The position numbers and the translations under genes were made by a program. Shown piece after piece: positions 1-64,000 of a stretch of 64,000 bases of DNA; position 1 is the stretch's first letter; each line of letters begins with the position of its first letter. This stretch comes from an uncultured Roseburia sp. (GTDB lineage: Bacteria; Bacillota; Clostridia; Lachnospirales; Lachnospiraceae): NCBI GenBank assembly GCA_947174805.1, contig CAMWKH010000011.1, positions 1-64,000 on the forward strand, read 5' to 3'. The notes beneath the pieces were generated by a model. It was not told the DNA's origin. It saw only the letters and a list, made by a program, of their open reading frames with translations, and searched no databases.

Positions 1-63
1 AAACGTTCCAAAAGTCTGCGCTGTATAGAGAATGAAGCCCTTCTGCAAGAGATCAGTACTTAA
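1..63 (+). CDS. C-terminal end of a gene entering from the left
   Basis: An open frame runs from the first base to a TAA at 61-63 and encodes about 20 residues (KRSKSLRCIENEALLQEIST). Only the tail is present, so the family cannot be named. The next gene starts 5 bases later with no promoter between, which suggests one operon. In Clostridia conjugative elements the gene before this type of hydrolase is usually another transfer-channel gene; that assignment is inference. Confidence 0.35.
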   Translation, partial: KRSKSLRCIENEALLQEIST

Positions 64-68
64 AAGAA

Positions 69-1436
69 TTGAAATTAGAGGGGAAACGCCAAAGGAAGGA
101 TGCATACAAGGGGAGGCGGGATGCGGCGAGGGAAAGGATGAAAGAGGCTTTTAAAAAATCAGCAGTCCTCCATCTTTCAAAAACCTTAGGCGCTGCGGCA
201 GGAAGCTACGAAGAGGACATGCATCGTAACCCCATGGTTTTTTTTACAGCCTTTGCATCGGGGGCTTTTAAATATGCAGGGAAGCAGATATTAAACATCC
301 TGGCATACGCCTTTTCCGGGGTTCTTTCGGTGCTGTTCCCGCTCATCCTCCTGCTTCTTCCCTTCCTTATGATTTTCCTTTTTTTAATGTCGTTGTTTAC
401 CACCTCAGTCTCCACCCCGGAGCTTTATTTCAATGGGGGATTTTCGAGGAATGAGGAACTAAAGGCCCAGGGGGATTTTATTGACAATGCCTTAAAGGAG
501 CACTATGATGCCTTTGATACACAGGTGAGGAATTTCAAAGCGGCAGATAAAAATAACACTGTTGTCTATGCCAACGGCTACAGGTACAACAAAAACAGCG
601 TCCTTGCAGTGTATTTTTCCATCCTCTGCACCAGGGAGGACTATGACGGGCTTTACCAGAAGAAAAACGAACCTTACCCGCCGTACCTTTTTGCAGACAC
701 AGCGAAAGAAAAAAGCCTGTTAAAGGAAATCTTTTCCCAGATGAATTACTATAAAGAAACCCAGGTTTCCTATCTTGTGGTGACAGGCATAGACCCGGAA
801 ACCAACACACCCATCATGGAAACCCGCATTTATAAAAAGCTTATGGTTTATAACCTTACCATAAGCCAGTGGCTTTCGGAGCACCCGTCATTACTTTCCA
901 AAAAGGCCAAAGGGATGCTTGAATTATTAAAAAAGTATGAAAACATGGCCTACAGCGGAGGCAGCGGCTATACACCCCTGGGGGATATCACTATGCCGGA
1001 GGGGGTGGATGAAAACCTTGTGTACATGGCGGCTACCTTAAAAGCAGAGGCCGTAGGCGAGCCAGAAGAGGGGCAGATAGCCGTGGGTTTTGTCATATGG
1101 AACCGTGCCGGGGGAAGCTTAAGCGGCGCAAAGGGGGCCTGCCTGGCACCGGGACAGTTTAGCTGCTGGGATAACGGCTCTGCGCAGAGATATCTGGCGG
1201 AATACTCCGGGATGTCCGCAGGGCAGTTAAGTGCAGATCAGTGTTACAGGGTGTGCGTGGCGGTCACAACCGGGCAGACCAGCAACCCTATCGGGACAAA
1301 AAGGTACTATTGTAATCCTGAAACCTGCGAGGGAGGCTATGAGGTCCAGATGGCCAAAATCCGGGCAAAAAACAGCCCGGATGAGATACAGGTAATCGGG
1401 CAGCATGTGTTTTGTGAAAATGGATGGGAGTGGTAA
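69..1436 (+). CDS. Membrane-anchored SleB/CwlJ-type cell-wall hydrolase of a conjugative element
   Basis: 455 residues from a TTG start; no upstream ATG is available in frame. A basic N-terminus (about 1-65) is followed by a strong hydrophobic segment at about 80-112 (SVLFPLILLLLPFLMIFLFL), then an extracytoplasmic linker. A C-terminal domain at about 315-452 resembles the SleB/CwlJ 'Hydrolase_2' family: ENLVYMAATLKAEAVGEPEEGQ, then AVGFVIWNR and late Cys residues. Such proteins are the peptidoglycan-opening component of CD1107/CD1108-like Clostridia integrative elements. It likely acts outside the membrane to make a gap for the transfer channel. The left edge of the window is therefore read as a conjugation module. 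Family call is firm; the conjugation role is inferred from the architecture. Confidence 0.8.
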   Translation: MKLEGKRQRKDAYKGRRDAARERMKEAFKKSAVLHLSKTLGAAAGSYEEDMHRNPMVFFTAFASGAFKYAGKQILNILAYAFSGVLSVLFPLILLLLPFLMIFLFLMSLFTTSVSTPELYFNGGFSRNEELKAQGDFIDNALKEHYDAFDTQVRNFKAADKNNTVVYANGYRYNKNSVLAVYFSILCTREDYDGLYQKKNEPYPPYLFADTAKEKSLLKEIFSQMNYYKETQVSYLVVTGIDPETNTPIMETRIYKKLMVYNLTISQWLSEHPSLLSKKAKGMLELLKKYENMAYSGGSGYTPLGDITMPEGVDENLVYMAATLKAEAVGEPEEGQIAVGFVIWNRAGGSLSGAKGACLAPGQFSCWDNGSAQRYLAEYSGMSAGQLSADQCYRVCVAVTTGQTSNPIGTKRYYCNPETCEGGYEVQMAKIRAKNSPDEIQVIGQHVFCENGWEW

Positions 1437-1469
1437 TTGATTTTTAATAGCAGCAGAAAGGATGCATGA

Positions 1470-1749
1470 ATGAACCGTATATACCAGAGATCACAGTTAA
1501 AAAAGAAATATTTTCTCTAACCGCAGGGATGCTTGTCATGCTGCATCTTTCACCAGTGCCTGGGCAGACACTGGTGAGACTGTGATCATTACGCAGGAAG
1601 AATGTAAGTTCACATCACCAGGTTCAAATAATAAAGCCGAAGTTTTTATGCAGGGTTCTAATTATTTGACCTTCTATGGAGATGATAGTGCTGATTATAT
1701 TTTAAAATGTAACTATTGTCCTAAATGTGGCAAAAAATTAAGAATATAG
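1470..1749 (+). pseudogene. Decayed, chimeric copy of the secreted-protein gene at 3070
   Basis: An ATG at 1470 opens MNRIYQRSQLKKKYFL, matching the start of the protein at 3070 (MYQRKGKKKFFF), then meets a TAA. In another frame the sequence resumes as WADTGETVIITQEE (1561 on), matching the ADTGEVIIITEEE just after that protein's signal peptide. The reading frame then diverges and ends with a short CNYCPKCGKKL zinc-ribbon-like tail at 1747-1749. So the region is a frameshifted duplicate of a signal-peptide module joined to an unrelated tail. It fills the gap between the hydrolase and the next intact gene. Translation is unlikely. Confidence 0.6.
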
Positions 1750-1802
1750 TTTTTCTAATCTGTATGAAACCATTTAATATAAAATGAAAAGGAGCTTATA
1801 AC

Positions 1803-2093
1803 ATGAAGAAATGGTTAGATAGTAATAAAGCAGCTATGCTTACAGGGGCAGCAATACAAGATGATGAAACTTTTAAGTCAGAGGGTGGCTTTATTCCCGA
1901 AAGAGACCAATATTATTTTCAGATGCAACAAGGCTGCAATGTTTTTTTTGTTGGATTTAAAGACTTGCTGACATGTTTGAGACTGCTTGAAAAGATGGGG
2001 GAAATTCCTGACATCGGCGATAAATGGTGGCTGCAGATGGCTACACTTTACGGAAATGATATCCTTATGGTAGAATTCAAGGAAGCAGAATGA
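1803..2093 (+). CDS. Hypothetical protein, 96 aa
   Basis: A small soluble protein with a good Shine-Dalgarno (AAAAGGAGC) before the ATG. No signal peptide or membrane segment is seen. Aromatic-rich motifs (QYYFQMQQGCNVFFVGFKDLL, KWWLQMATLYGNDI) suggest a compact alpha/beta fold. I do not recognise the family. Its stop lies just before the start of the zinc-binding protein at 2117, so the two are probably co-transcribed island cargo. It could be an immunity or accessory protein, but nothing in the sequence proves this. Confidence 0.6.
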   Translation: MKKWLDSNKAAMLTGAAIQDDETFKSEGGFIPERDQYYFQMQQGCNVFFVGFKDLLTCLRLLEKMGEIPDIGDKWWLQMATLYGNDILMVEFKEAE

Positions 2094-2116
2094 AGTCGAA
2101 CACAGGAGGCAATATC

Positions 2117-3010
2117 ATGAAAGAGATTAAATTTACTACTAACTACGAACCGGTTTTATCCTTTGCAGAGGAGGATTTTAAAACAAAATATGAAGAGCGG
2201 GTTGGGAATAATCCAGGCTATATCCAGGTGGTTAGTGGGGAGACAAAACATTTAGCGTTATGCCCGCGATGTAATAATCCCGTCGCTATTCTTGGTATTT
2301 ACAAGAAAATCGATGTTGCCCCTCATGCAAGACATGCGAAAGGAATTAATATTCCTAATGTAGTTCAGTATGATGAATACAAGTTTCAGCATTGCCCATA
2401 TCACAAAAAAAGAGCTAATTATATAAAAGAATATGTTTCTGAGACAGAAGAACCGCAAAGACAGGAATTATTTAAGATTGTTAAAGAGCATTATGATAAA
2501 GCTATTTATTTGTTGCAAGAAGAAACAGGTATTTATATAACGCTTAAAATGGCTGAAACTCTCGCAGAAAACTATGTAATCATGCGAGCGTATAATTATA
2601 TTGATGCAACGATTTATAATATCCCGTGGTATTTAATCTACAGTTTCAATGGTTTTCCGTTGTATCACATGATAATAAGGAAAAACACCACATTATACAG
2701 ACATCTTATTCAGCTTGGATTTGATCTAAAAAATAGTAAAATCAAAGGACATGTTTATGTAGAAAATAGTGAAGGTTACTTGCTTACAGCCACGAATTAT
2801 AGATATGTGGTAGATAAAAATGATAACCTTAAGGAGTGGTTGGATTTTTCGATTATACGTCCAGATGTCACTGTGACAGATACTCTTTTATATGTTTCCG
2901 TAGATCGATTTTCCGTCAGTGTAGATTCGTATCATTTTGGTAATCTGATTAATTATCAAAACTGGAGCCTGCGACAGAACGTACTAGATATCGCTAAAAG
3001 ATATATGTAA
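2117..3010 (+). CDS. Hypothetical protein with an N-terminal Cys/His zinc-binding region
   Basis: The start at 2117 is chosen over the ATG at 2090 because a strong AGGAGG lies 7 bases upstream. The 297-residue protein has a CPRC motif at about residue 49, a PHARH motif at about 69 and CPYH at about 90, together a likely zinc-binding module. This arrangement is loosely reminiscent of CoiA-like or other nucleic-acid-associated zinc modules, but no catalytic residues can be assigned. The remaining 200 residues are helical then beta-rich with no membrane segment. AT-rich codon use fits recent transfer. Function unknown. Confidence 0.6.
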   Translation: MKEIKFTTNYEPVLSFAEEDFKTKYEERVGNNPGYIQVVSGETKHLALCPRCNNPVAILGIYKKIDVAPHARHAKGINIPNVVQYDEYKFQHCPYHKKRANYIKEYVSETEEPQRQELFKIVKEHYDKAIYLLQEETGIYITLKMAETLAENYVIMRAYNYIDATIYNIPWYLIYSFNGFPLYHMIIRKNTTLYRHLIQLGFDLKNSKIKGHVYVENSEGYLLTATNYRYVVDKNDNLKEWLDFSIIRPDVTVTDTLLYVSVDRFSVSVDSYHFGNLINYQNWSLRQNVLDIAKRYM

Positions 3011-3069
3011 CCGTGATATATTATGTTTGACATTGAGTCTTGATTATGTATCTTAAAAAGGAGAACCGA

Positions 3070-3978
3070 ATGTATCAGAGAAAGGGAAAAAAGAAATTTT
3101 TTTTTCTAATTGTTGTATGTTTTATTATGGTATATCTTCCCATGACTGCCCGAGCAGACACTGGGGAGGTTATTATCATAACAGAAGAAGAGCGTGACAG
3201 CCGTTTTGGAGGGGCATGTAGTAAGGCAGGGATTACTGTATCCCTGCCGGAAGGGGAAAAAGACTTTAAAGACTTGACCCTTTATTTTTACAATGAAGCG
3301 GAAGGGGCATTTTATGAGGCAAAACTAAAGGATGTGGAAGAGAAAAGCTATGCCCTGTCCCTGCCCCCGGGGACGTACCGCCTGGATAACAGCTTTACCC
3401 AGTATGACGGTTTTTATAATTATAATTACATATCCCGTCTTAACGTGGAAAGCTTTGCCGTGGGATTAAACGGCATAGAAGGAGGGGAAAAACTACATGT
3501 TTCCATAGAGGGCCATTTCATCACCCAGTATGAAAACTGCCTGGCTATTTCCTATCAGAACTCGTCCCACTTCCCTGGAAGGGTGAAACTGACCCTTTCG
3601 GGGGAGACGGACTTAGAAAACCCCACAAAGGAGACGTATGAAGTGATATTAAAGGAGGGGGATGCAGATACATCCGTGCTTATGAAGGCAGGGACGTACC
3701 ATATAGAGGAGGCTGTCTTAGAAATGGATGGGCCAGAAGGGGAAGTTTTGGCCTGGGGCATAGAGTATGAAAAAGGGGATATCATAATCAGGCATCATGA
3801 GGATACTAAGACAGAACTTTTGGTATATAAGACAAAGCAACGGGAAGAAGATAGTACACAGGAAGAAGAGAGGAAGGGAAAGATTTCCTTCTGGGGATTT
3901 ATGGAGTTTGTGCCGTTTCTGATTGCAGCCATATGCCTTGGGATAAAAAAGGTTTTGGCGGGTAGAAAAAGAATTTAG
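3070..3978 (+). CDS. Secreted, membrane-anchored surface protein
   Basis: The ATG at 3070 is preferred because AAGGAG lies just upstream; the earlier in-frame start at 3040 lacks one. Residues 1-30 form a signal peptide (KKKFFFLIVVCFIMVYLPMTARA) with cleavage after ARA. A beta-rich ectodomain of about 240 residues follows, and a C-terminal transmembrane segment (FMEFVPFLIAAICLGIKKVL) ends in basic residues. The layout resembles the small membrane-anchored partners found near the SleB-type hydrolase in Clostridia transfer modules. A decayed copy of its 5' end lies at 1470-1600. No enzymatic motif is visible. Confidence 0.65.
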   Translation: MYQRKGKKKFFFLIVVCFIMVYLPMTARADTGEVIIITEEERDSRFGGACSKAGITVSLPEGEKDFKDLTLYFYNEAEGAFYEAKLKDVEEKSYALSLPPGTYRLDNSFTQYDGFYNYNYISRLNVESFAVGLNGIEGGEKLHVSIEGHFITQYENCLAISYQNSSHFPGRVKLTLSGETDLENPTKETYEVILKEGDADTSVLMKAGTYHIEEAVLEMDGPEGEVLAWGIEYEKGDIIIRHHEDTKTELLVYKTKQREEDSTQEEERKGKISFWGFMEFVPFLIAAICLGIKKVLAGRKRI

Positions 3979-3979
3979 T

Positions 3980-4261
3980 ATGAGTTTGTCATTCGTGGCA
4001 GAAACAGACCTTTACGAAACAGATAAGGAAGTGCAAAATCTGATAGACTGGGTATGTTTGTCGGAACAGATAAAAGAAAACAATAATACAATCCGTAATC
4101 TGACCGGGGAATATAAGAAGATAGAGCCGGATTGTCGGGAGGGAGTGCGGGCGCAGTTGGAGCGCATGAAAGAACTCTGCAAAGAGCGCAATAGTCTGTA
4201 TGAGAAACAGAACGATTTGAAAGGGCAGAAACAGAAGATAGAGAGAGCGTTGGAGCGATAA
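3980..4261 (+). CDS. Small coiled-coil hypothetical protein, 93 aa
   Basis: It begins one base after the stop of the preceding gene, so the two are translationally adjacent. The protein is highly charged and helical (QIKENNNTIRNLTGEYKK, LERMKELCKERNSLYEKQ), as expected for a coiled coil, with no membrane segment. Its likely role is structural or regulatory within the island module. No family is recognised. Confidence 0.6.
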   Translation: MSLSFVAETDLYETDKEVQNLIDWVCLSEQIKENNNTIRNLTGEYKKIEPDCREGVRAQLERMKELCKERNSLYEKQNDLKGQKQKIERALER

Positions 4262-4397
4262 GAAATGTGGGGCGTGGCGGTTGCTATGCCCTATATTTTT
4301 ATGGTAAATGGAAGCAGGAAGTGGTATAATCAAAATGTTAATGTTATTGGTTGATAGAAGAATGTGAAATATAAATTATTATATATGGAGCAAAGAG

Positions 4398-5036
4398 ATG
4401 GTAAAAGTACAGCGTATAAAGTGTGGTAATGGAAATTGCTATATTATTGAGGAAAAAGGGAATGCGGTTCTTGTGGATACAGCAAGACCAAAATATCGGG
4501 ACAAGGTTTTATTAGCTTGCCACAAAGTGAATATTAGGTTAATTATTTTAACGCACACGCATATGGATCATTGTCAAAATGCAGCTTTTATTTCCAAAGA
4601 ACTGAATATTCCTATCGCCATTTGTAAGGCAGATGAAGAACTGATTAAAAATAATATGCTACAGACGCTATATGCAAAAACACTAGCGGGAAAATTGGTG
4701 TTATTTTTTTCTGAAAAATCATTTTATCATGATAAGATACCAGTATTTACACCTAAAATATACTTACAAGATGGAGATACATTAGAGAATTTTGGAATAA
4801 GTGCAAAAATTATAGGTTTACCGGGACATACCAATGGTTCAATTGGAATTGATTTTGGTAAAGAAGGAATACTTGTAGGAGATGCTTTGATGAATATGTT
4901 TTATCCAACGGTTTCCATGCTTTATCATAACTATGAGCAAATGTTAGAAAGTGCAAGAAAAATTAGTGAGTTGGGAGAAAGAATTGTTTATTTTGGACAT
5001 GGAAAACCCAAAAAGAACCGTATATGGGTAAAATGA
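4398..5036 (+). CDS. MBL-fold metallo-hydrolase
   Basis: 212 residues with the metallo-beta-lactamase signature THTHMDH at residues 52-58, a second histidine in GLPGHTNGS near 143, an aspartate in VGDAL near 161 and a final histidine in FGHGKP near 204. Together these make the two-metal site of the family. There is no signal peptide, so it acts in the cytoplasm. The family hydrolyses varied thioesters, lactones and phosphodiesters, and the substrate here cannot be told. It is the last gene before a 336-bp gap containing palindromes. Island codon use is AT-rich. Confidence 0.85.
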   Translation: MVKVQRIKCGNGNCYIIEEKGNAVLVDTARPKYRDKVLLACHKVNIRLIILTHTHMDHCQNAAFISKELNIPIAICKADEELIKNNMLQTLYAKTLAGKLVLFFSEKSFYHDKIPVFTPKIYLQDGDTLENFGISAKIIGLPGHTNGSIGIDFGKEGILVGDALMNMFYPTVSMLYHNYEQMLESARKISELGERIVYFGHGKPKKNRIWVK

Positions 5037-5123
5037 GTATAATGTACAGTACATCAAGTGCATTTTTGGTGATTTGAGTGGTGGAGGACAACGAATTGAT
5101 ATTTTCCTTGTTAATGTTATTTA

Positions 5124-5145
5124 TACATGGTGCTAGCACCATGTA
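5124..5145. repeat. 22-bp perfect palindrome in a non-coding gap
   Basis: The core CATGGTGCTAGCACCATG is a perfect palindrome extended by two more complementary bases on each side. It lies in the 5037-5372 gap, which holds no gene I can support. Also in the gap are an imperfect palindrome ATGTACAGTACAT (about 5042-5054) and two GGTGCCA repeats at about 5174-5195. A perfect palindrome with no loop fits a dimeric protein-binding site better than an RNA hairpin. It could be an operator or a former recombination site. Confidence 0.6.
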
Positions 5146-5372
5146 AAATATGTTGTCTAAGGAAAAATTATTTTGGTGCCAAAACGGTGCCAAGAAATCA
5201 AGCAAATAAAAATACGCTACATAAAAATAATGTTTTTACGCTGTTTTTCGCAATAAAAAGTATAGAAAACACTACAAAAAACGCTATTCAAATACCGTGG
5301 GAAAGCATGCTATAATTTGGAAATGAAGTCGAAGCTTTAACTATGTAATACAAGGGATTTTAAGGTGAAGAG

Positions 5373-5783
5373 ATGAAAGTGTATACATATAATGACTATT
5401 TAATAAACTTATTAAAAGGAAAAGAATGCATTCTGGCCTATGATACAGCAGCAGATTTCCTTGGGCTGACTAATGATGGGGACAGCCCCGAAGCAAAGAT
5501 ATTTGTCCTGGCCGAACAGAAGATTGAGTGTACGAAACAATTCCTGATACCGTCTTTAGAGAGCAAAGAATATATAAAAAAAGATGATTTGCTCTGCACA
5601 ACAGTAAATCAGACGATTATTGATTTGTTGGAAAAAGATGGGGAAGAGCAAGTGATTGTAGAAAGTTTATCAAACTACTATTTTGAAAATGGGGAATCTT
5701 TTTCGGGTTTAAATATACCAAAACATTTGAAGGAGAAATTTAAGAAGTACAGTGTATGGGCTGTAGAATACTATGATGAATAG
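5373..5783 (+). CDS. abiEi: AbiEi-type antitoxin / transcriptional regulator
   Basis: 136 residues directly upstream of an AbiEii-type nucleotidyltransferase, 14 bases apart. The N-terminal ILAYDTAADFLGLTN part resembles the winged-helix segment of AbiEi antitoxins, and LLCTTVNQTIIDLLEKD near 85-101 matches the family's 'T..RTLIDLL' motif. Known AbiEi proteins repress their own operon and neutralise AbiEii (type IV toxin-antitoxin and phage abortive infection). At 136 aa it is shorter than classical AbiEi, so it probably has a reduced C-terminal domain. The symbol rests on context as much as on similarity. Confidence 0.7.
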   Translation: MKVYTYNDYLINLLKGKECILAYDTAADFLGLTNDGDSPEAKIFVLAEQKIECTKQFLIPSLESKEYIKKDDLLCTTVNQTIIDLLEKDGEEQVIVESLSNYYFENGESFSGLNIPKHLKEKFKKYSVWAVEYYDE

Positions 5784-5797
5784 GAGGGGGGAAATAC

Positions 5798-6574
5798 ATG
5801 GAATTGATGGAACTTTTGTATAGAGTTATGGAGGAACTGGCAAAAGCTGACGTGCCGATTGTTTTTAAAGGGGCTATGGTATTAAATTTGGTAACACAAA
5901 AAAGCAATCCTTCAACAGTAGAGAGAAAAACAAAAGATATTGATGGGGATTGGACTGGCGATTCGCCAACAATGGAACAGATAGAAAAAGCATTGCGTCA
6001 AGCTGTTAAGCAAGTGGATAATTCGTTGGACATTCAGGTAGTTAGGGATTATGGTGAGAAACGGTCAGCAGGGTTTAAAATAATAGATGAATATCAAAAA
6101 AAGGTTGCACGAATAGATTTAAGTGTACGAAAAAATGTTTATTCTGTTCCATATATTTCTTATGTGAATAGGGTGACAATTACAGGGGCAAGTTTAACAA
6201 AGATGTTGTCTGATAAGCTACATGCTGTTTCGGATGAACATATTTATAGACGGACAAAAGATTTATTGGATATATATGTTATGTCATATATTTCGGAATT
6301 TCAAACAGAGGATATTTATGAGATTTGGGAAAGGACACAGAGGATACCAGGAGATTTTTTGCATTTTTACAATGGTAAAAAAGAGATAGCTCAGGCATAT
6401 GATAAAATCGAGAAGGTAACAAACAAACCGGAATTTGAGGAGTTATATGTAAGGTTATCCAAGTTTTTAGCACCTTTTTTTGACAAAGAGAGAAACCGGG
6501 ATTTGATGTGGAGAGATGGTGAATGGGAGAATATGGAGTTAGCGTATATACATAATAACCGCAGGAGACGTTAA
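5798..6574 (+). CDS. abiEii: AbiEii/AbiGii-type nucleotidyltransferase toxin
   Basis: 258 residues with the hallmark motifs of the DUF1814 family: FKGAMVLNLV at about 23-32, TKDIDGDW at 45-52 (the catalytic DxD) and a later SDKLHAVSDEHIYRRTKDLLDIYVM segment near 138-162. AbiEii toxins transfer nucleotides to tRNA or other targets and arrest growth, usually when phage infection disturbs the antitoxin. A GGAGGGGG ribosome-binding site lies just before the ATG. The XRE-type gene follows closely, which may add a layer of control. Confidence in the family is high; the molecular target is unknown. Confidence 0.85.
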   Translation: MELMELLYRVMEELAKADVPIVFKGAMVLNLVTQKSNPSTVERKTKDIDGDWTGDSPTMEQIEKALRQAVKQVDNSLDIQVVRDYGEKRSAGFKIIDEYQKKVARIDLSVRKNVYSVPYISYVNRVTITGASLTKMLSDKLHAVSDEHIYRRTKDLLDIYVMSYISEFQTEDIYEIWERTQRIPGDFLHFYNGKKEIAQAYDKIEKVTNKPEFEELYVRLSKFLAPFFDKERNRDLMWRDGEWENMELAYIHNNRRRR

Positions 6575-6592
6575 TGCAGTGGGGGTAACAGC

Positions 6593-7021
6593 GTGGGTGA
6601 TGGGAAGAAACTGAAAGAGTATGTGAAAAGTAAGGGAACAAATGTGCGGAGGATTGCAAAGGCTACAGGGATTCCGGCAACCACACTGTATTCGATTATT
6701 CAGAAGGATTCCAATATCCGGATTGAGTATGCACTGCCGTTGGCCAGTGCATTGGGAGTAGATATAAACGAGATTTGTTCCAATGGGTTAGATTTGAATA
6801 CAATTCAGGAACTATCCTGTAAGTGGAAACAGAATCTGGATTCAAATGCTGTAAAAAGCTATGTGATAAATTATTTTTATCCGTTACTGCATTTGTTCGG
6901 AGAAGAAAGTATTCCGGATGTACACAAACTCCTTACTTCCTTTTATCAGCTGGATGATGAGGCAAGGGCAGAATTAGTAGAAATGGTACGGATAAAATGG
7001 AATACCACCAAGCTCACGTGA
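6593..7021 (+). CDS. XRE-family helix-turn-helix regulator
   Basis: It starts at a GTG 18 bases after the toxin gene. An N-terminal Cro/C1-type helix-turn-helix is clear (RRIAKATGIPATTLYSIIQKDSN, about 19-41, then ALPLASALGVDINEI). A helical C-terminal region of about 70 residues follows. Its closeness to the AbiE pair suggests it is co-transcribed with it or is a regulator of the defence module. It could equally be a free island regulator. Confidence 0.75.
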   Translation: MGDGKKLKEYVKSKGTNVRRIAKATGIPATTLYSIIQKDSNIRIEYALPLASALGVDINEICSNGLDLNTIQELSCKWKQNLDSNAVKSYVINYFYPLLHLFGEESIPDVHKLLTSFYQLDDEARAELVEMVRIKWNTTKLT

Positions 7022-7093
7022 AAATTGAAGAGTCTAGGTGTTTGCAGGAGTGAAGGATATTTTTCTGTAAGGAGAAATTTTTCCATATTGATT

Positions 7094-7121
7094 TTGCATG
7101 AAAAGAGTATTGAAATATACT
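7094..7121 (+). promoter_or_regulatory. Putative sigma-A promoter for the PIN operon
   Basis: TTGCAT at 7094-7099 and TATACT at 7116-7121 are separated by 16 bases in a very AT-rich stretch, 70 bases before the ATG at 7191. The 169-bp gap otherwise holds no gene. It would give the three following genes their own transcript. Confidence 0.45.
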
Positions 7122-7190
7122 TAAAAAAAACTTATTGAAAAATCTGTAAAAATTTTAAAGAGTTTAATATCACAGAATCAGGCTTATTGG

Positions 7191-7736
7191 ATGGTAGGCT
7201 GTATAAAAAATTTAGACATATTTATTGATGAAGCAGTAGAGGAAACGCTACAAGAGGATGTGTTAAATGTTATTCAGGAGGAAATTTTATATTTACTACT
7301 TGGTTTATTGGAAGGAGAAAAAATAGAAGAAAGCGATATAAAGGATGCGGTGTCAGATATAGATCATGATATATCAAAAGAGAAATTGCAAGAGATGGTT
7401 ACAAGTATCCGTAATAAAAATGAACTTGTCAAAGATGCTTTTGATATAGGCAAATTGGCGGTAAGATATAATTTGAAAAAAGAAACCGTTAATGCTAAAT
7501 TATCTGAATTCGGGTATGATATATATACAGCAAAGTTATTGGATGGAGAGAAGGCAGAGTGTGCAATAATAAGTCTTTCTTCTAAAAAAAAGCTGAGAAA
7601 TATGAATGAACCTTCTTTAAACTTTTTGAAAAATGAAGAGATAAAAGGCGAAGTTTCTTTTCTTTGTGATAAAGGTGATTTAGATTTGCTGATTCATCAT
7701 TTAGAGACAATAAGGAGAAAAATGGATGAGTATTAG
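7191..7736 (+). CDS. Hypothetical protein, first gene of a three-gene PIN operon
   Basis: 181 residues, acidic and mostly helical (EETLQEDVLNVIQEEILYLLLGLL), with no membrane segment or known motif. A short stretch near 84-105 (AFDIGKLAVRYNLKKETVNAKL) looks like a degenerate helix-turn-helix. Its 3' end overlaps the next gene by 11 bases, and that gene overlaps the following PIN gene, so the three are expected to be co-translated. AT-rich codon use matches the island. No assigned function. Confidence 0.6.
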   Translation: MVGCIKNLDIFIDEAVEETLQEDVLNVIQEEILYLLLGLLEGEKIEESDIKDAVSDIDHDISKEKLQEMVTSIRNKNELVKDAFDIGKLAVRYNLKKETVNAKLSEFGYDIYTAKLLDGEKAECAIISLSSKKKLRNMNEPSLNFLKNEEIKGEVSFLCDKGDLDLLIHHLETIRRKMDEY

Positions 7737-8340
7737 AATGGCATCAATTCAATCCGGCGCATATGATTTAAGCGGTGAAATTTCAAAAAAGTTTATGGAT
7801 AACATGGTATTACTAAAGATGGATACATTCAGTGATGAAATGGATAAATTAAGTGAAAGGGTTGCGGCAATAGAGAAAGACAGGGAATCAAGGGAAAAAT
7901 CAATTTATCAGACATCTCTGATCGTAGATGAGAGGCAAAGGAGGACAAAAGGAAAAAGAGAAAATAACCTTGTAAACAAAAACGATATACAGGACTGTAA
8001 AAAAATAATAGATCGTACATTAGAAATTTTAGCAGATTGGAGCGAAACACAAGACATAAAATTGCAAATCCAGTATGCTGCTGTGATAGTTGGTAAGATA
8101 GAAAATATTAAAAAAACAGACTATATTAATTCCAATAATGTCCGAAGAAAGATTTGCACTTTATTAAGGAATGTAATTCGGATCAATGTCACAGAATTTG
8201 TTTTTTCGGAGGAGCAGATTTTACTATTAAAAAAGGGATTCTTGTTATTACTATTTGATCAAATCCCAAAAAAAGATATGCTTCAGTTAAATAGGGAACT
8301 TTTAGCGCAGCAGATGATAACAATGCCAGCTTGGGAGTAG
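7726..8340 (+). CDS. Hypothetical helical protein, second gene of the PIN operon
   Basis: 204 residues, with the ATG inside the last codons of the preceding gene. The N-terminal half is predicted coiled coil (EMDKLSERVAAIEKDRESREK) followed by a basic segment (ERQRRTKGKRENN) that could bind nucleic acid. The C-terminal half is helical (QILLLKKGFLLLLFDQIPKKDML). I do not recognise the family. The tight overlap on both sides argues that the three products work together, perhaps as sensor, scaffold and nuclease. Confidence 0.6.
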   Translation: MSIRMASIQSGAYDLSGEISKKFMDNMVLLKMDTFSDEMDKLSERVAAIEKDRESREKSIYQTSLIVDERQRRTKGKRENNLVNKNDIQDCKKIIDRTLEILADWSETQDIKLQIQYAAVIVGKIENIKKTDYINSNNVRRKICTLLRNVIRINVTEFVFSEEQILLLKKGFLLLLFDQIPKKDMLQLNRELLAQQMITMPAWE

Positions 8341-8342
8341 AC

Positions 8343-9098
8343 ATGAATATACTATTAGATACAACAATGCAAATTGACCGAATTACAGGTTCAAAGGAGA
8401 GAAAAAAAGCAATTGAGGATGTTTTAAAGGGGAACGATCTTTTTTGTTCTACATATGTGTTAGGTGAATATTATTCAAATCTTGTTAATGATTTTGTGAC
8501 ATTATATGGATTATTTTTACTTGATAAAAATGTAGCAGAAACGGGAAAAAGAATAAATGAGCGCATTTTTGGAAGAAGTCAATCAAGGGTGGCAAAAATC
8601 TATTTTAATATTTTAGAATTGTGTGACAGGAACATAGATGAAATAGATGATACATTTTCTTTGTACGTTGATTTGATACAGGATGAATTTTATTATGGTA
8701 TTGAAGAAATGTTAAATACAACCAAATGTGCCCGTGCTGATAGGAAGATTGAGTATGAGGATGGGATACCTATTTTGCATCCAATTCAATGTACAAAGGA
8801 AAAAGAAATTTGTGATATTTGTTCTTTCTGGAGAGAGTGTGAACAGGCACTTGTTCAGATTTTGAATGCAAATGAAGTTGATAAAAAAATAAAAGAGATA
8901 CTATGTAGTGCTAAGAAGAATGAAAAAGAATTTCGAGGAAGAAATTGTATGACATTGGGTGACACAATAATCTCAATAGAAGCATTAGAAGCTGGACAAA
9001 AGATGGCAGTCTGTACCAGTAATAAAAAGGATTTTAAACCAATTTGTGATGCCATAGGAGTGGAAACGGTGACACCTGATTATTCGTGGAAGAAGTAA
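8343..9098 (+). CDS. PIN-domain-like putative ribonuclease
   Basis: The ATG at 8343 (GGGAG five bases upstream) is favoured over the TTG at 8331. The protein starts with MNILLDTTMQIDRI, the first beta-strand and acidic residue of PIN folds. STYVLGEYYSNLVND near 33 holds a second acidic residue. GDTIISIEALEAGQKMAVCTSNKKDFKPIC near 214-243 matches the last PIN motif, where acidic residues and the T(S/N)xxxDF turn close the metal site. At 251 aa it is longer than VapC toxins. The insert contains a Cys cluster (KEICDICSFWREC) that may bind metal. RNase activity is inferred from the fold. Confidence 0.65.
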   Translation: MNILLDTTMQIDRITGSKERKKAIEDVLKGNDLFCSTYVLGEYYSNLVNDFVTLYGLFLLDKNVAETGKRINERIFGRSQSRVAKIYFNILELCDRNIDEIDDTFSLYVDLIQDEFYYGIEEMLNTTKCARADRKIEYEDGIPILHPIQCTKEKEICDICSFWRECEQALVQILNANEVDKKIKEILCSAKKNEKEFRGRNCMTLGDTIISIEALEAGQKMAVCTSNKKDFKPICDAIGVETVTPDYSWKK

Positions 9099-9189
9099 AA
9101 TTTGCAAAACCTAGGAGCAGAGAGAATAATTGCTTTAAAACGTACTATTTTTTTAATCGGTATTTCCTCTGTGGATATTAAAATATTAT

Positions 9190-9596
9190 ACGCATTTACA
9201 ACCAGGATGACCCAGTGGGGTTCCAAATATCTGGGGGACCAGGGTTACAGTTTCATAGAAATCCTGCGCTATTATTACGGCAGCAGTATGTATGTAAATG
9301 AGGCAGACGAGATTGCCGGTATCCCTGCATCCTGGCCCAGGGAAAATCTGCAGGTGGGCTCCAGGGGGGAAAAGGTGAGGCAGATGCAGGCCCAGCTTGC
9401 AAGAATTTCCCGGGCATATCCTGCGATTCCTACCATTGCGGCGGACGGAGTTTTCGGTCCTAGGACAGAGGCGGCGGTGGAAGAGTTTCAGTCTGTTTTT
9501 GGACTGCCGGTGACAGGAGTGGTGGATTACCCCACATGGTATAAAATTTCAGAGATATATGTAGGCGTGACAAGGATAGCAGAGCTATATCCATAG
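9190..9596 (+). pseudogene. 5'-truncated peptidoglycan-binding (SpoIID-like) protein
   Basis: From about 9200 the frame encodes TRMTQWGSKYLGDQGYSFIEILRYYYG, typical of the end of a SpoIID/amidase-enhancer-like domain. A peptidoglycan-binding domain follows (GSRGEKVRQMQAQL, DGVFGPRTEAAVEEFQ, GLPVTGVVDYPTWY). The family normally has a few hundred more N-terminal residues. Here the preceding 30 codons (9102-9190) are AT-rich and unrelated. The gene was therefore cut by the island end, and its remaining ORF from 9102 is a fusion artefact. The C-terminus and its terminator are intact. Confidence 0.7.
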
Positions 9597-9631
9597 AAAG
9601 TTTGTATTTTTCAAACTGCTGCTTTGGCGTG

Positions 9632-9657
9632 AAAAACTGCCAGGCGGCAGTTTTTTT
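9632..9657 (+). terminator. Rho-independent terminator
   Basis: A perfect 10-bp stem AAAAACTGCC/GGCAGTTTTT with an AGGC loop runs straight into seven Ts. It lies 36 bases after the peptidoglycan-binding pseudogene stop and ends that transcript. Confidence 0.9.
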
Positions 9658-9791
9658 CTTGGAATTGTACAAAATAGACAAAAATTCCAGCCTATTTTTG
9701 TTTGGGGTTATGGGTTTAACCTTTGAAAAAAGGAAGTCCTTTGATTATACTTATAAGCAATCCATCATAAAGGTTAAGGAGATGAAGGGCA

Positions 9792-10814
9792 GTGGAAAAT
9801 GATAGGATTAGAATATGTGATATTGCACAGGAACTGGGCCTTAGCACGGCAACCGTGTCAAATGTGATACATGGAAAGACAAAGAAAGTTTCCGATGAAA
9901 CGGTAAAGCGGGTGCAGGAACTTTTAGAAAAAAGGGCTTATATCCCCAGCAGGGCAGAAATTCTGCTGGCGCAGAACGATTCTAAAATGATAGGAATCGT
10001 GGTCAATGACCACGAAAAATACGAGGGGCATGTTCTGGAGGATGGTTTTATCTCTTCCGCCATAAATGCGTTGTCCAGAGAAATTGACAGGGCAGGATAT
10101 TTTATGATGGTAAAAGTTACATCCCAGTGGGAGGATATTGTCCGTTTTGCATCTATGTGGAATATGGAGGGGCTGGTTCTTATGGGTTTTTGTGAGCAGG
10201 ACTGCAAAAAGCTGCGGGAAAATATGCATATTCCTTTTGTGGTATATGACGGTTATTTTGAAGAAACGGAAAAAATCTGCAATCTCACCATAGACAATCA
10301 GGACGGGGGATATCAGGTTGGTCAATACTTAAGTCATATGGGACATAAGAATGTTCTCTGCATTTCGGATAATTGTATCTGTATGGATTTGGAACGTATG
10401 GAAGGATGCAGAAAGGCTCTAAAGCCTGAGGCTGTGGGATTTATGGAGATACCAATGCAGCTGGAGAAAAGAAAAATTTTTTATATGGAAAATTTAAGTG
10501 AAATTTTAGAGTACACGGCTGTTTTTGCTGTTTCCGATTTTTATGCTGTTGAATTGATACATTTTTTAAAAGATAAAGGTTACAACGTCCCTGAGGATAT
10601 TTCTGTGGTGGGCTTTGATGATAATGTGCTTTGCCGCTATAGCAGTCCAGCACTTACCACTGTGAGACAGGATGCAGAAATGAGGGCGGGATATGCCATT
10701 TCCATTCTTCAAAACTTAAAAAAGGGCACGGAGCACCGCTTTACTGTGAAGCTTCCTGTTTTCCTTGTGGAGCGAGACAGTGTGAAAAATTTGAATGAGG
10801 GAGAGAGAATATGA
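9792..10814 (+). CDS. LacI-family transcriptional regulator
   Basis: It starts at a GTG with AAGGAG about 10 bases upstream. Residues 6-27 (ICDIAQELGLSTATVSNVIHG) are the canonical LacI helix-turn-helix with hinge. The rest is a periplasmic-binding-protein-like sensor (MIGIVVNDHE at 66, EDISVVGFDDN near 268, SPALTTVRQD). 340 residues is the normal length. Its last bases overlap the start of the MATE exporter gene, so it probably controls that gene, perhaps derepressing it when a small ligand binds. The ligand is unknown. Confidence 0.9.
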   Translation: MENDRIRICDIAQELGLSTATVSNVIHGKTKKVSDETVKRVQELLEKRAYIPSRAEILLAQNDSKMIGIVVNDHEKYEGHVLEDGFISSAINALSREIDRAGYFMMVKVTSQWEDIVRFASMWNMEGLVLMGFCEQDCKKLRENMHIPFVVYDGYFEETEKICNLTIDNQDGGYQVGQYLSHMGHKNVLCISDNCICMDLERMEGCRKALKPEAVGFMEIPMQLEKRKIFYMENLSEILEYTAVFAVSDFYAVELIHFLKDKGYNVPEDISVVGFDDNVLCRYSSPALTTVRQDAEMRAGYAISILQNLKKGTEHRFTVKLPVFLVERDSVKNLNEGERI

Positions 10815-12172
10815 AGAAAGAATCTTTTGCCAGGACAGTGTTTCAAATTGCCCTGCCTGTCACTCTCCAGTCTCTGCTTCAGTTTTCTTTCAGCGTGGTG
10901 GACCAGGTGATGATTGGACAGCTTGGCAGTTACAGCATTGCAGGAATCGGCCTGGGGGGAAAGTTTGTTTCTATTTACTCTGTGGTACTTGCCGCAATCG
11001 CATCGGCAGCAGGCATTATGATTGCCCAGTATATGGGGAGTAAAGACGAAAATTCCACAGCCAGAAGTTTTTACGTGAACATGGCTGTTTCTGTGGGACT
11101 GGCCCTGGTTTTCATTTTTTTGTGCACGGTATTTCCGGAGAGGATTATGGCGGTTTATACAAAAGATGAGACGGCCCGGAACTTGGCGGTGGATTACATA
11201 AGGATTTTGGCCTTGTCTTTCCTGCCAATGGCGGTAAGCTCTATTGTAACGGTAATGCTCCGCTGTATGGAACATGCCGCATTGCCTCTATATGCAGGGA
11301 TGGCAGCTTTAGCATGCAATACGGGTTTTAATTATCTGTTTATTTTTGGAAAATGGTTTTTCCCCTCCATGGGAGTAAAAGGAGCGGCATTGGCAACGGT
11401 GCTTGCCCAGATTGCAATGTGCGGAATTCTTCTGCTTTTTTATGGAAACCTCCGTCGAAGGACAAGTACGCAGGGGTTTGGAAAAGTCAAATACCCTGTA
11501 GCAAAATGGTTATCCTGTCCCTTGGAGTACAAAAAACAATATGGAAAGATTCTTGGCCCTATTCTGGTGTGTGAATTCATGTGGAGCCTGGGAGAAAATA
11601 TCTATACTGTGATTTATGGAAATATGGGAACAGAGGAATGTGCGGCTATGACCATGACTATACCGGTGCAGACTTTAATGATTGGGGCTTTGAGCGGATT
11701 GTCCCAGGCTGTGGGGATTCTTACAGGGAAATCCTTAGGGGCGGGGGAGTATGAAAAGGCATACCGGGAGTCAAAAAAGATAATGGGATACGGCATCATG
11801 GGGGCTGTTTTTTTATCCCTGCTCCTTTTGGGGGTGAGCAGTTTTTATGTGAAACTTTACCATGTGAAGCCGCAGTTACAGGAGATGACAAAGTATATTC
11901 TTGTGAGTTTTGCGCTGGTATGTCCCGTGAAGGTTTTAAATATGATTCTGGGAGGAGGAATCATAAGAAGCGGAGGAAAGACAAAGTATGTTATGTTTAT
12001 AGATATGGCGGGAACGTGGCTTTTTGGGGTTCCCCTGGGATTTTTGGGGGCATTTGTTTTTAAAATGCCAGTCTGGTATGTATATTTTCTTTTGTCCATG
12101 GAGGAATGCATAAGGCTTGGGATTTCTCTGGTACTCTTTAAGAAAAAATCCTGGATGGGGAGGATTTTATAG
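10811..12172 (+). CDS. MATE-family multidrug/solute exporter
   Basis: 453 residues with about 12 hydrophobic segments and the typical MATE start (IALPVTLQSLLQFSFSVVDQVMIGQLG). It exchanges Na+ or H+ for drugs or metabolites across the membrane. The ATG overlaps the regulator's stop in an ATGA arrangement, indicating translational coupling. Length and topology are complete. The substrate cannot be predicted; control by a LacI-type sensor suggests a sugar-like or secondary-metabolite inducer. Confidence 0.9.
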   Translation: MKKESFARTVFQIALPVTLQSLLQFSFSVVDQVMIGQLGSYSIAGIGLGGKFVSIYSVVLAAIASAAGIMIAQYMGSKDENSTARSFYVNMAVSVGLALVFIFLCTVFPERIMAVYTKDETARNLAVDYIRILALSFLPMAVSSIVTVMLRCMEHAALPLYAGMAALACNTGFNYLFIFGKWFFPSMGVKGAALATVLAQIAMCGILLLFYGNLRRRTSTQGFGKVKYPVAKWLSCPLEYKKQYGKILGPILVCEFMWSLGENIYTVIYGNMGTEECAAMTMTIPVQTLMIGALSGLSQAVGILTGKSLGAGEYEKAYRESKKIMGYGIMGAVFLSLLLLGVSSFYVKLYHVKPQLQEMTKYILVSFALVCPVKVLNMILGGGIIRSGGKTKYVMFIDMAGTWLFGVPLGFLGAFVFKMPVWYVYFLLSMEECIRLGISLVLFKKKSWMGRIL

Positions 12173-12348
12173 CAAAGGGGAGGCAGATAGGATAAGGGGT
12201 TTTGCATAGGGTGCAATTAATGGGAAAAGGAATATAGTTGGAATGTTCAGCGAGATATGGTATATTAAATGTGAAGTACCATTAAGTGAATATTTTCTGC
12301 TTTTGTGCATAGTTTTATAGTAATGCAGAATTAGCGGAGGAAAAAGAG

Positions 12349-13470
12349 GTGAGCATAGTGAGATTAAATTGGATCGAGTTTACCAATTTGAGCACAGGCT
12401 TAAAAATTGAAAGGGTAACCTTTAATGAGGATGTAACATTGCTTGTTGGTTTATCAGGAGTGGGAAAAACACAGATTCTTAATGCCATTGAATATTCGTT
12501 GAAGTTAGCTGTTAATAAGAGCATTCGTTTAAATCCTTACGCAGTTAATTTGTGTTTTAATATTGATGAGAATGAATACCAATGGAAATACAAGATTATG
12601 GAAGCGGAAGAAGATATCATAGAAGCAAAAGAAAGGTATTATATTTTTGTTTATGAAGAATTAATTGAAAATGGAAAAAAACTTTTTTATCGTGATAGTA
12701 GTCATGCCGAAATTACTGGCTATCAAAAAGTACCGGCACCAAAAAGAGATGAGAGTCTATTAATTCAATATGAGGAAGAAGATTTTGTGAAACCCATTAT
12801 TGGGGAAATATTAAAATTATATCCTATTGAAATTGATATGGATGTATTGGGGGCAATTGACAGAGATAGTTTTCAAAGATTTAAAGCGAAGATCAGAGAA
12901 AGTATTACTAAATCAGGACTTCCAGATTTTGAAAAATTTAGCCATCTGCCGATTCCTTTAAAACTGTATATTGTAAAAGAGTATTATCAAGAAATTTACT
13001 TACAAATTTTTTCTTATGTAAAAGAGTTATTTATGGAAATCAATGATATTTCCATAGTGGAAGATTCAGAAAGAGATGTTGTCTGGGTAGCTATTGAGGT
13101 TTATGGAAAGATATTGATGCAGCGGGAAATTTCAAACGGAATGCTAAAAGCAATATATTACATTGTGGAGTTAATTACTATGTCTTCAAATTCTCTGGTT
13201 TTAATAGATGAATTTGAAAATGGCCTGGGAGTGAATTGTATAGATATTTTGGCAGAATTATTGTTGAATGAGAGAAATGATCTACAGTTTGTGATTACTA
13301 GCCATCATCCCAAAATAATTAATCAAATTTCTCATGACAAGTGGAAAATTATTGAGAGACAAACAAATATTGTAAGGAATGTCAGTTCTGAACAATATGG
13401 CATTTCTCATAGTCAGCATGATGCTTATTTTAACCTGCTTAATCGTTGGGAGTATGAGGGGAAGATATAA
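12349..13470 (+). CDS. AAA/OLD-type ATPase of a two-gene defence candidate
   Basis: 373 residues from a GTG; a second GTG at 12358 with GAGGTGA upstream is equally possible. Walker A is GLSGVGKTQ at about residue 35. The ABC-like signature region REISNGMLKAIYYI is near 258, Walker B is LVLIDEFENGLG near 286 and the H-switch is FVITSHHPKII near 313, all as in SMC/OLD-type AAA_21 ATPases. It overlaps by one base with a TOPRIM-like gene. Split ATPase plus TOPRIM pairs occur in anti-phage systems such as PARIS and OLD relatives. The pair is AT-rich and sits between GC-richer MATE and recJ genes, indicating insertion. Confidence 0.75.
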   Translation: MSIVRLNWIEFTNLSTGLKIERVTFNEDVTLLVGLSGVGKTQILNAIEYSLKLAVNKSIRLNPYAVNLCFNIDENEYQWKYKIMEAEEDIIEAKERYYIFVYEELIENGKKLFYRDSSHAEITGYQKVPAPKRDESLLIQYEEEDFVKPIIGEILKLYPIEIDMDVLGAIDRDSFQRFKAKIRESITKSGLPDFEKFSHLPIPLKLYIVKEYYQEIYLQIFSYVKELFMEINDISIVEDSERDVVWVAIEVYGKILMQREISNGMLKAIYYIVELITMSSNSLVLIDEFENGLGVNCIDILAELLLNERNDLQFVITSHHPKIINQISHDKWKIIERQTNIVRNVSSEQYGISHSQHDAYFNLLNRWEYEGKI

Positions 13471-14165
13471 TGAATTACTATTTTTTACTGGAAGATGAAA
13501 AGTCGTTTATAAAAGTACTGCCAGCTTGGTTAAGCTATATGGGATTTCATAATACCAGAGTTCCTGATATAAAAGGGGTAACGGCAGATTGCTATGTTAT
13601 GCAAAGTGGACAAGGAGTAACACAGCTTATCACACGGGTATTGTATCAAACAATTGATACGATTGCGGATAACCCAGGAGTAATTGATGAATTGGTTATC
13701 CTATTGGATTCAGAACAGTATGATTTGTCATATAGAAAAGAACAAGTGGAAAATATTATAGAAAAATATGTTGTTCAAAAAGGGTTGAAGAAGAGTTTTT
13801 CCTATAAAGTATTTGTGTGTAACCACTGCTTTGAAACATGGCTTTTGGGAAACAGAAAAATGTATCCTTTGAAATGTCCAAAAAGTAAAGAAGAGTTTTT
13901 TAAATATTATGAACATTATAATGTAAGCAGAGACGATCCTGAAAACATGGAAGTGCCAGAAGGTGTTAATGAGACTATTGCATCGTACCATTTTCATTAT
14001 CTGCATGAAATGTGCAGGTATCAAAAAATCAGATATAGTAAAAAGAATCCAAGGAATGTGGCAACAAAGGAATACTTCAATGAGATGGTAAAACGGATAA
14101 CAGTAACATCTCATCTCGGTTCGTTTCATGAATTTTATTTATATTTTGCCAACAACAGGAAATAG
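13470..14165 (+). CDS. TOPRIM-like putative nuclease partner
   Basis: 231 residues starting at the final base of the ATPase gene. The N-terminal YYFLLEDEKSFIKVLPAWLSY carries the acidic residue position of TOPRIM folds, and ELVILLDSEQYDLSYR near 74-89 supplies the acidic D-x-E turn on a hydrophobic strand. A CNHCFETWLLGN motif near 117 is typical of DUF4276/DUF4435-like proteins. By analogy with PARIS AriB it may be released or activated by the ATPase to cut tRNA or DNA. The exact family is uncertain; the pairing with the ATPase is clear. Confidence 0.55.
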   Translation: MNYYFLLEDEKSFIKVLPAWLSYMGFHNTRVPDIKGVTADCYVMQSGQGVTQLITRVLYQTIDTIADNPGVIDELVILLDSEQYDLSYRKEQVENIIEKYVVQKGLKKSFSYKVFVCNHCFETWLLGNRKMYPLKCPKSKEEFFKYYEHYNVSRDDPENMEVPEGVNETIASYHFHYLHEMCRYQKIRYSKKNPRNVATKEYFNEMVKRITVTSHLGSFHEFYLYFANNRK

Positions 14166-14203
14166 TAGTTTGAATACTAATAATGATTGCGCAGGAATTA
14201 ACT

Positions 14204-15928
14204 ATGAATACACAAAAAGAAAAATGGCTGGTAAGAAATAAAAAGGCAGATTTTAAAGAGATCGGCAGACGCTTTGGCGTAGATCAGGTTTTGGCGAGAA
14301 TCCTTGTAAACCGGGGCTTAACGGAGGATAAGGAGATTCAAAAATACCTGGGGGGGACCTTAGGGGAACTTCACTCCCCCCATCTTATGAAGGATATGGA
14401 CCTTATCATTGATATTCTGCAGGAAAAAATTCACAGTGGGAAACTTATCCATGTGATAGGGGATTACGACATAGACGGCATTATGTCCGCCTATGTCCTT
14501 TTAACGGGCATTAGCCGGGTGGGGGGCATGGCAAGCGCCGCCATTCCCGACAGGATGAAGGACGGATACGGAATTAATGAAAATCTCATTGACCGTGCAA
14601 GGGAAAAAGGGGCGGATACGATTTTAACCTGTGACAACGGCATTGCCGCATTAGAGGCTGTGGCTTACGCCAAAAGCCTTGGAATGACAGTTCTTGTGAC
14701 AGACCATCACGACATTCCCTATGTGGATGAAAATGGGGAGAGAAGGTATTTAAGAAGCCAGGCCGACGCCATTGTAAATCCCAAGCAGCAGGAGTGCAGA
14801 TACCCCTTTTCCGGTATCTGCGGCGCAGTGGTGGCATGGAAAGTGATTCAGGCTCTCTATGAAGCGGAGGGGCTGCCTTTTGATGCCTGCCTGGAATTTC
14901 TGGAACACGCAGCATTTGCCACGGTGGGGGATGTAATGGATTTGGCGGATGAAAACAGGATTATTGTAAAATATGGGATAGAAAAGATGCGCCATACGAA
15001 ACATCCCGGGCTTTCCGCACTTATGGGGCAGAAAAATATCGTGCCGGAAAGGCTTGGGGCTTACCATCTGGGGTTTGTCTTAGGCCCCTGTATCAATGCC
15101 AGCGGCAGGCTTCATACCGCCGTGCGCTCCTTAAAATTAATGCTGGCCCGGTCAAGAGAGGAGGCCGTTCCCCTTGCCATAGAATTAGACGGGCTTAACG
15201 AAGAGCGGAAAGCTATGACTTTAGAGGGAGTGGAACATGCCAGGGAAGAGATTTTAAAACAGGGATGGGACCGGGATAAAGTGATGGTAGTTTACTTAAA
15301 AGACCTCCATGAGAGCCTGGCGGGGATTGTAGCCGGCCGTATCCGGGAAATTTACCATAGACCGGTGTTTGTAGTGACGGATTCCGAGGAGGGGGTAAAA
15401 GGCTCCGGGAGGTCTATTGAAGCCTACTCTATGTATGAGGAACTCTGTAAGTGCAGAAAGTATTTTATAAAATTCGGCGGGCATCCCATGGCGGCAGGAT
15501 TCAGTATGGAGAGGGAAGATGTGGAAAGTTTCCGTAAGGATATCAACATATGCTGCAGCCTTTCAGAGGAAGATTTTATTCCTGTGATACATATAGATGT
15601 GCCCATGCCTTTATCCTATGTAACAAAAGAGCTGGTGGATGAGATGGAGCTTTTGGAGCCCTTTGGCAAGGGCAATCCCAAACCTGTGTTTGCGGATAAA
15701 AATATAAAAGTCAGAGAAAGAAGAGTTGTGGGGAAAAACAAAAATGTCATGAAGCTTACGCTGGGGGATACCTATGGCTATACCTACGATGCAGTTTATT
15801 TTGGGGATGTGGAAGAATTTGAAATGTTTTTACAGGAGAAAAACGAAATCTCTATTATCTATTATCCTGAGATAAACAGTTATATGGGCAGGGAGGAGAT
15901 TCAGATTGTCATCTCAAATTATTGCTAA
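14204..15928 (+). CDS. recJ: Single-stranded-DNA-specific exonuclease RecJ
   Basis: The ATG at 14204 (GCAGGA seven bases upstream) is favoured over the one at 14183. The 574-residue protein has the DHH phosphoesterase motifs VIGDYDIDG at about 85, TCDNGI near 145 and VTDHHDIP near 168. A DHHA1 domain with GGHPMAAGFS lies near 432 and a C-terminal OB-like domain follows. RecJ degrades 5' single-stranded ends in recombination and mismatch repair using Mn/Mg ions. The length is normal for Firmicutes. It marks the return to core chromosome after the ATPase/TOPRIM insertion. Confidence 0.92.
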   Translation: MNTQKEKWLVRNKKADFKEIGRRFGVDQVLARILVNRGLTEDKEIQKYLGGTLGELHSPHLMKDMDLIIDILQEKIHSGKLIHVIGDYDIDGIMSAYVLLTGISRVGGMASAAIPDRMKDGYGINENLIDRAREKGADTILTCDNGIAALEAVAYAKSLGMTVLVTDHHDIPYVDENGERRYLRSQADAIVNPKQQECRYPFSGICGAVVAWKVIQALYEAEGLPFDACLEFLEHAAFATVGDVMDLADENRIIVKYGIEKMRHTKHPGLSALMGQKNIVPERLGAYHLGFVLGPCINASGRLHTAVRSLKLMLARSREEAVPLAIELDGLNEERKAMTLEGVEHAREEILKQGWDRDKVMVVYLKDLHESLAGIVAGRIREIYHRPVFVVTDSEEGVKGSGRSIEAYSMYEELCKCRKYFIKFGGHPMAAGFSMEREDVESFRKDINICCSLSEEDFIPVIHIDVPMPLSYVTKELVDEMELLEPFGKGNPKPVFADKNIKVRERRVVGKNKNVMKLTLGDTYGYTYDAVYFGDVEEFEMFLQEKNEISIIYYPEINSYMGREEIQIVISNYC

Positions 15929-15950
15929 AAAAAAGAGAATCGTTTATAAT
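15922..15950 (+). promoter_or_regulatory. Sigma-A-type promoter of the MCP-like gene
   Basis: TTGCTA at 15922-15927, overlapping the recJ stop, and a perfect TATAAT at 15945-15950 are spaced by 17 bases. They are 66 bases before the ATG at 16017. Confidence 0.55.
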
Positions 15951-16016
15951 GTATGGTAACTTTGTTAAACCCGTAAAAATAGAAGAAAAAGATTATTGCG
16001 GAAATAGGAGAATCAT

Positions 16017-16949
16017 ATGTTTAGTACAAAAAAGACCAAAGAGAGTTTAGAGAAAGCCCAGGAACTGCAAAATGAATATGACAGCTTGAAAAGTCAGGTA
16101 AATGAGATGAAGGCTGTCTCTGAGAAAGCATTTCTTACCTTGGAGACTGGGAACAGCCAGATTGAGAAAGGGATTGAGGAGCTGACGGATTCCCTGCAGG
16201 AGCGCAGTGTTATCTGGGGGCATTTAAATGATAAAGCGGCGGCGGCTTATTCCCGAATGGAAAAGGTATCAGCCTCCGGCCTTAAGACAAGGGACGGGGA
16301 AATGTCCTTAAAAAACTGCCTGGATAAGGTAAAGAAAGTTGCCGGATTTACAGATGATATAAAGACCAGATGCGGCCAGCTCAATGAGCTGGAGGAAAAG
16401 GGCGGCGCAAACTGGGAGAAACAGTTTGGGGACAACCGGGCCCATATTGTAAAAATGCAGGAGACGGCAGGCCGCATGACAGTCCTCGCCCTAAACGCTG
16501 CGGTGGAGGCGGGAAAACTAGGAGGCGCAGGAAAGGAATTTTTACAGGCAGCCGAGGAGGTACGTCAGTTGTCGGAGAAATATACCCAGATGCTAGAGGC
16601 CTTATCTGACCAGATCAATGAATTTCAGGAGTTTAGCAGCAGGGAAAAAGAGCTGCGCATGGTGATTGTAAACGGGCTGTTAAAAAAATTAGAAAGCACA
16701 GCGGAGTGGCAGGATGACATTGCCGCCTTAAAACTGGATGTGCAGGATGAAGCTGTTTTGGCACAGTTGTTAAAAGACCAGCGGAATGATACGAAGCGGG
16801 TGGCGGACGGAGTGCGGGAAGCCTGTGAGAGTTACGGGGATATTTTAGACAAGCTGGAGGAGTTGGTCTCCTACACAGCGGAGAACAGACAGGCAAAATC
16901 CCTTCTTATGGAGCAGGTTTCAAAAGTCTGCAGTAAAGCAGAGAAGTAA
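16017..16949 (+). CDS. Soluble methyl-accepting-chemotaxis-like signalling protein
   Basis: 310 residues, almost entirely coiled coil, without transmembrane segments or a ligand-binding domain. The motif VLALNAAVEAGKLGGAGKEFLQAAEEVRQLSEKY near 158-191 matches the CheA/CheW-contacting hairpin tip of MCPs. The usual E-A-A-R-A-G stretch is altered to E-A-G-K-L-G. No flagellar or che genes are nearby. It may be a cytoplasmic sensor or a divergent scaffold that has lost CheW binding. A close spacing of 17 bases to the next gene suggests an operon with the hydrolase. Confidence 0.7.
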   Translation: MFSTKKTKESLEKAQELQNEYDSLKSQVNEMKAVSEKAFLTLETGNSQIEKGIEELTDSLQERSVIWGHLNDKAAAAYSRMEKVSASGLKTRDGEMSLKNCLDKVKKVAGFTDDIKTRCGQLNELEEKGGANWEKQFGDNRAHIVKMQETAGRMTVLALNAAVEAGKLGGAGKEFLQAAEEVRQLSEKYTQMLEALSDQINEFQEFSSREKELRMVIVNGLLKKLESTAEWQDDIAALKLDVQDEAVLAQLLKDQRNDTKRVADGVREACESYGDILDKLEELVSYTAENRQAKSLLMEQVSKVCSKAEK

Positions 16950-16966
16950 AGCCAAAGGAGGATACC

Positions 16967-17902
16967 ATGATACAGGAGGAGTTTACCTTTTTATCCCGGG
17001 ACGGGAAGACAGATATCCACGGCATAAAATTTATGCCAGAGGACAAAACATGGGATAAAGTGCTTCAGATTACCCACGGCATGCAGGAGTACATTTTAAG
17101 ATACAAGGATTTTGCCGGTTATCTTACAAAAAGAGGGTTTCTTGTGGTGGGACATGACCACTTGGGCCACGGAGATTCCGTATCCTCAGAAAAAGAGCTT
17201 GGTTTTTTCTGCAAAGAGCACCCAAGTGACGTGTTGGTGGAGGATATGCATACCCTCCGGGAAAAAATACAAAGGGAAAATCCGGAGAAACCATATTTTA
17301 TGCTGGGCCACAGTATGGGCTCTTATATGCTTCGGAAATATATTACACTCCACGGGGAAAATCTCTCCGGGGTTCTGCTGGTGGGAACCGGGAGCATGCC
17401 GGATTTCACGATGAAAACAGGTATGTTTGTCTGCCGGGGGCTTGCCGCTGTTTTTGGCTGGCATTTCCGCAGTCCTTTTGTCCGTTTTCTCTCTCTTACG
17501 GGACCTTACCGGGAATTTGATTCCAGCGGGAGAAAACCGGAAAAGAGCTGGCTGACAAAGGATTTGGAAATTGTGGAAAACTATTTCAGGGATGAAAAGT
17601 GCGTCTTTCGGTTTACCATCAACGGTTACTATGGGTTAATGGAGGCGGTGCATTATGACAACCAGTTGGAAAATATTGCCCGGATACCGAAAGACCTCCC
17701 TATTTTTCTGGCATCTGGGGATCAGGACCCGGTGGGAAATTTTGGCGTTGGGGTGAAAAGAGTGTACCGACAGTACAAAGATGCAGGAATCAAAGACGTG
17801 AAATGGAAATTATATCAAAATGACCGTCATGAGATTTTAAACGAGACGGACAGAAAAGTGGTATACCATAATTTACTTTCCTGGATGGAGGCCCATATAT
17901 AA
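16967..17902 (+). CDS. Alpha/beta hydrolase, monoacylglycerol-lipase/lysophospholipase-like
   Basis: 311 residues with ITHGMQEYILRY near 28 (oxyanion region), VVGHDHLGHGDS near 61, the nucleophile elbow GHSMGS near 113, a late acid in SGDQDPVG near 249 and the catalytic histidine in NDRHEILNE near 289. This is the full serine hydrolase triad of the S33/Hydrolase_4 group. It is cytoplasmic and likely cleaves small acyl esters. AGGAGG precedes the ATG. Confidence 0.87.
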   Translation: MIQEEFTFLSRDGKTDIHGIKFMPEDKTWDKVLQITHGMQEYILRYKDFAGYLTKRGFLVVGHDHLGHGDSVSSEKELGFFCKEHPSDVLVEDMHTLREKIQRENPEKPYFMLGHSMGSYMLRKYITLHGENLSGVLLVGTGSMPDFTMKTGMFVCRGLAAVFGWHFRSPFVRFLSLTGPYREFDSSGRKPEKSWLTKDLEIVENYFRDEKCVFRFTINGYYGLMEAVHYDNQLENIARIPKDLPIFLASGDQDPVGNFGVGVKRVYRQYKDAGIKDVKWKLYQNDRHEILNETDRKVVYHNLLSWMEAHI

Positions 17903-17948
17903 GAAAATGAAGTAAAAATGAAATTTATCTTAATTTTTTCATATTCCT

Positions 17949-17976
17949 TTGACATCCTTCGTTTTTTATGTAAAAA
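17949..17976 (+). promoter_or_regulatory. Putative promoter of the DUF1002 gene
   Basis: A consensus TTGACA at 17949-17954 is followed 16 bases later by TAAAAA (17971-17976), about 76 bases before the ATG at 18053. The -10 box is weak, so the start site is uncertain. Confidence 0.4.
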
Positions 17977-18052
17977 TGAAGGCGTTCTATGATAAGGACA
18001 AATGGTAAACATGCGGATATAAAAGCAGGTTTGCGCAAAGGAGGTTTCTATT

Positions 18053-19339
18053 ATGAAAAATGTAAGAAAACAGTGGAAGCGCATGTTCTGTGCCCTTCTC
18101 TCATCTTGTATCCTCTTTACTTCTGCAGTTCCCTTGCAGGGGGCCGAGGTATTTGAGGATGAGGATGCCCAGGAGACTTTGGCGCCGGGGGCAGGCCAGG
18201 GAGAAAATCCACAGGAGGCAGCTTCCGGGGAGAACCAGAGCGATGGCTCTGACCAGAACGCCGGCGGCACAGCAGGCCAGGGGACAAACGCCCAGGGGGA
18301 AGAAAAACCCCAGGAGGAGCAGAAACCCCAGGGCACAGGAAATGAGAGCCAGCCGGGGGAGGGGGCATCTTCACCGGAAAGCAATCAGCCAGATGCAGGG
18401 AATGGGACAGAGCCAAAGGATACGGAACAGTCCTCTCAGGATAAAAACCTTTCCGGCACCGTCACTATAGAAAAGCCGGATATCTCCGGTACGGTGACAG
18501 TAGAGCAGGATAAAAATGACGACAATGTAGAGATTAAGAAAAATGATAAGCCCTATCTGGCTCTTGGGGCAGACCTTTCCCCGGAGCAGAGAGCCATTGT
18601 ACTGGCACTGATGGGAATTGATTCAGGCAAATTAGATGAATATGATGTTTTGTATGTCAACAATGCAGAGGAGCATCAGTATCTGGATTCCTATATTGAC
18701 AAGAGCAAAATCGGCACCCGGTCTTTATCTTCTATTGTGATTGTGGAGCGGAAAGACGGAAACGGCATTCAAATCTCCACCAACAATATCTCTTACTGTA
18801 CCGTGGGTATGTACAAAAACGCTTTGGCCACGGCGGGCATAAAGGATGCAGATATTATTGTGGCGGCGCCTACGGCTATTTCAGGGACAGCAGCCCTTGT
18901 GGGAATCTTTAAAGCCTATAGAGAGATGACAGGAGACGAGATTGACGAGGAGAGCATTGACACTGCCCTTCACGAGCTGGTGCTCACCGGAAATATAGAG
19001 AGCGCCAACGGGGCGGATTCCGATGAGGTAGAAGCTCTGTTTGCCTATGTAAAACAGGCAGTTGTGGAGCATGATATGAGCGACGAGGGAGAAATCCGGG
19101 AAGCCATCGCAGAGGGCTGCGAGAAGTTTAACGTAGTTCTTACAGAGGAGGAGACAAACCAGATCGTTGAATTAATGCTTAAAATCAGCGAGTTGGATTT
19201 GGATGTCGACAGTCTGTTAAATGCCGCTCAGTCCATCTATGACAGCTTTAAAAACGGCGGGGATATCGGCGGATTTTTTTCAAAACTTGGAAAATGGTTC
19301 AGCGGTTTATTTGAAAAGTTTCTAAATATTTTTTCTTAG
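18053..19339 (+). CDS. Secreted DUF1002-domain protein
   Basis: 428 residues with an N-terminal signal peptide (FCALLSSCILFTSAVPLQGAE) and a low-complexity spacer of about 110 residues rich in Gln, Glu, Gly and Pro. A DUF1002 domain follows from about 165 (LALGADLSPEQRAIVLALMGI, ISTNNISYCTVGMYKNALATAGI, IVAAPTAISGTAALVGIFKAY). The C-terminal helical region ends with an amphipathic segment. AAGGAGG precedes the ATG. DUF1002 proteins are extracellular in Firmicutes but their job is not known. The repeated acidic spacer suggests a wall-spanning linker. Confidence 0.85.
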   Translation: MKNVRKQWKRMFCALLSSCILFTSAVPLQGAEVFEDEDAQETLAPGAGQGENPQEAASGENQSDGSDQNAGGTAGQGTNAQGEEKPQEEQKPQGTGNESQPGEGASSPESNQPDAGNGTEPKDTEQSSQDKNLSGTVTIEKPDISGTVTVEQDKNDDNVEIKKNDKPYLALGADLSPEQRAIVLALMGIDSGKLDEYDVLYVNNAEEHQYLDSYIDKSKIGTRSLSSIVIVERKDGNGIQISTNNISYCTVGMYKNALATAGIKDADIIVAAPTAISGTAALVGIFKAYREMTGDEIDEESIDTALHELVLTGNIESANGADSDEVEALFAYVKQAVVEHDMSDEGEIREAIAEGCEKFNVVLTEEETNQIVELMLKISELDLDVDSLLNAAQSIYDSFKNGGDIGGFFSKLGKWFSGLFEKFLNIFS

Positions 19340-19457
19340 GGAATCAGGGATAGTCCGCCAGTAAGCGGGCGTTTAGAAAGTGTCAGCGTTGCTGGGGTGA
19401 TGCTGGATTCAAAGATTATGGAAACATAGTCCTTGAATCATTTTACAGGAGGATGAA

Positions 19458-20075
19458 ATGAAAAAAATTTTTGTACATGGTTCCGGCCATACAGAAACCA
19501 GTTGGAACGAAACAATCTCATATATGAAACACAAGGAAGATATACTGTGTCCCAATTTATCGTCCATTCTTAATGGAAAAGAAGCATCCTATGCCAATTT
19601 ATATGCATCATTTACAGAATATTGTAATAACACAGACGGGCAAATTCATTTATGCGGAATTTCCTTGGGCGGAATCTTGGCGTTAAATTATGCATTGGAC
19701 TTTCCTGACAAGGTAAAATCATTAGTTTTAATCGGTACACCCCACAAAGTGCCGAGAGTAATGTTTGGTATCCAAAATATTATTTTCAGATTTTTACCAA
19801 AATCAGTTTTTAAAACTATGGCATTTGACAAAAAGGATACGTTTCTTTTGGGAAATTCTATGAAAAATTTGGATTTTGGCAATAGCGTGCAGGACATAAA
19901 ATGTCAAACACTGATTATCTGCGGAAAAAAGGACAGTGCAAATTTAAAATCAGCCTACTTTTTATCGGAACATATGGAAAATGCCAAAAAAGTAATTATG
20001 GAAGACACCGGTCATGTTGTAAATGAAGAAAATCCAAAGATGTTAGCAAAAATATTAGATAAATATTTTTCGTGA
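19458..20075 (+). CDS. Alpha/beta fold hydrolase
   Basis: 205 residues with FVHGSGHTETSW near 5 (oxyanion region), the nucleophile elbow CGISLGGILALNYAL near 61, an acid in IICGKKDSAN near 155 and the catalytic histidine in DTGHVVNEENP near 180. It is cytoplasmic, without a signal peptide. ACAGGAGGATGAA precedes the start. AT-rich codon use sets it apart from the preceding DUF1002 gene. Substrate unknown. Confidence 0.85.
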   Translation: MKKIFVHGSGHTETSWNETISYMKHKEDILCPNLSSILNGKEASYANLYASFTEYCNNTDGQIHLCGISLGGILALNYALDFPDKVKSLVLIGTPHKVPRVMFGIQNIIFRFLPKSVFKTMAFDKKDTFLLGNSMKNLDFGNSVQDIKCQTLIICGKKDSANLKSAYFLSEHMENAKKVIMEDTGHVVNEENPKMLAKILDKYFS

Positions 20076-20192
20076 TTTTGTTTCCTTTATCATAGAATGT
20101 AATGCCTATTAGGAAGATATCATACAGGGGAAACGATAAGGGAAAGAGTACTTGAAAGTTGCGGGAGAAGGCTGCGGAGGAGTAGTAACAAT

Positions 20193-20639
20193 ATGAAAAT
20201 TAGAAAAGCCATAATAAATGATTTATCGAGAGTAGCTGAAATATATGTATTCAATAACAGAATAAATTATTTTCCCATATTTAAAGACGAGGAGTTTTCT
20301 TTTGGTGAGTTACAAGTTGTTTCCCTAGTGGATAATTATTTGAAAAGGGATGAAATACGAAGAAACATCTATGTATTTGATGATGGATTAATAAAGGGTT
20401 TTCTTCAAATGAATGAAACAGAGATTTGTAAATTGTATGTGGATGCATGTTTTCAAAGTAAAGGAATTGGCAATGAACTCATCGAATATGCGGTGAAAGA
20501 ACTTCATGCCAAGCATTTATGGGCATTAGAAAAAAATATAAGGGCAATTTCATTTTATCAAAGGCATGGTTTTCATCTGACAGGTGAGAAAAAGTTTGAA
20601 GAAGATACAACAGAATATCTTGTCAAATTAGAAAGATAA
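20193..20639 (+). CDS. GNAT-family N-acetyltransferase
   Basis: 148 residues. The start MKIRKAIINDLSRVAEIYV and the acetyl-CoA loop CKLYVDACFQSKGIGNELIEYAVKEL near 86-111, followed by ALEKNIRAISFYQRHGFH, are classic GNAT motifs. It transfers an acetyl group from acetyl-CoA to an amine; the acceptor cannot be told. It lies before the metG leader in the same direction. Confidence 0.88.
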   Translation: MKIRKAIINDLSRVAEIYVFNNRINYFPIFKDEEFSFGELQVVSLVDNYLKRDEIRRNIYVFDDGLIKGFLQMNETEICKLYVDACFQSKGIGNELIEYAVKELHAKHLWALEKNIRAISFYQRHGFHLTGEKKFEEDTTEYLVKLER

Positions 20640-20754
20640 TTTTCTATTGTATCATCACATCATTTTTGCAGTATATTCGGAAATTTGGCGGGATGAATGA
20701 TTTGAAAAATAATTGTTGACACATAGATAAATCTGTTGTAGGATAAAAAATGTA

Positions 20755-21048
20755 TATATCAAAGGCGATGAAGAGAAGAGTAAGTAGTTAGATATGTTAC
20801 AGAGAACCTGATTAGGTGAGAACAGGCGCAAAAGGAACTACTGAAAATGGTCTCGGAGCTGCGTACCGAAGCTGTTATGCCAAGGCTGCGACGGGTGCAC
20901 CCGTTATAGTGATAGACTATCGATGAATCATTTCTCGTCCGTAGTTGATAAGGCTTGTATCGTGAGATATAAGTGAATTTAGGGTGGTAACACGAAGCGG
21001 ATGCTCTCGTCCCTGAAAAAGAAATTTTTCAGAGAGGAGGGCTTTTTT
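20755..21048 (+). promoter_or_regulatory. T-box leader (tRNA-Met-responsive) of metG
   Basis: Stem I features GATGAAGAGAAGAGTAAG and AGGTGAGAACAGG are visible. A specifier ATG sits at 20847-20849 in the loop sequence GAAAATGGTC. The T-box motif AGGGTGGTAACACG lies at 20981-20994. A terminator hairpin follows (stem around GAAAAAGAAATTTTTC, 21003-21042) with six Ts. Uncharged tRNA-Met should pair with the ATG specifier and the T-box to prevent termination and turn on the synthetase. The specifier agrees with the gene downstream. This leader explains the gap before metG. Confidence 0.92.
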
Positions 21049-21126
21049 AGTACAGAAAAATATGTCGTAACCCACATAAGAAACAAAGTTATCACTGTAA
21101 ATTTAAGAAGAAATGAGGTATGTAAA

Positions 21127-22755
21127 ATGAGACAAATTTTAATTGGAGGTGCATGGCCATATGCAAATGGTTCCTTGCATATAGGACATATTGCAGGATT
21201 ATTACCGGGAGATGTATTGGCAAGATATCATAGAGCAATCGGAGATAAGGTGTATTTTGTTTCGGGAAGTGATTGCCATGGTACTCCTGTGGCCATCAGA
21301 GCAAAACAAGAAAACAGGACACCGCAAGAGGTCAGCGACTTTTATCATAGAGAGTTTGTGGAGTGCTTTGAGCATTTAGGATTTAGTTATGACGCCTATA
21401 TTAAAACATCTGCAAATGAGCATAAAGATTTTGTGAGGGAGTTTCACAGGAAATTGTATGAAAGCCCATATGTGTACGAAAAAGAAGTTCCCCAGGCATA
21501 TTGTGAAAGGTGTAAGACTTTCCTGGCAGACCGTTTTGTATTAGGAAAATGCCCTAAATGCGGAAGTGATACCAGAGGTGATCAATGTGATTCTTGTGGT
21601 ACAGTTTTAGAACCTGAAACGCTTATAGAACCTAAATGTGCTGTATGTGGAAAGAGGATTGGTTTTAAAAACTCTACCCACTTATACATTGCTGTTTCAA
21701 AGCTGCAGTCAGAGTTAGAAGCGCTGGTTGAAAACCATCCTGAGTGGCGAAAAAATGCTACTGCATTTACAAATCGATATATTAACGATGGATTAAGAGA
21801 CCGGGCATTAACTAGAGATTTACAATGGGGAATTAACGTACCTAAGGAAGGGTATGAAAACAAAACAATCTATATTTGGGCAGAAAATGTATTAGGTTAT
21901 CTGTCAGCAAGCAGAGTGGCTGCCGGAGAAGATGTCAATGCTTTTTTTGAGTTATGGGGGGAAGATGCCAAGCATTATTATGTACATGGAAAAGATAATA
22001 TTCCATTTCATACTATTATATTACCGGCACTTTTGCTGGGAAATGGAGATGGATGGCATTTGCCAGACCAAATTGTGTCCAGTGAATATTTAACTTTGGA
22101 GGGCAGGAAAATATCTACCAGTCAAAATTATGCAATATGGGTAAAAGATTTATTAGATAATTTTGAAGCCGACTCTATTCGATATTTTTTTATTGCAAAT
22201 GGACCTGAGAAAAAGGATGCGGATTTTTCCTGGAGAGAATATGTGCATAGTCATAACGGCGAGCTGCTTGGAGCATACGGAAATTTTGTGAACCGAACAT
22301 TGGCATTTATTGAGAAATATTGTGATGGAGTTGTTCCCCAAGGAATCAATAACATAGATTTAGACCATCAAATAGACTGCCTTTATATTGGGGTGGGAAA
22401 ACTTATTGAAAGTGGATGTTTTAAAGATGCAATGAATGAGATTTTTGAGTTTGTAAGAAATGCAAACAAGTATTTTGATACAGAACAACCCTGGATTACA
22501 CGAAATACGGATAAAACTGCTTGTGATAATACACTTTATCAATGTGTCCAGATGATAGCAAATCTAGCAGTTTTGCTCTCTCCTTTTTTACCATTTTCTT
22601 CGGAAAAGGTTTTGAAATGGTTGAATATAAGTAATAAGTGGGAAAGACAACATGTTACAAGTGGATATCTGCTTCCAGAGATTCTAATATTGTTTCAGAG
22701 AATTGATAAAAAAGTAATCCAAGAGGAAACAGAGAAATTAAAGGCTATTTTATAA
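21127..22755 (+). CDS. metG: Methionyl-tRNA synthetase
   Basis: The ATG at 21127 is the true start; the in-frame ATG at 21001 lies inside the T-box terminator. The 542-residue class I enzyme has LHIGH at 17-21, paired CxxC zinc knuckles (CERC, CPKCG, CDSCG, CAVCG, about 123-180) and GRKISTSQN as the KMSKS variant near 333. It charges tRNA-Met with methionine. There is no C-terminal tRNA-binding (EMAP) domain. KISTS and four-Cys knuckles place it in the archaeal/E. coli-like MetRS group. It could be a second MetRS copy, since many Firmicutes carry a different MetS. Confidence 0.92.
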   Translation: MRQILIGGAWPYANGSLHIGHIAGLLPGDVLARYHRAIGDKVYFVSGSDCHGTPVAIRAKQENRTPQEVSDFYHREFVECFEHLGFSYDAYIKTSANEHKDFVREFHRKLYESPYVYEKEVPQAYCERCKTFLADRFVLGKCPKCGSDTRGDQCDSCGTVLEPETLIEPKCAVCGKRIGFKNSTHLYIAVSKLQSELEALVENHPEWRKNATAFTNRYINDGLRDRALTRDLQWGINVPKEGYENKTIYIWAENVLGYLSASRVAAGEDVNAFFELWGEDAKHYYVHGKDNIPFHTIILPALLLGNGDGWHLPDQIVSSEYLTLEGRKISTSQNYAIWVKDLLDNFEADSIRYFFIANGPEKKDADFSWREYVHSHNGELLGAYGNFVNRTLAFIEKYCDGVVPQGINNIDLDHQIDCLYIGVGKLIESGCFKDAMNEIFEFVRNANKYFDTEQPWITRNTDKTACDNTLYQCVQMIANLAVLLSPFLPFSSEKVLKWLNISNKWERQHVTSGYLLPEILILFQRIDKKVIQEETEKLKAIL

Positions 22756-22803
22756 AACAGCTGTTACGCATTACAGATTTGTGGCATTTATGGAGGTTAG
22801 GAA

Positions 22804-23286
22804 ATGTATATTACACAGGCAAAGACAAATGATATCCTTGAGATATTACAAATATATAAAATTGCACGTGATTTTATGAAGAAAACCGGAAATGCCGAAC
22901 AATGGAAAAATCATTATCCGGCAAAAGAAATCCTTGAAGAAGATATAAATTCAGGAAATTTATATGTAGTAAAAAACAAGGATGCAATATGCGCCGTTTT
23001 TGCTTTTATTGTTGGAAAAGAACCTACTTATGAAAAAATAACGCAAGGCCATTGGCTGTCAGATACGGAATATGGCACTTTACACCGTGTGGCCGGGGAT
23101 GGTACGATACATGGCATTTTCGATATGGTGTTAAGGTTTTGCACTGAGAAAACAAAACATTTGCGCATTGATACACATAGTGAAAATAAAATAATGCAGC
23201 ATCTTATCCTTAAAAACAATTTTCAAGAATGTGGCATAATTTATGTTGCGGATGGCTCACCAAGAATAGCATATGAAAGATTATAG
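22804..23286 (+). CDS. GNAT-family N-acetyltransferase
   Basis: 160 residues with MYITQAKTNDILEILQIYKIARDFM at the start and the NAT pattern RIDTHSENKIMQHLILKNNFQECGIIYV near 121-148. The acetyl-CoA loop is less canonical than in the gene at 20193. GGAGGTTAGGAA precedes the ATG. It lies 48 bases after metG and could be carried on the same T-box-controlled transcript. Substrate unknown. Confidence 0.8.
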   Translation: MYITQAKTNDILEILQIYKIARDFMKKTGNAEQWKNHYPAKEILEEDINSGNLYVVKNKDAICAVFAFIVGKEPTYEKITQGHWLSDTEYGTLHRVAGDGTIHGIFDMVLRFCTEKTKHLRIDTHSENKIMQHLILKNNFQECGIIYVADGSPRIAYERL

Positions 23287-23374
23287 AATATGGAGGATTG
23301 CACTATAACTGAATAGCCAAGGAACAAATCAATAACATAGGCACTGGCTCCCGGCTTGTAAAATCAGGAGGTTT

Positions 23375-23792
23375 ATGGTAGTATGGAGATACGGCAAGCA
23401 TAGAACTGGTATTGCAGATTGTACTGGAAAAGCCGGATTTAAAGGTGCTGGACGTCCGCACACAGGTATTTGTGGAGAACTTGCTGAACCGTTCGGTAAG
23501 GTTTGATATCCTGGCTACGGACAGTATGGGGGCAAAACTGAATGTGGAGGTACAGCGCTCCGATAAAGGAGCCGGGAGAAAAAGAGCAAGATATAACAGC
23601 AGCATGATGGACGCAAATCTTTTGAGGAAAGGCGAGGACTTCGACAAACTGCCGGAAACGTGGGTAATCTTTATCGCAGAGAATGACGTAATGGGAAAAG
23701 GGCTGCCGCTCTATTCAATCGAGAGGTGCTTTTTAGGAACAGGGGAAAGATTTGAGGAAGTCAAACAACTGAAAGCTGATAGAAGTGCATAG
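23375..23792 (+). pseudogene. Remnant of a Rpn-family (PD-(D/E)XK) recombination-promoting nuclease/transposase
   Basis: An ATG at 23375 with AGGAGG upstream starts a frame that must shift by one base to reach YGDTASIELVLQIVLEKPDLKVLDVRTQ. RFDILATDSMGAKLNVEVQRSD then provides the D..ExQ nuclease core, followed by PETWVIFIAENDVMGKGLPLYSIER. The family normally continues with an FEDGxHIIYVN segment; here the frame diverges after GERFE and stops. It is truncated at both ends and has a frameshift. Such remnants are common genomic debris in this group. Confidence 0.7.
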
Positions 23793-23833
23793 GCAAAGTT
23801 ATAGAGCCGGGAAACTAAAAACTAACAATGGGT

Positions 23834-23868
23834 TGGGAATCTAAAAAACAGGTTCCCAGCTCTTTTTT
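23834..23868 (+). terminator. Probable terminator
   Basis: TGGGAA and TTCCCA pair across a 13-base loop and are followed by GCTCTTTTTTT. The stem is short (six pairs), so strength is uncertain. It separates the Rpn remnant from the glycosidase locus. Confidence 0.5.
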
Positions 23869-23969
23869 TGCCCTAAGTTCTAAATTTTTTGCAAATTTGA
23901 TTAAAAATTCCTTTGAAGAAAAACTTTTCTACGCCTTGGTGATAACTCTATTGATATTTGCTTAATATT

Positions 23970-24037
23970 TCTCTAATTCTCTCCATGTTTCATCTGGAAT
24001 CTTTAAGGTAGAAAAATCTCCGGGGATACTTTACAAT
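23970..24037 (+). promoter_or_regulatory. Promoter A of the glycan locus with putative activator site
   Basis: A TAGAAA -35 at 24009-24014 and TACAAT -10 at 24032-24037 are spaced 17 bases, and the block 23970-24016 abuts or overlaps the -35. The same block and spacing recur at 26287-26354 with 38 of 47 bases identical and no gaps. Two poor -35 boxes with a conserved upstream block are typical of activator-dependent promoters. The regulator is not in the window. Confidence 0.6.
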
Positions 24038-24070
24038 AGAGATAACAGATTTTTGAAAGGAGAGGCGAAA

Positions 24071-26107
24071 ATGATTGAAAATGAAAAAGTGAAAAAAGTT
24101 TTGTACGGCGGGGATTACAATCCGGAGCAGTGGCCGGAAGAAATCTGGGAGGAGGATATGCGGCTCTTTTCACTGGCAGGCATTGATGTGGTAACGCTAA
24201 ATGTGTTTAGCTGGGCAGCGTTGCAGAGGGATGAAATCACCTATGATTTTTCTAAGCTTGACAAGATTATGGGGCTTGTAAAGAAAAACGGTCTTAACGT
24301 CTGCCTTGCCACCTCAACAGGCGCCCACCCGGCGTGGATGGCCAGAAAGTACCCGGACATTTTAAGGACGGACAATATGGGAATTAAGCGGAAGTTCGGA
24401 GCACGCCACAATTCCTGTCCCAACAGCCCCACTTACCGGAAATATTCCGTGGCATTGGCGGAAAGGCTTTCACAGCGTTATAAGGACTATGACAATATTG
24501 TATCCTGGCACATTTCAAACGAGTACGGCGGGGAGTGCTACTGTGAAAACTGTGAGAAGGCGTTTCGGGTGTGGCTTCGGAAAAAATACGGCACCATAGA
24601 GGAGTTAAACCGTGTGTGGAATACCAGTTTCTGGGGGCATACGTTTTACGACTGGGAGGATGTGGTACTGCCGGATATGCGTTCCGAGGAGTTTTCCTGG
24701 AACGGGGTGCAGAAAACAAATTTTCAGGGAATTTCCCTGGATTATAAGCGGTTTAACTCCGACAGTATTTTAGAGTGTTTTAAATTGGAGCGGGATGCGG
24801 TGAAAAAACACACCCCACAGATTCCTGTCACCACAAATCTTATGGGATGCTACCAGCCTCTGGACTATCAGAAGTGGGGGAAAGAAATGGATTTTGTCTC
24901 CTGGGACAGCTACCCTATATTCGGGGCGGAATACAGCCATAACGCCATGTACCATGATGTGATGCGGGGCGTAAAACAGGGGAAACCCTTTGCCTTAATG
25001 GAGCAGACTCCAAGTGTGAGCAACTGGCATGCCTATTGCGCCTTAAAGCGCCCCGGCGTGATGCGGCTTTTAAGCTACCAGGCTATGGCCCACGGAGGGG
25101 ACACGGTGATGTTTTTCCAGATGAGAAGAAGTATCGGTGCCTGTGAAAAGTATCACGGGGCAGTCATTGACCATGTGGGAACGGAACATACCAGAGTATT
25201 TCGGGAGATTTCTGCATTAGGGAAAGAGTTAAAAGATTTGGGGGATAAAACCCTGGGTGGGAGAACGCCTGCAAAGGCGGCCATTGTCTTTGACTGGGAC
25301 AACTGGTGGGCGACAAGTCTTTCCGCAGGGCCAAGTGACGCCATGGACTATTTTGGAGAAGTGTATCAGTATTACCGCACCCTTTTGAAAATGCATATCC
25401 CTGTGGATATGATTGGAGTGGAGGACAGTCTTTCGGATTACAAGATTTTGGTTGCCCCCATGCTCTATATGTGCAAAGATGGATTTGACGAAAAAATCCG
25501 CAGCTTCGTGAAAGACGGGGGCACATTTGTGACTACTTATTTCAGCGGCTATGTGGAGGACCACGATTTAGTGATTACCGGGGGTTATCCCGGGCGGCTT
25601 CGGGATATTCTTGGAATCTGGGTGGAGGAATCCGATGCCATTCCACCGGAAAAAACATGGCATACTTTCCACTATGAACATGAAACATATCCCGCAGAAA
25701 TCCTCTGTGACCTTCTCCATTTGGAGGGAGCGGAAAGCCTGGGAGAGTATGACAATGATTTTTATGCGGGGATGCCGGCGGTGACAGTGCATGGATTTGG
25801 CAAAGGGAAGGCGTATTATGTGGCTGCCCGTTCCAGTGAGACTTTTTACAATAAATTTTTTGACCGGATTTTAAAAGAGCAGGGCGTGGAACCTGTGGTC
25901 ACAGGAGAGTTTGAAACCTGCATAGAAGCCACTGTCAGGGAAAATGAAAAGGGCAGTTTTCTGTTTCTATTAAACCACGGGGAGAGCGTGGGCTCCGTGA
26001 CCTTAAAGCAGGGGGGTACGGACCTTCTCTCCGGCAGGGAGTATGGGCCGGGGGCGGAGGTTTCCCTGGAGGCAAAAGGAGTGGCCTTGATACAGTTAAA
26101 ACATTGA
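24071..26107 (+). CDS. GH42 beta-galactosidase
   Basis: The ATG at 24071 (AAAGGAGAGGCG upstream) is preferred to the TTG at 24053. The 678-residue protein starts VLYGGDYNPEQWPEEIWEEDM, the GH42 signature. WHISNEYGGECYCENC holds the acid/base Glu and a metal-binding Cys cluster. FALMEQTPSVSNW holds the nucleophile Glu near 310. Trimerisation and C-terminal beta domains follow. It has no signal peptide and removes terminal beta-galactose in the cytoplasm. Beside GH31 alpha-xylosidase and GH3 beta-glucosidase it fits stripping of galactosylated xyloglucan oligosaccharides. Confidence 0.93.
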   Translation: MIENEKVKKVLYGGDYNPEQWPEEIWEEDMRLFSLAGIDVVTLNVFSWAALQRDEITYDFSKLDKIMGLVKKNGLNVCLATSTGAHPAWMARKYPDILRTDNMGIKRKFGARHNSCPNSPTYRKYSVALAERLSQRYKDYDNIVSWHISNEYGGECYCENCEKAFRVWLRKKYGTIEELNRVWNTSFWGHTFYDWEDVVLPDMRSEEFSWNGVQKTNFQGISLDYKRFNSDSILECFKLERDAVKKHTPQIPVTTNLMGCYQPLDYQKWGKEMDFVSWDSYPIFGAEYSHNAMYHDVMRGVKQGKPFALMEQTPSVSNWHAYCALKRPGVMRLLSYQAMAHGGDTVMFFQMRRSIGACEKYHGAVIDHVGTEHTRVFREISALGKELKDLGDKTLGGRTPAKAAIVFDWDNWWATSLSAGPSDAMDYFGEVYQYYRTLLKMHIPVDMIGVEDSLSDYKILVAPMLYMCKDGFDEKIRSFVKDGGTFVTTYFSGYVEDHDLVITGGYPGRLRDILGIWVEESDAIPPEKTWHTFHYEHETYPAEILCDLLHLEGAESLGEYDNDFYAGMPAVTVHGFGKGKAYYVAARSSETFYNKFFDRILKEQGVEPVVTGEFETCIEATVRENEKGSFLFLLNHGESVGSVTLKQGGTDLLSGREYGPGAEVSLEAKGVALIQLKH

Positions 26108-26136
26108 CATTATTCCAAATGAGAAAGTGAGAATAC

Positions 26137-26262
26137 ATGATTCCAAGAAAAGAAAAGGAGATTTTAACAGAAATAGACCGGGTCATAGAGAACGGCCCCT
26201 TTTGTCCGGACTGGGGAACTGATTATAAATTATCGGCCAAAGCTTTTGTAGGTTGTCCTTGA
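26137..26262 (+). pseudogene. N-terminal remnant of a GH29 alpha-L-fucosidase
   Basis: The 41-codon frame MIPRKEKEILTEIDRVIENG then PFCPDW resembles the start of Lachnospiraceae GH29 fucosidases, where the same leader runs into 'YxxxWESL...PxWyxxAKFGIFIHWG'. Here it stops at 26260-26262 without the catalytic domain. Only about 26 residues are comparable, so this rests on family memory, not alignment. If right, the locus once removed fucose as well. It lies immediately before promoter B, so the deletion may have brought promoter B close to GH42. Confidence 0.45.
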
Positions 26263-26286
26263 TCAGTGTCATCATATGTTCCTCTT

Positions 26287-26354
26287 TCTCTAATTTTCCC
26301 GGTGTTTCATCTTTAATATTTATAGTAGAAAAAATGCATCTGACAGCCTATAAT
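26287..26354 (+). promoter_or_regulatory. Promoter B of the glycan locus with putative activator site
   Basis: TAGAAA at 26326-26331 and a perfect TATAAT at 26349-26354 are spaced 17 bases. The upstream block is a gapless match to promoter A at a constant offset of 2317 bases. It should drive the GH31, GH3, kinase and isomerase genes. Confidence 0.65.
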
Positions 26355-26390
26355 AGTCATATAAGATTAAGAGACTATGGAGGTATTACA

Positions 26391-28727
26391 ATGATTTTTG
26401 GAAACGGATGTTGGCTGCAGAGAGAAGGGTGTGAGTGCTTTGCGCCACAGCAGGTGTATTTTGTGAAAAAAGAGGACAAAAAAGTGACAATTCTTGCCCC
26501 AACGGCCCGGATTTCCCACAGGGGGGACACATTGGGGGGGATTAACCTTACACTGGAGATTACTTCCCCTGCACCGGAAGTGCTTCGGGTACGTACCTGC
26601 CATCACGCTGGGGTAAAAAATCCCGGGCCGGAATTTGAACTTTCCCTGGGGGAGGAAATTTTGGATGTGACGGAAAATGATGAGGAAATCTGTGTAAGAA
26701 GCGGGAGTCTTTCCCTTGTCATTACAAAAGATACATTTAGTATGACATATCTTCGGGACGGGGAAGTGATTACAAAGAGCAGCGGCAGAGACTTGGGTTA
26801 TATGAAAACAGACTGGAAGGGGTTTGCCTACGATAAGGGCGGGAATGCCTATATGCGCCAGGAACTTTCCCTGTCAGTGGGGGAGATGGTTTACGGCATG
26901 GGAGAGCGTTTTACTGCCTTTGCCAAAAACGGCCAGAGCGTGGATATCTGGAACGAGGACGGAGGTACAAGCACCTACCAGTCCTATAAAAACGTTCCCT
27001 TTTATATTACCAATAAAGGTTACGGCGTGTTTGTAAACCACCCGGAGAAGGTATCTTTTGAGATAGGCACAGAGCATGTCTCAAAGGCGGAGTTTTCCGT
27101 TCCCGGGGAGAGCCTTGACTATTTCCTGATTAACGGGCCTTCCATGAAAGAAGTCTTAATGCGCTACACGGATTTGACAGGAAAACCCTCCCTGCCTCCC
27201 CAGTGGACCTTTGGGCTTTGGCTTTCCACCTCCTTCACCACAAACTATGACGAAGAGACGGTGATGAGTTTTATTGACGGCATGGAGGAGCGGGGGATTC
27301 CCCTACAGGTATTCCACTTTGACTGTTTCTGGATGAAGGAGTTCCACTGGAGCGATTTTGTGTGGGACAGCCGGGTATTCCCCGACCCAAAGGGTATGTT
27401 AAAGCGCATCAAAGACAAAGGATTAAAAGTCTGCGTGTGGATTAACTCCTACATTGGCCAGGAGTCGGATATTTTTGCAGAAGGAATGGAAAAGGGCTAT
27501 TTTGTAAAAAGGACAAACGGGGATGTGTGGCAGTGGGATATGTGGCAGCCCGGCATGGCCCTTGTGGACTTTACTAACCCCGATGCCTGTAAATGGTTCC
27601 AGGAGAAGCTGGAAGTTCTTTTGGATATGGGTGTGGACTGCTTTAAAACCGATTTCGGGGAGAGGATTCCTGTGGAGGACGTGGTGTATTTCGACGGTTA
27701 CGACCCCATGAAAATGCACAATTACTATACTTATCTTTACAATAAAACCGTATATGAGCTTTTGGAGAGAAAAAGAGGAAAAGGGGAGGCTGTGCTTTTT
27801 GCACGTTCCGCCACCGCAGGGGGACAGAAATTTCCGGTACACTGGGGCGGGGACTGCTGGTCAAATTATGAGGCAATGTCGGAGAGCATAAGAGGAGGCC
27901 TGTCCCTCACCATGTCCGGCTTCGGTTACTGGAGCCATGATATCGGGGGATTTGAGGCCACATCCACGGCGGATGTGTACAAGCGCTGGGCGGCATTCGG
28001 GCTTTTGTCCACCCACAGCAGGTTCCACGGAAGCAATTCTTACCGGGTGCCCTGGGCCTATGATGATGAGGCGGTGGATGTGGTGAGGTTCTTTACCAAG
28101 TTAAAGCTGTCCCTTCTGCCTTACCTTTACAGCAGCGCAGCAGCCACAGCAAAAACCGGGATTCCCATGATGCGCAGCATGGTCTTAGAGTACGAGAGAG
28201 ACCCCATCTGCGCTTATCTGGACAGACAGTACATGCTAGGAGACAACCTGTTGGTAGCCCCCATCTTTAACGATAAGGGCCAGGCATCCTACTATCTTCC
28301 CAAAGGAACCTGGACAAATTATTTTACCGGGGAGAAAGTCACTGGAAATGTGTGGAGGGAAGAGCACCATGGCTATCAGTCCATTCCGCTTATGGTGCGG
28401 GAAAACAGCATTATCCCCACCAACACAAATATCACCCGCGCCGCAGATTCCTACAGTGAGGGGCTGGAGCTTCGGGTTTACCAGGTAACAGACAGGGCAT
28501 CCACCGTTGTGCTTGAGGGGGGAAAATCTGTGCTGATGCTTACCATTGTAAAAGATTTTGAGAAAAATACCTTAGTCTGCAAGACACAGGCGGACCATCC
28601 TTACACCCTGCGCTTTGTAGGTGTCAGCCTGAAAGCAGTTACGGGAGGAAAACTTACGGTACAGGGTAATGACAGCATTGTCACAGTGGAAAATACAAAG
28701 GCAGAGATTGTCTGCCATTTGGCATAA
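26391..28727 (+). CDS. yicI: GH31 alpha-xylosidase (YicI-like)
   Basis: The ATG at 26391 with GGAGG eight bases upstream is chosen; the long frame before it covers the promoter. The 778-residue protein has the GH31 nucleophile in VDCFKTDFGERIP (near 418) and the acid/base Asp in PVHWGGDCWSNYEAM (near 485), the YicI-type signature of alpha-xylosidases. It releases alpha-xylose from isoprimeverose-like xyloglucan fragments in the cytoplasm. The next gene follows after 28 bases, forming one operon with GH3, kinase and isomerase. Confidence 0.9.
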   Translation: MIFGNGCWLQREGCECFAPQQVYFVKKEDKKVTILAPTARISHRGDTLGGINLTLEITSPAPEVLRVRTCHHAGVKNPGPEFELSLGEEILDVTENDEEICVRSGSLSLVITKDTFSMTYLRDGEVITKSSGRDLGYMKTDWKGFAYDKGGNAYMRQELSLSVGEMVYGMGERFTAFAKNGQSVDIWNEDGGTSTYQSYKNVPFYITNKGYGVFVNHPEKVSFEIGTEHVSKAEFSVPGESLDYFLINGPSMKEVLMRYTDLTGKPSLPPQWTFGLWLSTSFTTNYDEETVMSFIDGMEERGIPLQVFHFDCFWMKEFHWSDFVWDSRVFPDPKGMLKRIKDKGLKVCVWINSYIGQESDIFAEGMEKGYFVKRTNGDVWQWDMWQPGMALVDFTNPDACKWFQEKLEVLLDMGVDCFKTDFGERIPVEDVVYFDGYDPMKMHNYYTYLYNKTVYELLERKRGKGEAVLFARSATAGGQKFPVHWGGDCWSNYEAMSESIRGGLSLTMSGFGYWSHDIGGFEATSTADVYKRWAAFGLLSTHSRFHGSNSYRVPWAYDDEAVDVVRFFTKLKLSLLPYLYSSAAATAKTGIPMMRSMVLEYERDPICAYLDRQYMLGDNLLVAPIFNDKGQASYYLPKGTWTNYFTGEKVTGNVWREEHHGYQSIPLMVRENSIIPTNTNITRAADSYSEGLELRVYQVTDRASTVVLEGGKSVLMLTIVKDFEKNTLVCKTQADHPYTLRFVGVSLKAVTGGKLTVQGNDSIVTVENTKAEIVCHLA

Positions 28728-28755
28728 TTGAAAACTTTTCTGGGAGGAGGAAAAA

Positions 28756-30795
28756 ATGGAGCCAAAAGAGATATTGGAGAAGCTTACCTTAGAGGAAAAA
28801 ATCGGCATGATACACGGGGCGGAGCTATTTGCCACCGCAGGGGTGAAACGCCTGAATATACCGCCCCTTATTATGTCCGACGGCCCTATGGGGGTGAGAA
28901 ACGAGTTTGAACCGGCCAACTGGAAACCCATAGGACTTACAGATGATTATGTCACATATCTTCCCTGCAACAGCGCCCTGGCAGCCACATGGAACAGGAA
29001 ACTTGCCTGTGACACAGGAAGTGTTTTGGGGGAGGAGGCCAGGGGAAGGGGAAAAGACATTATCCTTGCCCCCGGGGTCAATATAAAGAGAAGTCCCCTC
29101 TGCGGCAGGAATTTTGAATATTTCAGTGAAGACCCTTATCTCACAAAGGAGATGGCAGTTCCCTATATACAGGGGGTGCAGTCCTTTGACGTGGCGGCCT
29201 GCGTCAAGCATTTTGCCGCAAACAACCAGGAGACGGAGCGGTTAAATGTGGAAGTGGAGATTGAGGAAAAGGCCCTTCGGGAAATTTATCTCCCCGCCTT
29301 TTATGACGCCGTGAAAAAGGCTGGAAGCTACACCATAATGGGGGCTTACAACCGTCTGTACGGGGAACACTGCTGCGAGAGCGATTTTCTCTTAAATAAG
29401 ATTTTGCGGGAAGAGTGGCAGTATGACGGTGTGGTAATCTCAGACTGGGGAGGCGTCCATGATACAAAAAAAGCCGCCAATTCCCAGCTTGATATCGAAA
29501 TGTCAGTCACCTATGATTTTGACAATTACTGTATGGCAGAACCTTTGAAAGAGAAGGTGGAATCCGGGGAAATTGAGGAGAGCGTTATTGATGAGAAAGT
29601 TCTTCGGATTCTTCATTTAATGAAAAAACTACATATGTTTGACGGCAGACGGAAAACCGGTGTTTACAACACCCCGGGGCACAGAAAGGCAGCCCTTCAC
29701 GTGGCAAGGGAATCTATTGTCCTTTTAAAGAATAATGACCAAGCCCTTCCCCTTAAAAAGGAAGGATTAAAGAAAGTTCTTATAATAGGGGAAAATGCCC
29801 AGTGCATCCACTCAAACGGCGGGGGAAGTGCGGAAATCAAAGCACTTTACGAAATCTCACCTCTTATGGGAATCAAAACCCATCTGGGGGGCAATGTAAA
29901 AGTAGATTATGCTTTTGGTTACTGCCGGGAAGAAAAAGAAGAGGAATCGGGGCAGAACTGGCAGGAGACCAGCTTGCAAAATGGGGGAGGCTTTACTGGG
30001 AAAAATGGGGAAACTTCCCAGGAGGCGGTACTTTTAGAAAAGCGGAAAGCTTTAAAAGAAGAGGCGTTAAAACTGGCAGGAGACAAGAGTTACGATAAAG
30101 TAATTTTTGTCGGGGGATTAAACCATGACCATGACACTGAGGGAAATGACCGGGCAGATATGACCCTTCCCTATGGGCAGGATGAATTGATTACCCAGTT
30201 GCTTAAAATCCGGCCGGATATGATTGTGGTGATGATAGCAGGAAGCTCCGTGGATATGACAGCCTGGGAGAAAAAGTCCCCCACTCTGGTGTGGAGTTAC
30301 TATGCCGGGATGGAGGGGGGGAATGCCCTTGCCGACGTATTATTTGGAGACGTAAACCCTTCCGGAAAACTCCCGGAGACCTTTTATAAAAACCATCTGG
30401 ACTGTTCCGCCCACGCCTTGGGGGAATTTCCCGGGGGAAAAACCGTGGCCTATAAAGAGGGAAAATACGTGGGCTACCGCTACCATGAAAAATATCATAT
30501 GGAACCTTTATTCTCCTTTGGGCATGGATTAAGCTATACCTCCTTTGCCTACCGGAAAATGTCTGTGAAACCCGGGATGGTAAGCTGTTATGTGAAAAAT
30601 ACAGGAAAAATGCCGGGCAGCGAGACGGTTCAGGTATATCAGCTATTACAGGATGGGGCAGATGTGGTGAAAGAATTGAAGGGCTTTGAAAAAGTATACT
30701 TAAATCCCGGGGAAGAAAAAAGGGTGGAAATAAACGTAGAGGGTACAGGCCCTTACACAGTGGGCAGTTCATTGTTAGATATCAGGCTGCATTAA
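28756..30795 (+). CDS. GH3 beta-glucosidase
   Basis: 679 residues with GGAGGAGG before the ATG. The N-terminal (alpha/beta)8 domain contains IMSDGPMGVRNE, KHFAANNQE and the nucleophile Asp in VVISDWGGVHD near 233. The alpha/beta sandwich domain has VLIIGENAQ and LPYGQDELI, and a short FN3-like end follows (KNTGKMPGSETVQVY). It is cytoplasmic and would cleave the beta-glucan backbone units left after xylose and galactose removal. It overlaps no neighbour and is followed 30 bases later by the kinase. Confidence 0.92.
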   Translation: MEPKEILEKLTLEEKIGMIHGAELFATAGVKRLNIPPLIMSDGPMGVRNEFEPANWKPIGLTDDYVTYLPCNSALAATWNRKLACDTGSVLGEEARGRGKDIILAPGVNIKRSPLCGRNFEYFSEDPYLTKEMAVPYIQGVQSFDVAACVKHFAANNQETERLNVEVEIEEKALREIYLPAFYDAVKKAGSYTIMGAYNRLYGEHCCESDFLLNKILREEWQYDGVVISDWGGVHDTKKAANSQLDIEMSVTYDFDNYCMAEPLKEKVESGEIEESVIDEKVLRILHLMKKLHMFDGRRKTGVYNTPGHRKAALHVARESIVLLKNNDQALPLKKEGLKKVLIIGENAQCIHSNGGGSAEIKALYEISPLMGIKTHLGGNVKVDYAFGYCREEKEEESGQNWQETSLQNGGGFTGKNGETSQEAVLLEKRKALKEEALKLAGDKSYDKVIFVGGLNHDHDTEGNDRADMTLPYGQDELITQLLKIRPDMIVVMIAGSSVDMTAWEKKSPTLVWSYYAGMEGGNALADVLFGDVNPSGKLPETFYKNHLDCSAHALGEFPGGKTVAYKEGKYVGYRYHEKYHMEPLFSFGHGLSYTSFAYRKMSVKPGMVSCYVKNTGKMPGSETVQVYQLLQDGADVVKELKGFEKVYLNPGEEKRVEINVEGTGPYTVGSSLLDIRLH

Positions 30796-30825
30796 ATGAT
30801 GCAGGAGAAGGTAAAGGAGGTCAAA

Positions 30826-32301
30826 ATGTATTACATCGGAATCGATTTAGGCACATCAGCGGTAAAACTTCTGCTGATGGACGAAACAGGAAACATACGG
30901 AAAATCACAAACCGGGAATACCCCTTGTTTTTCCCAAAGCCCGCCTGGTCGGAGCAAAACCCTTCGGACTGGTTTTCCCAAACCATGGAGGGATTAAAGG
31001 AACTGTTATCGGAGTGTGACAAGTCAAAAGTGGCGGGGATTAGTTTTGGGGGCCAGATGCACGGCCTTGTGGCTTTAGATGAAAAGGATGAGGTAATCCG
31101 TCCCGCTATTTTGTGGAACGACAGCAGGACAACGGAGGAATGTGACTATTTAAACATAGAAATCGGGCAGAAAAAACTGGCGGAATATACAGGAAATATA
31201 TCTTTTACCGGATTTACCGCCCCAAAAGTTTTGTGGATGAAAAAAAACGAGCCGGAAAATTTTGCCCGGATTCGTAAAATTATGCTGCCCAAAGACTATC
31301 TTTGCTACAGGCTCAGCGGTGTTTTTGCCACAGACGTATCCGATGCTTCCGGAACCTTGTATTTTGATGTGAAAAACAGGACATGGTCAAAGGAAATGTG
31401 TGAGATTTTAAGCATCAGAGAGGAGTGGCTGCCGAAGGTTTACGAAAGCTATCAGGAGGTGGGAACCTTAAAACCGGAAATTGCCGGGGAACTTGGGCTT
31501 TCCCCGGAAGTAAAAATTGCAGCGGGGGCCGGAGACAATGGGGCGGCGGCCGTTGGCACCGGCACAGTGGGGAAGGGAGCTTTAAATGTGTCCCTTGGCA
31601 CCAGCGGCACGCTGTTTATCTCTTCGGACAGCTTTTGCATGGATGAAAACAACGCTCTTCATGCCTTTGCCCATGCGGACGGAAACTACCATCTCATGGG
31701 CTGTATGCTCTCCGCCGCCTCCTGCAATATGTGGTGGATGGATGAGATTATCGGCACAAAAGAGTACGGAAGGGAGCAGGAAAACATAAAAAACCTGGGG
31801 GAAAACCATGTGTATTTCCTGCCCTATTTAATGGGGGAGCGTTCCCCCCACAATGACCCATTGGCCAGAGGGACTTTTACCGGAATCACCATGGATACCA
31901 AGCGGGAGGAGATGACCCAGGCCGTTTTGGAGGGGGTGGCGTTTGCCTTAAAGGATTCTCTTGAGATAGCAAAAAAACTTGGAATCCAAGTTTCCTCTTC
32001 CAAAATCTGCGGCGGAGGAGCCAAAAGCCCCCTGTGGAAAAAAATTCTGGCAAATGTCTTAAACCTGACTTTGGAAGTGCCGGAAAACGAGGAAGGCCCC
32101 TCTATGGGAGCTGCCATGTTAGCGGCTGTGGCATGCGGTGAATATGACACAGTGGAAGAGGCGGCAAAAAGGATTTGCAAAGTAAAAGAAGTGATAAAAC
32201 CGGAAGAAACACTTGTGGAAAAGTACAAAAAGCAATATGATAAGTTTAAGGAAATTTATCCTGCATTAAAACCGGTATTTCAAAAACTATGGGAGGATTA
32301 A
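30826..32301 (+). CDS. xylB: FGGY-family xylulokinase
   Basis: The ATG at 30826 has AAAGGAGG five bases upstream and gives the FGGY start MYYIGIDLGTSAVKLLLMDE; the ATG at 30796 is rejected. The 491-residue protein has GISFGGQMHGLV near 74, DASGTLYFDV near 178, and ICGGGAKSPLWKKILANVL near 394, the XylB pattern. It phosphorylates D-xylulose, or possibly a related ketose, with ATP. No XylA is present here, so its substrate must come from the adjacent isomerase or from one encoded elsewhere. Confidence 0.87.
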   Translation: MYYIGIDLGTSAVKLLLMDETGNIRKITNREYPLFFPKPAWSEQNPSDWFSQTMEGLKELLSECDKSKVAGISFGGQMHGLVALDEKDEVIRPAILWNDSRTTEECDYLNIEIGQKKLAEYTGNISFTGFTAPKVLWMKKNEPENFARIRKIMLPKDYLCYRLSGVFATDVSDASGTLYFDVKNRTWSKEMCEILSIREEWLPKVYESYQEVGTLKPEIAGELGLSPEVKIAAGAGDNGAAAVGTGTVGKGALNVSLGTSGTLFISSDSFCMDENNALHAFAHADGNYHLMGCMLSAASCNMWWMDEIIGTKEYGREQENIKNLGENHVYFLPYLMGERSPHNDPLARGTFTGITMDTKREEMTQAVLEGVAFALKDSLEIAKKLGIQVSSSKICGGGAKSPLWKKILANVLNLTLEVPENEEGPSMGAAMLAAVACGEYDTVEEAAKRICKVKEVIKPEETLVEKYKKQYDKFKEIYPALKPVFQKLWED

Positions 32302-32304
32302 AAA

Positions 32305-33780
32305 ATGAACAACATGCCAAAAGAAAAAATCGGAATCGTAGCAGTCAGCCGTGACTGTTTTCCCATGAGCCTTTCGGAGAACAGGAGAAAAGCCGTGGTG
32401 AAGGCTTATCAGGACAAGTACGGGGAGATTTATGAATGTCCTGTGTGTGTGGAAAATGAGCTTCACATGAAAAATGCCCTGGCAGATGTAAAAAAAGCAG
32501 GCTGTAATGCCCTGGTGGTATACCTGGGGAACTTTGGCCCGGAGACGGAGGAGACTCTTTTGGTCAAAGAATTTGACGGGCCTGCCATGGTCATTGCTGC
32601 GGCGGAGGAAACCGGGGATAACCTGGTACAGGGCAGGGGGGATGCCTACTGCGGCGTTTTAAACGCAAGCTACAATTTAAAACTGAGAAACTTAAAAGCC
32701 TACATACCGGAGTATCCCGTGGGAACGGCACAGGAATGCGCAGAAATGATTTCTGAATTTGCCCCCATCGCAAGGGCCGTTATCGGATTAAACAGTTTAA
32801 AAATCATATCCTTCGGCCCTCGCCCCCAGAATTTCCTGGCCTGCAACGCCCCCATCAAGCAGCTTTACAATCTGGGTGTGGAAATTGAGGAAAACTCTGA
32901 GCTGGATTTATTTGAAAGCTTTAACAACCATGCCGGAGATGAGAGGATTCCAGGTGTTGTGGCGGATATGGAAAAGGAACTTGGGGCAGGAAATAAAAAG
33001 CCTGAGATTTTAAGCAAACTGGCTCAGTATGAGATTACTCTTTTAGACTGGGTAGAGGGACACAAGGGAAGCAGGGAGTTTGTGGCCATTGCGGGAAAAT
33101 GCTGGCCGGCTTTCCAGACCCAGTTCGGCTTTGTGCCCTGTTATGTGAACAGCCGCCTGACTAAAATGGGAATCCCCGTCTCCTGTGAAGTTGATATTTA
33201 CGGCGCATTAAGCGAATTTATCGGAACAGTGGTAAGCCAGGATGCCGTAACCCTTTTGGATATCAACAATTCTGTCCCGGCGGATATGTATGATGCGGAG
33301 ATCAAGGGGAAACATGATTATACCTTAAAAGATACCTTTATGGGATTCCACTGTGGAAACACAGCTTCCAGCAAGCTCTCTTTCTGTGAGATGAAGTATC
33401 AGCTTATTATGGCAAGAACCCTTCCCCAGGAAGTAACCCAGGGAACTTTAGAGGGGGATATTGCGCCGGGGGATATCACTTTCTACCGTCTCCAGAGCAC
33501 CGCAGATGCCAAAATCCGGGCCTATATCGCCCAGGGAGAAGTTCTGCCTGTGGCAACCCGCTCCTTTGGGGCAATCGGCGTGTTTGCCATTCCCCAGATG
33601 GGAAGGTTTTACCGCCATGTGTTGATTGAAAAGAATTATCCCCACCACGGGGCCGTGGCTTTTGGGCACTTTGGAAAAACTCTGTTTGAAGTGTTTAAAT
33701 ATATCGGGGTATCTGTGGAGGAGATTGATTTTAACAGGCCGAAGGACATGATGTATCCTACGGAGAATCCCTTTGTATAA
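32305..33780 (+). CDS. L-fucose/L-arabinose isomerase-family protein
   Basis: 491 residues, four bases after the kinase stop, so co-translated. Sequences IGIVAVSRDCFPMSL, VYLGNFGPETEET, CEVDIYGALSEFIGTVVSQD, FHCGNTASSKL and PHHGAVAFGHFGKTLFEVFKYIGV are typical of the fucI/araA superfamily, which interconverts aldose and ketose with a divalent metal. It is shorter than true FucI (about 590 aa). With a xylulokinase next door it may isomerise xylose, arabinose or fucose; the pairing is unusual and the substrate is open. Confidence 0.8.
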   Translation: MNNMPKEKIGIVAVSRDCFPMSLSENRRKAVVKAYQDKYGEIYECPVCVENELHMKNALADVKKAGCNALVVYLGNFGPETEETLLVKEFDGPAMVIAAAEETGDNLVQGRGDAYCGVLNASYNLKLRNLKAYIPEYPVGTAQECAEMISEFAPIARAVIGLNSLKIISFGPRPQNFLACNAPIKQLYNLGVEIEENSELDLFESFNNHAGDERIPGVVADMEKELGAGNKKPEILSKLAQYEITLLDWVEGHKGSREFVAIAGKCWPAFQTQFGFVPCYVNSRLTKMGIPVSCEVDIYGALSEFIGTVVSQDAVTLLDINNSVPADMYDAEIKGKHDYTLKDTFMGFHCGNTASSKLSFCEMKYQLIMARTLPQEVTQGTLEGDIAPGDITFYRLQSTADAKIRAYIAQGEVLPVATRSFGAIGVFAIPQMGRFYRHVLIEKNYPHHGAVAFGHFGKTLFEVFKYIGVSVEEIDFNRPKDMMYPTENPFV

Positions 33781-33876
33781 AAAAAGAGGCCGTATTTATA
33801 TTGAAAATTGTTGATATTTTCCTATAATCTAAATATAATAAGGAAAAGCAAAAAATTTATGGAAGGGGCGTTTTGT

Positions 33877-34092
33877 ATGTCAATTACAGCTGCCGAACTA
33901 AAATTGAACCTTGGTAAGTATCTGCAGCTTGCAGAGAGTGAGGATATTTTTATCACGCAAAACGGAAAAGTTGTTGCAAAATTATCCAATCCCAATGCAG
34001 ACCGGGTTGAAATGGCAAAATCTCTTCTGGGGGTGATTCCTGCAGATATCACACTGGAGGAATCCCGTGGGGAAAGGGCAGAAAATGTATGA
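33877..34092 (+). CDS. Phd/YefM-type antitoxin
   Basis: The ATG at 33877 is chosen because the protein then begins MSITAAELKLNLGKYLQLAE, the Phd/YefM DNA-binding domain start (VSATELRxNLxxYL). 71 residues end in an acidic toxin-binding tail (ITLEESRGERAENV). Its stop overlaps the ATG of the damaged PIN gene at 34089 by four bases, the normal toxin-antitoxin arrangement. The antitoxin is intact even though its toxin is not. Confidence 0.75.
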   Translation: MSITAAELKLNLGKYLQLAESEDIFITQNGKVVAKLSNPNADRVEMAKSLLGVIPADITLEESRGERAENV

Positions 34093-34347
34093 AAGCACTG
34101 ATTGATACCTGCGTCATTGTGGACGTTTTGCAAAATTTCATTGTTTGATGTGAAGGATACCTTTTCCACAGACTGCCAGCTTGCCATTGGTTCTTCCATG
34201 AAGGATTATGAGGATGCCATTATGGTACAGACAGCCATCCGAATTGGCGCTGATTGTATTGTGACCAGAAATGTAAAAGACTACAGAGCTGCAGCACTTC
34301 CTGTTTTTTCGCCGGAGAAATTTCTTGAAAAATTAGCAAAAAACTAA
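34089..34347 (+). pseudogene. PIN-domain (VapC-type) toxin with internal deletion
   Basis: The ATG at 34089 begins MKALIDTCVIVDVLQNF, the first PIN motif, then a TGA is met. In another frame the end of a PIN domain continues: TDCQLAIGSSMKDYEDAIMVQTAIRIGADCIVTRNVKDYR, containing the last two acidic motifs. About 50-60 central residues are missing. The two halves meet near 34140. The product cannot be an active nuclease. Confidence 0.75.
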
Positions 34348-34360
34348 AACAATTAGCAAT

Positions 34361-34400
34361 AAAGTTATGCCCCATGGAAGTTCCGTTGGGGCATAGCTTT
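34361..34400. terminator. Bidirectional terminator between convergent genes
   Basis: AAAGTTATGCCCCA and TGGGGCATAGCTTT form a 14-bp stem with one G-T pair and a 12-base loop, between the PIN remnant (plus) and the DUF6033 gene (minus). It sits four bases beyond the latter's stop. Confidence 0.6.
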
Positions 34401-34403
34401 AAA

Positions 34404-34922
34404 CTATATTTGCATATCAAAATTCGTTCCTGGGGAAACCGGCTTTTTATTGTCTGCTTTCCCTTGATTTTCTTTCTTTGCAGCCGCAATGATTGTCTGC
34501 ATATCTTCATTATCAAGAAAAATTTTGCCGTCCTTTGCAGCCCCGATTTTTTCGGTGAGCAGGGTCTCCCCTTTATCCTTAGTTTCTTCTGCTTTTTCTT
34601 CTAACTGCTCCGAAAGCTGCTCTGTTTTCTTACGGGCATTTTCACGGGATTTTTCAATCTGCTTTTCGGCATTTTCCTGTGCTTCTTTGCGGAGTTTTTC
34701 ATTTAATGCATCTTTTCTCACAGAAATGGCAAAATGAGATAGATTGCCGTTTTCGTCAATATAGTCATGCCTGACAATTACAGTAGACCCTGCGGATTTG
34801 TGATAATTATCAGCCCATTTCATAGCAGATTCCACATCTTTCAGCCTCTGGGTATATTCCCTTGCTGCCCCATAGGTGTTTTCATAAACACTGCTGTAAC
34901 GGCCCACGCCTGTAATTGCCAT
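34404..34922 (-). CDS. DUF6033-type helical protein
   Basis: 172 residues beginning MAITGVGRYSSVYENTYGAA, the typical start of this Lachnospiraceae family. A short beta segment (STVIVRHDYIDENGNLSHFAISV) is followed by a long highly charged coiled coil (EAQENAEKQIEKSRENARKK) and an Asp/Ala-rich tail. There is no signal peptide. The family's function is unknown. AGGAGG (read on the minus strand) precedes the start. It is monocistronic with the terminator at 34361. Confidence 0.65.
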   Translation of the reverse strand: MAITGVGRYSSVYENTYGAAREYTQRLKDVESAMKWADNYHKSAGSTVIVRHDYIDENGNLSHFAISVRKDALNEKLRKEAQENAEKQIEKSRENARKKTEQLSEQLEEKAEETKDKGETLLTEKIGAAKDGKIFLDNEDMQTIIAAAKKENQGKADNKKPVSPGTNFDMQI

Positions 34923-34996
34923 ATGATTTTCCTCCTTGTCGCAAGTAATTTTTAACAGTTCTATAATATTTTAAAACATAAGTTTTTGTGTTCTCC

Positions 34997-36250
34997 TTAC
35001 AAATATTTAAACAAATTGGTTATATTTTTATGCTCCTGGTTTCCATAAAAAAGCCGGATTTTCTTATCCTCCGAATTTCTTTCATAAAGGCAGGAATATC
35101 CCCCGCCTGCAAAGCCGGGAAGTTTCACAAATCCTCCAAAAACAATATAGATTTGCCCTTCTGCATGGTTTTCCCATAAAAAATTTTCAAAGGCGTTTTT
35201 ATCTACATAAACATAGTTGTTGTCATAGGAAATCATCTCCTGCAAGGCGCTGCTGTCATCAAAAAAGGTAACGCCGCCGTTATCACAGCCGTATACCAGG
35301 ATTCTTTCATCTTCCGTGTATCGGCCATAGGAAATATTATGTATCTTTAAAACTGCCGCTGTTACACACACCATAGCAAAAGTCAGCGCAAGTGCTGCCC
35401 AAACCCGTTTATATGGTCTATATCCTGCAATCTTTGTCACCCGCTGCCGGAGGCTTTTGTACGCTTTATCCCCTGCAAAAGCGGCATACATATTGAAATT
35501 TTCATTTTCTGCCTGTAAAATCCGCATACTTTTCAGTAAGAGACGGCCGTATTCGTATGCTTTCCACCCACTCCGTTGAATGGTTACGAAGTCGCAGATT
35601 TCTTCCATGTCCTCCCGGAAATATTTTGTGCCGATGGTAAGAAACGGGTTAAGCCACAACAAAGTCCTTAGTATATCCCACAAAAGGTAAAACAGTAAAT
35701 GCCCCAGGCGGATATGTGTTTTTTCATGGCGCAGGATGGTCTGTAATTCTTCCCTGCTGTATTCTTTTAATATGATTTCCGGAATGACGATTTTATGCCG
35801 GAACACTCCCATGGTGGAGGGGGTCACAGGCATTTTTGTAACATAGATAACTGTATCCCATACCTTTCTTTTTTCCATGCCTGCAAGGGATTTTTTCAGT
35901 TTTCGCCTTCTGTAAAACAGCAGGGCGGCATATGCGGACACACCCCATACATACAACCAGCATATCCATATATGGTTCCTGCAGGTCACCGTCCAGGAGG
36001 TAAACAGTTTTACACCTGTATTGTTTTCATAAAAAAAATGCAATCTTCCCATAAAGAGAACAGGTATAAATAAACTCCATACTGCGCCTTTTAAAAACAC
36101 CCTGTTTTTCAGCACCGTTTTTCGCAAAGTAAAAACAATGGCACATACCGGAAAAGAAAGCAGCACACACCTTAAAAGCTGTATGACATAATAGAGGGCG
36201 CAAACATTTAACAGGCCAATTCCACTATCCCAAAATTCCTGTACCGTCAT
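34997..36250 (-). CDS. BlaR1/MecR1-like M56 membrane metallopeptidase
   Basis: 417 residues with N-terminal and internal membrane helices (FPVCAIVFTL, AVWSLFIPVLFMG, WICWLYVWGVSAYAALLFY, LLFYLLWDILRTLLWL) and the zinc motif HEKTH (HExxH) in LRHEKTHIRLGHLL near 180. A last helix near 285 leads to a 100-residue external sensor region. There is no penicillin-binding domain, so it senses something other than beta-lactams or uses another module. In the BlaR1 scheme the protease is activated by signal and inactivates the BlaI-type repressor. The 5' end overlaps the repressor gene by 26 bases. Confidence 0.85.
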   Translation of the reverse strand: MTVQEFWDSGIGLLNVCALYYVIQLLRCVLLSFPVCAIVFTLRKTVLKNRVFLKGAVWSLFIPVLFMGRLHFFYENNTGVKLFTSWTVTCRNHIWICWLYVWGVSAYAALLFYRRRKLKKSLAGMEKRKVWDTVIYVTKMPVTPSTMGVFRHKIVIPEIILKEYSREELQTILRHEKTHIRLGHLLFYLLWDILRTLLWLNPFLTIGTKYFREDMEEICDFVTIQRSGWKAYEYGRLLLKSMRILQAENENFNMYAAFAGDKAYKSLRQRVTKIAGYRPYKRVWAALALTFAMVCVTAAVLKIHNISYGRYTEDERILVYGCDNGGVTFFDDSSALQEMISYDNNYVYVDKNAFENFLWENHAEGQIYIVFGGFVKLPGFAGGGYSCLYERNSEDKKIRLFYGNQEHKNITNLFKYL

Positions 36251-36653
36251 GATTCTGATGCTCCTTTTCCCTGCATTGCTCCAAAATTTCTTCTAATTCC
36301 CGGAATTGCTCCTCCGTTAAATCTGCACTTTGCAGCAATGCCGCCATTGCGTTTTTCCTGCTGCCCTCAAAATAGCTGTCTACAAACTTCCTGCTCTTTT
36401 CCTTTTGACATTCCTCTTTTGATTTTTGCACAGAATAGTGGTAAACCCTTAAATCATGTTCATCTACGGTATAGCTTAAAACGCCCTTCTGCCATAAACG
36501 GTTTAGCAGGACACGCACCATCCTGGGCGACATATCTGACTTATCCTTTATTTTGCTTATGACTTCCTTTGCAGTCATAGAAGGCGTATCATTTGCCCAG
36601 AATACTTCCATAATCAGCCATTCGCTTTGGCTGGGAGTAGTTTCTTTTTCCAT
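36225..36653 (-). CDS. BlaI/MecI-family repressor
   Basis: 142 residues with the winged-helix pattern SQSEWLIMEVFWANDTPSMTAKEVISKIKDKSDMSPRMVRVLLNRLWQKGVLSYTVD at 8-64, diagnostic of the family, and a helical dimerisation end. It overlaps the M56 gene in the same transcript. The likely targets are its own promoter and genes for wall stress response; no beta-lactamase gene is adjacent. Confidence 0.9.
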   Translation of the reverse strand: MEKETTPSQSEWLIMEVFWANDTPSMTAKEVISKIKDKSDMSPRMVRVLLNRLWQKGVLSYTVDEHDLRVYHYSVQKSKEECQKEKSRKFVDSYFEGSRKNAMAALLQSADLTEEQFRELEEILEQCREKEHQNHDGTGILG

Positions 36654-36834
36654 ATGGTCAGTCCCCCTTTACTATGTTTAAATCTATATCGGATGAAACT
36701 TTATATTGGTTAACGCATGTTCCTTAAAATGTTAATGTTTGTTGTTTTGATTTCCTTTGTCCAGTTCCGGCGGTGTGTATGCTCTTCGTATGCACTTCGC
36801 CAAAAGCAGTCGGCTGTCTTTGCTGCAGGCAGCA

Positions 36835-36868
36835 AAAAAGCCCATGGTCATTTGCCCATGGACTTTTT
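36835..36868. terminator. Hairpin with A- and T-tracts (bidirectional terminator)
   Basis: AAAAAGCCCATGG pairs with CCATGGACTTTTT around the loop TCATTTGC with one mismatch. Just before it another perfect 8-bp hairpin TTTGCTGC-AG-GCAGCAAA lies at 36819-36836. The spacer after BlaI (36654-36872) contains nothing else I can support. Confidence 0.55.
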
Positions 36869-36872
36869 ATAA

Positions 36873-37355
36873 GTGGAATTATCAGGGCTTGACTCCAAAA
36901 AATATCAAACCATACTGAAATTCAAATCTCAGCTTCCTGATTGTCCGCCTGAACATATTTTATCAGAAAACATCACGGCTGGCAACAAACAAGTTGATGA
37001 ATATGGAGAATTGGCAGTAAAACATTTAACTCAAACTCACAGAGAGTTTAACGAGGATGAATTACAAGAAATAGTTTCCTTATATCAAGCCGGAAAGAGT
37101 ACCCGTAAAATAGGAGAAATGTTCGGAGTCTGTAAAACCACTATAGCAAATATGTTAAGGAGGCAAGGTGTGAACGTCACTAGGAGCAAAGTACAAGCCA
37201 GGCTAGATGCGGATGAGGTAATTGCAATGTATAAAAATGAAATTACTGCTGAAAAAATTGCGAAACAGTTTGGCGTAAATCCACAAACTATTCTTAATTG
37301 CTTAAGAAGCCATGGCGTGAAAATTAGAAGTAGGTGGGATTATAAACAAGAATAA
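36873..37355 (+). CDS. Protein with tandem helix-turn-helix domains
   Basis: 160 residues from a GTG without a clear ribosome-binding site, so the start may lie further in. Two resolvase-type helix-turn-helix units are seen: ELQEIVSLYQAGKSTRKIGEMFGVCKTTIANMLRRQGV (about 63-100) and DEVIAMYKNEITAEKIAKQFGVNPQTILNCLRSHGVKI (about 113-150). There is no catalytic domain. It may be a regulator or the DNA-binding remnant of a recombinase. It sits between a terminator and the cassette region. Confidence 0.55.
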   Translation: MELSGLDSKKYQTILKFKSQLPDCPPEHILSENITAGNKQVDEYGELAVKHLTQTHREFNEDELQEIVSLYQAGKSTRKIGEMFGVCKTTIANMLRRQGVNVTRSKVQARLDADEVIAMYKNEITAEKIAKQFGVNPQTILNCLRSHGVKIRSRWDYKQE

Positions 37356-37372
37356 ATTACCCACAAGGGATA

Positions 37373-37450
37373 TAAATTGCGCTAAGTAAAATATACGAAC
37401 TATCCGCAAACTGCGTATTATCTCTCGCCCCAGTAACACTTATGAAATCA
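37373..37450 (-). pseudogene. Fragment of a variable-domain target gene (region upstream of the variable part)
   Basis: On the minus strand the frame SVTGARDNTQFADSSYILLS matches the SVRDRVYNTQNADNSSQSN segment of the cassette at 42888-43220. It is the part normally upstream of the variable domain, but here no variable domain follows. It lacks a start and is only about 26 codons long. It shows that a fourth copy of the target family was once present. Confidence 0.45.
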
Positions 37451-37508
37451 TAGCCCCCGCTACAGTTAGCAGGGGCTTTTCTCTAAGATCGGCACCGAAC
37501 CGGACCAC

Positions 37509-37703
37509 TCAGCGGAGGGGGAGACCGTTCCAACGGTTGTTGTTTGACGGGTAGACCTCCGTAGGATTAAACGCAAGGTTGTAGGCATTGGTAGATGATA
37601 AAGCCATACGCGACCAGCCGTTACCCCAGTTGCCCAGATTCCACATCTTACCATCGTTAACATTGATAGCATCGCTACGGACAAAAGCCAGAACAAGCGC
37701 AGG
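37509..37703 (-). repeat. Template-repeat-like copy of the variable domain (Asn-rich)
   Basis: The minus strand encodes LAFVRSDAINVNDG, then NLGNWGNGWSRM, STNAYNLAFN and NNNRWNGLPLR before a TGA. It aligns codon by codon with the cassettes at 38398 and 42888 (one codon indel), but has AAY (Asn) codons at 12 sites where those have Tyr, Ser, Gly, Asp, Arg, Phe, Thr or Asn. The GC-rich core GGTCTCCCCCTCCGCTG is shared, and the next 19 bases differ from the two cassettes although their length is the same. This is how a retroelement template repeat (IMH*) differs from variable repeats (IMH). Upstream, the frame is broken by a TAG, so it is not a gene. Confidence 0.6.
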
Positions 37704-37944
37704 TGAAGAAGTTTGCTATTTTTAGCCGCAGCCATAGCTGTAGCTAAATCCCAGTCTTCCATGTTTTCCTATGAAATAATAGAAAGAGAAACTCCACGAT
37801 CTTTGAACTAGAAAACCTCTATCAGCCGGAGCCTGACCTCAATAGCTGGCAGTAGTTTCCATGGACAAAACTATCCACGATTCAATTCTAACACAGATTA
37901 TATTGCCGCTTATGGAAATAGCCACTGCCAATATATGAAAATAA

Positions 37945-38241
37945 CTAATCAGTGCTTTTCATCTGCTTTACCAAACGGTCAAGGTTCACCCCATCTTTAA
38001 TTCCCGCCCTGTAATAATACTTGTTTTCTCGTGAAGAGCCCTCAATTTCTACATCCTCACAAAACTCCAGTAGTTTGCGGTGTTCAGCATCCAGTACCGA
38101 GAATACTTTGTCATGAGCAATACTGGATTTTTCTGACTGTTCCAGTTGCTTCGGCGTGGGTGGATAGTCCTCCTTAAACTTCTCGCAGTGCATCCCCATC
38201 CGTTCTGTTATAAGCAGTTCCATAAAATCTTTCTCATTCAT
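37945..38241 (-). CDS. Small helical hypothetical protein (DUF6809-like)
   Basis: 98 residues with AGGAGG-type ribosome-binding sequence before the ATG on the minus strand. It is helical and charged (TPKQLEQSEKSSIAHDKVF, LLEFCEDVEIEG) and ends NKYYYRAGIKDGVNLDRLVKQM, which resembles the YY..G..DG..L end of DUF6809 proteins in Clostridia elements. No enzymatic motif. It lies between the template-like copy and the plus-strand cassette; an accessory role in diversification is possible but unproven. Confidence 0.5.
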   Translation of the reverse strand: MNEKDFMELLITERMGMHCEKFKEDYPPTPKQLEQSEKSSIAHDKVFSVLDAEHRKLLEFCEDVEIEGSSRENKYYYRAGIKDGVNLDRLVKQMKSTD

Positions 38242-38304
38242 TTTGTGTGCCTCCTTTACAGGACGACATCATATGACAAGATAGTGTGAGCGTCCATACC
38301 ATGA

Positions 38305-38613
38305 ACCACCAAAAATAGCAGTCATGGTCTAGCGAAAATTGACAAGGGAGATGAATACTCCAATATAATCAGTACTACTGGCGCCACCACCATAGTCCAG
38401 TTACCATTAGCTTTTGTCCGCAGCGATGACGTCCGTCTCGGCATGGGTAATGTTGGGTATACTGGCAGTCTCGGCTACGGGTGGTCGCGTACGGCAGTCT
38501 CATCTACCTACGCCTACAACCTGTACATGAATCCTATAGATGTCTATCCGTCGTACAGTAGCAATCGTTACAACGGTTTCCCCCTCCGCTGCCTCTACCC
38601 AGGTAGTGCCTAA
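38305..38613 (+). pseudogene. Startless variable-domain cassette (copy 1, plus strand)
   Basis: After a TGA at 38302-38304 the frame stays open to a TAA at 38611, with no ATG, ribosome-binding site or promoter. From 38398 it encodes QLPLAFVRSDDVRLGMGNVG, WSRTAVSSTYAYNLYMNP, YPSYSSNRYNGFPLRCLYPGSA. This is a C-type-lectin/FGE-like C-terminal domain of the kind used as retroelement targets. Its last 33 coding bases and 11 further bases are identical, inverted, to copy 2. A Shine-Dalgarno-like TGGAGGAAAG follows the stop although no gene follows. It appears to be a silent cassette or a dislodged gene end. Confidence 0.6.
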
Positions 38614-38623
38614 TGGAGGAAAG
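38580..38623 (+). repeat. 44-bp inverted repeat, left copy
   Basis: Begins CCCCCTCCGCTGCCTCTACC and ends TAATGGAGGAAAG. It is a perfect reverse complement of 42878-42921. It covers the GC-rich core, a small CTACC-CA-GGTAG hairpin, the stop codon and a Shine-Dalgarno-like run. The two copies flank 4254 bases that include a tyrosine recombinase. Confidence 0.9.
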
Positions 38624-38715
38624 AAGATAGATACCGGATATATTTTTCCATTACAAAACAGAGCGCACTTATTTTCACGCCCTCCTAATTGGAAAAATTT
38701 CATTCAATTAACATC

Positions 38716-39288
38716 TCAGAACAGCTTCATCCCCAGATATGCTTCATCCCGTTCATCTTGTGTAATTCCAAGGTAACGCTTCGTAATCTCATAACTACTG
38801 TGATTATAAATGTCTACAACTACGGCCAATGCCACTTTATTATCTTTCACGGTATGATACCCCCAGGTCTTCCTTAAAGAATGGCAGGCAATCTTCCCGG
38901 CAATCCCAAGCTCTGCCACTGCCGCATGGATTATCCGCCACGCCTGCACTCGGCTGATAGCTTTTGGCTCTTTGCGGTTATTGGCAAATACATATTCTCC
39001 CCGGCGATGAGCGTAATACTGCCGGAGCGCGCCAAGTAGTTGCGGATTCAGGGCAATCGTGCGCTCTTTCTTAGTTTTCTTTTCTACTACAGTAATATGG
39101 TCACGGAACTCCTGCCTTTCCTCATCATATACATCCGACCACTTTAGCCGGAGTAAGTCGCTGATACGAAGCACGGTATATGTTCCCATAACAACCAGTA
39201 TATAGTTACGAAGCTGTCCTTTGCGTAAAAAATAATCAGCGAGTTCCTTTAACTGTTTCTTGTCTCTAATCGGTTCTGTTGCTGCCAT
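38716..39288 (-). CDS. Small tyrosine recombinase (FimB/inverton-type)
   Basis: 190 residues, only the catalytic domain plus a short leader and no N-terminal SAM-like arm-binding domain, the size of FimB/FimE-type invertases. Catalytic residues are visible: Arg in YTVLRISDLLRLKWSDV near 42, Lys in KTKKERTIAL near 74, HSLRKTWGYH near 141 (HxxR), His in YNHSS near 167 and the nucleophile Tyr in KRYLG near 176. It lies 93 bases inside the 44-bp inverted repeat. The ATG is preceded by a large hairpin that contains its ribosome-binding site. It could invert the flanked segment or be an integrase. Confidence 0.85.
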   Translation of the reverse strand: MAATEPIRDKKQLKELADYFLRKGQLRNYILVVMGTYTVLRISDLLRLKWSDVYDEERQEFRDHITVVEKKTKKERTIALNPQLLGALRQYYAHRRGEYVFANNRKEPKAISRVQAWRIIHAAVAELGIAGKIACHSLRKTWGYHTVKDNKVALAVVVDIYNHSSYEITKRYLGITQDERDEAYLGMKLF

Positions 39289-39295
39289 AATTGAT

Positions 39296-39354
39296 AAAGC
39301 CCCCTTGTCGTAAGATACGGCTGATTATAGCGTATCCCCGGACAAGGGGGCTTT
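39296..39354 (-). promoter_or_regulatory. Long hairpin masking the recombinase ribosome-binding site
   Basis: A perfect 14-bp stem AAAGCCCCCTTGTC / GACAAGGGGGCTTT encloses an inner stem GATACG / CGTATC with loop GCTGATTATAG. On the minus strand the only Shine-Dalgarno candidate (AAGGGGG) lies within the stem, seven to ten bases before the ATG at 39288. The rest of the gap to 39667 holds AT-rich DNA in which I see no gene. Confidence 0.65.
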
Positions 39355-39667
39355 TGTAACATATTAGTGATATTGATACAATTTTAACATCAAATCAGGC
39401 TATATTCAAGAGGATGTTCATACTAAAATAAAGAAAATTTGCAAATCCTATAAAAATAACGACTGATTTATAGCAAAAATAGCGGATGTTGGGCGAGCAA
39501 GATGTAACATACTCACTATTGTGTTACATCTTATTTTTTAGCGGTTTGGAGACCGTGATTTTTTGTTGTTAAGACAGGGTTCAATAAAAGCAGGGAGGAG
39601 GCTTATGCTACGTCAAAATAATTGGCGTATTTTATATGAACCGACTACGAAAAGGAGGAGAAGAAAA

Positions 39668-41185
39668 TTGAGAAAAGGATTTACGGCGTTGTTGACGGTA
39701 TTGTTGACATTGTCATTATGCGCTTGCGCGAAAAATAATACGAGTAAAGAATTTTTCAATGAGGATGCTGAGGAAGAAAACACCCAATCAGAAGTTGGAG
39801 ACATATCTCAGGAAAGCACCAAGCCAGAAGACAAACCTAAAACGACCGCTTTTGAAAAATGCTTCCGTGATGAGCCTTTTTGGGTACAAGATGAAAACGG
39901 GTTATATGGTTTTATAGACCAAACCGGGGATTATGTTATTGATCCCCAATTTTACAATATCGAGGACAAATACAGCCCGTTCTCATTTGGAGTTGCTTTT
40001 GTGCAGGATAATAGTAACACGCAAAAGCTATGGGGGTTGATTGATACATCCGGAGATTATGTTCTCCAACCGACTTTTTCCGATGTGGGCGAATTTACAT
40101 CTGACGAATTAGCGGCTGCACAAGATAAGGATAGCGGTCTATATGGTTACGTTGACCCGACAGGCGCATACCAAATTGAACCCAGATTCACAGAGGCACG
40201 TCCTTTTGTAGATGGACTTGCTATTGTATCCGAGGGATATGGCTACATATATATTGATACATCTGGAGAAATTGCCATTTCTGGTGGATTTGAAGAAGCT
40301 AATGAATTTTGTGATGATTTGGCTGCCGTTAAATCATGGGGAGCTTGGGGATATATTGACCGTTCTGGAAATTTTGTAATTCAGCCAATCTATGATATGG
40401 TGTACTCTTTCTCTGATGGAGTCGCTTTTGTACTCGATCTGGATGGTGAAGGTGGGTATTCTCTCATCGACACAGACGGAAATTATATTTTAGAAGAGTC
40501 TATTTATACTCCAGCACAATACACTCCAAATGATGGAGAATCTTCTGCCAGATGGGTAGAGGGATTATGCTGCGTCAAGGTTGCAGTGGATGACTCATAT
40601 CCACAATTGGGGTTCGGCTACGCCTATATTAATAAAAATGGAGAAAAAGTATTGCCCAAAGATGACACTTATTATGATATGACATGGGGATTTGTAAAGT
40701 CAGATAGTGGTACATATGCAGTTGCTACGGACCATGCCAGCGGTTTATATGGTTACATTGATATAGACGGCAAATGGGTGATACCGCCTCAATATCAAGG
40801 CGGTAATTCGAGCGCTGCGTCTCCCTACAACGGGATAGGGCTGGTAGAAGAAAGTAGGGTATATATTGATATGTCCGGAAATAGTTTAGCAAAAGTTGAT
40901 GCGCCACTGTCCTTTGAGAATCGGCAATGGAGTGGATATAAAGACATTTTATTGGCACTTTCATATGCCGAGGATTCTACATGGGGAAAGTACGGATTTG
41001 TATACCCTGATGGAAGTGTTGCAATAGATTTTGTCTACGATCTTAGCACGGGCTTTTCTGCCGATGGCAGCTACGCATTTGTTCAATATGAAGGGCTATG
41101 GGGTGCAATTGATACGGATGGCAACTGGTTAATTCCTGCAAAATTTAAGGAAATGCAGAGGAATTATTCTTTTATTCAAAATTAA
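39668..41185 (+). CDS. WG-repeat lipoprotein
   Basis: The TTG at 39668 preceded by AAGGAGGAG gives a clean lipoprotein signal MRKGFTALLTVLLTLSLCACA; the upstream ATGs at 39563 and 39605 would place 20-35 unlikely residues before it. About eight to nine WG-type beta repeats follow (LYGFIDQTGDYVIDPQF, LWGLIDTSGDYVLQPTF, LYGYVDPTGAYQIEPRF, LYGYIDIDGKWVIPPQY, LWGAIDTDGNWLIPAKF). Such repeats form beta-propeller-like surface folds that bind unknown partners. The 505-residue product would be anchored outside the membrane. It heads a three-gene group inside the invertible segment. Confidence 0.85.
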   Translation: MRKGFTALLTVLLTLSLCACAKNNTSKEFFNEDAEEENTQSEVGDISQESTKPEDKPKTTAFEKCFRDEPFWVQDENGLYGFIDQTGDYVIDPQFYNIEDKYSPFSFGVAFVQDNSNTQKLWGLIDTSGDYVLQPTFSDVGEFTSDELAAAQDKDSGLYGYVDPTGAYQIEPRFTEARPFVDGLAIVSEGYGYIYIDTSGEIAISGGFEEANEFCDDLAAVKSWGAWGYIDRSGNFVIQPIYDMVYSFSDGVAFVLDLDGEGGYSLIDTDGNYILEESIYTPAQYTPNDGESSARWVEGLCCVKVAVDDSYPQLGFGYAYINKNGEKVLPKDDTYYDMTWGFVKSDSGTYAVATDHASGLYGYIDIDGKWVIPPQYQGGNSSAASPYNGIGLVEESRVYIDMSGNSLAKVDAPLSFENRQWSGYKDILLALSYAEDSTWGKYGFVYPDGSVAIDFVYDLSTGFSADGSYAFVQYEGLWGAIDTDGNWLIPAKFKEMQRNYSFIQN

Positions 41186-41217
41186 CTAAATCATACATTT
41201 ATGGAGGAAAAATAACA

Positions 41218-41643
41218 ATGATTTTATTTTTATTGATTATAGTTTTACTTGCAATTATAGCGTATTTAACATCTGGTAAGGTAAACCAGAAAACCGAGAA
41301 TCGGACACTTCATACAAACAGGGATGTACAGGAAGTTGCCAATTTGCTCCGGCAGATAGCGAACGAGATGAGAGCCAATGTGGATAAAATTGAAGATGAC
41401 CCATTCGGCAAGTTCGGTTCTTCTGAGGATTTAGCAATTTTGCTGTCTGGTGAAGAGCGAGGTCTTTCCAGGGATGTATGGGCAGTTCAGGTGTATGTCG
41501 CTGAGACAGCTAATGGGTGCGATATAGAGTTAGTAGCTATTGGCGAAGGACTGTCAGCAGGATATTCTGGTACATATTACCATGGGCGGATTAAACTGGC
41601 CTCCAGCAGAAAGCGCATGAATGCGATTGCTGCTAGGCTTTAG
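41218..41643 (+). CDS. Single-pass membrane protein, 141 aa
   Basis: GGAGG precedes the ATG, 32 bases after the WG-repeat gene. An N-terminal membrane helix (ILFLLIIVLLAIIAYLT) is followed by a soluble region with VQEVANLLRQIANEMRANV and an AETANGCDIELVAIGEG strand pair. No family recognised. Its spacing and direction suggest an operon with the two lipoproteins. Confidence 0.65.
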   Translation: MILFLLIIVLLAIIAYLTSGKVNQKTENRTLHTNRDVQEVANLLRQIANEMRANVDKIEDDPFGKFGSSEDLAILLSGEERGLSRDVWAVQVYVAETANGCDIELVAIGEGLSAGYSGTYYHGRIKLASSRKRMNAIAARL

Positions 41644-41662
41644 AAAACTACAGGAGGAGAGC

Positions 41663-42793
41663 ATGAAAAACAAAATTTTGATAGCAGCATTATTGTTCAG
41701 TGTCCTACTTAGTGGATGCGGCAGTTCTGCAGATAGCAGTCCCGCCGCAGTAGATAATGTGGATACATGGGAAGATGCTTCGGAATATGAAGAAACAGAG
41801 TTAGAAAATTCGGAAGGTGATTTAGAATATGAGAATGCAGACCCAGAAGATACGGATGACGCATTGTTAGACGAAATGCAAGAAACAGAAGTAGCTGTGG
41901 CTTATGAACTAGAAAATATCTGCACGGGGATATCAGATGCTGGAAATGGTTATAAAGCAGAATATACGATATCCACTACAAATTGGATTCGCGCTTCAGA
42001 CCCTGAAACACTTCAGAATATATGGGAGAGCATAGGTGGCAAAGAAGATTTGCCGGACATAAGTAACTTTCATGAGCTTTCTAATGATGGGTTTACTAAC
42101 GAAAATGCCGCAGTTGCTTTTGGAACAATATCGTTTCGTAATGTTACAGATGGGTTCGGTTTTACAGAGAGTAACCCAAGGGCTTTTCTCTGCACGTTAG
42201 ATGCCTGGGACATCTATCATCACGGGCATTATGTAGAAGGGTATATAGAATATTCGAGTAACCACAAATACCTTAACCTTTGGAATGTTACGATGGAATC
42301 CCTTGTATCTGCTAAAATGAGCCGAAATTCATGGGGACCGGTTCCATTCATGCTGGTGTGTTCCAACGTTTTTACACCTGATAATCCAGACGGCGATGAG
42401 AGTTTAAATGATTATAAAATCCACTGTGGCTACCCCGCACAAGATGACCTTATAATAAAATTAGATTCCGGCGATTGAAATTATATTATAAGTATAGACG
42501 AAACCTCAGAGGATACGTCCTACATAGTTCCTGATTCTTATGATATTACAGACAAATGGAAAAGCGTTGGCGATAGCGGATTCGGACAGGCACAACCGGG
42601 AGCGATTGTGATATTTGATGGAAATAAATGTAACTTCTACAGTCCGAATGATACATATGCATTTTATAAAGAAGATGATAGGTACATTCTGGACATCACA
42701 AGTGTTTTAGGGGAAAGCCTAAGTCAGACTGTCAATATCATAGATGATGACAATATAGAAATTGCAGGAGCAAGTCTGAAGCGGATGGAGTAA
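41663..42793 (+). pseudogene. Lipoprotein gene interrupted by one in-frame TGA
   Basis: The ATG at 41663 has AGGAGGAGAGC upstream and gives a lipoprotein signal ending LLSGCGSS, then an acidic spacer and a globular region (TVESLVSAKMSRNSWG region, HCGYPAQDDLIIKLDSGD). A TGA at 42476-42478 stops the 271-residue product. The same frame then stays open for 104 more codons (NYIISIDETSEDTSYIVPDS ... IEIAGASLKRME) to 42793, with no start codon placed well for a second gene. A nonsense mutation is the simplest reading. The truncated lipoprotein may still be made. Confidence 0.6.
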
Positions 42794-42813
42794 CAGAAAA
42801 CAGAAATAATCTT

Positions 42814-42860
42814 AGCAGGAGCATTGGCGGTATGATAGTTCGCTATTGTTCCTGCTTTTT
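42814..42860 (+). terminator. Terminator of the WG-repeat group
   Basis: AGCAGGA and TCCTGCT pair across a long loop and run into TTTTT, 20 bases after the stop at 42793. Just inside the inverted repeat. Confidence 0.55.
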
Positions 42861-42877
42861 ACGGTGTTTTATTCTTC

Positions 42878-42921
42878 CTTTCCTCCATTAGGCACTACCT
42901 GGGTAGAGGCAGCGGAGGGGG
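42878..42921 (-). repeat. 44-bp inverted repeat, right copy
   Basis: Perfect reverse complement of 38580-38623. It covers the last 33 coding bases of copy 2 of the cassette plus 11 bases beyond, including the Shine-Dalgarno-like run after its stop. Confidence 0.9.
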
Positions 42922-43220
42922 AGACCAAAGTAACGAGTGTTGTCGTAAGACGGATTGGTACCGGTAGTATAGAAGTAGAGGCTGTAGGCGTAGTAAGACG
43001 AGTTCGCGGCACGTGACCAGAGACCACCGCTCCCGCCAACGTATTGCGCGTAGCCGTAATTCAGACGAACATACCCGCTACGGACAAAAGCCAATGGTAA
43101 AAAAGTTTTATAGGTGTTACTCTGAGAAGAATTATCCGCATTCTGCGTATTATAGACTCTATCGCGCACACTTAAAAATACGAGAAGAGTGCCACAGCAA
43201 TAAAACATATGCAGTGGCAC
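42888..43220 (-). pseudogene. Startless variable-domain cassette (copy 2, minus strand)
   Basis: The minus frame encodes LSVRDRVYNTQNADNSSQSN, then PLAFVRSGYVRLNYGYAQYVG, WSRAANSSYYAYSLYFYTTG, YDNTRYFGLPLRCLYPGSA. Compared with copy 1, invariant residues are AFVRS, WSR, SS, AY, PS, R, G and PLRCLYPGSA; the differences fall mostly at codons that are AAY in the template-like copy. A GTG at 43220 opens the frame, but it lies inside a hairpin that follows the preceding gene and has no ribosome-binding site. It is probably untranslated: a donor cassette or a severed gene end. Confidence 0.6.
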
Positions 43221-43223
43221 TCT
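43186..43223 (-). terminator. Hairpin after the minus-strand gene at 43238
   Basis: AGAGTGCCAC and GTGGCACTCT form a perfect 10-bp stem with an 18-base loop, 15 bases beyond the stop of the upstream minus-strand gene. On that strand the tail is TCTCGTATTTTT, a weak T-tract. It would end transcription before cassette copy 2, keeping it silent. Confidence 0.5.
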
Positions 43224-43237
43224 GATAGCTATGTAGC

Positions 43238-43798
43238 TTATTTGACAAACAAAATCCTTACCTGAATACTCAGTGTGTCAAAATAAACTTTATACTGATT
43301 TGGCACATCTTTCCGTATTCCAGTTCGCGCAATTACCGTCACATCTTTGTTGGTTCGTATGCTGTCATATTTCAGCGGTATTCCCCATGGATTTTTATAG
43401 CTTTCAAGCATAGGGCTGCCGATAACAAGCTCTACGACGAAGGGCTTTGACGCCGTTAGGACAAGTTCGTCCAGAAACCTTGCTGATGCACCGGGGAGTT
43501 CAAATGACGCCGTAATCCTTTGCTCGTAGTCTGCCTTAGTGGGAATGGTAAAGAATAATGCGGATTCTTCCATTGCCCCTTTTTCCATCTCACGAAACGC
43601 TCCGAGTCTTAGCGTGTAGAGACCGCCGTTTTCTACAGAGAACTCTCGGCCAAAATGTTCTCGGTCGATTAAGGTCAGAATGTTATCATCATCAAACATA
43701 ATCCTTAGACCGGGAGTGACGGTGCTTTTCACTTTTTCAAGAGATGGCAAATACATTTTCCCCAGTTTCTTAAAGCCTTTTTTGTTTCTGTTCACCAT
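43238..43798 (-). CDS. Hypothetical protein, 186 aa
   Basis: A basic N-terminus (MVNRNKKGFKKLGKMYLP) is followed by a beta-rich domain (GLRIMFDDDNILTLIDREHF, GGLYTLRLGAFREME, ITASFELPGASARFLDELVLTASKPFVVELVIG). No membrane segment or catalytic motif. AGGAGGAACAAC lies before the ATG. It is the last intact gene before cassette copy 2 and is read after the sigma-like gene. Function unknown; phage-structural or adhesion-related roles are possible but unsupported. Confidence 0.55.
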   Translation of the reverse strand: MVNRNKKGFKKLGKMYLPSLEKVKSTVTPGLRIMFDDDNILTLIDREHFGREFSVENGGLYTLRLGAFREMEKGAMEESALFFTIPTKADYEQRITASFELPGASARFLDELVLTASKPFVVELVIGSPMLESYKNPWGIPLKYDSIRTNKDVTVIARTGIRKDVPNQYKVYFDTLSIQVRILFVK

Positions 43799-43852
43799 AT
43801 TGTTGTTCCTCCTTGATTTTTTATTGAGGGAGCGAGCCCCCTCATCTGGTAG

Positions 43853-44422
43853 TCAGATTCCATAACTCGTTCTTAACCACTCTGGCAAAACTTCTGCTAA
43901 ACTTTCACGGATTTTTTTCATCCGCTTGGAGATAGCAGCGTCGGATACACCCCACATCTCTGCCACTTCTTTTTGCTTCAACCCATCTACGCTAAGCAAA
44001 GTCAGAAGTTCGATATCTTTCTCAGACTGCTCTCTAACCCACACAATAATCTCAACGGTATCTAAATCCTCGATCCAGTCCATGCGCCCCCATTCCCAGA
44101 TCTCTCCCTGTGTTACGCTGAGCTGTGCTGAGAACTTTTTCAACAGCGGTGACCGCCCTTCATCAATGATGTCACTGCCCTCATCTTCTAGTCGTTTTCT
44201 ATTTTGTGTTTGAGCGCCGCTCTTGCTTTTGTCCGAAGAATTGTAGCATTCGTAGGGCTGAGTGTGGGTAATATACGCCCGGTCACGATTAAGTTGGTGC
44301 AATAGCAAATCATGCATCTGCTCAATCATCTCTTCAGACTCGTTTTCTTTGCGGCAAATAACTGCCATTTCGCTGTACTCTTTCTCCATAATTCTTCTAT
44401 TCTTTCCGTATGGGAATCTCAT
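43853..44422 (-). CDS. Sigma-factor-like helix-turn-helix protein
   Basis: The ATG at 44422 has AAGGAGCAGGA upstream; the longer frame to 44506 is rejected. The 189-residue product has a sigma-70 region-4-like C-terminus (DIELLTLLSVDGLKQKEVAEMWGVSDAAISKRMKKIRESL, about 134-173) and a charged N-terminal region without a clear region 2. It resembles the small sigma-like regulators of Clostridia mobile elements. It may activate the hypothetical gene after it. Confidence 0.7.
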   Translation of the reverse strand: MRFPYGKNRRIMEKEYSEMAVICRKENESEEMIEQMHDLLLHQLNRDRAYITHTQPYECYNSSDKSKSGAQTQNRKRLEDEGSDIIDEGRSPLLKKFSAQLSVTQGEIWEWGRMDWIEDLDTVEIIVWVREQSEKDIELLTLLSVDGLKQKEVAEMWGVSDAAISKRMKKIRESLAEVLPEWLRTSYGI

Positions 44423-44594
44423 ATTCCTGCTCCTTTCTGTTGGCGGTGTCCCGCCGGAGCGTCTTTGGGAAATACAGAAATAAAAGACGGCAGCGCGGAA
44501 CACCAATAGTTGATTGATGTTGCCGTACTGCCGTCTCTTAGAGCCTTAAGGCTGCGGTCTCACGGTGATGTTAAGTTTTGATTGCTACTATTGC

Positions 44595-44765
44595 CTACTT
44601 AGTAAGCGGTATGCTGGACTGACACTTGATTGGCGTACCCGGAGGCACGGCAATCTCATAGCGGCATCCTTTAACTACAATCTCTATCACCCCTTTCTCT
44701 GGATACCACTTAGCGACCAGTTTACCCATGGCATTGCGAAGTTCTGTTGCTGTTGAATGTTTCAT
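44595..44765 (-). CDS. Small hypothetical protein, 56 aa
   Basis: The ATG at 44765 has GGAGG eight bases upstream. Sequence MKHSTATELRNAMGKLVAKWYPEKG followed by VIEIVVKGCRYEIAVPPGTP suggests a short beta-rich fold. Downstream there is a 12-bp palindrome AGCCTTAAGGCT (44542-44553) and a 9-bp inverted repeat AGACGGCAG/CTGCCGTCT. No known family. Confidence 0.5.
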   Translation of the reverse strand: MKHSTATELRNAMGKLVAKWYPEKGVIEIVVKGCRYEIAVPPGTPIKCQSSIPLTK

Positions 44766-44963
44766 GATGATTACCTCCATTCGTTTTTATGGTTGATTTG
44801 TTACTTGTAAGTAGAATATATCACTCACAACAGCATTTCTGTAATTGACAGGCATACTGACTGTCAATTCACCGTCAATTGCTCGTCATGAGAGATTTTC
44901 ATGTAAAATGACGTTATAAAGCCCTAAGCAGGAGTATTATAGGCTAGCAAAAACGTAAGCCAT

Positions 44964-45024
44964 ATTGACAAAAAAGAACATGTGTGCTATACTAATTGCA
45001 ATAAGTTAGCATATACTAACTTAT
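44964..45024 (+). promoter_or_regulatory. Strong promoter with operator-like inverted repeat
   Basis: TTGACA at 44964-44969 and TATACT at 44987-44992 are 17 bases apart, close to consensus. From 45001 to 45024 a perfect 9-bp inverted repeat ATAAGTTAG-CATATA-CTAACTTAT covers the expected start site, a typical repressor position. The gap 44766-45147 holds nothing else I can support. Confidence 0.7.
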
Positions 45025-45147
45025 ATGTACATTAACCTTAAATACTCTGTTTATGCCCTTGGATTATTGCGGAATTTGCCTGTGCTTTTTGAAAGGACGG
45101 GTAATGGCGCAATAATCAACTATCACATAATAGGAGGGTATAGACAT

Positions 45148-45753
45148 ATGGCAAGAATCATGTACGACCGTTACTTGACTGACGCAGACTGCTCCGTAAA
45201 TATTACGAATGCAGATACGGAGTATCTAACAACCACAGTTCCGGAATCATTTATCAATCCACCCATCAAAATGAGATTCTTAAGCACTGGAGGAAAAAGT
45301 TTTGAGGAACTATGTTTAGATGCAGTTGGCGATGATGAAATTGAGATATCCCGTGAGGATACCCTGCGTATGGTACGTGGCGAGCTGCCCGGTTGGCGGT
45401 TGGTCGGAGTACAGTTTACCGCAAGTGGAGGATTTTCGGCTTTTTATGCCAATGAGCATCCAACGGAGGCGTTAGCTCGTTCGGAAGACAAATATAGCTA
45501 TATTTTCGCATCAGGTGTATCGTTTTTCTTTGTGGAGCGTGATTGTCTTGAGGTAGAGCTTGAGGTGGACTATGCGGATGGATTGCCTCCGCGACACTAT
45601 GTTGGTAAAATAACTCATAATAGGAAAGACGGGATTAAGACTGAGATCATTGAGTTTTTGGGAAAACGGAAAGTACGGAAAATGAGGTTTTCTGAAAACG
45701 AGTACGGAAGCAATTGCATCCCCGGACATGTCTGCCACATTACAGAGTATTAA
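45148..45753 (+). CDS. Hypothetical protein, 201 aa
   Basis: The ATG at 45148 has AGGAGGG upstream; the earlier start at 45025 lies in the operator leader. Soluble, beta-rich and acidic (SVNITNADTEYLTTTVPES, SGVSFFFVERDCLEVELEVDYADG), with no signal peptide or known motif. It is monocistronic between the promoter at 44964 and the terminator at 45767. A regulated, strongly expressed element gene of unknown function. Confidence 0.6.
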   Translation: MARIMYDRYLTDADCSVNITNADTEYLTTTVPESFINPPIKMRFLSTGGKSFEELCLDAVGDDEIEISREDTLRMVRGELPGWRLVGVQFTASGGFSAFYANEHPTEALARSEDKYSYIFASGVSFFFVERDCLEVELEVDYADGLPPRHYVGKITHNRKDGIKTEIIEFLGKRKVRKMRFSENEYGSNCIPGHVCHITEY

Positions 45754-45766
45754 AAACCAGAAAAAT

Positions 45767-45796
45767 AAAAGCTGCGACTCTGGTCGTGGCTTTTTT
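45767..45796 (+). terminator. Rho-independent terminator
   Basis: AAAAGCTGCGAC pairs with GTCGTGGCTTTTTT across a TCTG loop with one G-T pair. It lies 14 bases after the stop at 45753. Confidence 0.8.
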
Positions 45797-45858
45797 ATTG
45801 CGATCTGCTATAGTTTACCGTATAATTAAGATGGAAAATGAGAAAGGGGTGGATTCTT

Positions 45859-47694
45859 TTGGATAAAATATTAACTATCGAAGATCTGTTGTCTCAATTG
45901 CGAGAACCAAAAAACAAACACTTAAACCCATTTGAAGAGTTGCTGCCAGAAGCACGGAAATTGTTAGGACTGGATAGTGAGTTAGATGCTATATCACTTG
46001 AGGCGCTGTTGATTCAAGCTATTATATATTGTGTTTTTGATAGCGAGAACGAACCGGATGAAATTAGCAAGGAAGATGCTAAGAAAAGAGACTCTTATCT
46101 GTTAACTATGGGGTTAATGGATGGTTATTATCATGTCAAAGACGACGACATCCACTATTCAGCGCCTCTTCGCCAAAAAGAGTATCTTGCCTATAGCGAA
46201 TATATAGAGATATCCTATGAGCAAGAAATTCGCCATAATCTTTCAACGGTGGAGGAGAGATACGTTAAAGCAAAAGCTGTTCTTTCTACCACAGATGGAA
46301 GGTGCCGTGAAAACCTAGCCGACTATTTATCTAAAAATAAAAACTGCAAAGAATGCTTTGAAAAGGGCTCGGAAAAATTCATCGAAAAAATTAAGCTGCC
46401 CAATAAAGAAACCAAGCGGCAATTAGTAATACCAAAGCCGTGTTATACAAGGGAGAACTTTCCACTTCCTGTAGAACAGGACGAAGACTCAAGCCCAGTT
46501 CAGTCTCCTGCGGAGGATGGCCCCAGTGATGATGCGGTGATAGCAGAGCTTAGTGAGTCTGGAGAACAAAAGGACCAAGAAACAGACAAGAGCTGCGACG
46601 GTAATACGATAGCTTCAATATCTACATCCCCTGATTCAAATATAAGTATCCCAAGCAAAAACGCTGTTTTAGGAAAGGAAACAGAAGAATTTGACGATAG
46701 TGATAAACAAAAAGACGAGCAGTGCGCCGAAGAATCTGTTGAATTAACTCATAGTCAAGAATCAGAGGCATTCATTGCCGAATCAAGATCTATCGCTCCG
46801 CTAAGCATTGTAGATGGCGATATTAGTAACAACGATGTTTACGATAATGAGGAGGATAACGGCGACGACGAGGTTGATAATGATGACGGAGACAGCGATG
46901 ACGAGATTAACAGCGAGAAAACCGAACCGGACAGACATAGCAAAAAACGTTTAGCGATTATCGTTTTAGTAATTTGTCTATGTATAGGAGGCATTGCAAC
47001 TGTTCCATTTTTTCCCTCAAAGCAGCCAGCATCAACCGAGGACTCAGAGCCAGATTTAAGAGTTCTGGGCGATCCATCCCATGCGGTTAATGGAGATGAC
47101 ATGGAAAAATTAGCAAATGAAGCGTTTTCTTCAATAGCCGTTTATAACGACTCCGGCGAGTATGACGCTTATGAGATGAAAGATCTTGTTATAAACAGAA
47201 TATTTGAAAACCCAATATTCGGAGACATGGTAGCCCAAGGGATGCTTGTAGCTTTTTCTCAAGGAGACTCCGACTATTTTGCCGATTTTATTCCGGGCTT
47301 TCAGAAATTTGTTGATGCTACAGATCTCGCGATGAATGAGCAAGAAGACATAGAAAAAAGGTGTATGAAAAAATGGCTTACTAAATCGCATGTAGTATAC
47401 ACGACTGATGAATACAAAGAATATGTAGGTGATATTTGTGAGCTATTAGATTATGCCTTCTCTCCCGAAATACAAAACTTTAAGGTGACTGATTATTGGG
47501 ATCTTGACCCTGACAGTGGTATTATGGATGTACGAGCAATACGGTGTTCGGAAAAACGGACGTCACCGGTGCTACTTTTTAGTCGTTCTACAGGGAATGG
47601 AAAGTGTAAGTGTATATTTGGTTTTCTAATCGAAAATGGAAGTTTTGTAATTAGCGACCCATATAATTGGGGTACTGATAGTTTCACTGAATAA
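45859..47694 (+). CDS. Large acidic single-pass membrane protein
   Basis: The TTG at 45859 has AAAGGGGTGG upstream and is slightly favoured over the ATG at 45838. The 611-residue protein has a helical cytoplasmic region, a 170-residue Asp/Glu/Ser-rich spacer ending in NEEDNGDDEVDNDDGDSDDE, one membrane helix (RLAIIVLVICLCIGGIATVPFF near 374-395) and a 220-residue external region with Cys and aromatic residues (FEKRTSPVLLFSRSTG part). This cytoplasm-to-outside layout recalls anti-sigma or signal-relay proteins, but no conserved domain is recognised. It is terminated by the hairpin at 47711. Confidence 0.6.
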   Translation: MDKILTIEDLLSQLREPKNKHLNPFEELLPEARKLLGLDSELDAISLEALLIQAIIYCVFDSENEPDEISKEDAKKRDSYLLTMGLMDGYYHVKDDDIHYSAPLRQKEYLAYSEYIEISYEQEIRHNLSTVEERYVKAKAVLSTTDGRCRENLADYLSKNKNCKECFEKGSEKFIEKIKLPNKETKRQLVIPKPCYTRENFPLPVEQDEDSSPVQSPAEDGPSDDAVIAELSESGEQKDQETDKSCDGNTIASISTSPDSNISIPSKNAVLGKETEEFDDSDKQKDEQCAEESVELTHSQESEAFIAESRSIAPLSIVDGDISNNDVYDNEEDNGDDEVDNDDGDSDDEINSEKTEPDRHSKKRLAIIVLVICLCIGGIATVPFFPSKQPASTEDSEPDLRVLGDPSHAVNGDDMEKLANEAFSSIAVYNDSGEYDAYEMKDLVINRIFENPIFGDMVAQGMLVAFSQGDSDYFADFIPGFQKFVDATDLAMNEQEDIEKRCMKKWLTKSHVVYTTDEYKEYVGDICELLDYAFSPEIQNFKVTDYWDLDPDSGIMDVRAIRCSEKRTSPVLLFSRSTGNGKCKCIFGFLIENGSFVISDPYNWGTDSFTE

Positions 47695-47710
47695 TATAAA
47701 TATTTTTATT

Positions 47711-47739
47711 AAAAGGACGTTCTTGCAGCGTCCTTTTTT
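47711..47739 (+). terminator. Rho-independent terminator
   Basis: AAAAGGACG and CGTCCTTTTTT form a 9-bp stem with loop TTCTTGCAG, 17 bases after the stop at 47694. Confidence 0.9.
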
Positions 47740-47902
47740 GATGCCTGCAATTCTATTTTTTCTATTGCACTTATGTCTTTCAAAAACTTTTCTAAAAAAT
47801 TTCTATCCAAAAGTTAATTCCCGCGTCCCTTTGCTGACTTCCAAATGTAAGGAGAAAATAACAGTTCTCTTTACAAAAATATATCACAAGGAGGAACCTA
47901 TT

Positions 47903-48208
47903 ATGAAGTGTCCAAATGTAGAATCAGTTGTTGAAGCCTTGAGCGGAGATGTGGTCGATACCATCCCCACCAAACGCAATATGATGTTCGCCCCGCGCTC
48001 ATTGAAGCTGCTGCAGGAGAATGCACTGCTCACAGCCAGCGAAAACAGATGTAGAGCAATTTTGGCTAACTCAGCCATCAACGATACGGCCAGCCTGGCC
48101 ATGTCGGTTGACCGGCTGTCGCACGTTGCTCCGCTCGGAAAACCGTATTACCACAAAATTCTCGCAGCTTATGCTGATAATGCCGCAAAGACAATAGAAA
48201 GGTGGTGA
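47903..48208 (+). CDS. Hypothetical element protein, 101 aa
   Basis: The ATG at 47903 with AAGGAGG upstream is used; the frame before it lacks a ribosome-binding site. Soluble helical protein (MKCPNVESVVEALSGDVVDT, ENRCRAILANSAINDTASL, YHKILAAYADNAAKTIERW). The next gene starts six bases after its stop. Probably co-transcribed with the membrane protein at 48215. No family recognised. Confidence 0.6.
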   Translation: MKCPNVESVVEALSGDVVDTIPTKRNMMFAPRSLKLLQENALLTASENRCRAILANSAINDTASLAMSVDRLSHVAPLGKPYYHKILAAYADNAAKTIERW

Positions 48209-48214
48209 TGGGGC

Positions 48215-48460
48215 ATGTTGGAAATCATTGACATCATCATTGTAATTGTATTAGGCAGTATTGTATGCGTAGCCATATCTGAATGGTTTTTTGACTACTG
48301 TGAACTTAAGAAACGAGTAGAAGAAAGCGACGATTTTGAGAAATTGATGCGTAAACAACTGGAACTGGATGCGGCGAGACTTAAAGCGCAGGAGGATTTA
48401 CTTCGGGAGGCTTGCCGTTCGCAGGCAGAGGAATACGATGATGGGTATGAGGAGGATTGA
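48215..48460 (+). CDS. Small membrane protein with coiled coil, 81 aa
   Basis: An N-terminal membrane helix (IIDIIIVIVLGSIVCVAISEW) is followed by a charged coiled coil (ELKKRVEESDDFEKLMRKQ) and an acidic tail. The arrangement is common among small transfer or exclusion proteins of mobile elements, which is context, not proof. Confidence 0.6.
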   Translation: MLEIIDIIIVIVLGSIVCVAISEWFFDYCELKKRVEESDDFEKLMRKQLELDAARLKAQEDLLREACRSQAEEYDDGYEED

Positions 48461-48464
48461 GCCG

Positions 48465-48622
48465 TTGTCAACATATTCTTGACAATATTACAACAGCGTT
48501 ATTTGCTACACCTTAATTGACACTTTACCTCTGTTAGATAGTGTCGCATCGCTGCAAAAGTTTTAGGCATAACAATTATTATTCGGTGTGGTTTTGCGCT
48601 TAAATACCGTCAAAGCCACACC
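48465..48622 (+). promoter_or_regulatory. Two inverted repeats before the MT-A70 gene
   Basis: TTGTCAA-CATATTC-TTGACAA at 48465-48485 is a 7-bp operator-like repeat. GGTGTGGTTTTG / CAAAGCCACACC at 48585-48622 is a 12-bp stem with one G-T pair and a 14-base loop, ending 21 bases before the ATG at 48644. The latter could form in the mRNA leader and adjust translation. Confidence 0.5.
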
Positions 48623-48643
48623 AAGCAAAAGAAAGGAAATTTA

Positions 48644-49261
48644 ATGGAAACAGTTATCCCCTATTCAGAAATCAAAAATCACTCTTCAAAGAAATATCGG
48701 ACAATTTTGGCCGATCCGCCATGGGGAGTTCCATCGCAGCGCGGCAGGAACAGCAACCGTTCCGCAGAGAGCCACTACGAGCTCATGCCGCTAGATCGCA
48801 TTATGGCAATGCCAGTACCAGATTTGGCGGAAGAGAACAGTCACCTTTACCTTTGGATTCCCAATGCTCTGTTACAGGAGGGTTTGGATGTCATTAAGGC
48901 TTGGGGCTTTACATTCCGCAGCCCGCTTTATTGGATAAAGCCCAGATTATTACTAGGAAACTACTTTCGGAATGCCTCGGAAACATGTCTGTTCGCGACA
49001 CGTGGCAAAGCACCGGTCAAATTCCACGGTCAGCCCAACTGGATATTCTGCCCTCAGCAACGACATAGCCAGAAGCCAGAGGAGCAATATCCTCTTATTA
49101 GACGTATGTCATATGGACCATACCTAGAATTATTTGCTCGACATCGGGAACCTGATTTTGATTGCTGGGGCTACGAAGCGCCAGGCGGGTCAGACATTAT
49201 CATGCCGGGAGACTACCCTGTGCCAAAATACAGTGCCAAAGCACTTGGAAAGGAGGCGTAA
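48644..49261 (+). CDS. MT-A70-family adenine methyltransferase
   Basis: 205 residues with the catalytic DPPW motif in RTILADPPWGVPSQRG at about 18-33, the SAM-binding-type ENSHLYLWIPNALLQEGL near 66, and SETCLFATRGKAP near 113. MT-A70 proteins transfer a methyl group from SAM to N6 of adenine in DNA or RNA. There is no restriction enzyme next to it. Methylation of the element's own DNA could shield it from host restriction. Confidence 0.9.
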   Translation: METVIPYSEIKNHSSKKYRTILADPPWGVPSQRGRNSNRSAESHYELMPLDRIMAMPVPDLAEENSHLYLWIPNALLQEGLDVIKAWGFTFRSPLYWIKPRLLLGNYFRNASETCLFATRGKAPVKFHGQPNWIFCPQQRHSQKPEEQYPLIRRMSYGPYLELFARHREPDFDCWGYEAPGGSDIIMPGDYPVPKYSAKALGKEA

Positions 49262-49267
49262 TGCTAA

Positions 49268-49468
49268 GTGTATCCAAAGAACCTAATCACCCAGATTTTG
49301 GAAGCCGCCTTCATGCTGGCGCTTGCCGCTTTTCTCATCAAAACCGCAGTCGGATGGATTCTGGAAATCTGGCCAGTGCTGCTCGCCATTGCAATCATCG
49401 TCGCTATCGCCATAATCGGTTTCCGTATCTGGAGGCACAAGCATGATAAAGATTTGGGAGAATGGTAG
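49268..49468 (+). CDS. Small double-helix membrane protein, 66 aa
   Basis: It starts at a GTG with AAGGAGG about 10 bases upstream. Two hydrophobic stretches (ILEAAFMLALAAFLIKTAVGW and PVLLAIAIIVAIAIIGFRIW) end in a basic tail. The stop overlaps the start of the large ATPase gene, so the two are probably translationally coupled. It is a candidate membrane partner of that ATPase, like small T4CP- or TraSA-associated proteins. Confidence 0.6.
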   Translation: MYPKNLITQILEAAFMLALAAFLIKTAVGWILEIWPVLLAIAIIVAIAIIGFRIWRHKHDKDLGEW

Positions 49469-51668
49469 GAGGAAGTATAAAAAATACCGAAAGGAGTGGG
49501 TAATCTTGGGTAAACACCAAATCGAAGATATTAATTGGAAAAAAATTATCTGGAGCCGACCTTACAAGATTGAAGCTGTCTGGGAAATGCTGGCGCATCT
49601 TGCTGCCACATCGCCGCGGGGCGCAGTGGTTTGGGAGGTACGGAGTAAAAGCGGACAGATAAGTTACTTGCTCGGAGTAGCTGCGAGGTATATCAGAAAC
49701 GTAGAAGAAGCGGTAAAAGCCCATGGCGATATCCAGTTCCATGCTATGGACGAGGCCGAACGCACACCAGTTACTACTGCCCGGCAGCTTAGAATTAGCC
49801 ACCCGACGCTCTCGCTCAAGACTGATATCACTCAGGCCGTAGTCCGAGCAGGACTAGCAGCACTTACGGAAAATAAAGGTGGTACGGAGACTGTAGTACA
49901 GATTGTGCTGGGGAGGGGCTACGCTCCTTCCCCGGTGCCAGCCAACCTAGTCGATCCGAACGCCACATGGCTACAGATTTTGCTAGGAGATGCCCAAAAA
50001 GCCTCAGCAGAAAGCCGCAAAACTGTTCGAGAAAAAGCGGAACAGCATACATTCCAAGCAGCAATCCGCATCGGTATATCTGGTGATGGAGCATTCATCC
50101 GGCTAAACAGCATTATGAGTGCGTTCAAAGTGTTGGAATCTGCCGGAGTAAGGATACGGACAGAAAATGTAAAACCGGCTGACCTTAACACGGCGCACGT
50201 GCCTTGGCATTTTCCCCTAATACTATCAGTCAAAGAACTGGCTAACTTCTTGCTGTTGCCGGCTGGGGAGGAAGAACTGCCCGGAATGCCGGGACTACAT
50301 CCAAAACTCACACTACCACCAAGCTGGTACAGAAACCCGACCAACCAAAAGGCTGACCGCATTTTTGCTATCAGTATGGACACCATAAATCCGAAGAAAT
50401 TGAGTATTTCTCCGAGGGATAGTTTGGAGCATTGCCATCTGATCGGTCCGACCGGCAGCGGAAAAAGTACCGCTATGCTTCATCTGATTTTGGCGGATAT
50501 TAAGGCTGGAAGGAGCGTGTTAGTTCTTGATCCTAAGGCGGATTTGGTGACAGATATACTTATGCGTATTCCAGAAGAACGTGTGGGGGATGTCGTAATT
50601 ATCGACCCGTCAGACTCTTGCCCCTGTGGGTTTAACCCGCTGGCGTTCAAAGATTATGGCAACCCGTCACTGATCGCCGATGCTATCCTCTCGGTTCTCA
50701 AAGAGATATTCAGCGACAGCTGGGGAATTTACACGCAGGATGTGTTGACGGCTTCTTTACTTACACTAGTGGAAGCAGAAAATGCCACGCTTTTATGGCT
50801 GTTGCCACTGTTGACGGACGAGAATTTCCGCCGGAAAATTACCGCCAATATAAAAGACCGCATGGCACTCAAGCCTTTCTGGGATCAGTTTGAGGCATTG
50901 CGCGATACGGAGAAACGGACGCAGATTTCTCCAGTGCTGAACAAGCTCCGCCAACTGACTTTACGACCAGGACTTCGGAATATACTCGGGCAGGCAAAGC
51001 CAAAGTTCTCGCTGACGGATTTATTTTATAAACGTCGGATTGTATTAGTTCCTCTCAATAAAGGAATTACTGGCGGGGAGACCAGTAGGCTTATCGGCAG
51101 TCTGATTGTCGGCTTGACTTGGACGCTGGCGCTATCGCGGGCGGGTATTCCGGCAGAAAAGCGACATATTGCTTCTATCTACATAGACGAGCTTCAGGAT
51201 TACCTCAGTCTGCCAGGAGATATTTCTGACGCTTTAGCGCAGGCGAGAGGCTTGGGCGTTGGCTTGACGCTAGCGCATCAGTACCGCGATCAGCTACCGC
51301 TTAACATCCGCTCCGGCATAGATGCCAACGCCCGTAATAAAATCGTCTTCGGTTTGAACAGCCGGGATGCAAAGGATATGGCGGCAATGGCGCCGGAACT
51401 TACAGCTGAGGATTTTATGGTGCTGCCCCGCTACCAGATTTATGCATCCATTCAAACCAATGGCCGCAGCACTGGCTGGGTGCAAGGCAAGACCTTACCG
51501 CCGCCACCAGCTCTAAGAGAAGCAACGGAGCTTAAAGCGATGAGCCAGACAGCCTACGGCATCCCGGCAGAACAAATAGAAAAAGATTATCTCAATCTGT
51601 TCACAGTCAACAGTGCTTCCGCGGAAAATCCCGGTGACGTGAACATTGGAAGGAGGAAAAAGGCATGA
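49443..51668 (+). CDS. FtsK/HerA/TraG-like conjugative ATPase
   Basis: 741 residues; the ATG at 49443 has GGAGG seven bases upstream, while a TTG at 49506 is an alternative. Walker A is GPTGSGKST at about 336-344, followed by VLVLDPKADLVTDIL near 360; Walker B is SIYIDELQDYL near 579; ALAQARGLGVGLTLAHQYRDQL near 599 is the sensor region. The N-terminal 330 residues are not membrane-spanning, unlike classical TraG/VirD4. This matches DNA-pumping ATPases of gram-positive elements that pair with Replic_Relax proteins, as seen next door. It likely drives DNA transfer. Confidence 0.8.
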   Translation: MIKIWENGRRKYKKYRKEWVILGKHQIEDINWKKIIWSRPYKIEAVWEMLAHLAATSPRGAVVWEVRSKSGQISYLLGVAARYIRNVEEAVKAHGDIQFHAMDEAERTPVTTARQLRISHPTLSLKTDITQAVVRAGLAALTENKGGTETVVQIVLGRGYAPSPVPANLVDPNATWLQILLGDAQKASAESRKTVREKAEQHTFQAAIRIGISGDGAFIRLNSIMSAFKVLESAGVRIRTENVKPADLNTAHVPWHFPLILSVKELANFLLLPAGEEELPGMPGLHPKLTLPPSWYRNPTNQKADRIFAISMDTINPKKLSISPRDSLEHCHLIGPTGSGKSTAMLHLILADIKAGRSVLVLDPKADLVTDILMRIPEERVGDVVIIDPSDSCPCGFNPLAFKDYGNPSLIADAILSVLKEIFSDSWGIYTQDVLTASLLTLVEAENATLLWLLPLLTDENFRRKITANIKDRMALKPFWDQFEALRDTEKRTQISPVLNKLRQLTLRPGLRNILGQAKPKFSLTDLFYKRRIVLVPLNKGITGGETSRLIGSLIVGLTWTLALSRAGIPAEKRHIASIYIDELQDYLSLPGDISDALAQARGLGVGLTLAHQYRDQLPLNIRSGIDANARNKIVFGLNSRDAKDMAAMAPELTAEDFMVLPRYQIYASIQTNGRSTGWVQGKTLPPPPALREATELKAMSQTAYGIPAEQIEKDYLNLFTVNSASAENPGDVNIGRRKKA

Positions 51669-52636
51669 CGAACCGACTGACGAATGGGGAGAGGAAAACA
51701 CAAGCGGAAACACCCGGAATACAGGGTTTTGCGCAATTTAACGTTCGAGATTCCTTTAGCGTACCCGCTACGGACTCCGCTGTCGCAGGCGGCACCCCTA
51801 TTGCTGACAGCCAAACACCCCGGCGTGTATCCAAGAGACATTTGCTGGAGATTGACAGGCGTTTAGGGGAGCGCGACCGACAACTGCTCGTAGCGGTACA
51901 AAAATATCGCTATCTAATGACCGGGCAGATACAGCGGTTATTATTTACAGATGCCGCTAATTCTTCTGCCGGGCTTCGGGCAGCCAACCGCAACCTCAAA
52001 AAACTAAGCGAGCTTGGACTGCTTGACAGTCTTTCCCGGAGAATTGGCGGAGTACGCGCCGGGTCGGGCTCCCTCATCTGGCATATCACCCATGCCGGAG
52101 AAAGGTTGTTGCGGCTTAACGAACAGCGCCCATATCCTATCCGCAGGCATTTTGAGGTTTCTCCCTACTTCTTGGCCCATACTCTGGCAGTTGCAGAAAC
52201 CGCTATCCGTCTCATGGAAATCTGCTGGAAATACGAACTGCAGCTTACGGATATTCAATTAGAGCCAGTATGCTGGCGTACATACAGCAATGCCGGAGTG
52301 TCATTATCCCTCAAGCCTGACCTCTATGCTGCGACCGCAACAGCGGAATATGAAGACCGCTTTTTTATAGAAGTTGATCTTGATACCGAATCGCCCGCCA
52401 AAATTATAGAAAAATGCCAAAAATACCATGCCTATTACCGCAGCGGCTTAGAACAGGAAGAATCCGGGATGTTTCCACTCACAGTCTGGATTGTTCCGAG
52501 CACCGCTCGGAAAGAAAGGCTTAAACGATACATAAGAGAGGCTTTCGACAAACAGGCAAAGTTGTTTGCCGTAATTACTGACGAAGAGTTGGAGCATCTG
52601 ATTCTGGAGGGCGGCGACCGAGAGATGCTTTGTTAA
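51665..52636 (+). CDS. Replication-relaxation (Replic_Relax) family protein
   Basis: The start overlaps the ATPase stop by four bases. A winged-helix segment (RRLGERDRQLLVAVQKYRYLMTGQIQRLLF, about 66-95) is followed by LSELGLLDSLSRRIGGVRAGSGSLIWHITHAGERLL and a nuclease-like alpha/beta core with LKPDLYAATATAEYEDRFFIEVDLDTES near 218, matching the Replic_Relax family. These proteins are encoded beside FtsK-like ATPases in gram-positive conjugative elements and are proposed to process the origin. Family similarity is clear, biochemical role is inferred. Confidence 0.75.
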   Translation: MTNRLTNGERKTQAETPGIQGFAQFNVRDSFSVPATDSAVAGGTPIADSQTPRRVSKRHLLEIDRRLGERDRQLLVAVQKYRYLMTGQIQRLLFTDAANSSAGLRAANRNLKKLSELGLLDSLSRRIGGVRAGSGSLIWHITHAGERLLRLNEQRPYPIRRHFEVSPYFLAHTLAVAETAIRLMEICWKYELQLTDIQLEPVCWRTYSNAGVSLSLKPDLYAATATAEYEDRFFIEVDLDTESPAKIIEKCQKYHAYYRSGLEQEESGMFPLTVWIVPSTARKERLKRYIREAFDKQAKLFAVITDEELEHLILEGGDREMLC

Positions 52637-52692
52637 GTAATTTTATATTGAAGAAATATGAACAGCCATTCATCAATTAAAGGAGGTTTACC

Positions 52693-53907
52693 ATGACAAA
52701 CCAGGATATCCGGTTTTTTGACATGTTCTCCGGCATCGGCGGGTTCCGCGCCGGGCTGGAGCGAGCCGGCGGGTTTACCTGCATCGGCCACTCAGAGATT
52801 GACAAATACGCAGAAAAAGCATACCGGGCGGCGTACAATATCAAAGAAAACGAGGTGTTTTATGAAGACGCAAGAGAAATCAACCCAGAAACCATGCCAG
52901 AATTCGATTTACTCTGTGGAGGATTCCCCTGCCAGGCATTTTCTGTCGCTGGCAGGAGAAAAGGATTTGACGATGCCAGAGGTACTATCTTCTTTGAGAT
53001 TGCCAGACTGGCTCGAGAAAGACGGCCTCCGTATCTTCTCCTTGAAAACGTCCCAGGACTGCTATCGCATGACCAAGGCCGGACATTTGCGGCCATCCTC
53101 GATACGCTTTGCGACCTGGGGTACAGTGTCGAATTCCAGGTGCTTAACAGCAAAGATTTTGGCGTTCCCCAGTCCAGACGCCGGGTGTACATTGTCGGAT
53201 ATCTTAACTCCGGATGTGTCGGAAAGATACTACCTTTCCGAGGAACAAACCCGGAAACTCTTAAGTGCCTCATAGACGGGCGGCAGGATTCGCGGGTATA
53301 TGATCCGTCTGGGGTTGGAAAGACACTACTTGCCAAATCCGGCGGAATTGGCGGAAGGACAGGACTATATGCAGTTTCCGAAACTCCCGTGGAAGAAGAT
53401 ACACAAAAAACAGGGACTCATGCCGTGCTTAACCCGGAGCGGAAAAAAGTGCGGCAGAATGGCAGGCGCATCAAGTCAGAAAATGAGCCGATGTTTACCC
53501 TCACCTCCCAAGACCGCCACGGCATACTGATGATAAAAGAAGCCACCAAATCCGGCTGTAAGGCTGCCCATCCGGGGGACTCCATAGACCTGAGTTTTGC
53601 AGACCAAAATACCCGCCGGGGACGGGTGGGAAAGAATATCGCCCACACACTTGATACGGGCAGTTCGCAAGGCGTAGTTACACCCAATCTGCGTATCCGT
53701 CGTCTTACTCCGCGGGAATGTTTCCGCTTACAAGGTTTTTCTGAACTACAGATTGATAAGTTCCTCTCCGTAGATTCCGATACTCAAGCCTACAAACAAG
53801 CCGGAAACGCCGTAACCGTCAATGTCGTACACGCCCTCGGTCTTCGCCTGAAAACCGCACACGCGGCTATTATGGAGGCGGCAGGAGCAGAAAAGGAGAC
53901 AACATGA
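52693..53907 (+). CDS. dcm: C5-cytosine DNA methyltransferase
   Basis: 404 residues with the ordered C5 motifs: FDMFSGIGGFRAGLERAG (I), LLCGGFPCQAFSVAGRRKGFDD with the catalytic Cys (IV), LLLENVPGLLSHD (VI), DFGVPQSRRRVYIVGYL (VIII) and QAGNAVTVNVVHALGLRL (X). The target-recognition region spans about 170-340. It methylates C5 of cytosine in DNA. No cognate restriction enzyme is visible. AAAGGAGG precedes the ATG. Confidence 0.93.
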   Translation: MTNQDIRFFDMFSGIGGFRAGLERAGGFTCIGHSEIDKYAEKAYRAAYNIKENEVFYEDAREINPETMPEFDLLCGGFPCQAFSVAGRRKGFDDARGTIFFEIARLARERRPPYLLLENVPGLLSHDQGRTFAAILDTLCDLGYSVEFQVLNSKDFGVPQSRRRVYIVGYLNSGCVGKILPFRGTNPETLKCLIDGRQDSRVYDPSGVGKTLLAKSGGIGGRTGLYAVSETPVEEDTQKTGTHAVLNPERKKVRQNGRRIKSENEPMFTLTSQDRHGILMIKEATKSGCKAAHPGDSIDLSFADQNTRRGRVGKNIAHTLDTGSSQGVVTPNLRIRRLTPRECFRLQGFSELQIDKFLSVDSDTQAYKQAGNAVTVNVVHALGLRLKTAHAAIMEAAGAEKETT

Positions 53908-54128
53908 AACCAAAAAAGAAACGTGGACGTCCAATGTCCTCACATAATGTATCTGTTACGCCGGAGTTTAGGGAAGAGCCAGATATAGAAAAATTGGGCC
54001 GTGTTTTGATTGCTATCGCACTAGATAATGCAAAAAGAAAAGAAGCTGTCAATGAAGCAGCAGTTCTAACAGAACCCCAAGCAACAATATCTTTTCCAGA
54101 AAACAGAAAGGGGGATGCGATGACATAG
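53904..54128 (+). CDS. Small basic hypothetical protein, 74 aa
   Basis: The ATG overlaps the methyltransferase stop by four bases. The N-terminus is very basic with an AT-hook-like KKKRGRPMSSH, then acidic helical residues. It may bind DNA and is translationally coupled to the methyltransferase. No family recognised. Confidence 0.5.
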   Translation: MKPKKKRGRPMSSHNVSVTPEFREEPDIEKLGRVLIAIALDNAKRKEAVNEAAVLTEPQATISFPENRKGDAMT

Positions 54129-54268
54129 AGCCGATTTTGCATTCCCCTACTTATACAAATAACGCCCAGAAGACAGTGGCCGCTATCAATTCGCCAAAGT
54201 ATAGTAGCTGCCGTCAGGGCAGGAAGGAGGATAAAAAATAAGAGCAATATAAACATTAAGTAAACATT

Positions 54269-54309
54269 GCGGCATGATGCGCAGCCAGGTTGGGGCGCAT
54301 CATAGCCGC
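54269..54309 (+). promoter_or_regulatory. Strong leader hairpin before the amidoligase gene
   Basis: GCGGCATGATGCGC pairs with GCGCATCATAGCCGC (14 bp, one bulged A) around a 12-base loop, 38 bases before the ATG at 54348. There is no T-tract, so it is more likely an mRNA structure or protein site than a terminator. The gap 54129-54347 holds no gene I can support. Confidence 0.6.
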
Positions 54310-54347
54310 CCCTCCTACGCCTCACAAGCCGCAAGAAAGGAGGGTAA

Positions 54348-55310
54348 ATGTTTACCAAACAGTTCGGTCTGGAGATCGAGTTTACCGGCATTAGCCGGGA
54401 AAAAGCAGCAGAAACTGTCGCACATTATCTCGGCGGCACTGCTACGATTACCGGGGATTATTACGATACCCAGAAAATCACCACACCCGATGGGCGTATC
54501 TGGAAACTGATGTACGACGGCAGTATTAACTGTCAGAAAAAGGATGGACGGAGGACGGTGTCCGCTGGCAGTAACTACAGCGTGGAGCTGGTCAGCCCGA
54601 TTCTGTCATATCGGAAGGATATTGACATGATACAGGCTCTCGCGAGAAGGCTGAGAAAAGCTGGGGGATTTGCGAATAAGTCCTGCGGCATCCACATCCA
54701 TCTCGACGGAGCCAGCCATACGCCACGGAGCATCCGCAATTTCGTGAATATCATCTACGCGCATAATGACCTGCTTTACAAAGCACTACAAATTGCGCCG
54801 GAGCGGATGCGCTATTGTAAGAAAATGGACGCCTATCTGGTAGAACGGATGAACCAGGCGAAGCCAAAAACGCTAAGGCAAATCGAATCAATCTGGTACG
54901 AGAATTACTCAGGCAGCCGCAACGGTCATTATCACCAGAGCCGCTATCACTTTCTTAACCTGCACAGTTTCTTCCACGGTAACCATACGGTGGAGCTGAG
55001 AGGCTTCAACAGCACGCTCCATGCCGGGAAAATCCGAGCATATATCGTGCTGGCGCTCGCACTCAACCATCAGGCACTGACACAAAAAAGCGCCAGCTAC
55101 CGCAAAGTCCAGGAGGAAAATGAGAAGTTTGCAATGCGTGTGTGGCTGAACCGCATCGGATTTATTGGTGACGAGTTCAAAAGTTGCCGGGAACACCTAT
55201 ACCAGCACTTAGATGGCAACGCTGCTTGGCGGTACGGTTCACGAGAAAATGTCAGAAGCCATGTGAGTACCAGAAACACACAGAACGGAGGAAGTCAGAA
55301 TGAGCAATAA
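54348..55310 (+). CDS. Amidoligase-family enzyme
   Basis: 320 residues opening FTKQFGLEIEFTGISREKAAE, the conserved start of the ATP-dependent COOH-NH2 ligase-like amidoligases (metal-binding Glu residues in G-x-E-x-E). KSCGIHIHLDGAS near 116, YHFLNLHSFFHGNHTVELRGFNST near 201 and further basic residues complete the family pattern. It would join a carboxylate to an amine via an acyl-phosphate. The last 45 residues (NEKFAMRVWLNRIGFIGDE and GNAAWRYG) recur at the end of the protein at 56074. Followed by gamma-glutamylcyclotransferase with a ten-base overlap. Confidence 0.88.
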   Translation: MFTKQFGLEIEFTGISREKAAETVAHYLGGTATITGDYYDTQKITTPDGRIWKLMYDGSINCQKKDGRRTVSAGSNYSVELVSPILSYRKDIDMIQALARRLRKAGGFANKSCGIHIHLDGASHTPRSIRNFVNIIYAHNDLLYKALQIAPERMRYCKKMDAYLVERMNQAKPKTLRQIESIWYENYSGSRNGHYHQSRYHFLNLHSFFHGNHTVELRGFNSTLHAGKIRAYIVLALALNHQALTQKSASYRKVQEENEKFAMRVWLNRIGFIGDEFKSCREHLYQHLDGNAAWRYGSRENVRSHVSTRNTQNGGSQNEQ

Positions 55311-55806
55311 GAAAAACGAACGCCTGTATATCGCTTACGGCTCCAACCTCAACCTTGAACAGATGGCAAGACGCTGCCCCACTGCGGAAGTTGTCGGTAA
55401 AACCCATCTACATAACTTTCGGCTGATGTTCCGGGGTAAAGGCACGACAGTAGCGACCGTAGAAAAACAGGAAGGAGGCAAAGTGCCGGTGCTGGTCTGG
55501 CGGTTACAGCCAAACGATGAGCATAATCTTGACCTCTATGAGGGTTATCCCAGCTTTTACCGGAAAGAAATGCTAAGAATCTCCGTAAGCGGCAAGCGGA
55601 TGTCTGCCATGGTTTATATTATGAACGCAGCAAAACACCCTTACGACACCCCATCACGCAGTTACTTTGAGACCATCCGGCAGGGATATGAATCTGTTGG
55701 GTTCGACATCAAAATCCTGCGCCAAGGCGTGCTGGACTCGGTATGGGAGGGATATCTCGCCCAAAAGTATCAGGGAGGAGGTGACAGCTATGACCGAGAC
55801 TGTTAA
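55300..55806 (+). CDS. Gamma-glutamylcyclotransferase-like (AIG2) protein
   Basis: 168 residues with RLYIAYGSNLNLEQMARRCPTAEVVG near 8-33 (the YGSNL substrate loop) and the catalytic Glu in NLDLYEGYPSFYRKEM near 79. These enzymes release gamma-glutamyl or related residues as 5-oxoproline. Overlap with the amidoligase gene shows they are made together. A ligase paired with a cyclotransferase would form and break an isopeptide or gamma-glutamyl bond, on a peptide or on the wall. Substrate unknown. Confidence 0.9.
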   Translation: MSNKKNERLYIAYGSNLNLEQMARRCPTAEVVGKTHLHNFRLMFRGKGTTVATVEKQEGGKVPVLVWRLQPNDEHNLDLYEGYPSFYRKEMLRISVSGKRMSAMVYIMNAAKHPYDTPSRSYFETIRQGYESVGFDIKILRQGVLDSVWEGYLAQKYQGGGDSYDRDC

Positions 55807-55975
55807 GACCCAAATTGAAGCCATCCGCAGGAGCGGAGAAACCAACATGCTGGATGTGAACATGGTGCAGTGGATTGCAAACCGGGAAAATTATTTTGAG
55901 TTAGTAATTTATCTGGAAGAACACCGGAAAGAATATGTTAATTATCTCTTTACCGGCGAGGCTCCAGCGGAATAA
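55790..55975 (+). CDS. DUF5049-type small protein, 61 aa
   Basis: The ATG at 55790 has AGGAGG upstream and overlaps the cyclotransferase by 17 bases. MTETVKTQIEAIRRSGETNM and LDVNMVQWIANRENYFELVIYLEEH are characteristic of DUF5049 proteins that occur in Clostridia elements next to amidoligase genes. Helical and acidic; no catalytic residues. It is probably the accessory subunit of the module. Confidence 0.75.
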   Translation: MTETVKTQIEAIRRSGETNMLDVNMVQWIANRENYFELVIYLEEHRKEYVNYLFTGEAPAE

Positions 55976-56073
55976 CACATACTACTCCATATTGTTTGGA
56001 CAAAAACAAGACTTGCTTTGTGAAGCGAACAGAGTGATAGATGTGTGTGTAATAAAACGAAAGGAGCAAAAAT

Positions 56074-57075
56074 ATGCGATACAATTACAACTTAAGCGGT
56101 AGCGACCGGAAACCCTTAGTAGAGGCAATTAGCCAGATACTGGACAAGCCTGCTGTTTACCAGGGCGCGCCAAGTTTTGCCTATACGGTAGGGGATTTTA
56201 CCGTAGACCGGAACGGCGTGCTGTCATACACCAGTAATATCCATCCCGACTTTGCGGCGGTGCTTATCAGCGATTTGCAGGAACGTGGCTTTGTGGCGGA
56301 AATCGTTAGTAATGAAGCTGATAATGAAACCTTAGAGGAAAATGTAAATGATGTGGATGAAGCCGAAGCCACGACAGAAAACACCGCTGCAACGGATAAT
56401 TCTACCGCTGTAGCAGAAGCCCCACTTGAGGCAGACGAGGTAGAAGCAAGTATTGAGACGACAGCTGATACGGTAGTAACGGAAAATACAGCCAGTACAG
56501 AGGCAATCAATGCCGAATCGTCGGATATCCTGACAATTGAGGTTCCCGATACCGGGTTCACCCCAGAGGCAAAGGAAAACATCAGGAAAATCGTGGCCAG
56601 CAAAAAGACGGTGCTGGAAAAAGCACTTGAAGCTGACAGTTTACCGATTGTAGAAAAGAACGGCAAAATCACTTTCCCATGGTTTACACTCCATGGGCTG
56701 GATGGAGAAGCTGACGCTTACAGCCATCTGGTTACCGCCATCTGCAAAATGGCAAAAGAACAGAAACGGGTAACGGCCACAGAAAAACCAATAGAAAATG
56801 AGAAGTTTACGATGCGCCTGTTCCTCATCCGGCTGGGATTTATCGGCGATGAATATAAAACCGCCCGGAAAATCCTGCTGCGCAACCTTAGCGGCAATGC
56901 CAGCTGGAAATCTGGACATAAGCCGGAGCGGAACACAGCGGCCACAATTCCGCCAAACCCAGCCGAAGCAGCGACTTCAACGGAGCAGGAGCTTACGATG
57001 CCGCTGGAGGAAGCGGATACTGCGGAGACCGAACCGCAAAAGGAAGATGAAGGAGGCGACGCTTATGGCAAATAA
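56074..57075 (+). CDS. Hypothetical protein sharing the amidoligase C-terminal module
   Basis: 333 residues with an N-terminal beta domain (MRYNYNLSGSDRKPLVEAIS; AYTVGDFTVDRNG), a 100-residue Glu/Ala/Thr-rich spacer, then a conserved region at about 188-300 ending NEKFTMRLFLIRLGFIGDEYK and GNASWKSGHKPE. This ending matches that of the amidoligase closely. AAAGGAGC precedes the ATG. 'Virulence-related protein' style annotations exist for similar genes but give no function. It is likely part of the same functional module. Confidence 0.65.
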   Translation: MRYNYNLSGSDRKPLVEAISQILDKPAVYQGAPSFAYTVGDFTVDRNGVLSYTSNIHPDFAAVLISDLQERGFVAEIVSNEADNETLEENVNDVDEAEATTENTAATDNSTAVAEAPLEADEVEASIETTADTVVTENTASTEAINAESSDILTIEVPDTGFTPEAKENIRKIVASKKTVLEKALEADSLPIVEKNGKITFPWFTLHGLDGEADAYSHLVTAICKMAKEQKRVTATEKPIENEKFTMRLFLIRLGFIGDEYKTARKILLRNLSGNASWKSGHKPERNTAATIPPNPAEAATSTEQELTMPLEEADTAETEPQKEDEGGDAYGK

Positions 57076-57295
57076 CGGATTCCCCAGCCGAGAAACAGTG
57101 GAACGGGTACGGAAAATGTATCCTAAAGGCACACGGATAGAACTTATCCAAATGGAGGACCCGTACTCCCGCCTAAAACCCGGTGACAGAGGCACGGTCC
57201 GCTTTGTCGACGATGCTGCAACGGTATTCGTGGACTGGGACTCAGGTTCTGGGCTTGGCATCGTATATGGCGAAGACCAGGTGAAGAAACTATAA
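57065..57295 (+). CDS. DUF4314-family small protein, 76 aa
   Basis: The ATG at 57065 (AAGGAGGCG upstream) overlaps the preceding gene by 11 bases. MYPKGTRIELIQMEDPYSRLKPGDRGTVRFVDDAATVFVDWDSGSGLG is the SH3-like DUF4314 sequence common in Clostridia mobile elements. A small beta-barrel that could bind protein or nucleic acid. It is the last gene of the amidoligase group. Confidence 0.8.
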   Translation: MANNGFPSRETVERVRKMYPKGTRIELIQMEDPYSRLKPGDRGTVRFVDDAATVFVDWDSGSGLGIVYGEDQVKKL

Positions 57296-57345
57296 TTCTT
57301 ACACCAGTACCTTAAACGTGGCAAACAAACGCTACTAGACAGATT

Positions 57346-57369
57346 AGTCTGCCCCATAGTGGGCAGACT
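57346..57369 (+). repeat. Hairpin before the serine recombinase gene
   Basis: AGTCTGCCC and GGGCAGACT form a perfect 9-bp stem with loop CATAGT, 50 bases after DUF4314 and 110 before the recombinase ATG. No T-tract follows. It may be a protein site or part of the attachment region. Confidence 0.5.
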
Positions 57370-57478
57370 CTCTAAGAAAATGATATTATTAACAAACAGA
57401 TAACAAAGGCATAAACGACTTGATGTGATGCGCAAACAGCGCTATAATCGCACAAATACCCAGAAAGGAGAGGTTTTT

Positions 57479-59212
57479 ATGGACTATGCAGCTAGTAACC
57501 CCATGGAATCACTGGCAAACGCTATGACGCCCAAATTCGCCGTGTCCTACCTCCGTGTCTCTACGCGCGGGCAGGCAGAGCGTGGCGGCGGTGCTGATGA
57601 GGGTTTTTCTATTCCAGCCCAGCGGGAAGCCAACAAGAAAAAGGCGCTCTCCATGGGCGCAATGGTCGGTAAGGAGTTTGTTGACCGGGGAACTTCCGCT
57701 AAATCCGCTGACCGCCCGGAACTCCAGAAAATGCTGGAATACGTGAAGGAAAATGCTGACAGGGTAGACTACGTAATTGTACATAAGGTTGACCGTCTCG
57801 CTCGGAATCGCGGTGATGACGTTGATATTATGCGCACTTTGCGTGAATGCGGAGTTCAACTGGTATCCGCCTCGGAAAGCATTGATGACACTCCAGCAGG
57901 AATGCTGCTCCACGGCATCATGAGTTCCATCGCAGAATTTTACTCACAGAACCTGGCAAATGAGGTCAAAAAGGGGCTGAATGAGAAAGTGAAGAGCGGT
58001 GGCACGCCCAGCCGCGCACCGCTTGGCTATCTCAATATCCGACGCATGGACGAGAAGGGGCGTGAGGAACGTACCGTAATACTGGACGAAGAGCGTGCGC
58101 CGCTCATTAAGCTGGCGTTTGAGGAATATGCCACTGGTAATTGGACGGTGCAGGATTTAGCGGAACATCTGGCAGCCTGCGGTTTAACTACCCGCGCCAC
58201 ACCCAGAATTCCGTCACAGCCTATTAACAAAAAATCCCTGAACAGCGTATTGATAAACCCTTACTACAAAGGCATTGTGTCATACCAAGGAGTAGAGTAT
58301 GATGGAACACACCCGGCTCTTGTGAATCCCGATACCTGGCAGCAAGTACAGGATATTCTGTTGTCTCACATCAATGGCGAACGCACTCGTGAACACCCTC
58401 ATTTTTTAAAAGGCAGCGTTTTCTGCAAAAACTGCGGGTCACGGATGTTTATCAACTACACAAAATCCCATACCGGAGTTCGCTATCCGTACTTCATTTG
58501 CGGCGGACGGCATAACAAACGTACAGACTGTAAGCAACGGGCAGTCTTAATAGCGGACGTTGAGCGGCAGGTGGAGCAGATTTATGACAGCTATTCTTTT
58601 CCACCCAAAATCGCTGACTATCTGGAAAAATGGCTAAGGCAGAATATAGAAGCTGAACAGGATAAATATGCTACGGAATTGGATGGACTGCGCAGGGAAA
58701 AAGATAAGCTGGAACGTCAGCGTAAAAAGTTATTGGAGGCGCATTATAATGACGCTATCCCTCTCGACCTACTTAAGAGCGAGCAGCAGAAAATTGCGAA
58801 ACAGCTTGCTGCGATTGACCACCAGATAAAAGCCTATGATTATACCTTTACTACAGTCATAGAGAGGCTTGGCGATGCGATAGACCTGATTGAGAACTGC
58901 GGCAGGACTTACCGCATGGCTAATGACAATATGAAGAAAATGATGAACCAGGCAATTTTTAAACGTCTGCTAATTGGCTCTGATGGAAAAGTAACGGCGG
59001 AATTTGCCGAACCGTTTACCATGCTGGTAGAGCCGATGAAAGACGAGGTGGCGCAATATAACTCTGTAAACAACGCAGAAGCTCGTGAGCATTTGCTCAC
59101 GAGCTTCCTATCTTCAATACCCAACCGTTTATCAAATTTTTTTGGTAAAGGTTGGAGTAAGGACTTTCTGGTGGAAGCAATGGGGCTCGAACCCATGACC
59201 TTTCGCGTGTGA
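57479..59212 (+). CDS. Large serine recombinase (integrase)
   Basis: The ATG at 57479 (AGAAAGGAGAGG upstream) is used in place of 57425. 577 residues: the catalytic resolvase domain starts FAVSYLRVSTRGQAE with the nucleophile Ser near 26; VIVHKVDRLARNRGDD near 98 holds the catalytic Arg. A recombinase domain (GYLNIRR... SLNSVLINPYYKGIVSYQG) follows, then the zinc ribbon CKNCGSRMFINY near 319, and a coiled coil near 400-440. It integrates and excises the element with short att sites. Its last 13 residues are encoded by the antisense strand of tRNA-Val, so the gene was closed by integration. Confidence 0.93.
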   Translation: MDYAASNPMESLANAMTPKFAVSYLRVSTRGQAERGGGADEGFSIPAQREANKKKALSMGAMVGKEFVDRGTSAKSADRPELQKMLEYVKENADRVDYVIVHKVDRLARNRGDDVDIMRTLRECGVQLVSASESIDDTPAGMLLHGIMSSIAEFYSQNLANEVKKGLNEKVKSGGTPSRAPLGYLNIRRMDEKGREERTVILDEERAPLIKLAFEEYATGNWTVQDLAEHLAACGLTTRATPRIPSQPINKKSLNSVLINPYYKGIVSYQGVEYDGTHPALVNPDTWQQVQDILLSHINGERTREHPHFLKGSVFCKNCGSRMFINYTKSHTGVRYPYFICGGRHNKRTDCKQRAVLIADVERQVEQIYDSYSFPPKIADYLEKWLRQNIEAEQDKYATELDGLRREKDKLERQRKKLLEAHYNDAIPLDLLKSEQQKIAKQLAAIDHQIKAYDYTFTTVIERLGDAIDLIENCGRTYRMANDNMKKMMNQAIFKRLLIGSDGKVTAEFAEPFTMLVEPMKDEVAQYNSVNNAEAREHLLTSFLSSIPNRLSNFFGKGWSKDFLVEAMGLEPMTFRV

Positions 59213-59245
59213 GGCGAACGCTCATCCCGGCTGAGCTATGCTTCC
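59172..59245 (-). tRNA. tRNA-Val (CAC)
   Basis: On the minus strand GGAAGCA pairs with TGCTTCC (acceptor), the D-arm is GCTC-AGCCGGGAT-GAGC, the anticodon arm TTCGC-CTCACAC-GCGAA gives anticodon CAC, and the T-arm is ATGGG-TTCGAGC-CCCAT. Discriminator base A; CCA is not encoded. The tRNA 3' end is at 59172, overlapped by the end of the serine recombinase gene. The tRNA is complete and should be functional. Confidence 0.93.
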
Positions 59246-59292
59246 ATGTCTAATATTATAGCACTATCATTTTGAAATGCAACAAATATTTT

Positions 59293-59757
59293 TTATTCTT
59301 TTCGTGCCACAAAGCGGGCCAGAAAGAATAAACCTGCCAAAAATTCCGCAATAGATAACCCTAACAAAAAACCCGAAAGAAAATTTTGAATACTTGTGTC
59401 TCTAAATACTTGTGAAAGTACAATCATAACCACGCCCATAATAATTAAAACAAATCCAATGAATAAAGATTTGCTTCTTTTCAAATCCTGTATTTCTTTT
59501 AGCATTTCAACAATCTGTTCATTGTCATATGTATGTATACTTTTTTCATCTTCTTCGCCATTCATCAGCTCTGGGAGTGTGGTGTTTAATTCTTTGCATA
59601 ACAATTCAATAACAGAGTAGTCAGGCATACATTTTCCTGTTTCCCATTTTGAAACCGTTTTATTGGAAACTCCGATTTTTTCCGCAAGCTGTTCCTGGGT
59701 TAAGTTTTTTTCTTTTCGCTTTTGGGCAATGAACTTTCCTGTCAAAATTTGGTTCAT
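59293..59757 (-). CDS. XRE-family regulator with two C-terminal membrane helices
   Basis: The ATG at 59757 has GGAGG eight bases upstream. A clear N-terminal helix-turn-helix (TQEQLAEKIGVSNKTVSKWETGKCMPD, about 20-46) is followed by a short linker and two membrane segments (LFIGFVLIIMGVVMIVLSQVF and FLSGFLLGLSIAEFLAGLFFLARF). The 154-residue layout is a common Firmicutes type thought to link membrane state to transcription. The target genes are unknown. Confidence 0.85.
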   Translation of the reverse strand: MNQILTGKFIAQKRKEKNLTQEQLAEKIGVSNKTVSKWETGKCMPDYSVIELLCKELNTTLPELMNGEEDEKSIHTYDNEQIVEMLKEIQDLKRSKSLFIGFVLIIMGVVMIVLSQVFRDTSIQNFLSGFLLGLSIAEFLAGLFFLARFVARKE

Positions 59758-60012
59758 CTTATATACCTCCAAAATATGTTTATATCTTATATTTTAAAGG
59801 TTTTTATAAAAAAGAACATCCCTCAAAAAGAGAATATGCGTGGAAATGCAAGTTTTTTATACTTATACATACCAACGTTTGATTTTGGGATTGGAAATAC
59901 ATAGACTTTATTTATTTTTTGTATGGTTGCTGCTTATTTTAGTATAAAAGCAGCAATATTGCTGAAAAAATAATTACTCAAGAAATAGTGGTGTAGTGAA
60001 GAAGTGAATGGT

Positions 60013-60330
60013 TTAAAGAGAGGAATGTTTGTCAGCCAGGGCAACTAAGTTGAAAATAAGATTGCGTTCTTTGACGGTCAGCCGCCGCAGACGTTGTATA
60101 AGTAACTGTTCTTTGTGCGAAAGAGTATCGGGCATTTCATGTCCCAGAAGTTCATCAGTAGATATATTTAAAGTAGTTGCCATAGCCTTTATAGTTTCTA
60201 TATTTGGCTGATGGTTGTTTTTTATATATCCGTTCATTGTTGTTTTGGCAATATTCAGCCTGGAGGCAAATTCTTTTTGGGTAATTTCCCGTTCATCCAG
60301 TAAATTTTGCAGATTTTCTCCAAAAGTCAT
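60013..60330 (-). CDS. XRE-family helix-turn-helix regulator, 105 aa
   Basis: Residues 16-60 (TQKEFASRLNIAKTTMNGYIKNNHQPNIETIKAMATTLNIST) form a Cro/C1 helix-turn-helix, and the C-terminal RRLTVKERNLIFNLVALAD is the dimerisation helix. It is divergent to the secreted protein at 60516 with a shared 185-bp spacer, so it may control it. The gap 59773-60012 contains no gene I can support. Confidence 0.85.
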   Translation of the reverse strand: MTFGENLQNLLDEREITQKEFASRLNIAKTTMNGYIKNNHQPNIETIKAMATTLNISTDELLGHEMPDTLSHKEQLLIQRLRRLTVKERNLIFNLVALADKHSSL

Positions 60331-60435
60331 ATAAATCCCTCATGTATTTTCTTGTAAAGTTGAATCAAGATATCCTCTATTGTATTGTTTTTATCAGATT
60401 CTTCCAAATTAGTACTAGCATTCGGAATATTTATA

Positions 60436-60465
60436 TTGAAAAATACTAGAAAATAGTATTATAAT
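60436..60465 (+). promoter_or_regulatory. Promoter of the surface-protein gene
   Basis: TTGAAA at 60436-60441 and TATAAT at 60460-60465 with an 18-base spacer, about 50 bases before the TTG start at 60516. Confidence 0.6.
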
Positions 60466-60515
60466 AGACATATATTAAGAATTTTATGCATGAAGGGAAA
60501 GAAGGAGGAGAAAGT

Positions 60516-62663
60516 TTGAAAATTAGAATAATGCAATGGATAGGACAGATTTTCATGTGCTGTGGATTGATTTTGGCCTTGCAGGGACAAATTTCAGCTT
60601 GGGGGGCAAATTTGGAAGAGGATGAGTTTTCCCTGGGGGCGGATACCAGCGGATTTGCAGACGCAAGGGGTATTTCGGTAAATACCACGGTAAATGGTTC
60701 GCTGCCCACGTCCAGTACAGAGAATTATTATAAGTTTACTTTGCCCCGGGCGGGGTATATTTATGTGGAATTTAATCATGGGTATGTGGACCGTGATTCA
60801 AGTTTTTGGAATTTCAGTATCTATAATGGTTCCTATGAATATATCACAGATAGAAGTTCTAATGGGAAAAAGTTGACTACGACCTATCACTCTGTGGGGC
60901 TTGCGGCGGGGACGTATTATATCAAAATAAATCCCGGTTATTACTGGTCAGATATATCTTATAATTTTGTTGTCCATTTTGTGGCTTCTAATAGTTGGGA
61001 AAAAGAGAAAAATGATTCCTTTGAGTCTGCAAATGTTTTTGGTACAAATATTGCTGTATGCGGAAGTATTCAAGAAAGTAATGATCTTGATTTTTATAAA
61101 TTTGAAGTGCCGCAGGATGGAATGGCTTATATTGAATTTAACCATGAATATGTAGATAGTGATTGGGATTTTTGGAATATAAGAATCTATAACCAGGATT
61201 TTGAAGAATTGATGAGCAGGAATGCTTCTGGGAAAAAACTGAATAGAATCTATGGAAAACTGGGGATTCCGGCGGGGACCTATTATATCAGAATAATGGA
61301 GATTAGGTCCTGGCAAGTATATTGGTCGGAAGCATCTTACAATTTTATTTTTCATACGGAAGCATCTAATGCATGGGAAAAGGAACGGAATGAATCTTTT
61401 CAGACGGCAAATGCACTGGCTGTCAATTCAAACGTAAATGGAAGCATCCGGGAAGATAGTGATAAAGATTTTTACAGATTTGAAATTTCTCAGGCAGGAT
61501 ATGTAAATTTTGATTTTGGGCATACTTATGTGGATTCCGACCGGAATTACTGGAATATTACAATATTTAACGGAAGTTATGAGGAATTAATCAGCAGAGA
61601 CGCCGATGGAAAAACACTTAACCAGTCATATGCGGTGGTAGGCGTTCCGGCAGGAATCTATTATGTCAGAGTAACAAAATCTTATTGGTCAGATGCTGCC
61701 TATAACCTGAAAGTAAATTATACGCCTGCATCCGACTGGGAAACAGAGTTAAATGAAAATTTTGAAACTTCAGATTTCATTTCTATGGATACATATGTGA
61801 ATGGAAGTATCAAGGATGATAATGACAAAGATTATTACAAATTGGATGTCCAAAGGCCGGGGTTTATCAGCATTGCATTTGGACATGACGTTGTAAATAG
61901 TGACAACAGTTTATGGAAGGTTCGATTATATGACGCATCTTTTCAAGAGTTAAAAGTGGCATCCTGTACAGGGAAAAGTGATTTAGTGACTTCACCATAT
62001 TTTGCGGCGGCAGGTACTTATTATGTGAGAATCAATGGCGATTGGCATTGGAGTGATGTGCCATACCATTTTAAAGTTACATACAATTTTACAGATTCCA
62101 CCCCGTGGATTTCGGCAAGTGTGACAGGAAAGCAGCAGGTGAAACTATCCTGGTCAGGAGTCTCCAATGCCAGCGGTTATGAGATATACCGGGCTGTGGG
62201 AAAGGGCGGCAAATATACATTATTAAAGACAATCGCAAACGGCAATACGCAGTCCTACACAGATAAAAATGTAACTTTGGGAAAGACATATTCTTACAAA
62301 GTGCGGGGGTATTACGCCGATGGCGGGGGGACGCTGTACAGTGATTTCTCATCGAAAAAGACTGTGAAAGTTGCCCTTGCAAAAGTGAAGATATCAAAAG
62401 CAAAAAGTTTGTCCTCCAAACGGGTGCAGATTGTGTGGAAGAAAGTCAGTGGCGCCAGCGGGTATGAGGTTTACCGCTCAAAAACCAAGAACGGGAAATA
62501 TAAGAAGATCGGGACGTTGAAATCCTGGAGGAAGGTAACTTTTACGGACAAGAAGGTGAGCAGGAAGAAGACGTATTATTATAAGGTGCGGGCGTATAAG
62601 AAAGTGGGAGGTAAGAAGTATTATGGGGAGTATTCGGGGAAGAAGAAGGTTAGGGTGAAGTAG
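60516..62663 (+). CDS. Secreted protein with PPC-like and FN3 repeats
   Basis: The TTG at 60516 is preceded by GGAGGAGA and starts directly with the signal peptide MKIRIMQWIGQIFMCCGLILALQGQISA. Four repeats of about 105 residues follow, each with SxWExExNxxFxxAxxxxxNxxVxGS, DxDFYxFEVxxxGY and GTYYIRI, resembling bacterial pre-peptidase C-terminal (PPC) domains. Two FN3-type domains come next (KLSWSGVSNASGYEIYRAV and IVWKKVSGASGYEVYRSK) with a very Lys-rich end. No protease domain is present, so it is likely an adhesion or glycan-binding wall protein. Confidence 0.8.
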   Translation: MKIRIMQWIGQIFMCCGLILALQGQISAWGANLEEDEFSLGADTSGFADARGISVNTTVNGSLPTSSTENYYKFTLPRAGYIYVEFNHGYVDRDSSFWNFSIYNGSYEYITDRSSNGKKLTTTYHSVGLAAGTYYIKINPGYYWSDISYNFVVHFVASNSWEKEKNDSFESANVFGTNIAVCGSIQESNDLDFYKFEVPQDGMAYIEFNHEYVDSDWDFWNIRIYNQDFEELMSRNASGKKLNRIYGKLGIPAGTYYIRIMEIRSWQVYWSEASYNFIFHTEASNAWEKERNESFQTANALAVNSNVNGSIREDSDKDFYRFEISQAGYVNFDFGHTYVDSDRNYWNITIFNGSYEELISRDADGKTLNQSYAVVGVPAGIYYVRVTKSYWSDAAYNLKVNYTPASDWETELNENFETSDFISMDTYVNGSIKDDNDKDYYKLDVQRPGFISIAFGHDVVNSDNSLWKVRLYDASFQELKVASCTGKSDLVTSPYFAAAGTYYVRINGDWHWSDVPYHFKVTYNFTDSTPWISASVTGKQQVKLSWSGVSNASGYEIYRAVGKGGKYTLLKTIANGNTQSYTDKNVTLGKTYSYKVRGYYADGGGTLYSDFSSKKTVKVALAKVKISKAKSLSSKRVQIVWKKVSGASGYEVYRSKTKNGKYKKIGTLKSWRKVTFTDKKVSRKKTYYYKVRAYKKVGGKKYYGEYSGKKKVRVK

Positions 62664-62730
62664 GTAGAGAGGAATGACAAGTGAAAATTACCGAAAAAGG
62701 AATTGTAAAGATAAATCAGGAGGAATGATT

Positions 62731-64000
62731 ATGTGCAAAGAAAATGTAAAAAGGGTTGTGATATCTATTTTGACAGTGATTATGCTGTTAATAAGTTTGA
62801 GGGAAAATGCATTTGCCTCAGAGTTGGATATGGAAATGATGGATATAGATACAGAAGAAGTAAATTTAGAGGATGTGGAACAGAGTGTTCTGGAAGCAAG
62901 TGAATCAGCAGGAACAGTTAGTACTTTTGTAGATGGAACAGATGATGGTGTGGCTGATGAGATAGAGGTAAGAAATGGTATTGTTTATTCTTATGTCAGT
63001 ACCAGTGATACTTATGAGGTAAGTGATTGTGATGCATCTGTTGTCAATGCGGATGTTTTAGAAAAGGTTGAAGGAAAACTTGTTACGAGAATCACGCATA
63101 AAGCATTTAATGATAGTGATAAGTTAATTAGTGTAAGTATTCCAGCTAGTGTTAATGCGGGATTAGAAGTACCAAGGGGTCAACCAGGTCCATTTTCAAA
63201 TAGTGTAAATGTGACCAGAATAGATGTGTCTGATAATAATAAGACATATTGTTCTGTAGATGGTGTCGTGTATACGAAAGATAAACAAGAAGTTTTATTC
63301 TGTCCACATGGAAAGACAGGAGAATATGTAATTTCATCAGGAGTAGTGAAGGTAAAACGAGAAGCGTTTGCCTATTGTAAAAAATTGACAAAAATTGTTA
63401 TTCCAGAAGGATTAACAGTAATAGAGGATTATGCTTTTTATACATGCACGAATCTCGTTTTTTTAAATATTCCCGATACTGTAAAAAGGATAGGAAAGCG
63501 TGCATTTTATAGTTGTAATAGACTTCAAAGAATGCATATTTCAAATAGTATGACAGAAATTGAGGAATATGCGTTTGATGAAATGCTGGGATTAGAAAGT
63601 GTTAGCATACCTGGAAATGTTAAAAAAATAGGACATTATGCTTTTAGAGGATGCTCAAATATAAAAGAAATTATTTTGTCGGAGGGAATAGAAATCATTG
63701 CTTATAATGCGTTTCAAAATTGTAGTAGCATACAGACATTAACTATTCCAGAAAGTGTTACAGTTATAGGAAAAAGCAATGGGTGTGTAAGTTTGTCCAG
63801 TATTGTTGTAAATAGTGAAAATAAAATTTTAGAATCTAGAAATGGAATACTCTTTAATTGGGAAAGGAAAAGAATTGTATGGGTTCCCCAGGCAATGATA
63901 ATAAATAGATATGAGGTACCAGAAGGAATTGTAAGTATAGGGGACGCATTCTCAGAATGTTTAAATTTAGTAAGTATTTCGTTACCACAATCTTTAGAAG
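62731..64000 (+). CDS. BspA-like leucine-rich-repeat surface protein (runs off the window)
   Basis: An ATG at 62731 with AGGAGGAATG upstream opens a frame that stays open to the last base (423 codons). A signal peptide (VKRVVISILTVIMLLISLRENAFA) is followed by an acidic segment, then BspA/TpLRR-type repeats of about 23 residues: LTKIVIPEGLTVIEDYAFYTC, LVFLNIPDTVKRIGKRAFYSC, LESVSIPGNVKKIGHYAFRGC, IQTLTIPESVTVIG. These repeats occur in host- or fibre-binding proteins. The C-terminus is outside the window. The gene may share control with the one at 60516, 67 bases upstream. Confidence 0.85.
   Translation, partial: MCKENVKRVVISILTVIMLLISLRENAFASELDMEMMDIDTEEVNLEDVEQSVLEASESAGTVSTFVDGTDDGVADEIEVRNGIVYSYVSTSDTYEVSDCDASVVNADVLEKVEGKLVTRITHKAFNDSDKLISVSIPASVNAGLEVPRGQPGPFSNSVNVTRIDVSDNNKTYCSVDGVVYTKDKQEVLFCPHGKTGEYVISSGVVKVKREAFAYCKKLTKIVIPEGLTVIEDYAFYTCTNLVFLNIPDTVKRIGKRAFYSCNRLQRMHISNSMTEIEEYAFDEMLGLESVSIPGNVKKIGHYAFRGCSNIKEIILSEGIEIIAYNAFQNCSSIQTLTIPESVTVIGKSNGCVSLSSIVVNSENKILESRNGILFNWERKRIVWVPQAMIINRYEVPEGIVSIGDAFSECLNLVSISLPQSLE

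Follow-up and report, generated by a model that had tools for sequence, protein, structure and literature searches.

Twin predicted operators of a XygR-type response regulator, probably orphaned, in a Roseburia xyloglucan locus

Two promoter blocks in a glycan locus of an uncultured Roseburia sp. are very probably class II (araBAD-like) operators for a response regulator of the YesN/XygR type, and probably orphaned in this genome. Judged by their sequence, they belong to a known kind, the predicted operators of AraC-type response regulators for xyloglucan use. The direct basis for this reading is sequence, spacing, repeat structure, co-occurrence, synteny and the finding of no orthologues in the assembly, from which we infer binding, activation, the inducer and the loss of function. 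Throughout, the window is the whole stretch of DNA analysed, 64,000 nucleotides in length.

Results

Two matching blocks before the GH42 and GH31 genes

The features of the locus are as follows; operators are predicted and half-site positions approximate.

9792-10814, LacI-family protein, syntenic in Roseburia sp. 1XD42-69 (G001) and Roseburia sp. NALB_7861_20 (G007)
23412-23792, plus strand, fragment of a PD-(D/E)XK family transposase (PF12784), just 5' of block A
23970-24016, plus strand, predicted operator block A, before GH42; half-site 1 about 23972-23987, half-site 2 about 23995-24011
24032-24037, plus strand, -10 box TACAAT of the GH42 promoter
24074-26107, plus strand, GH42 beta-galactosidase (Pfam PF02449, E 1e-144)
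26137-26248, plus strand, remnant of a GH29 alpha-L-fucosidase, between GH42 and block B (tblastn)
26287-26333, plus strand, predicted operator block B, before the GH31 operon; half-site 1 about 26289-26304, half-site 2 about 26312-26328
26349-26354, plus strand, -10 box TATAAT of the GH31 promoter
26391-28727, plus strand, GH31 alpha-xylosidase (YicI equivalog), operon gene 1 (NCBIfam NF007940, 1214 bits, cut-off 606)
28756-30795, plus strand, GH3 glycosidase (beta-glucosidase type)
30796-32301, plus strand, xylulokinase XylB (TIGR01312, above cut-off)
32305-33780, plus strand, protein with an L-fucose isomerase C-terminal domain, sugar isomerase-like (PF02952)

As a preliminary description of this DNA had claimed, the two blocks agree without gaps at 38 of 47 positions; when the 400-bp regions around both were mononucleotide-shuffled 60 times and the best ungapped 47-mer was counted, the top match was 29 (mean 25.6, SD 0.9). 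The equal distance from the blocks to TACAAT and TATAAT, claimed there as well, is exact, and matches to Pfam, NCBIfam and TIGR models agree with the genes named downstream, GH42 behind block A and a GH31-GH3-kinase-isomerase operon behind block B. A scan with the block as a motif, proposed as a check at the time, yields these two as the sole copies: there are no others in the window, nor in the whole 3.1-Mb assembly at three mismatches or fewer. A 70-position sequence model, which has both window blocks among its building sequences, gives them E-values of 2e-11 and 3e-10, the next best hit in this genome standing at 0.1.

Several neighbouring gene groups may be recorded here. Directly after the xyloglucan operon, Pfam matches identify a BlaR1-type M56 peptidase and BlaI-type repressor pair (34997-36653); further on (38716-59212), integrase-like and resolvase genes flank DNA methyltransferase genes and a conjugation-type ATPase-like gene, and this stretch is probably an integrated mobile element. 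At 5798-7021 a nucleotidyltransferase-like gene is followed by an HTH gene, possibly a toxin-antitoxin pair of the AbiEii type, as judged by eye only.

Anatomy of the motif

The motif consists of two half-sites in direct orientation with a 23-bp period: its self-similarity is 0.19 at this offset, against 0.06 at the next offset and 0.12 for the best inverted repeat. The half-sites approximate the consensus CTAATTNTTANGGTR (half-site 1) and NAATTTTTANGGTA (half-site 2), or, in the consensus drawn up for the anatomy, about TCTAATNNTTANNGTR and TNNAATTTTTACGGTA; block A lacks the G at motif column 16, which is almost invariant elsewhere. The downstream end of half-site 2 lies about 21 bp from the -10 box, so that this half-site covers the -35 region, and the spacing from GTA to the -10 box is fixed at 24 bases across motif sites. 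The -35 hexamer itself is poor, with columns 43-45 unconserved. The shared TAGAAA that had been described as the -35 of both promoters does recur at genus-level sites, but it is restricted to them and is no conserved -35; more distant relatives retain only TA(T) in this region, as part of half-site 2. Direct half-sites, the downstream one lying over the -35 region, a fixed distance to the -10 box and a poor -35 are together the features of a class II AraC-type site.

At one locus (L149:7738-7860), divergent GH31 and sensor-kinase genes share one overlapping operator region, which has motif matches on both strands and a near-palindromic half-site, CTCTAATTTTTAGAG.

A response regulator beside the block in close relatives

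Among 15 genomes of the genus, the block is carried by the window genome, G001 and G007 only. In G001 it stands before GH42 and before a GH13-GH31-GH3 operon, the GH13 alpha-glucosidase-like gene lying between block and GH31 (L010:5191-6765); in G007 it stands before GH31-GH3, GH42 is without a block, and the importer site precedes lplB. In both relatives, a response regulator of 517-519 residues is divergently encoded beside the block (L019/L008 in G001, L009 in G007), opposite GH42 in the former and GH31 in the latter. The two proteins, 80% identical, consist of a receiver domain (Response_reg) and an AraC HTH domain, and their gene has a promoter of its own, TTGACA-17-TATAAT; in the other genomes of the genus the regulator was not found, the best match being about 30% identical. 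This architecture marks a two-component response regulator of the YesN/XygR type, as opposed to a classical AraC protein. The earlier guess of an AraC-type activator was right about the DNA-binding domain, and the search for AraC-type regulators near other block sites, suggested together with it, leads directly to this gene, which adjoins the block in both relatives. The spacing, the direct repeat and the divergent regulator gene beside the block also support the proposal that a single activator, encoded outside the window, would serve both promoters.

The blocks pair by gene across genomes, the window's GH42 block with the GH42 promoter of G001 and its GH31 block with the GH31 promoter of G007; block B is identical to the G007 block at 44 of 47 positions, and the spacer behind it has diverged. 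Since both blocks have a counterpart before the corresponding gene of a relative, the twin blocks predate these species, and a recent duplication of one promoter is ruled out by the fact that these same-gene matches lie in different relatives.

The same pairing bears on the condition that the preliminary description had set for its own refutation, namely that the blocks might be leftovers of a duplicated protein-coding region on the minus strand. That strand is indeed open and similar within the genus (FSTLKIPDETWRELE, FSTINIKDETPGKLE), but 15 of 29 sites have a stop in this frame and no reading frame is kept across relatives; moreover, a coding origin predicts neither the fixed distance to the -10 box nor the 23-bp repeat, and the pair of blocks is older than the species compared. 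We consider this origin scarcely credible and reject it.

Survey of the family and beyond

At least 36 of the 397 Lachnospiraceae genomes surveyed have an orthologue of the regulator, a lower bound because three candidates were scored per genome; these orthologues sit amid genes for GH31, GH42, GH29, GH3, XylB, an isomerase and an LplBC-type importer. A 47-bp matrix built from five genus sites proved too stringent and missed most distant sites; a shorter matrix served better, and then a 70-bp matrix that includes the -10 box, with which 3.5 million positions were scanned. Sites found with the 70-bp matrix lie before GH31, GH42, GH3, GH43, importer or substrate-binding-protein genes in loci linked to the regulator. 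The two best distant sites reach 49-60 bits, both having been part of the matrix; further distant sites score 9-22 bits, and permuted or reversed control matrices give 13 bits at most.

A sequence-only profile made from 22 sites was run on all 397 genomes. Among the genomes outside the profile, the regulator is present in 11 of 18 with the motif (E<=1e-3), against 16 of 369 without it (Fisher p 5e-10), and 8 of the 11 motif sites share a contig with the regulator, at a distance of about 10 kb or less. Held-out sites precede GH31, GH42, GH3 or importer genes in G256, G263, G175, G183 and G334, and likewise in G074, G383, G179, G059 and G346. Matches with E-values of 4e-4 to 1e-3 in G214, G252, G034 and G271 have no fitting neighbour and were taken as chance; some loci also hold weak motif matches without a known target. 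In G110 a match (L236:7556) precedes a glycanase-like secreted protein; if this site is real, a secreted depolymerase would join the same regulon.

Outside the family, six loci from two other families encode regulators that are 31-35% identical, one of them 56%, with both HTH units well conserved. The top-scoring site stands before GH31 in all six, and in the four with the order GH31-GH3-sensor-regulator-GH42 the second-best site stands before divergent importer genes (lplB).

This distribution also bears on a repressor reading, in which the blocks would be operators for a protein such as the LacI-family member at 9792-10814. Its gene keeps its place in both relatives, but the motif is a direct repeat and not a palindrome (0.19 at offset 23 against 0.12 inverted), it lies upstream of and over the -35 region and not over the start, and across families it tracks the AraC-type response regulator; we regard a LacI-type operator as very unlikely and, with neither palindrome nor association, exclude it as a candidate.

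Absence of regulator, sensor and importer from the window genome

No orthologue of the regulator was found in the assembly (best match 29% identity), nor of the sensor (best 33%) or the substrate-binding protein (best 36%). A cognate regulator in the same genome is therefore missing from the sequence at hand, and its absence is likely real, the assembly being 92% complete. In G001 and G007 a run of LacI, MATE, RecJ, MCP, hydrolase and DUF1002 genes leads into the sensor and importer genes; in the window the same run from LacI to DUF1002 is sequenced, but different genes follow, and then block A. Between the DUF1002 gene and GH42 (19458-23792) these are an alpha/beta hydrolase, a GNAT-like protein, methionyl-tRNA synthetase and the transposase fragment, the last a sign of rearrangement at the point where the relatives hold sensor, importer or regulator genes. 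Because the syntenic slot is sequenced and filled by other genes, the absence is unlikely to be a mere assembly gap.

What the window genome retains is GH42, GH31, GH3, xylB and both operators. GH29 is a remnant, whose pieces correspond, in differing frames, to residues 1-28 and 224-239 of an intact relative; the intact gene follows GH42 in G001 (L008/L019). With the sensor, the regulator, the importer and a working GH29 gone while enzymes and operators stay, the operators are probably orphaned. The reading we prefer is that sensing and import were lost recently and the operators stayed behind; the strong conservation of block B relative to G007 speaks against an old loss.

The same conservation, together with the rank of the window blocks among the best motif matches, is what would be expected if the operators were still read here, either by the true regulator, hidden in the unassembled 8%, or by another, paralogous response regulator now acting in its place. 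A candidate for the latter is a response regulator of 382 residues on contig C4, with a DNA-binding domain 43% identical and NSAYLG in the first HTH unit, much like that of motif-bearing relatives; however, nothing comparable to the motif lies near it, the best match being E 1.6 at C4:16549. The sequence moreover covers every slot that holds regulator, sensor or importer in the relatives, and none of the three is there; the sensor and the substrate-binding protein are absent along with the regulator. Continued reading of the operators is thus a possibility that we hold to be doubtful. A rewired circuit, in which selection has kept the operators and another response regulator drives the enzymes for sugars from a different importer, seems improbable.

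Discussion

The favoured reading, operators of a XygR-type regulator that the window genome has probably lost, implies a mechanism in the relatives that retain the system. Xyloglucan oligosaccharide, imported or extracellular, would be perceived by a YesM/XygS-type sensor kinase, which would then phosphorylate the response regulator; the phosphorylated regulator would bind both half-sites and bring RNA polymerase to promoters whose -35 is poor, and GH42, GH31-GH3 and the ABC importer would be switched on jointly. Several traits of a XygR-type operator are found: a regulator with receiver and AraC HTH is linked to the motif in relatives, the genes downstream of the sites encode cytoplasmic enzymes for xyloglucan oligosaccharides, namely GH31 (YicI equivalog), GH42, GH3 and GH29, and an LplBC-type importer, and the motif occurs at loci of XygSR order beyond the family.

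In araBAD, the direct-repeat site of AraC (araI) overlaps the -35 region of an activator-dependent promoter and has a repeat period of 21 bp. The block differs from araI in its period of 23 bp and in half-site sequence. It shares direct or tandem repeats upstream with AraC/XylS-type class II sites, both at araBAD (araI1-I2) and in Caldicellulosiruptor bescii, where two-component regulators have predicted tandem-repeat sites upstream of promoter elements (PMC8579813).

The closest known counterpart is XygS/XygR of Ruminiclostridium cellulolyticum, whose gene cluster is described in PMC4780118 and which, in the secondary account of PMC8576529 (citing Kampik et al., 2020), positively regulates enzymes, importer and itself. 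The likeness extends to a regulator with receiver and AraC-type domains and to a sensor beside GH31 alpha-xylosidase, GH3 beta-glucosidase, GH42 beta-galactosidase and a divergent ABC importer; the order GH31-GH3-sensor-regulator-GH42 recurs in the four other-family loci, which have the motif at both divergent promoters. The window genome differs in retaining enzyme genes and operators only. XydS/XydR of the same species, Clostridium (Ruminiclostridium) cellulolyticum, binds upstream of its targets and has repeats near -35 boxes (PMC3572039); it has the protein architecture of the block-linked regulator, and its targets are other genes, those of CBM6-containing hemicellulases.

For two-component activators of the xyloglucan type in Clostridia of the gut and elsewhere, the block provides a precise, searchable predicted operator motif, with which the regulon (enzymes, importer and sometimes secreted glucanases) can be predicted from sequence data. 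The window genome offers a natural case in which a set of operators has seemingly outlived its regulator and importer, and which would be suited to tests of decay and rewiring.
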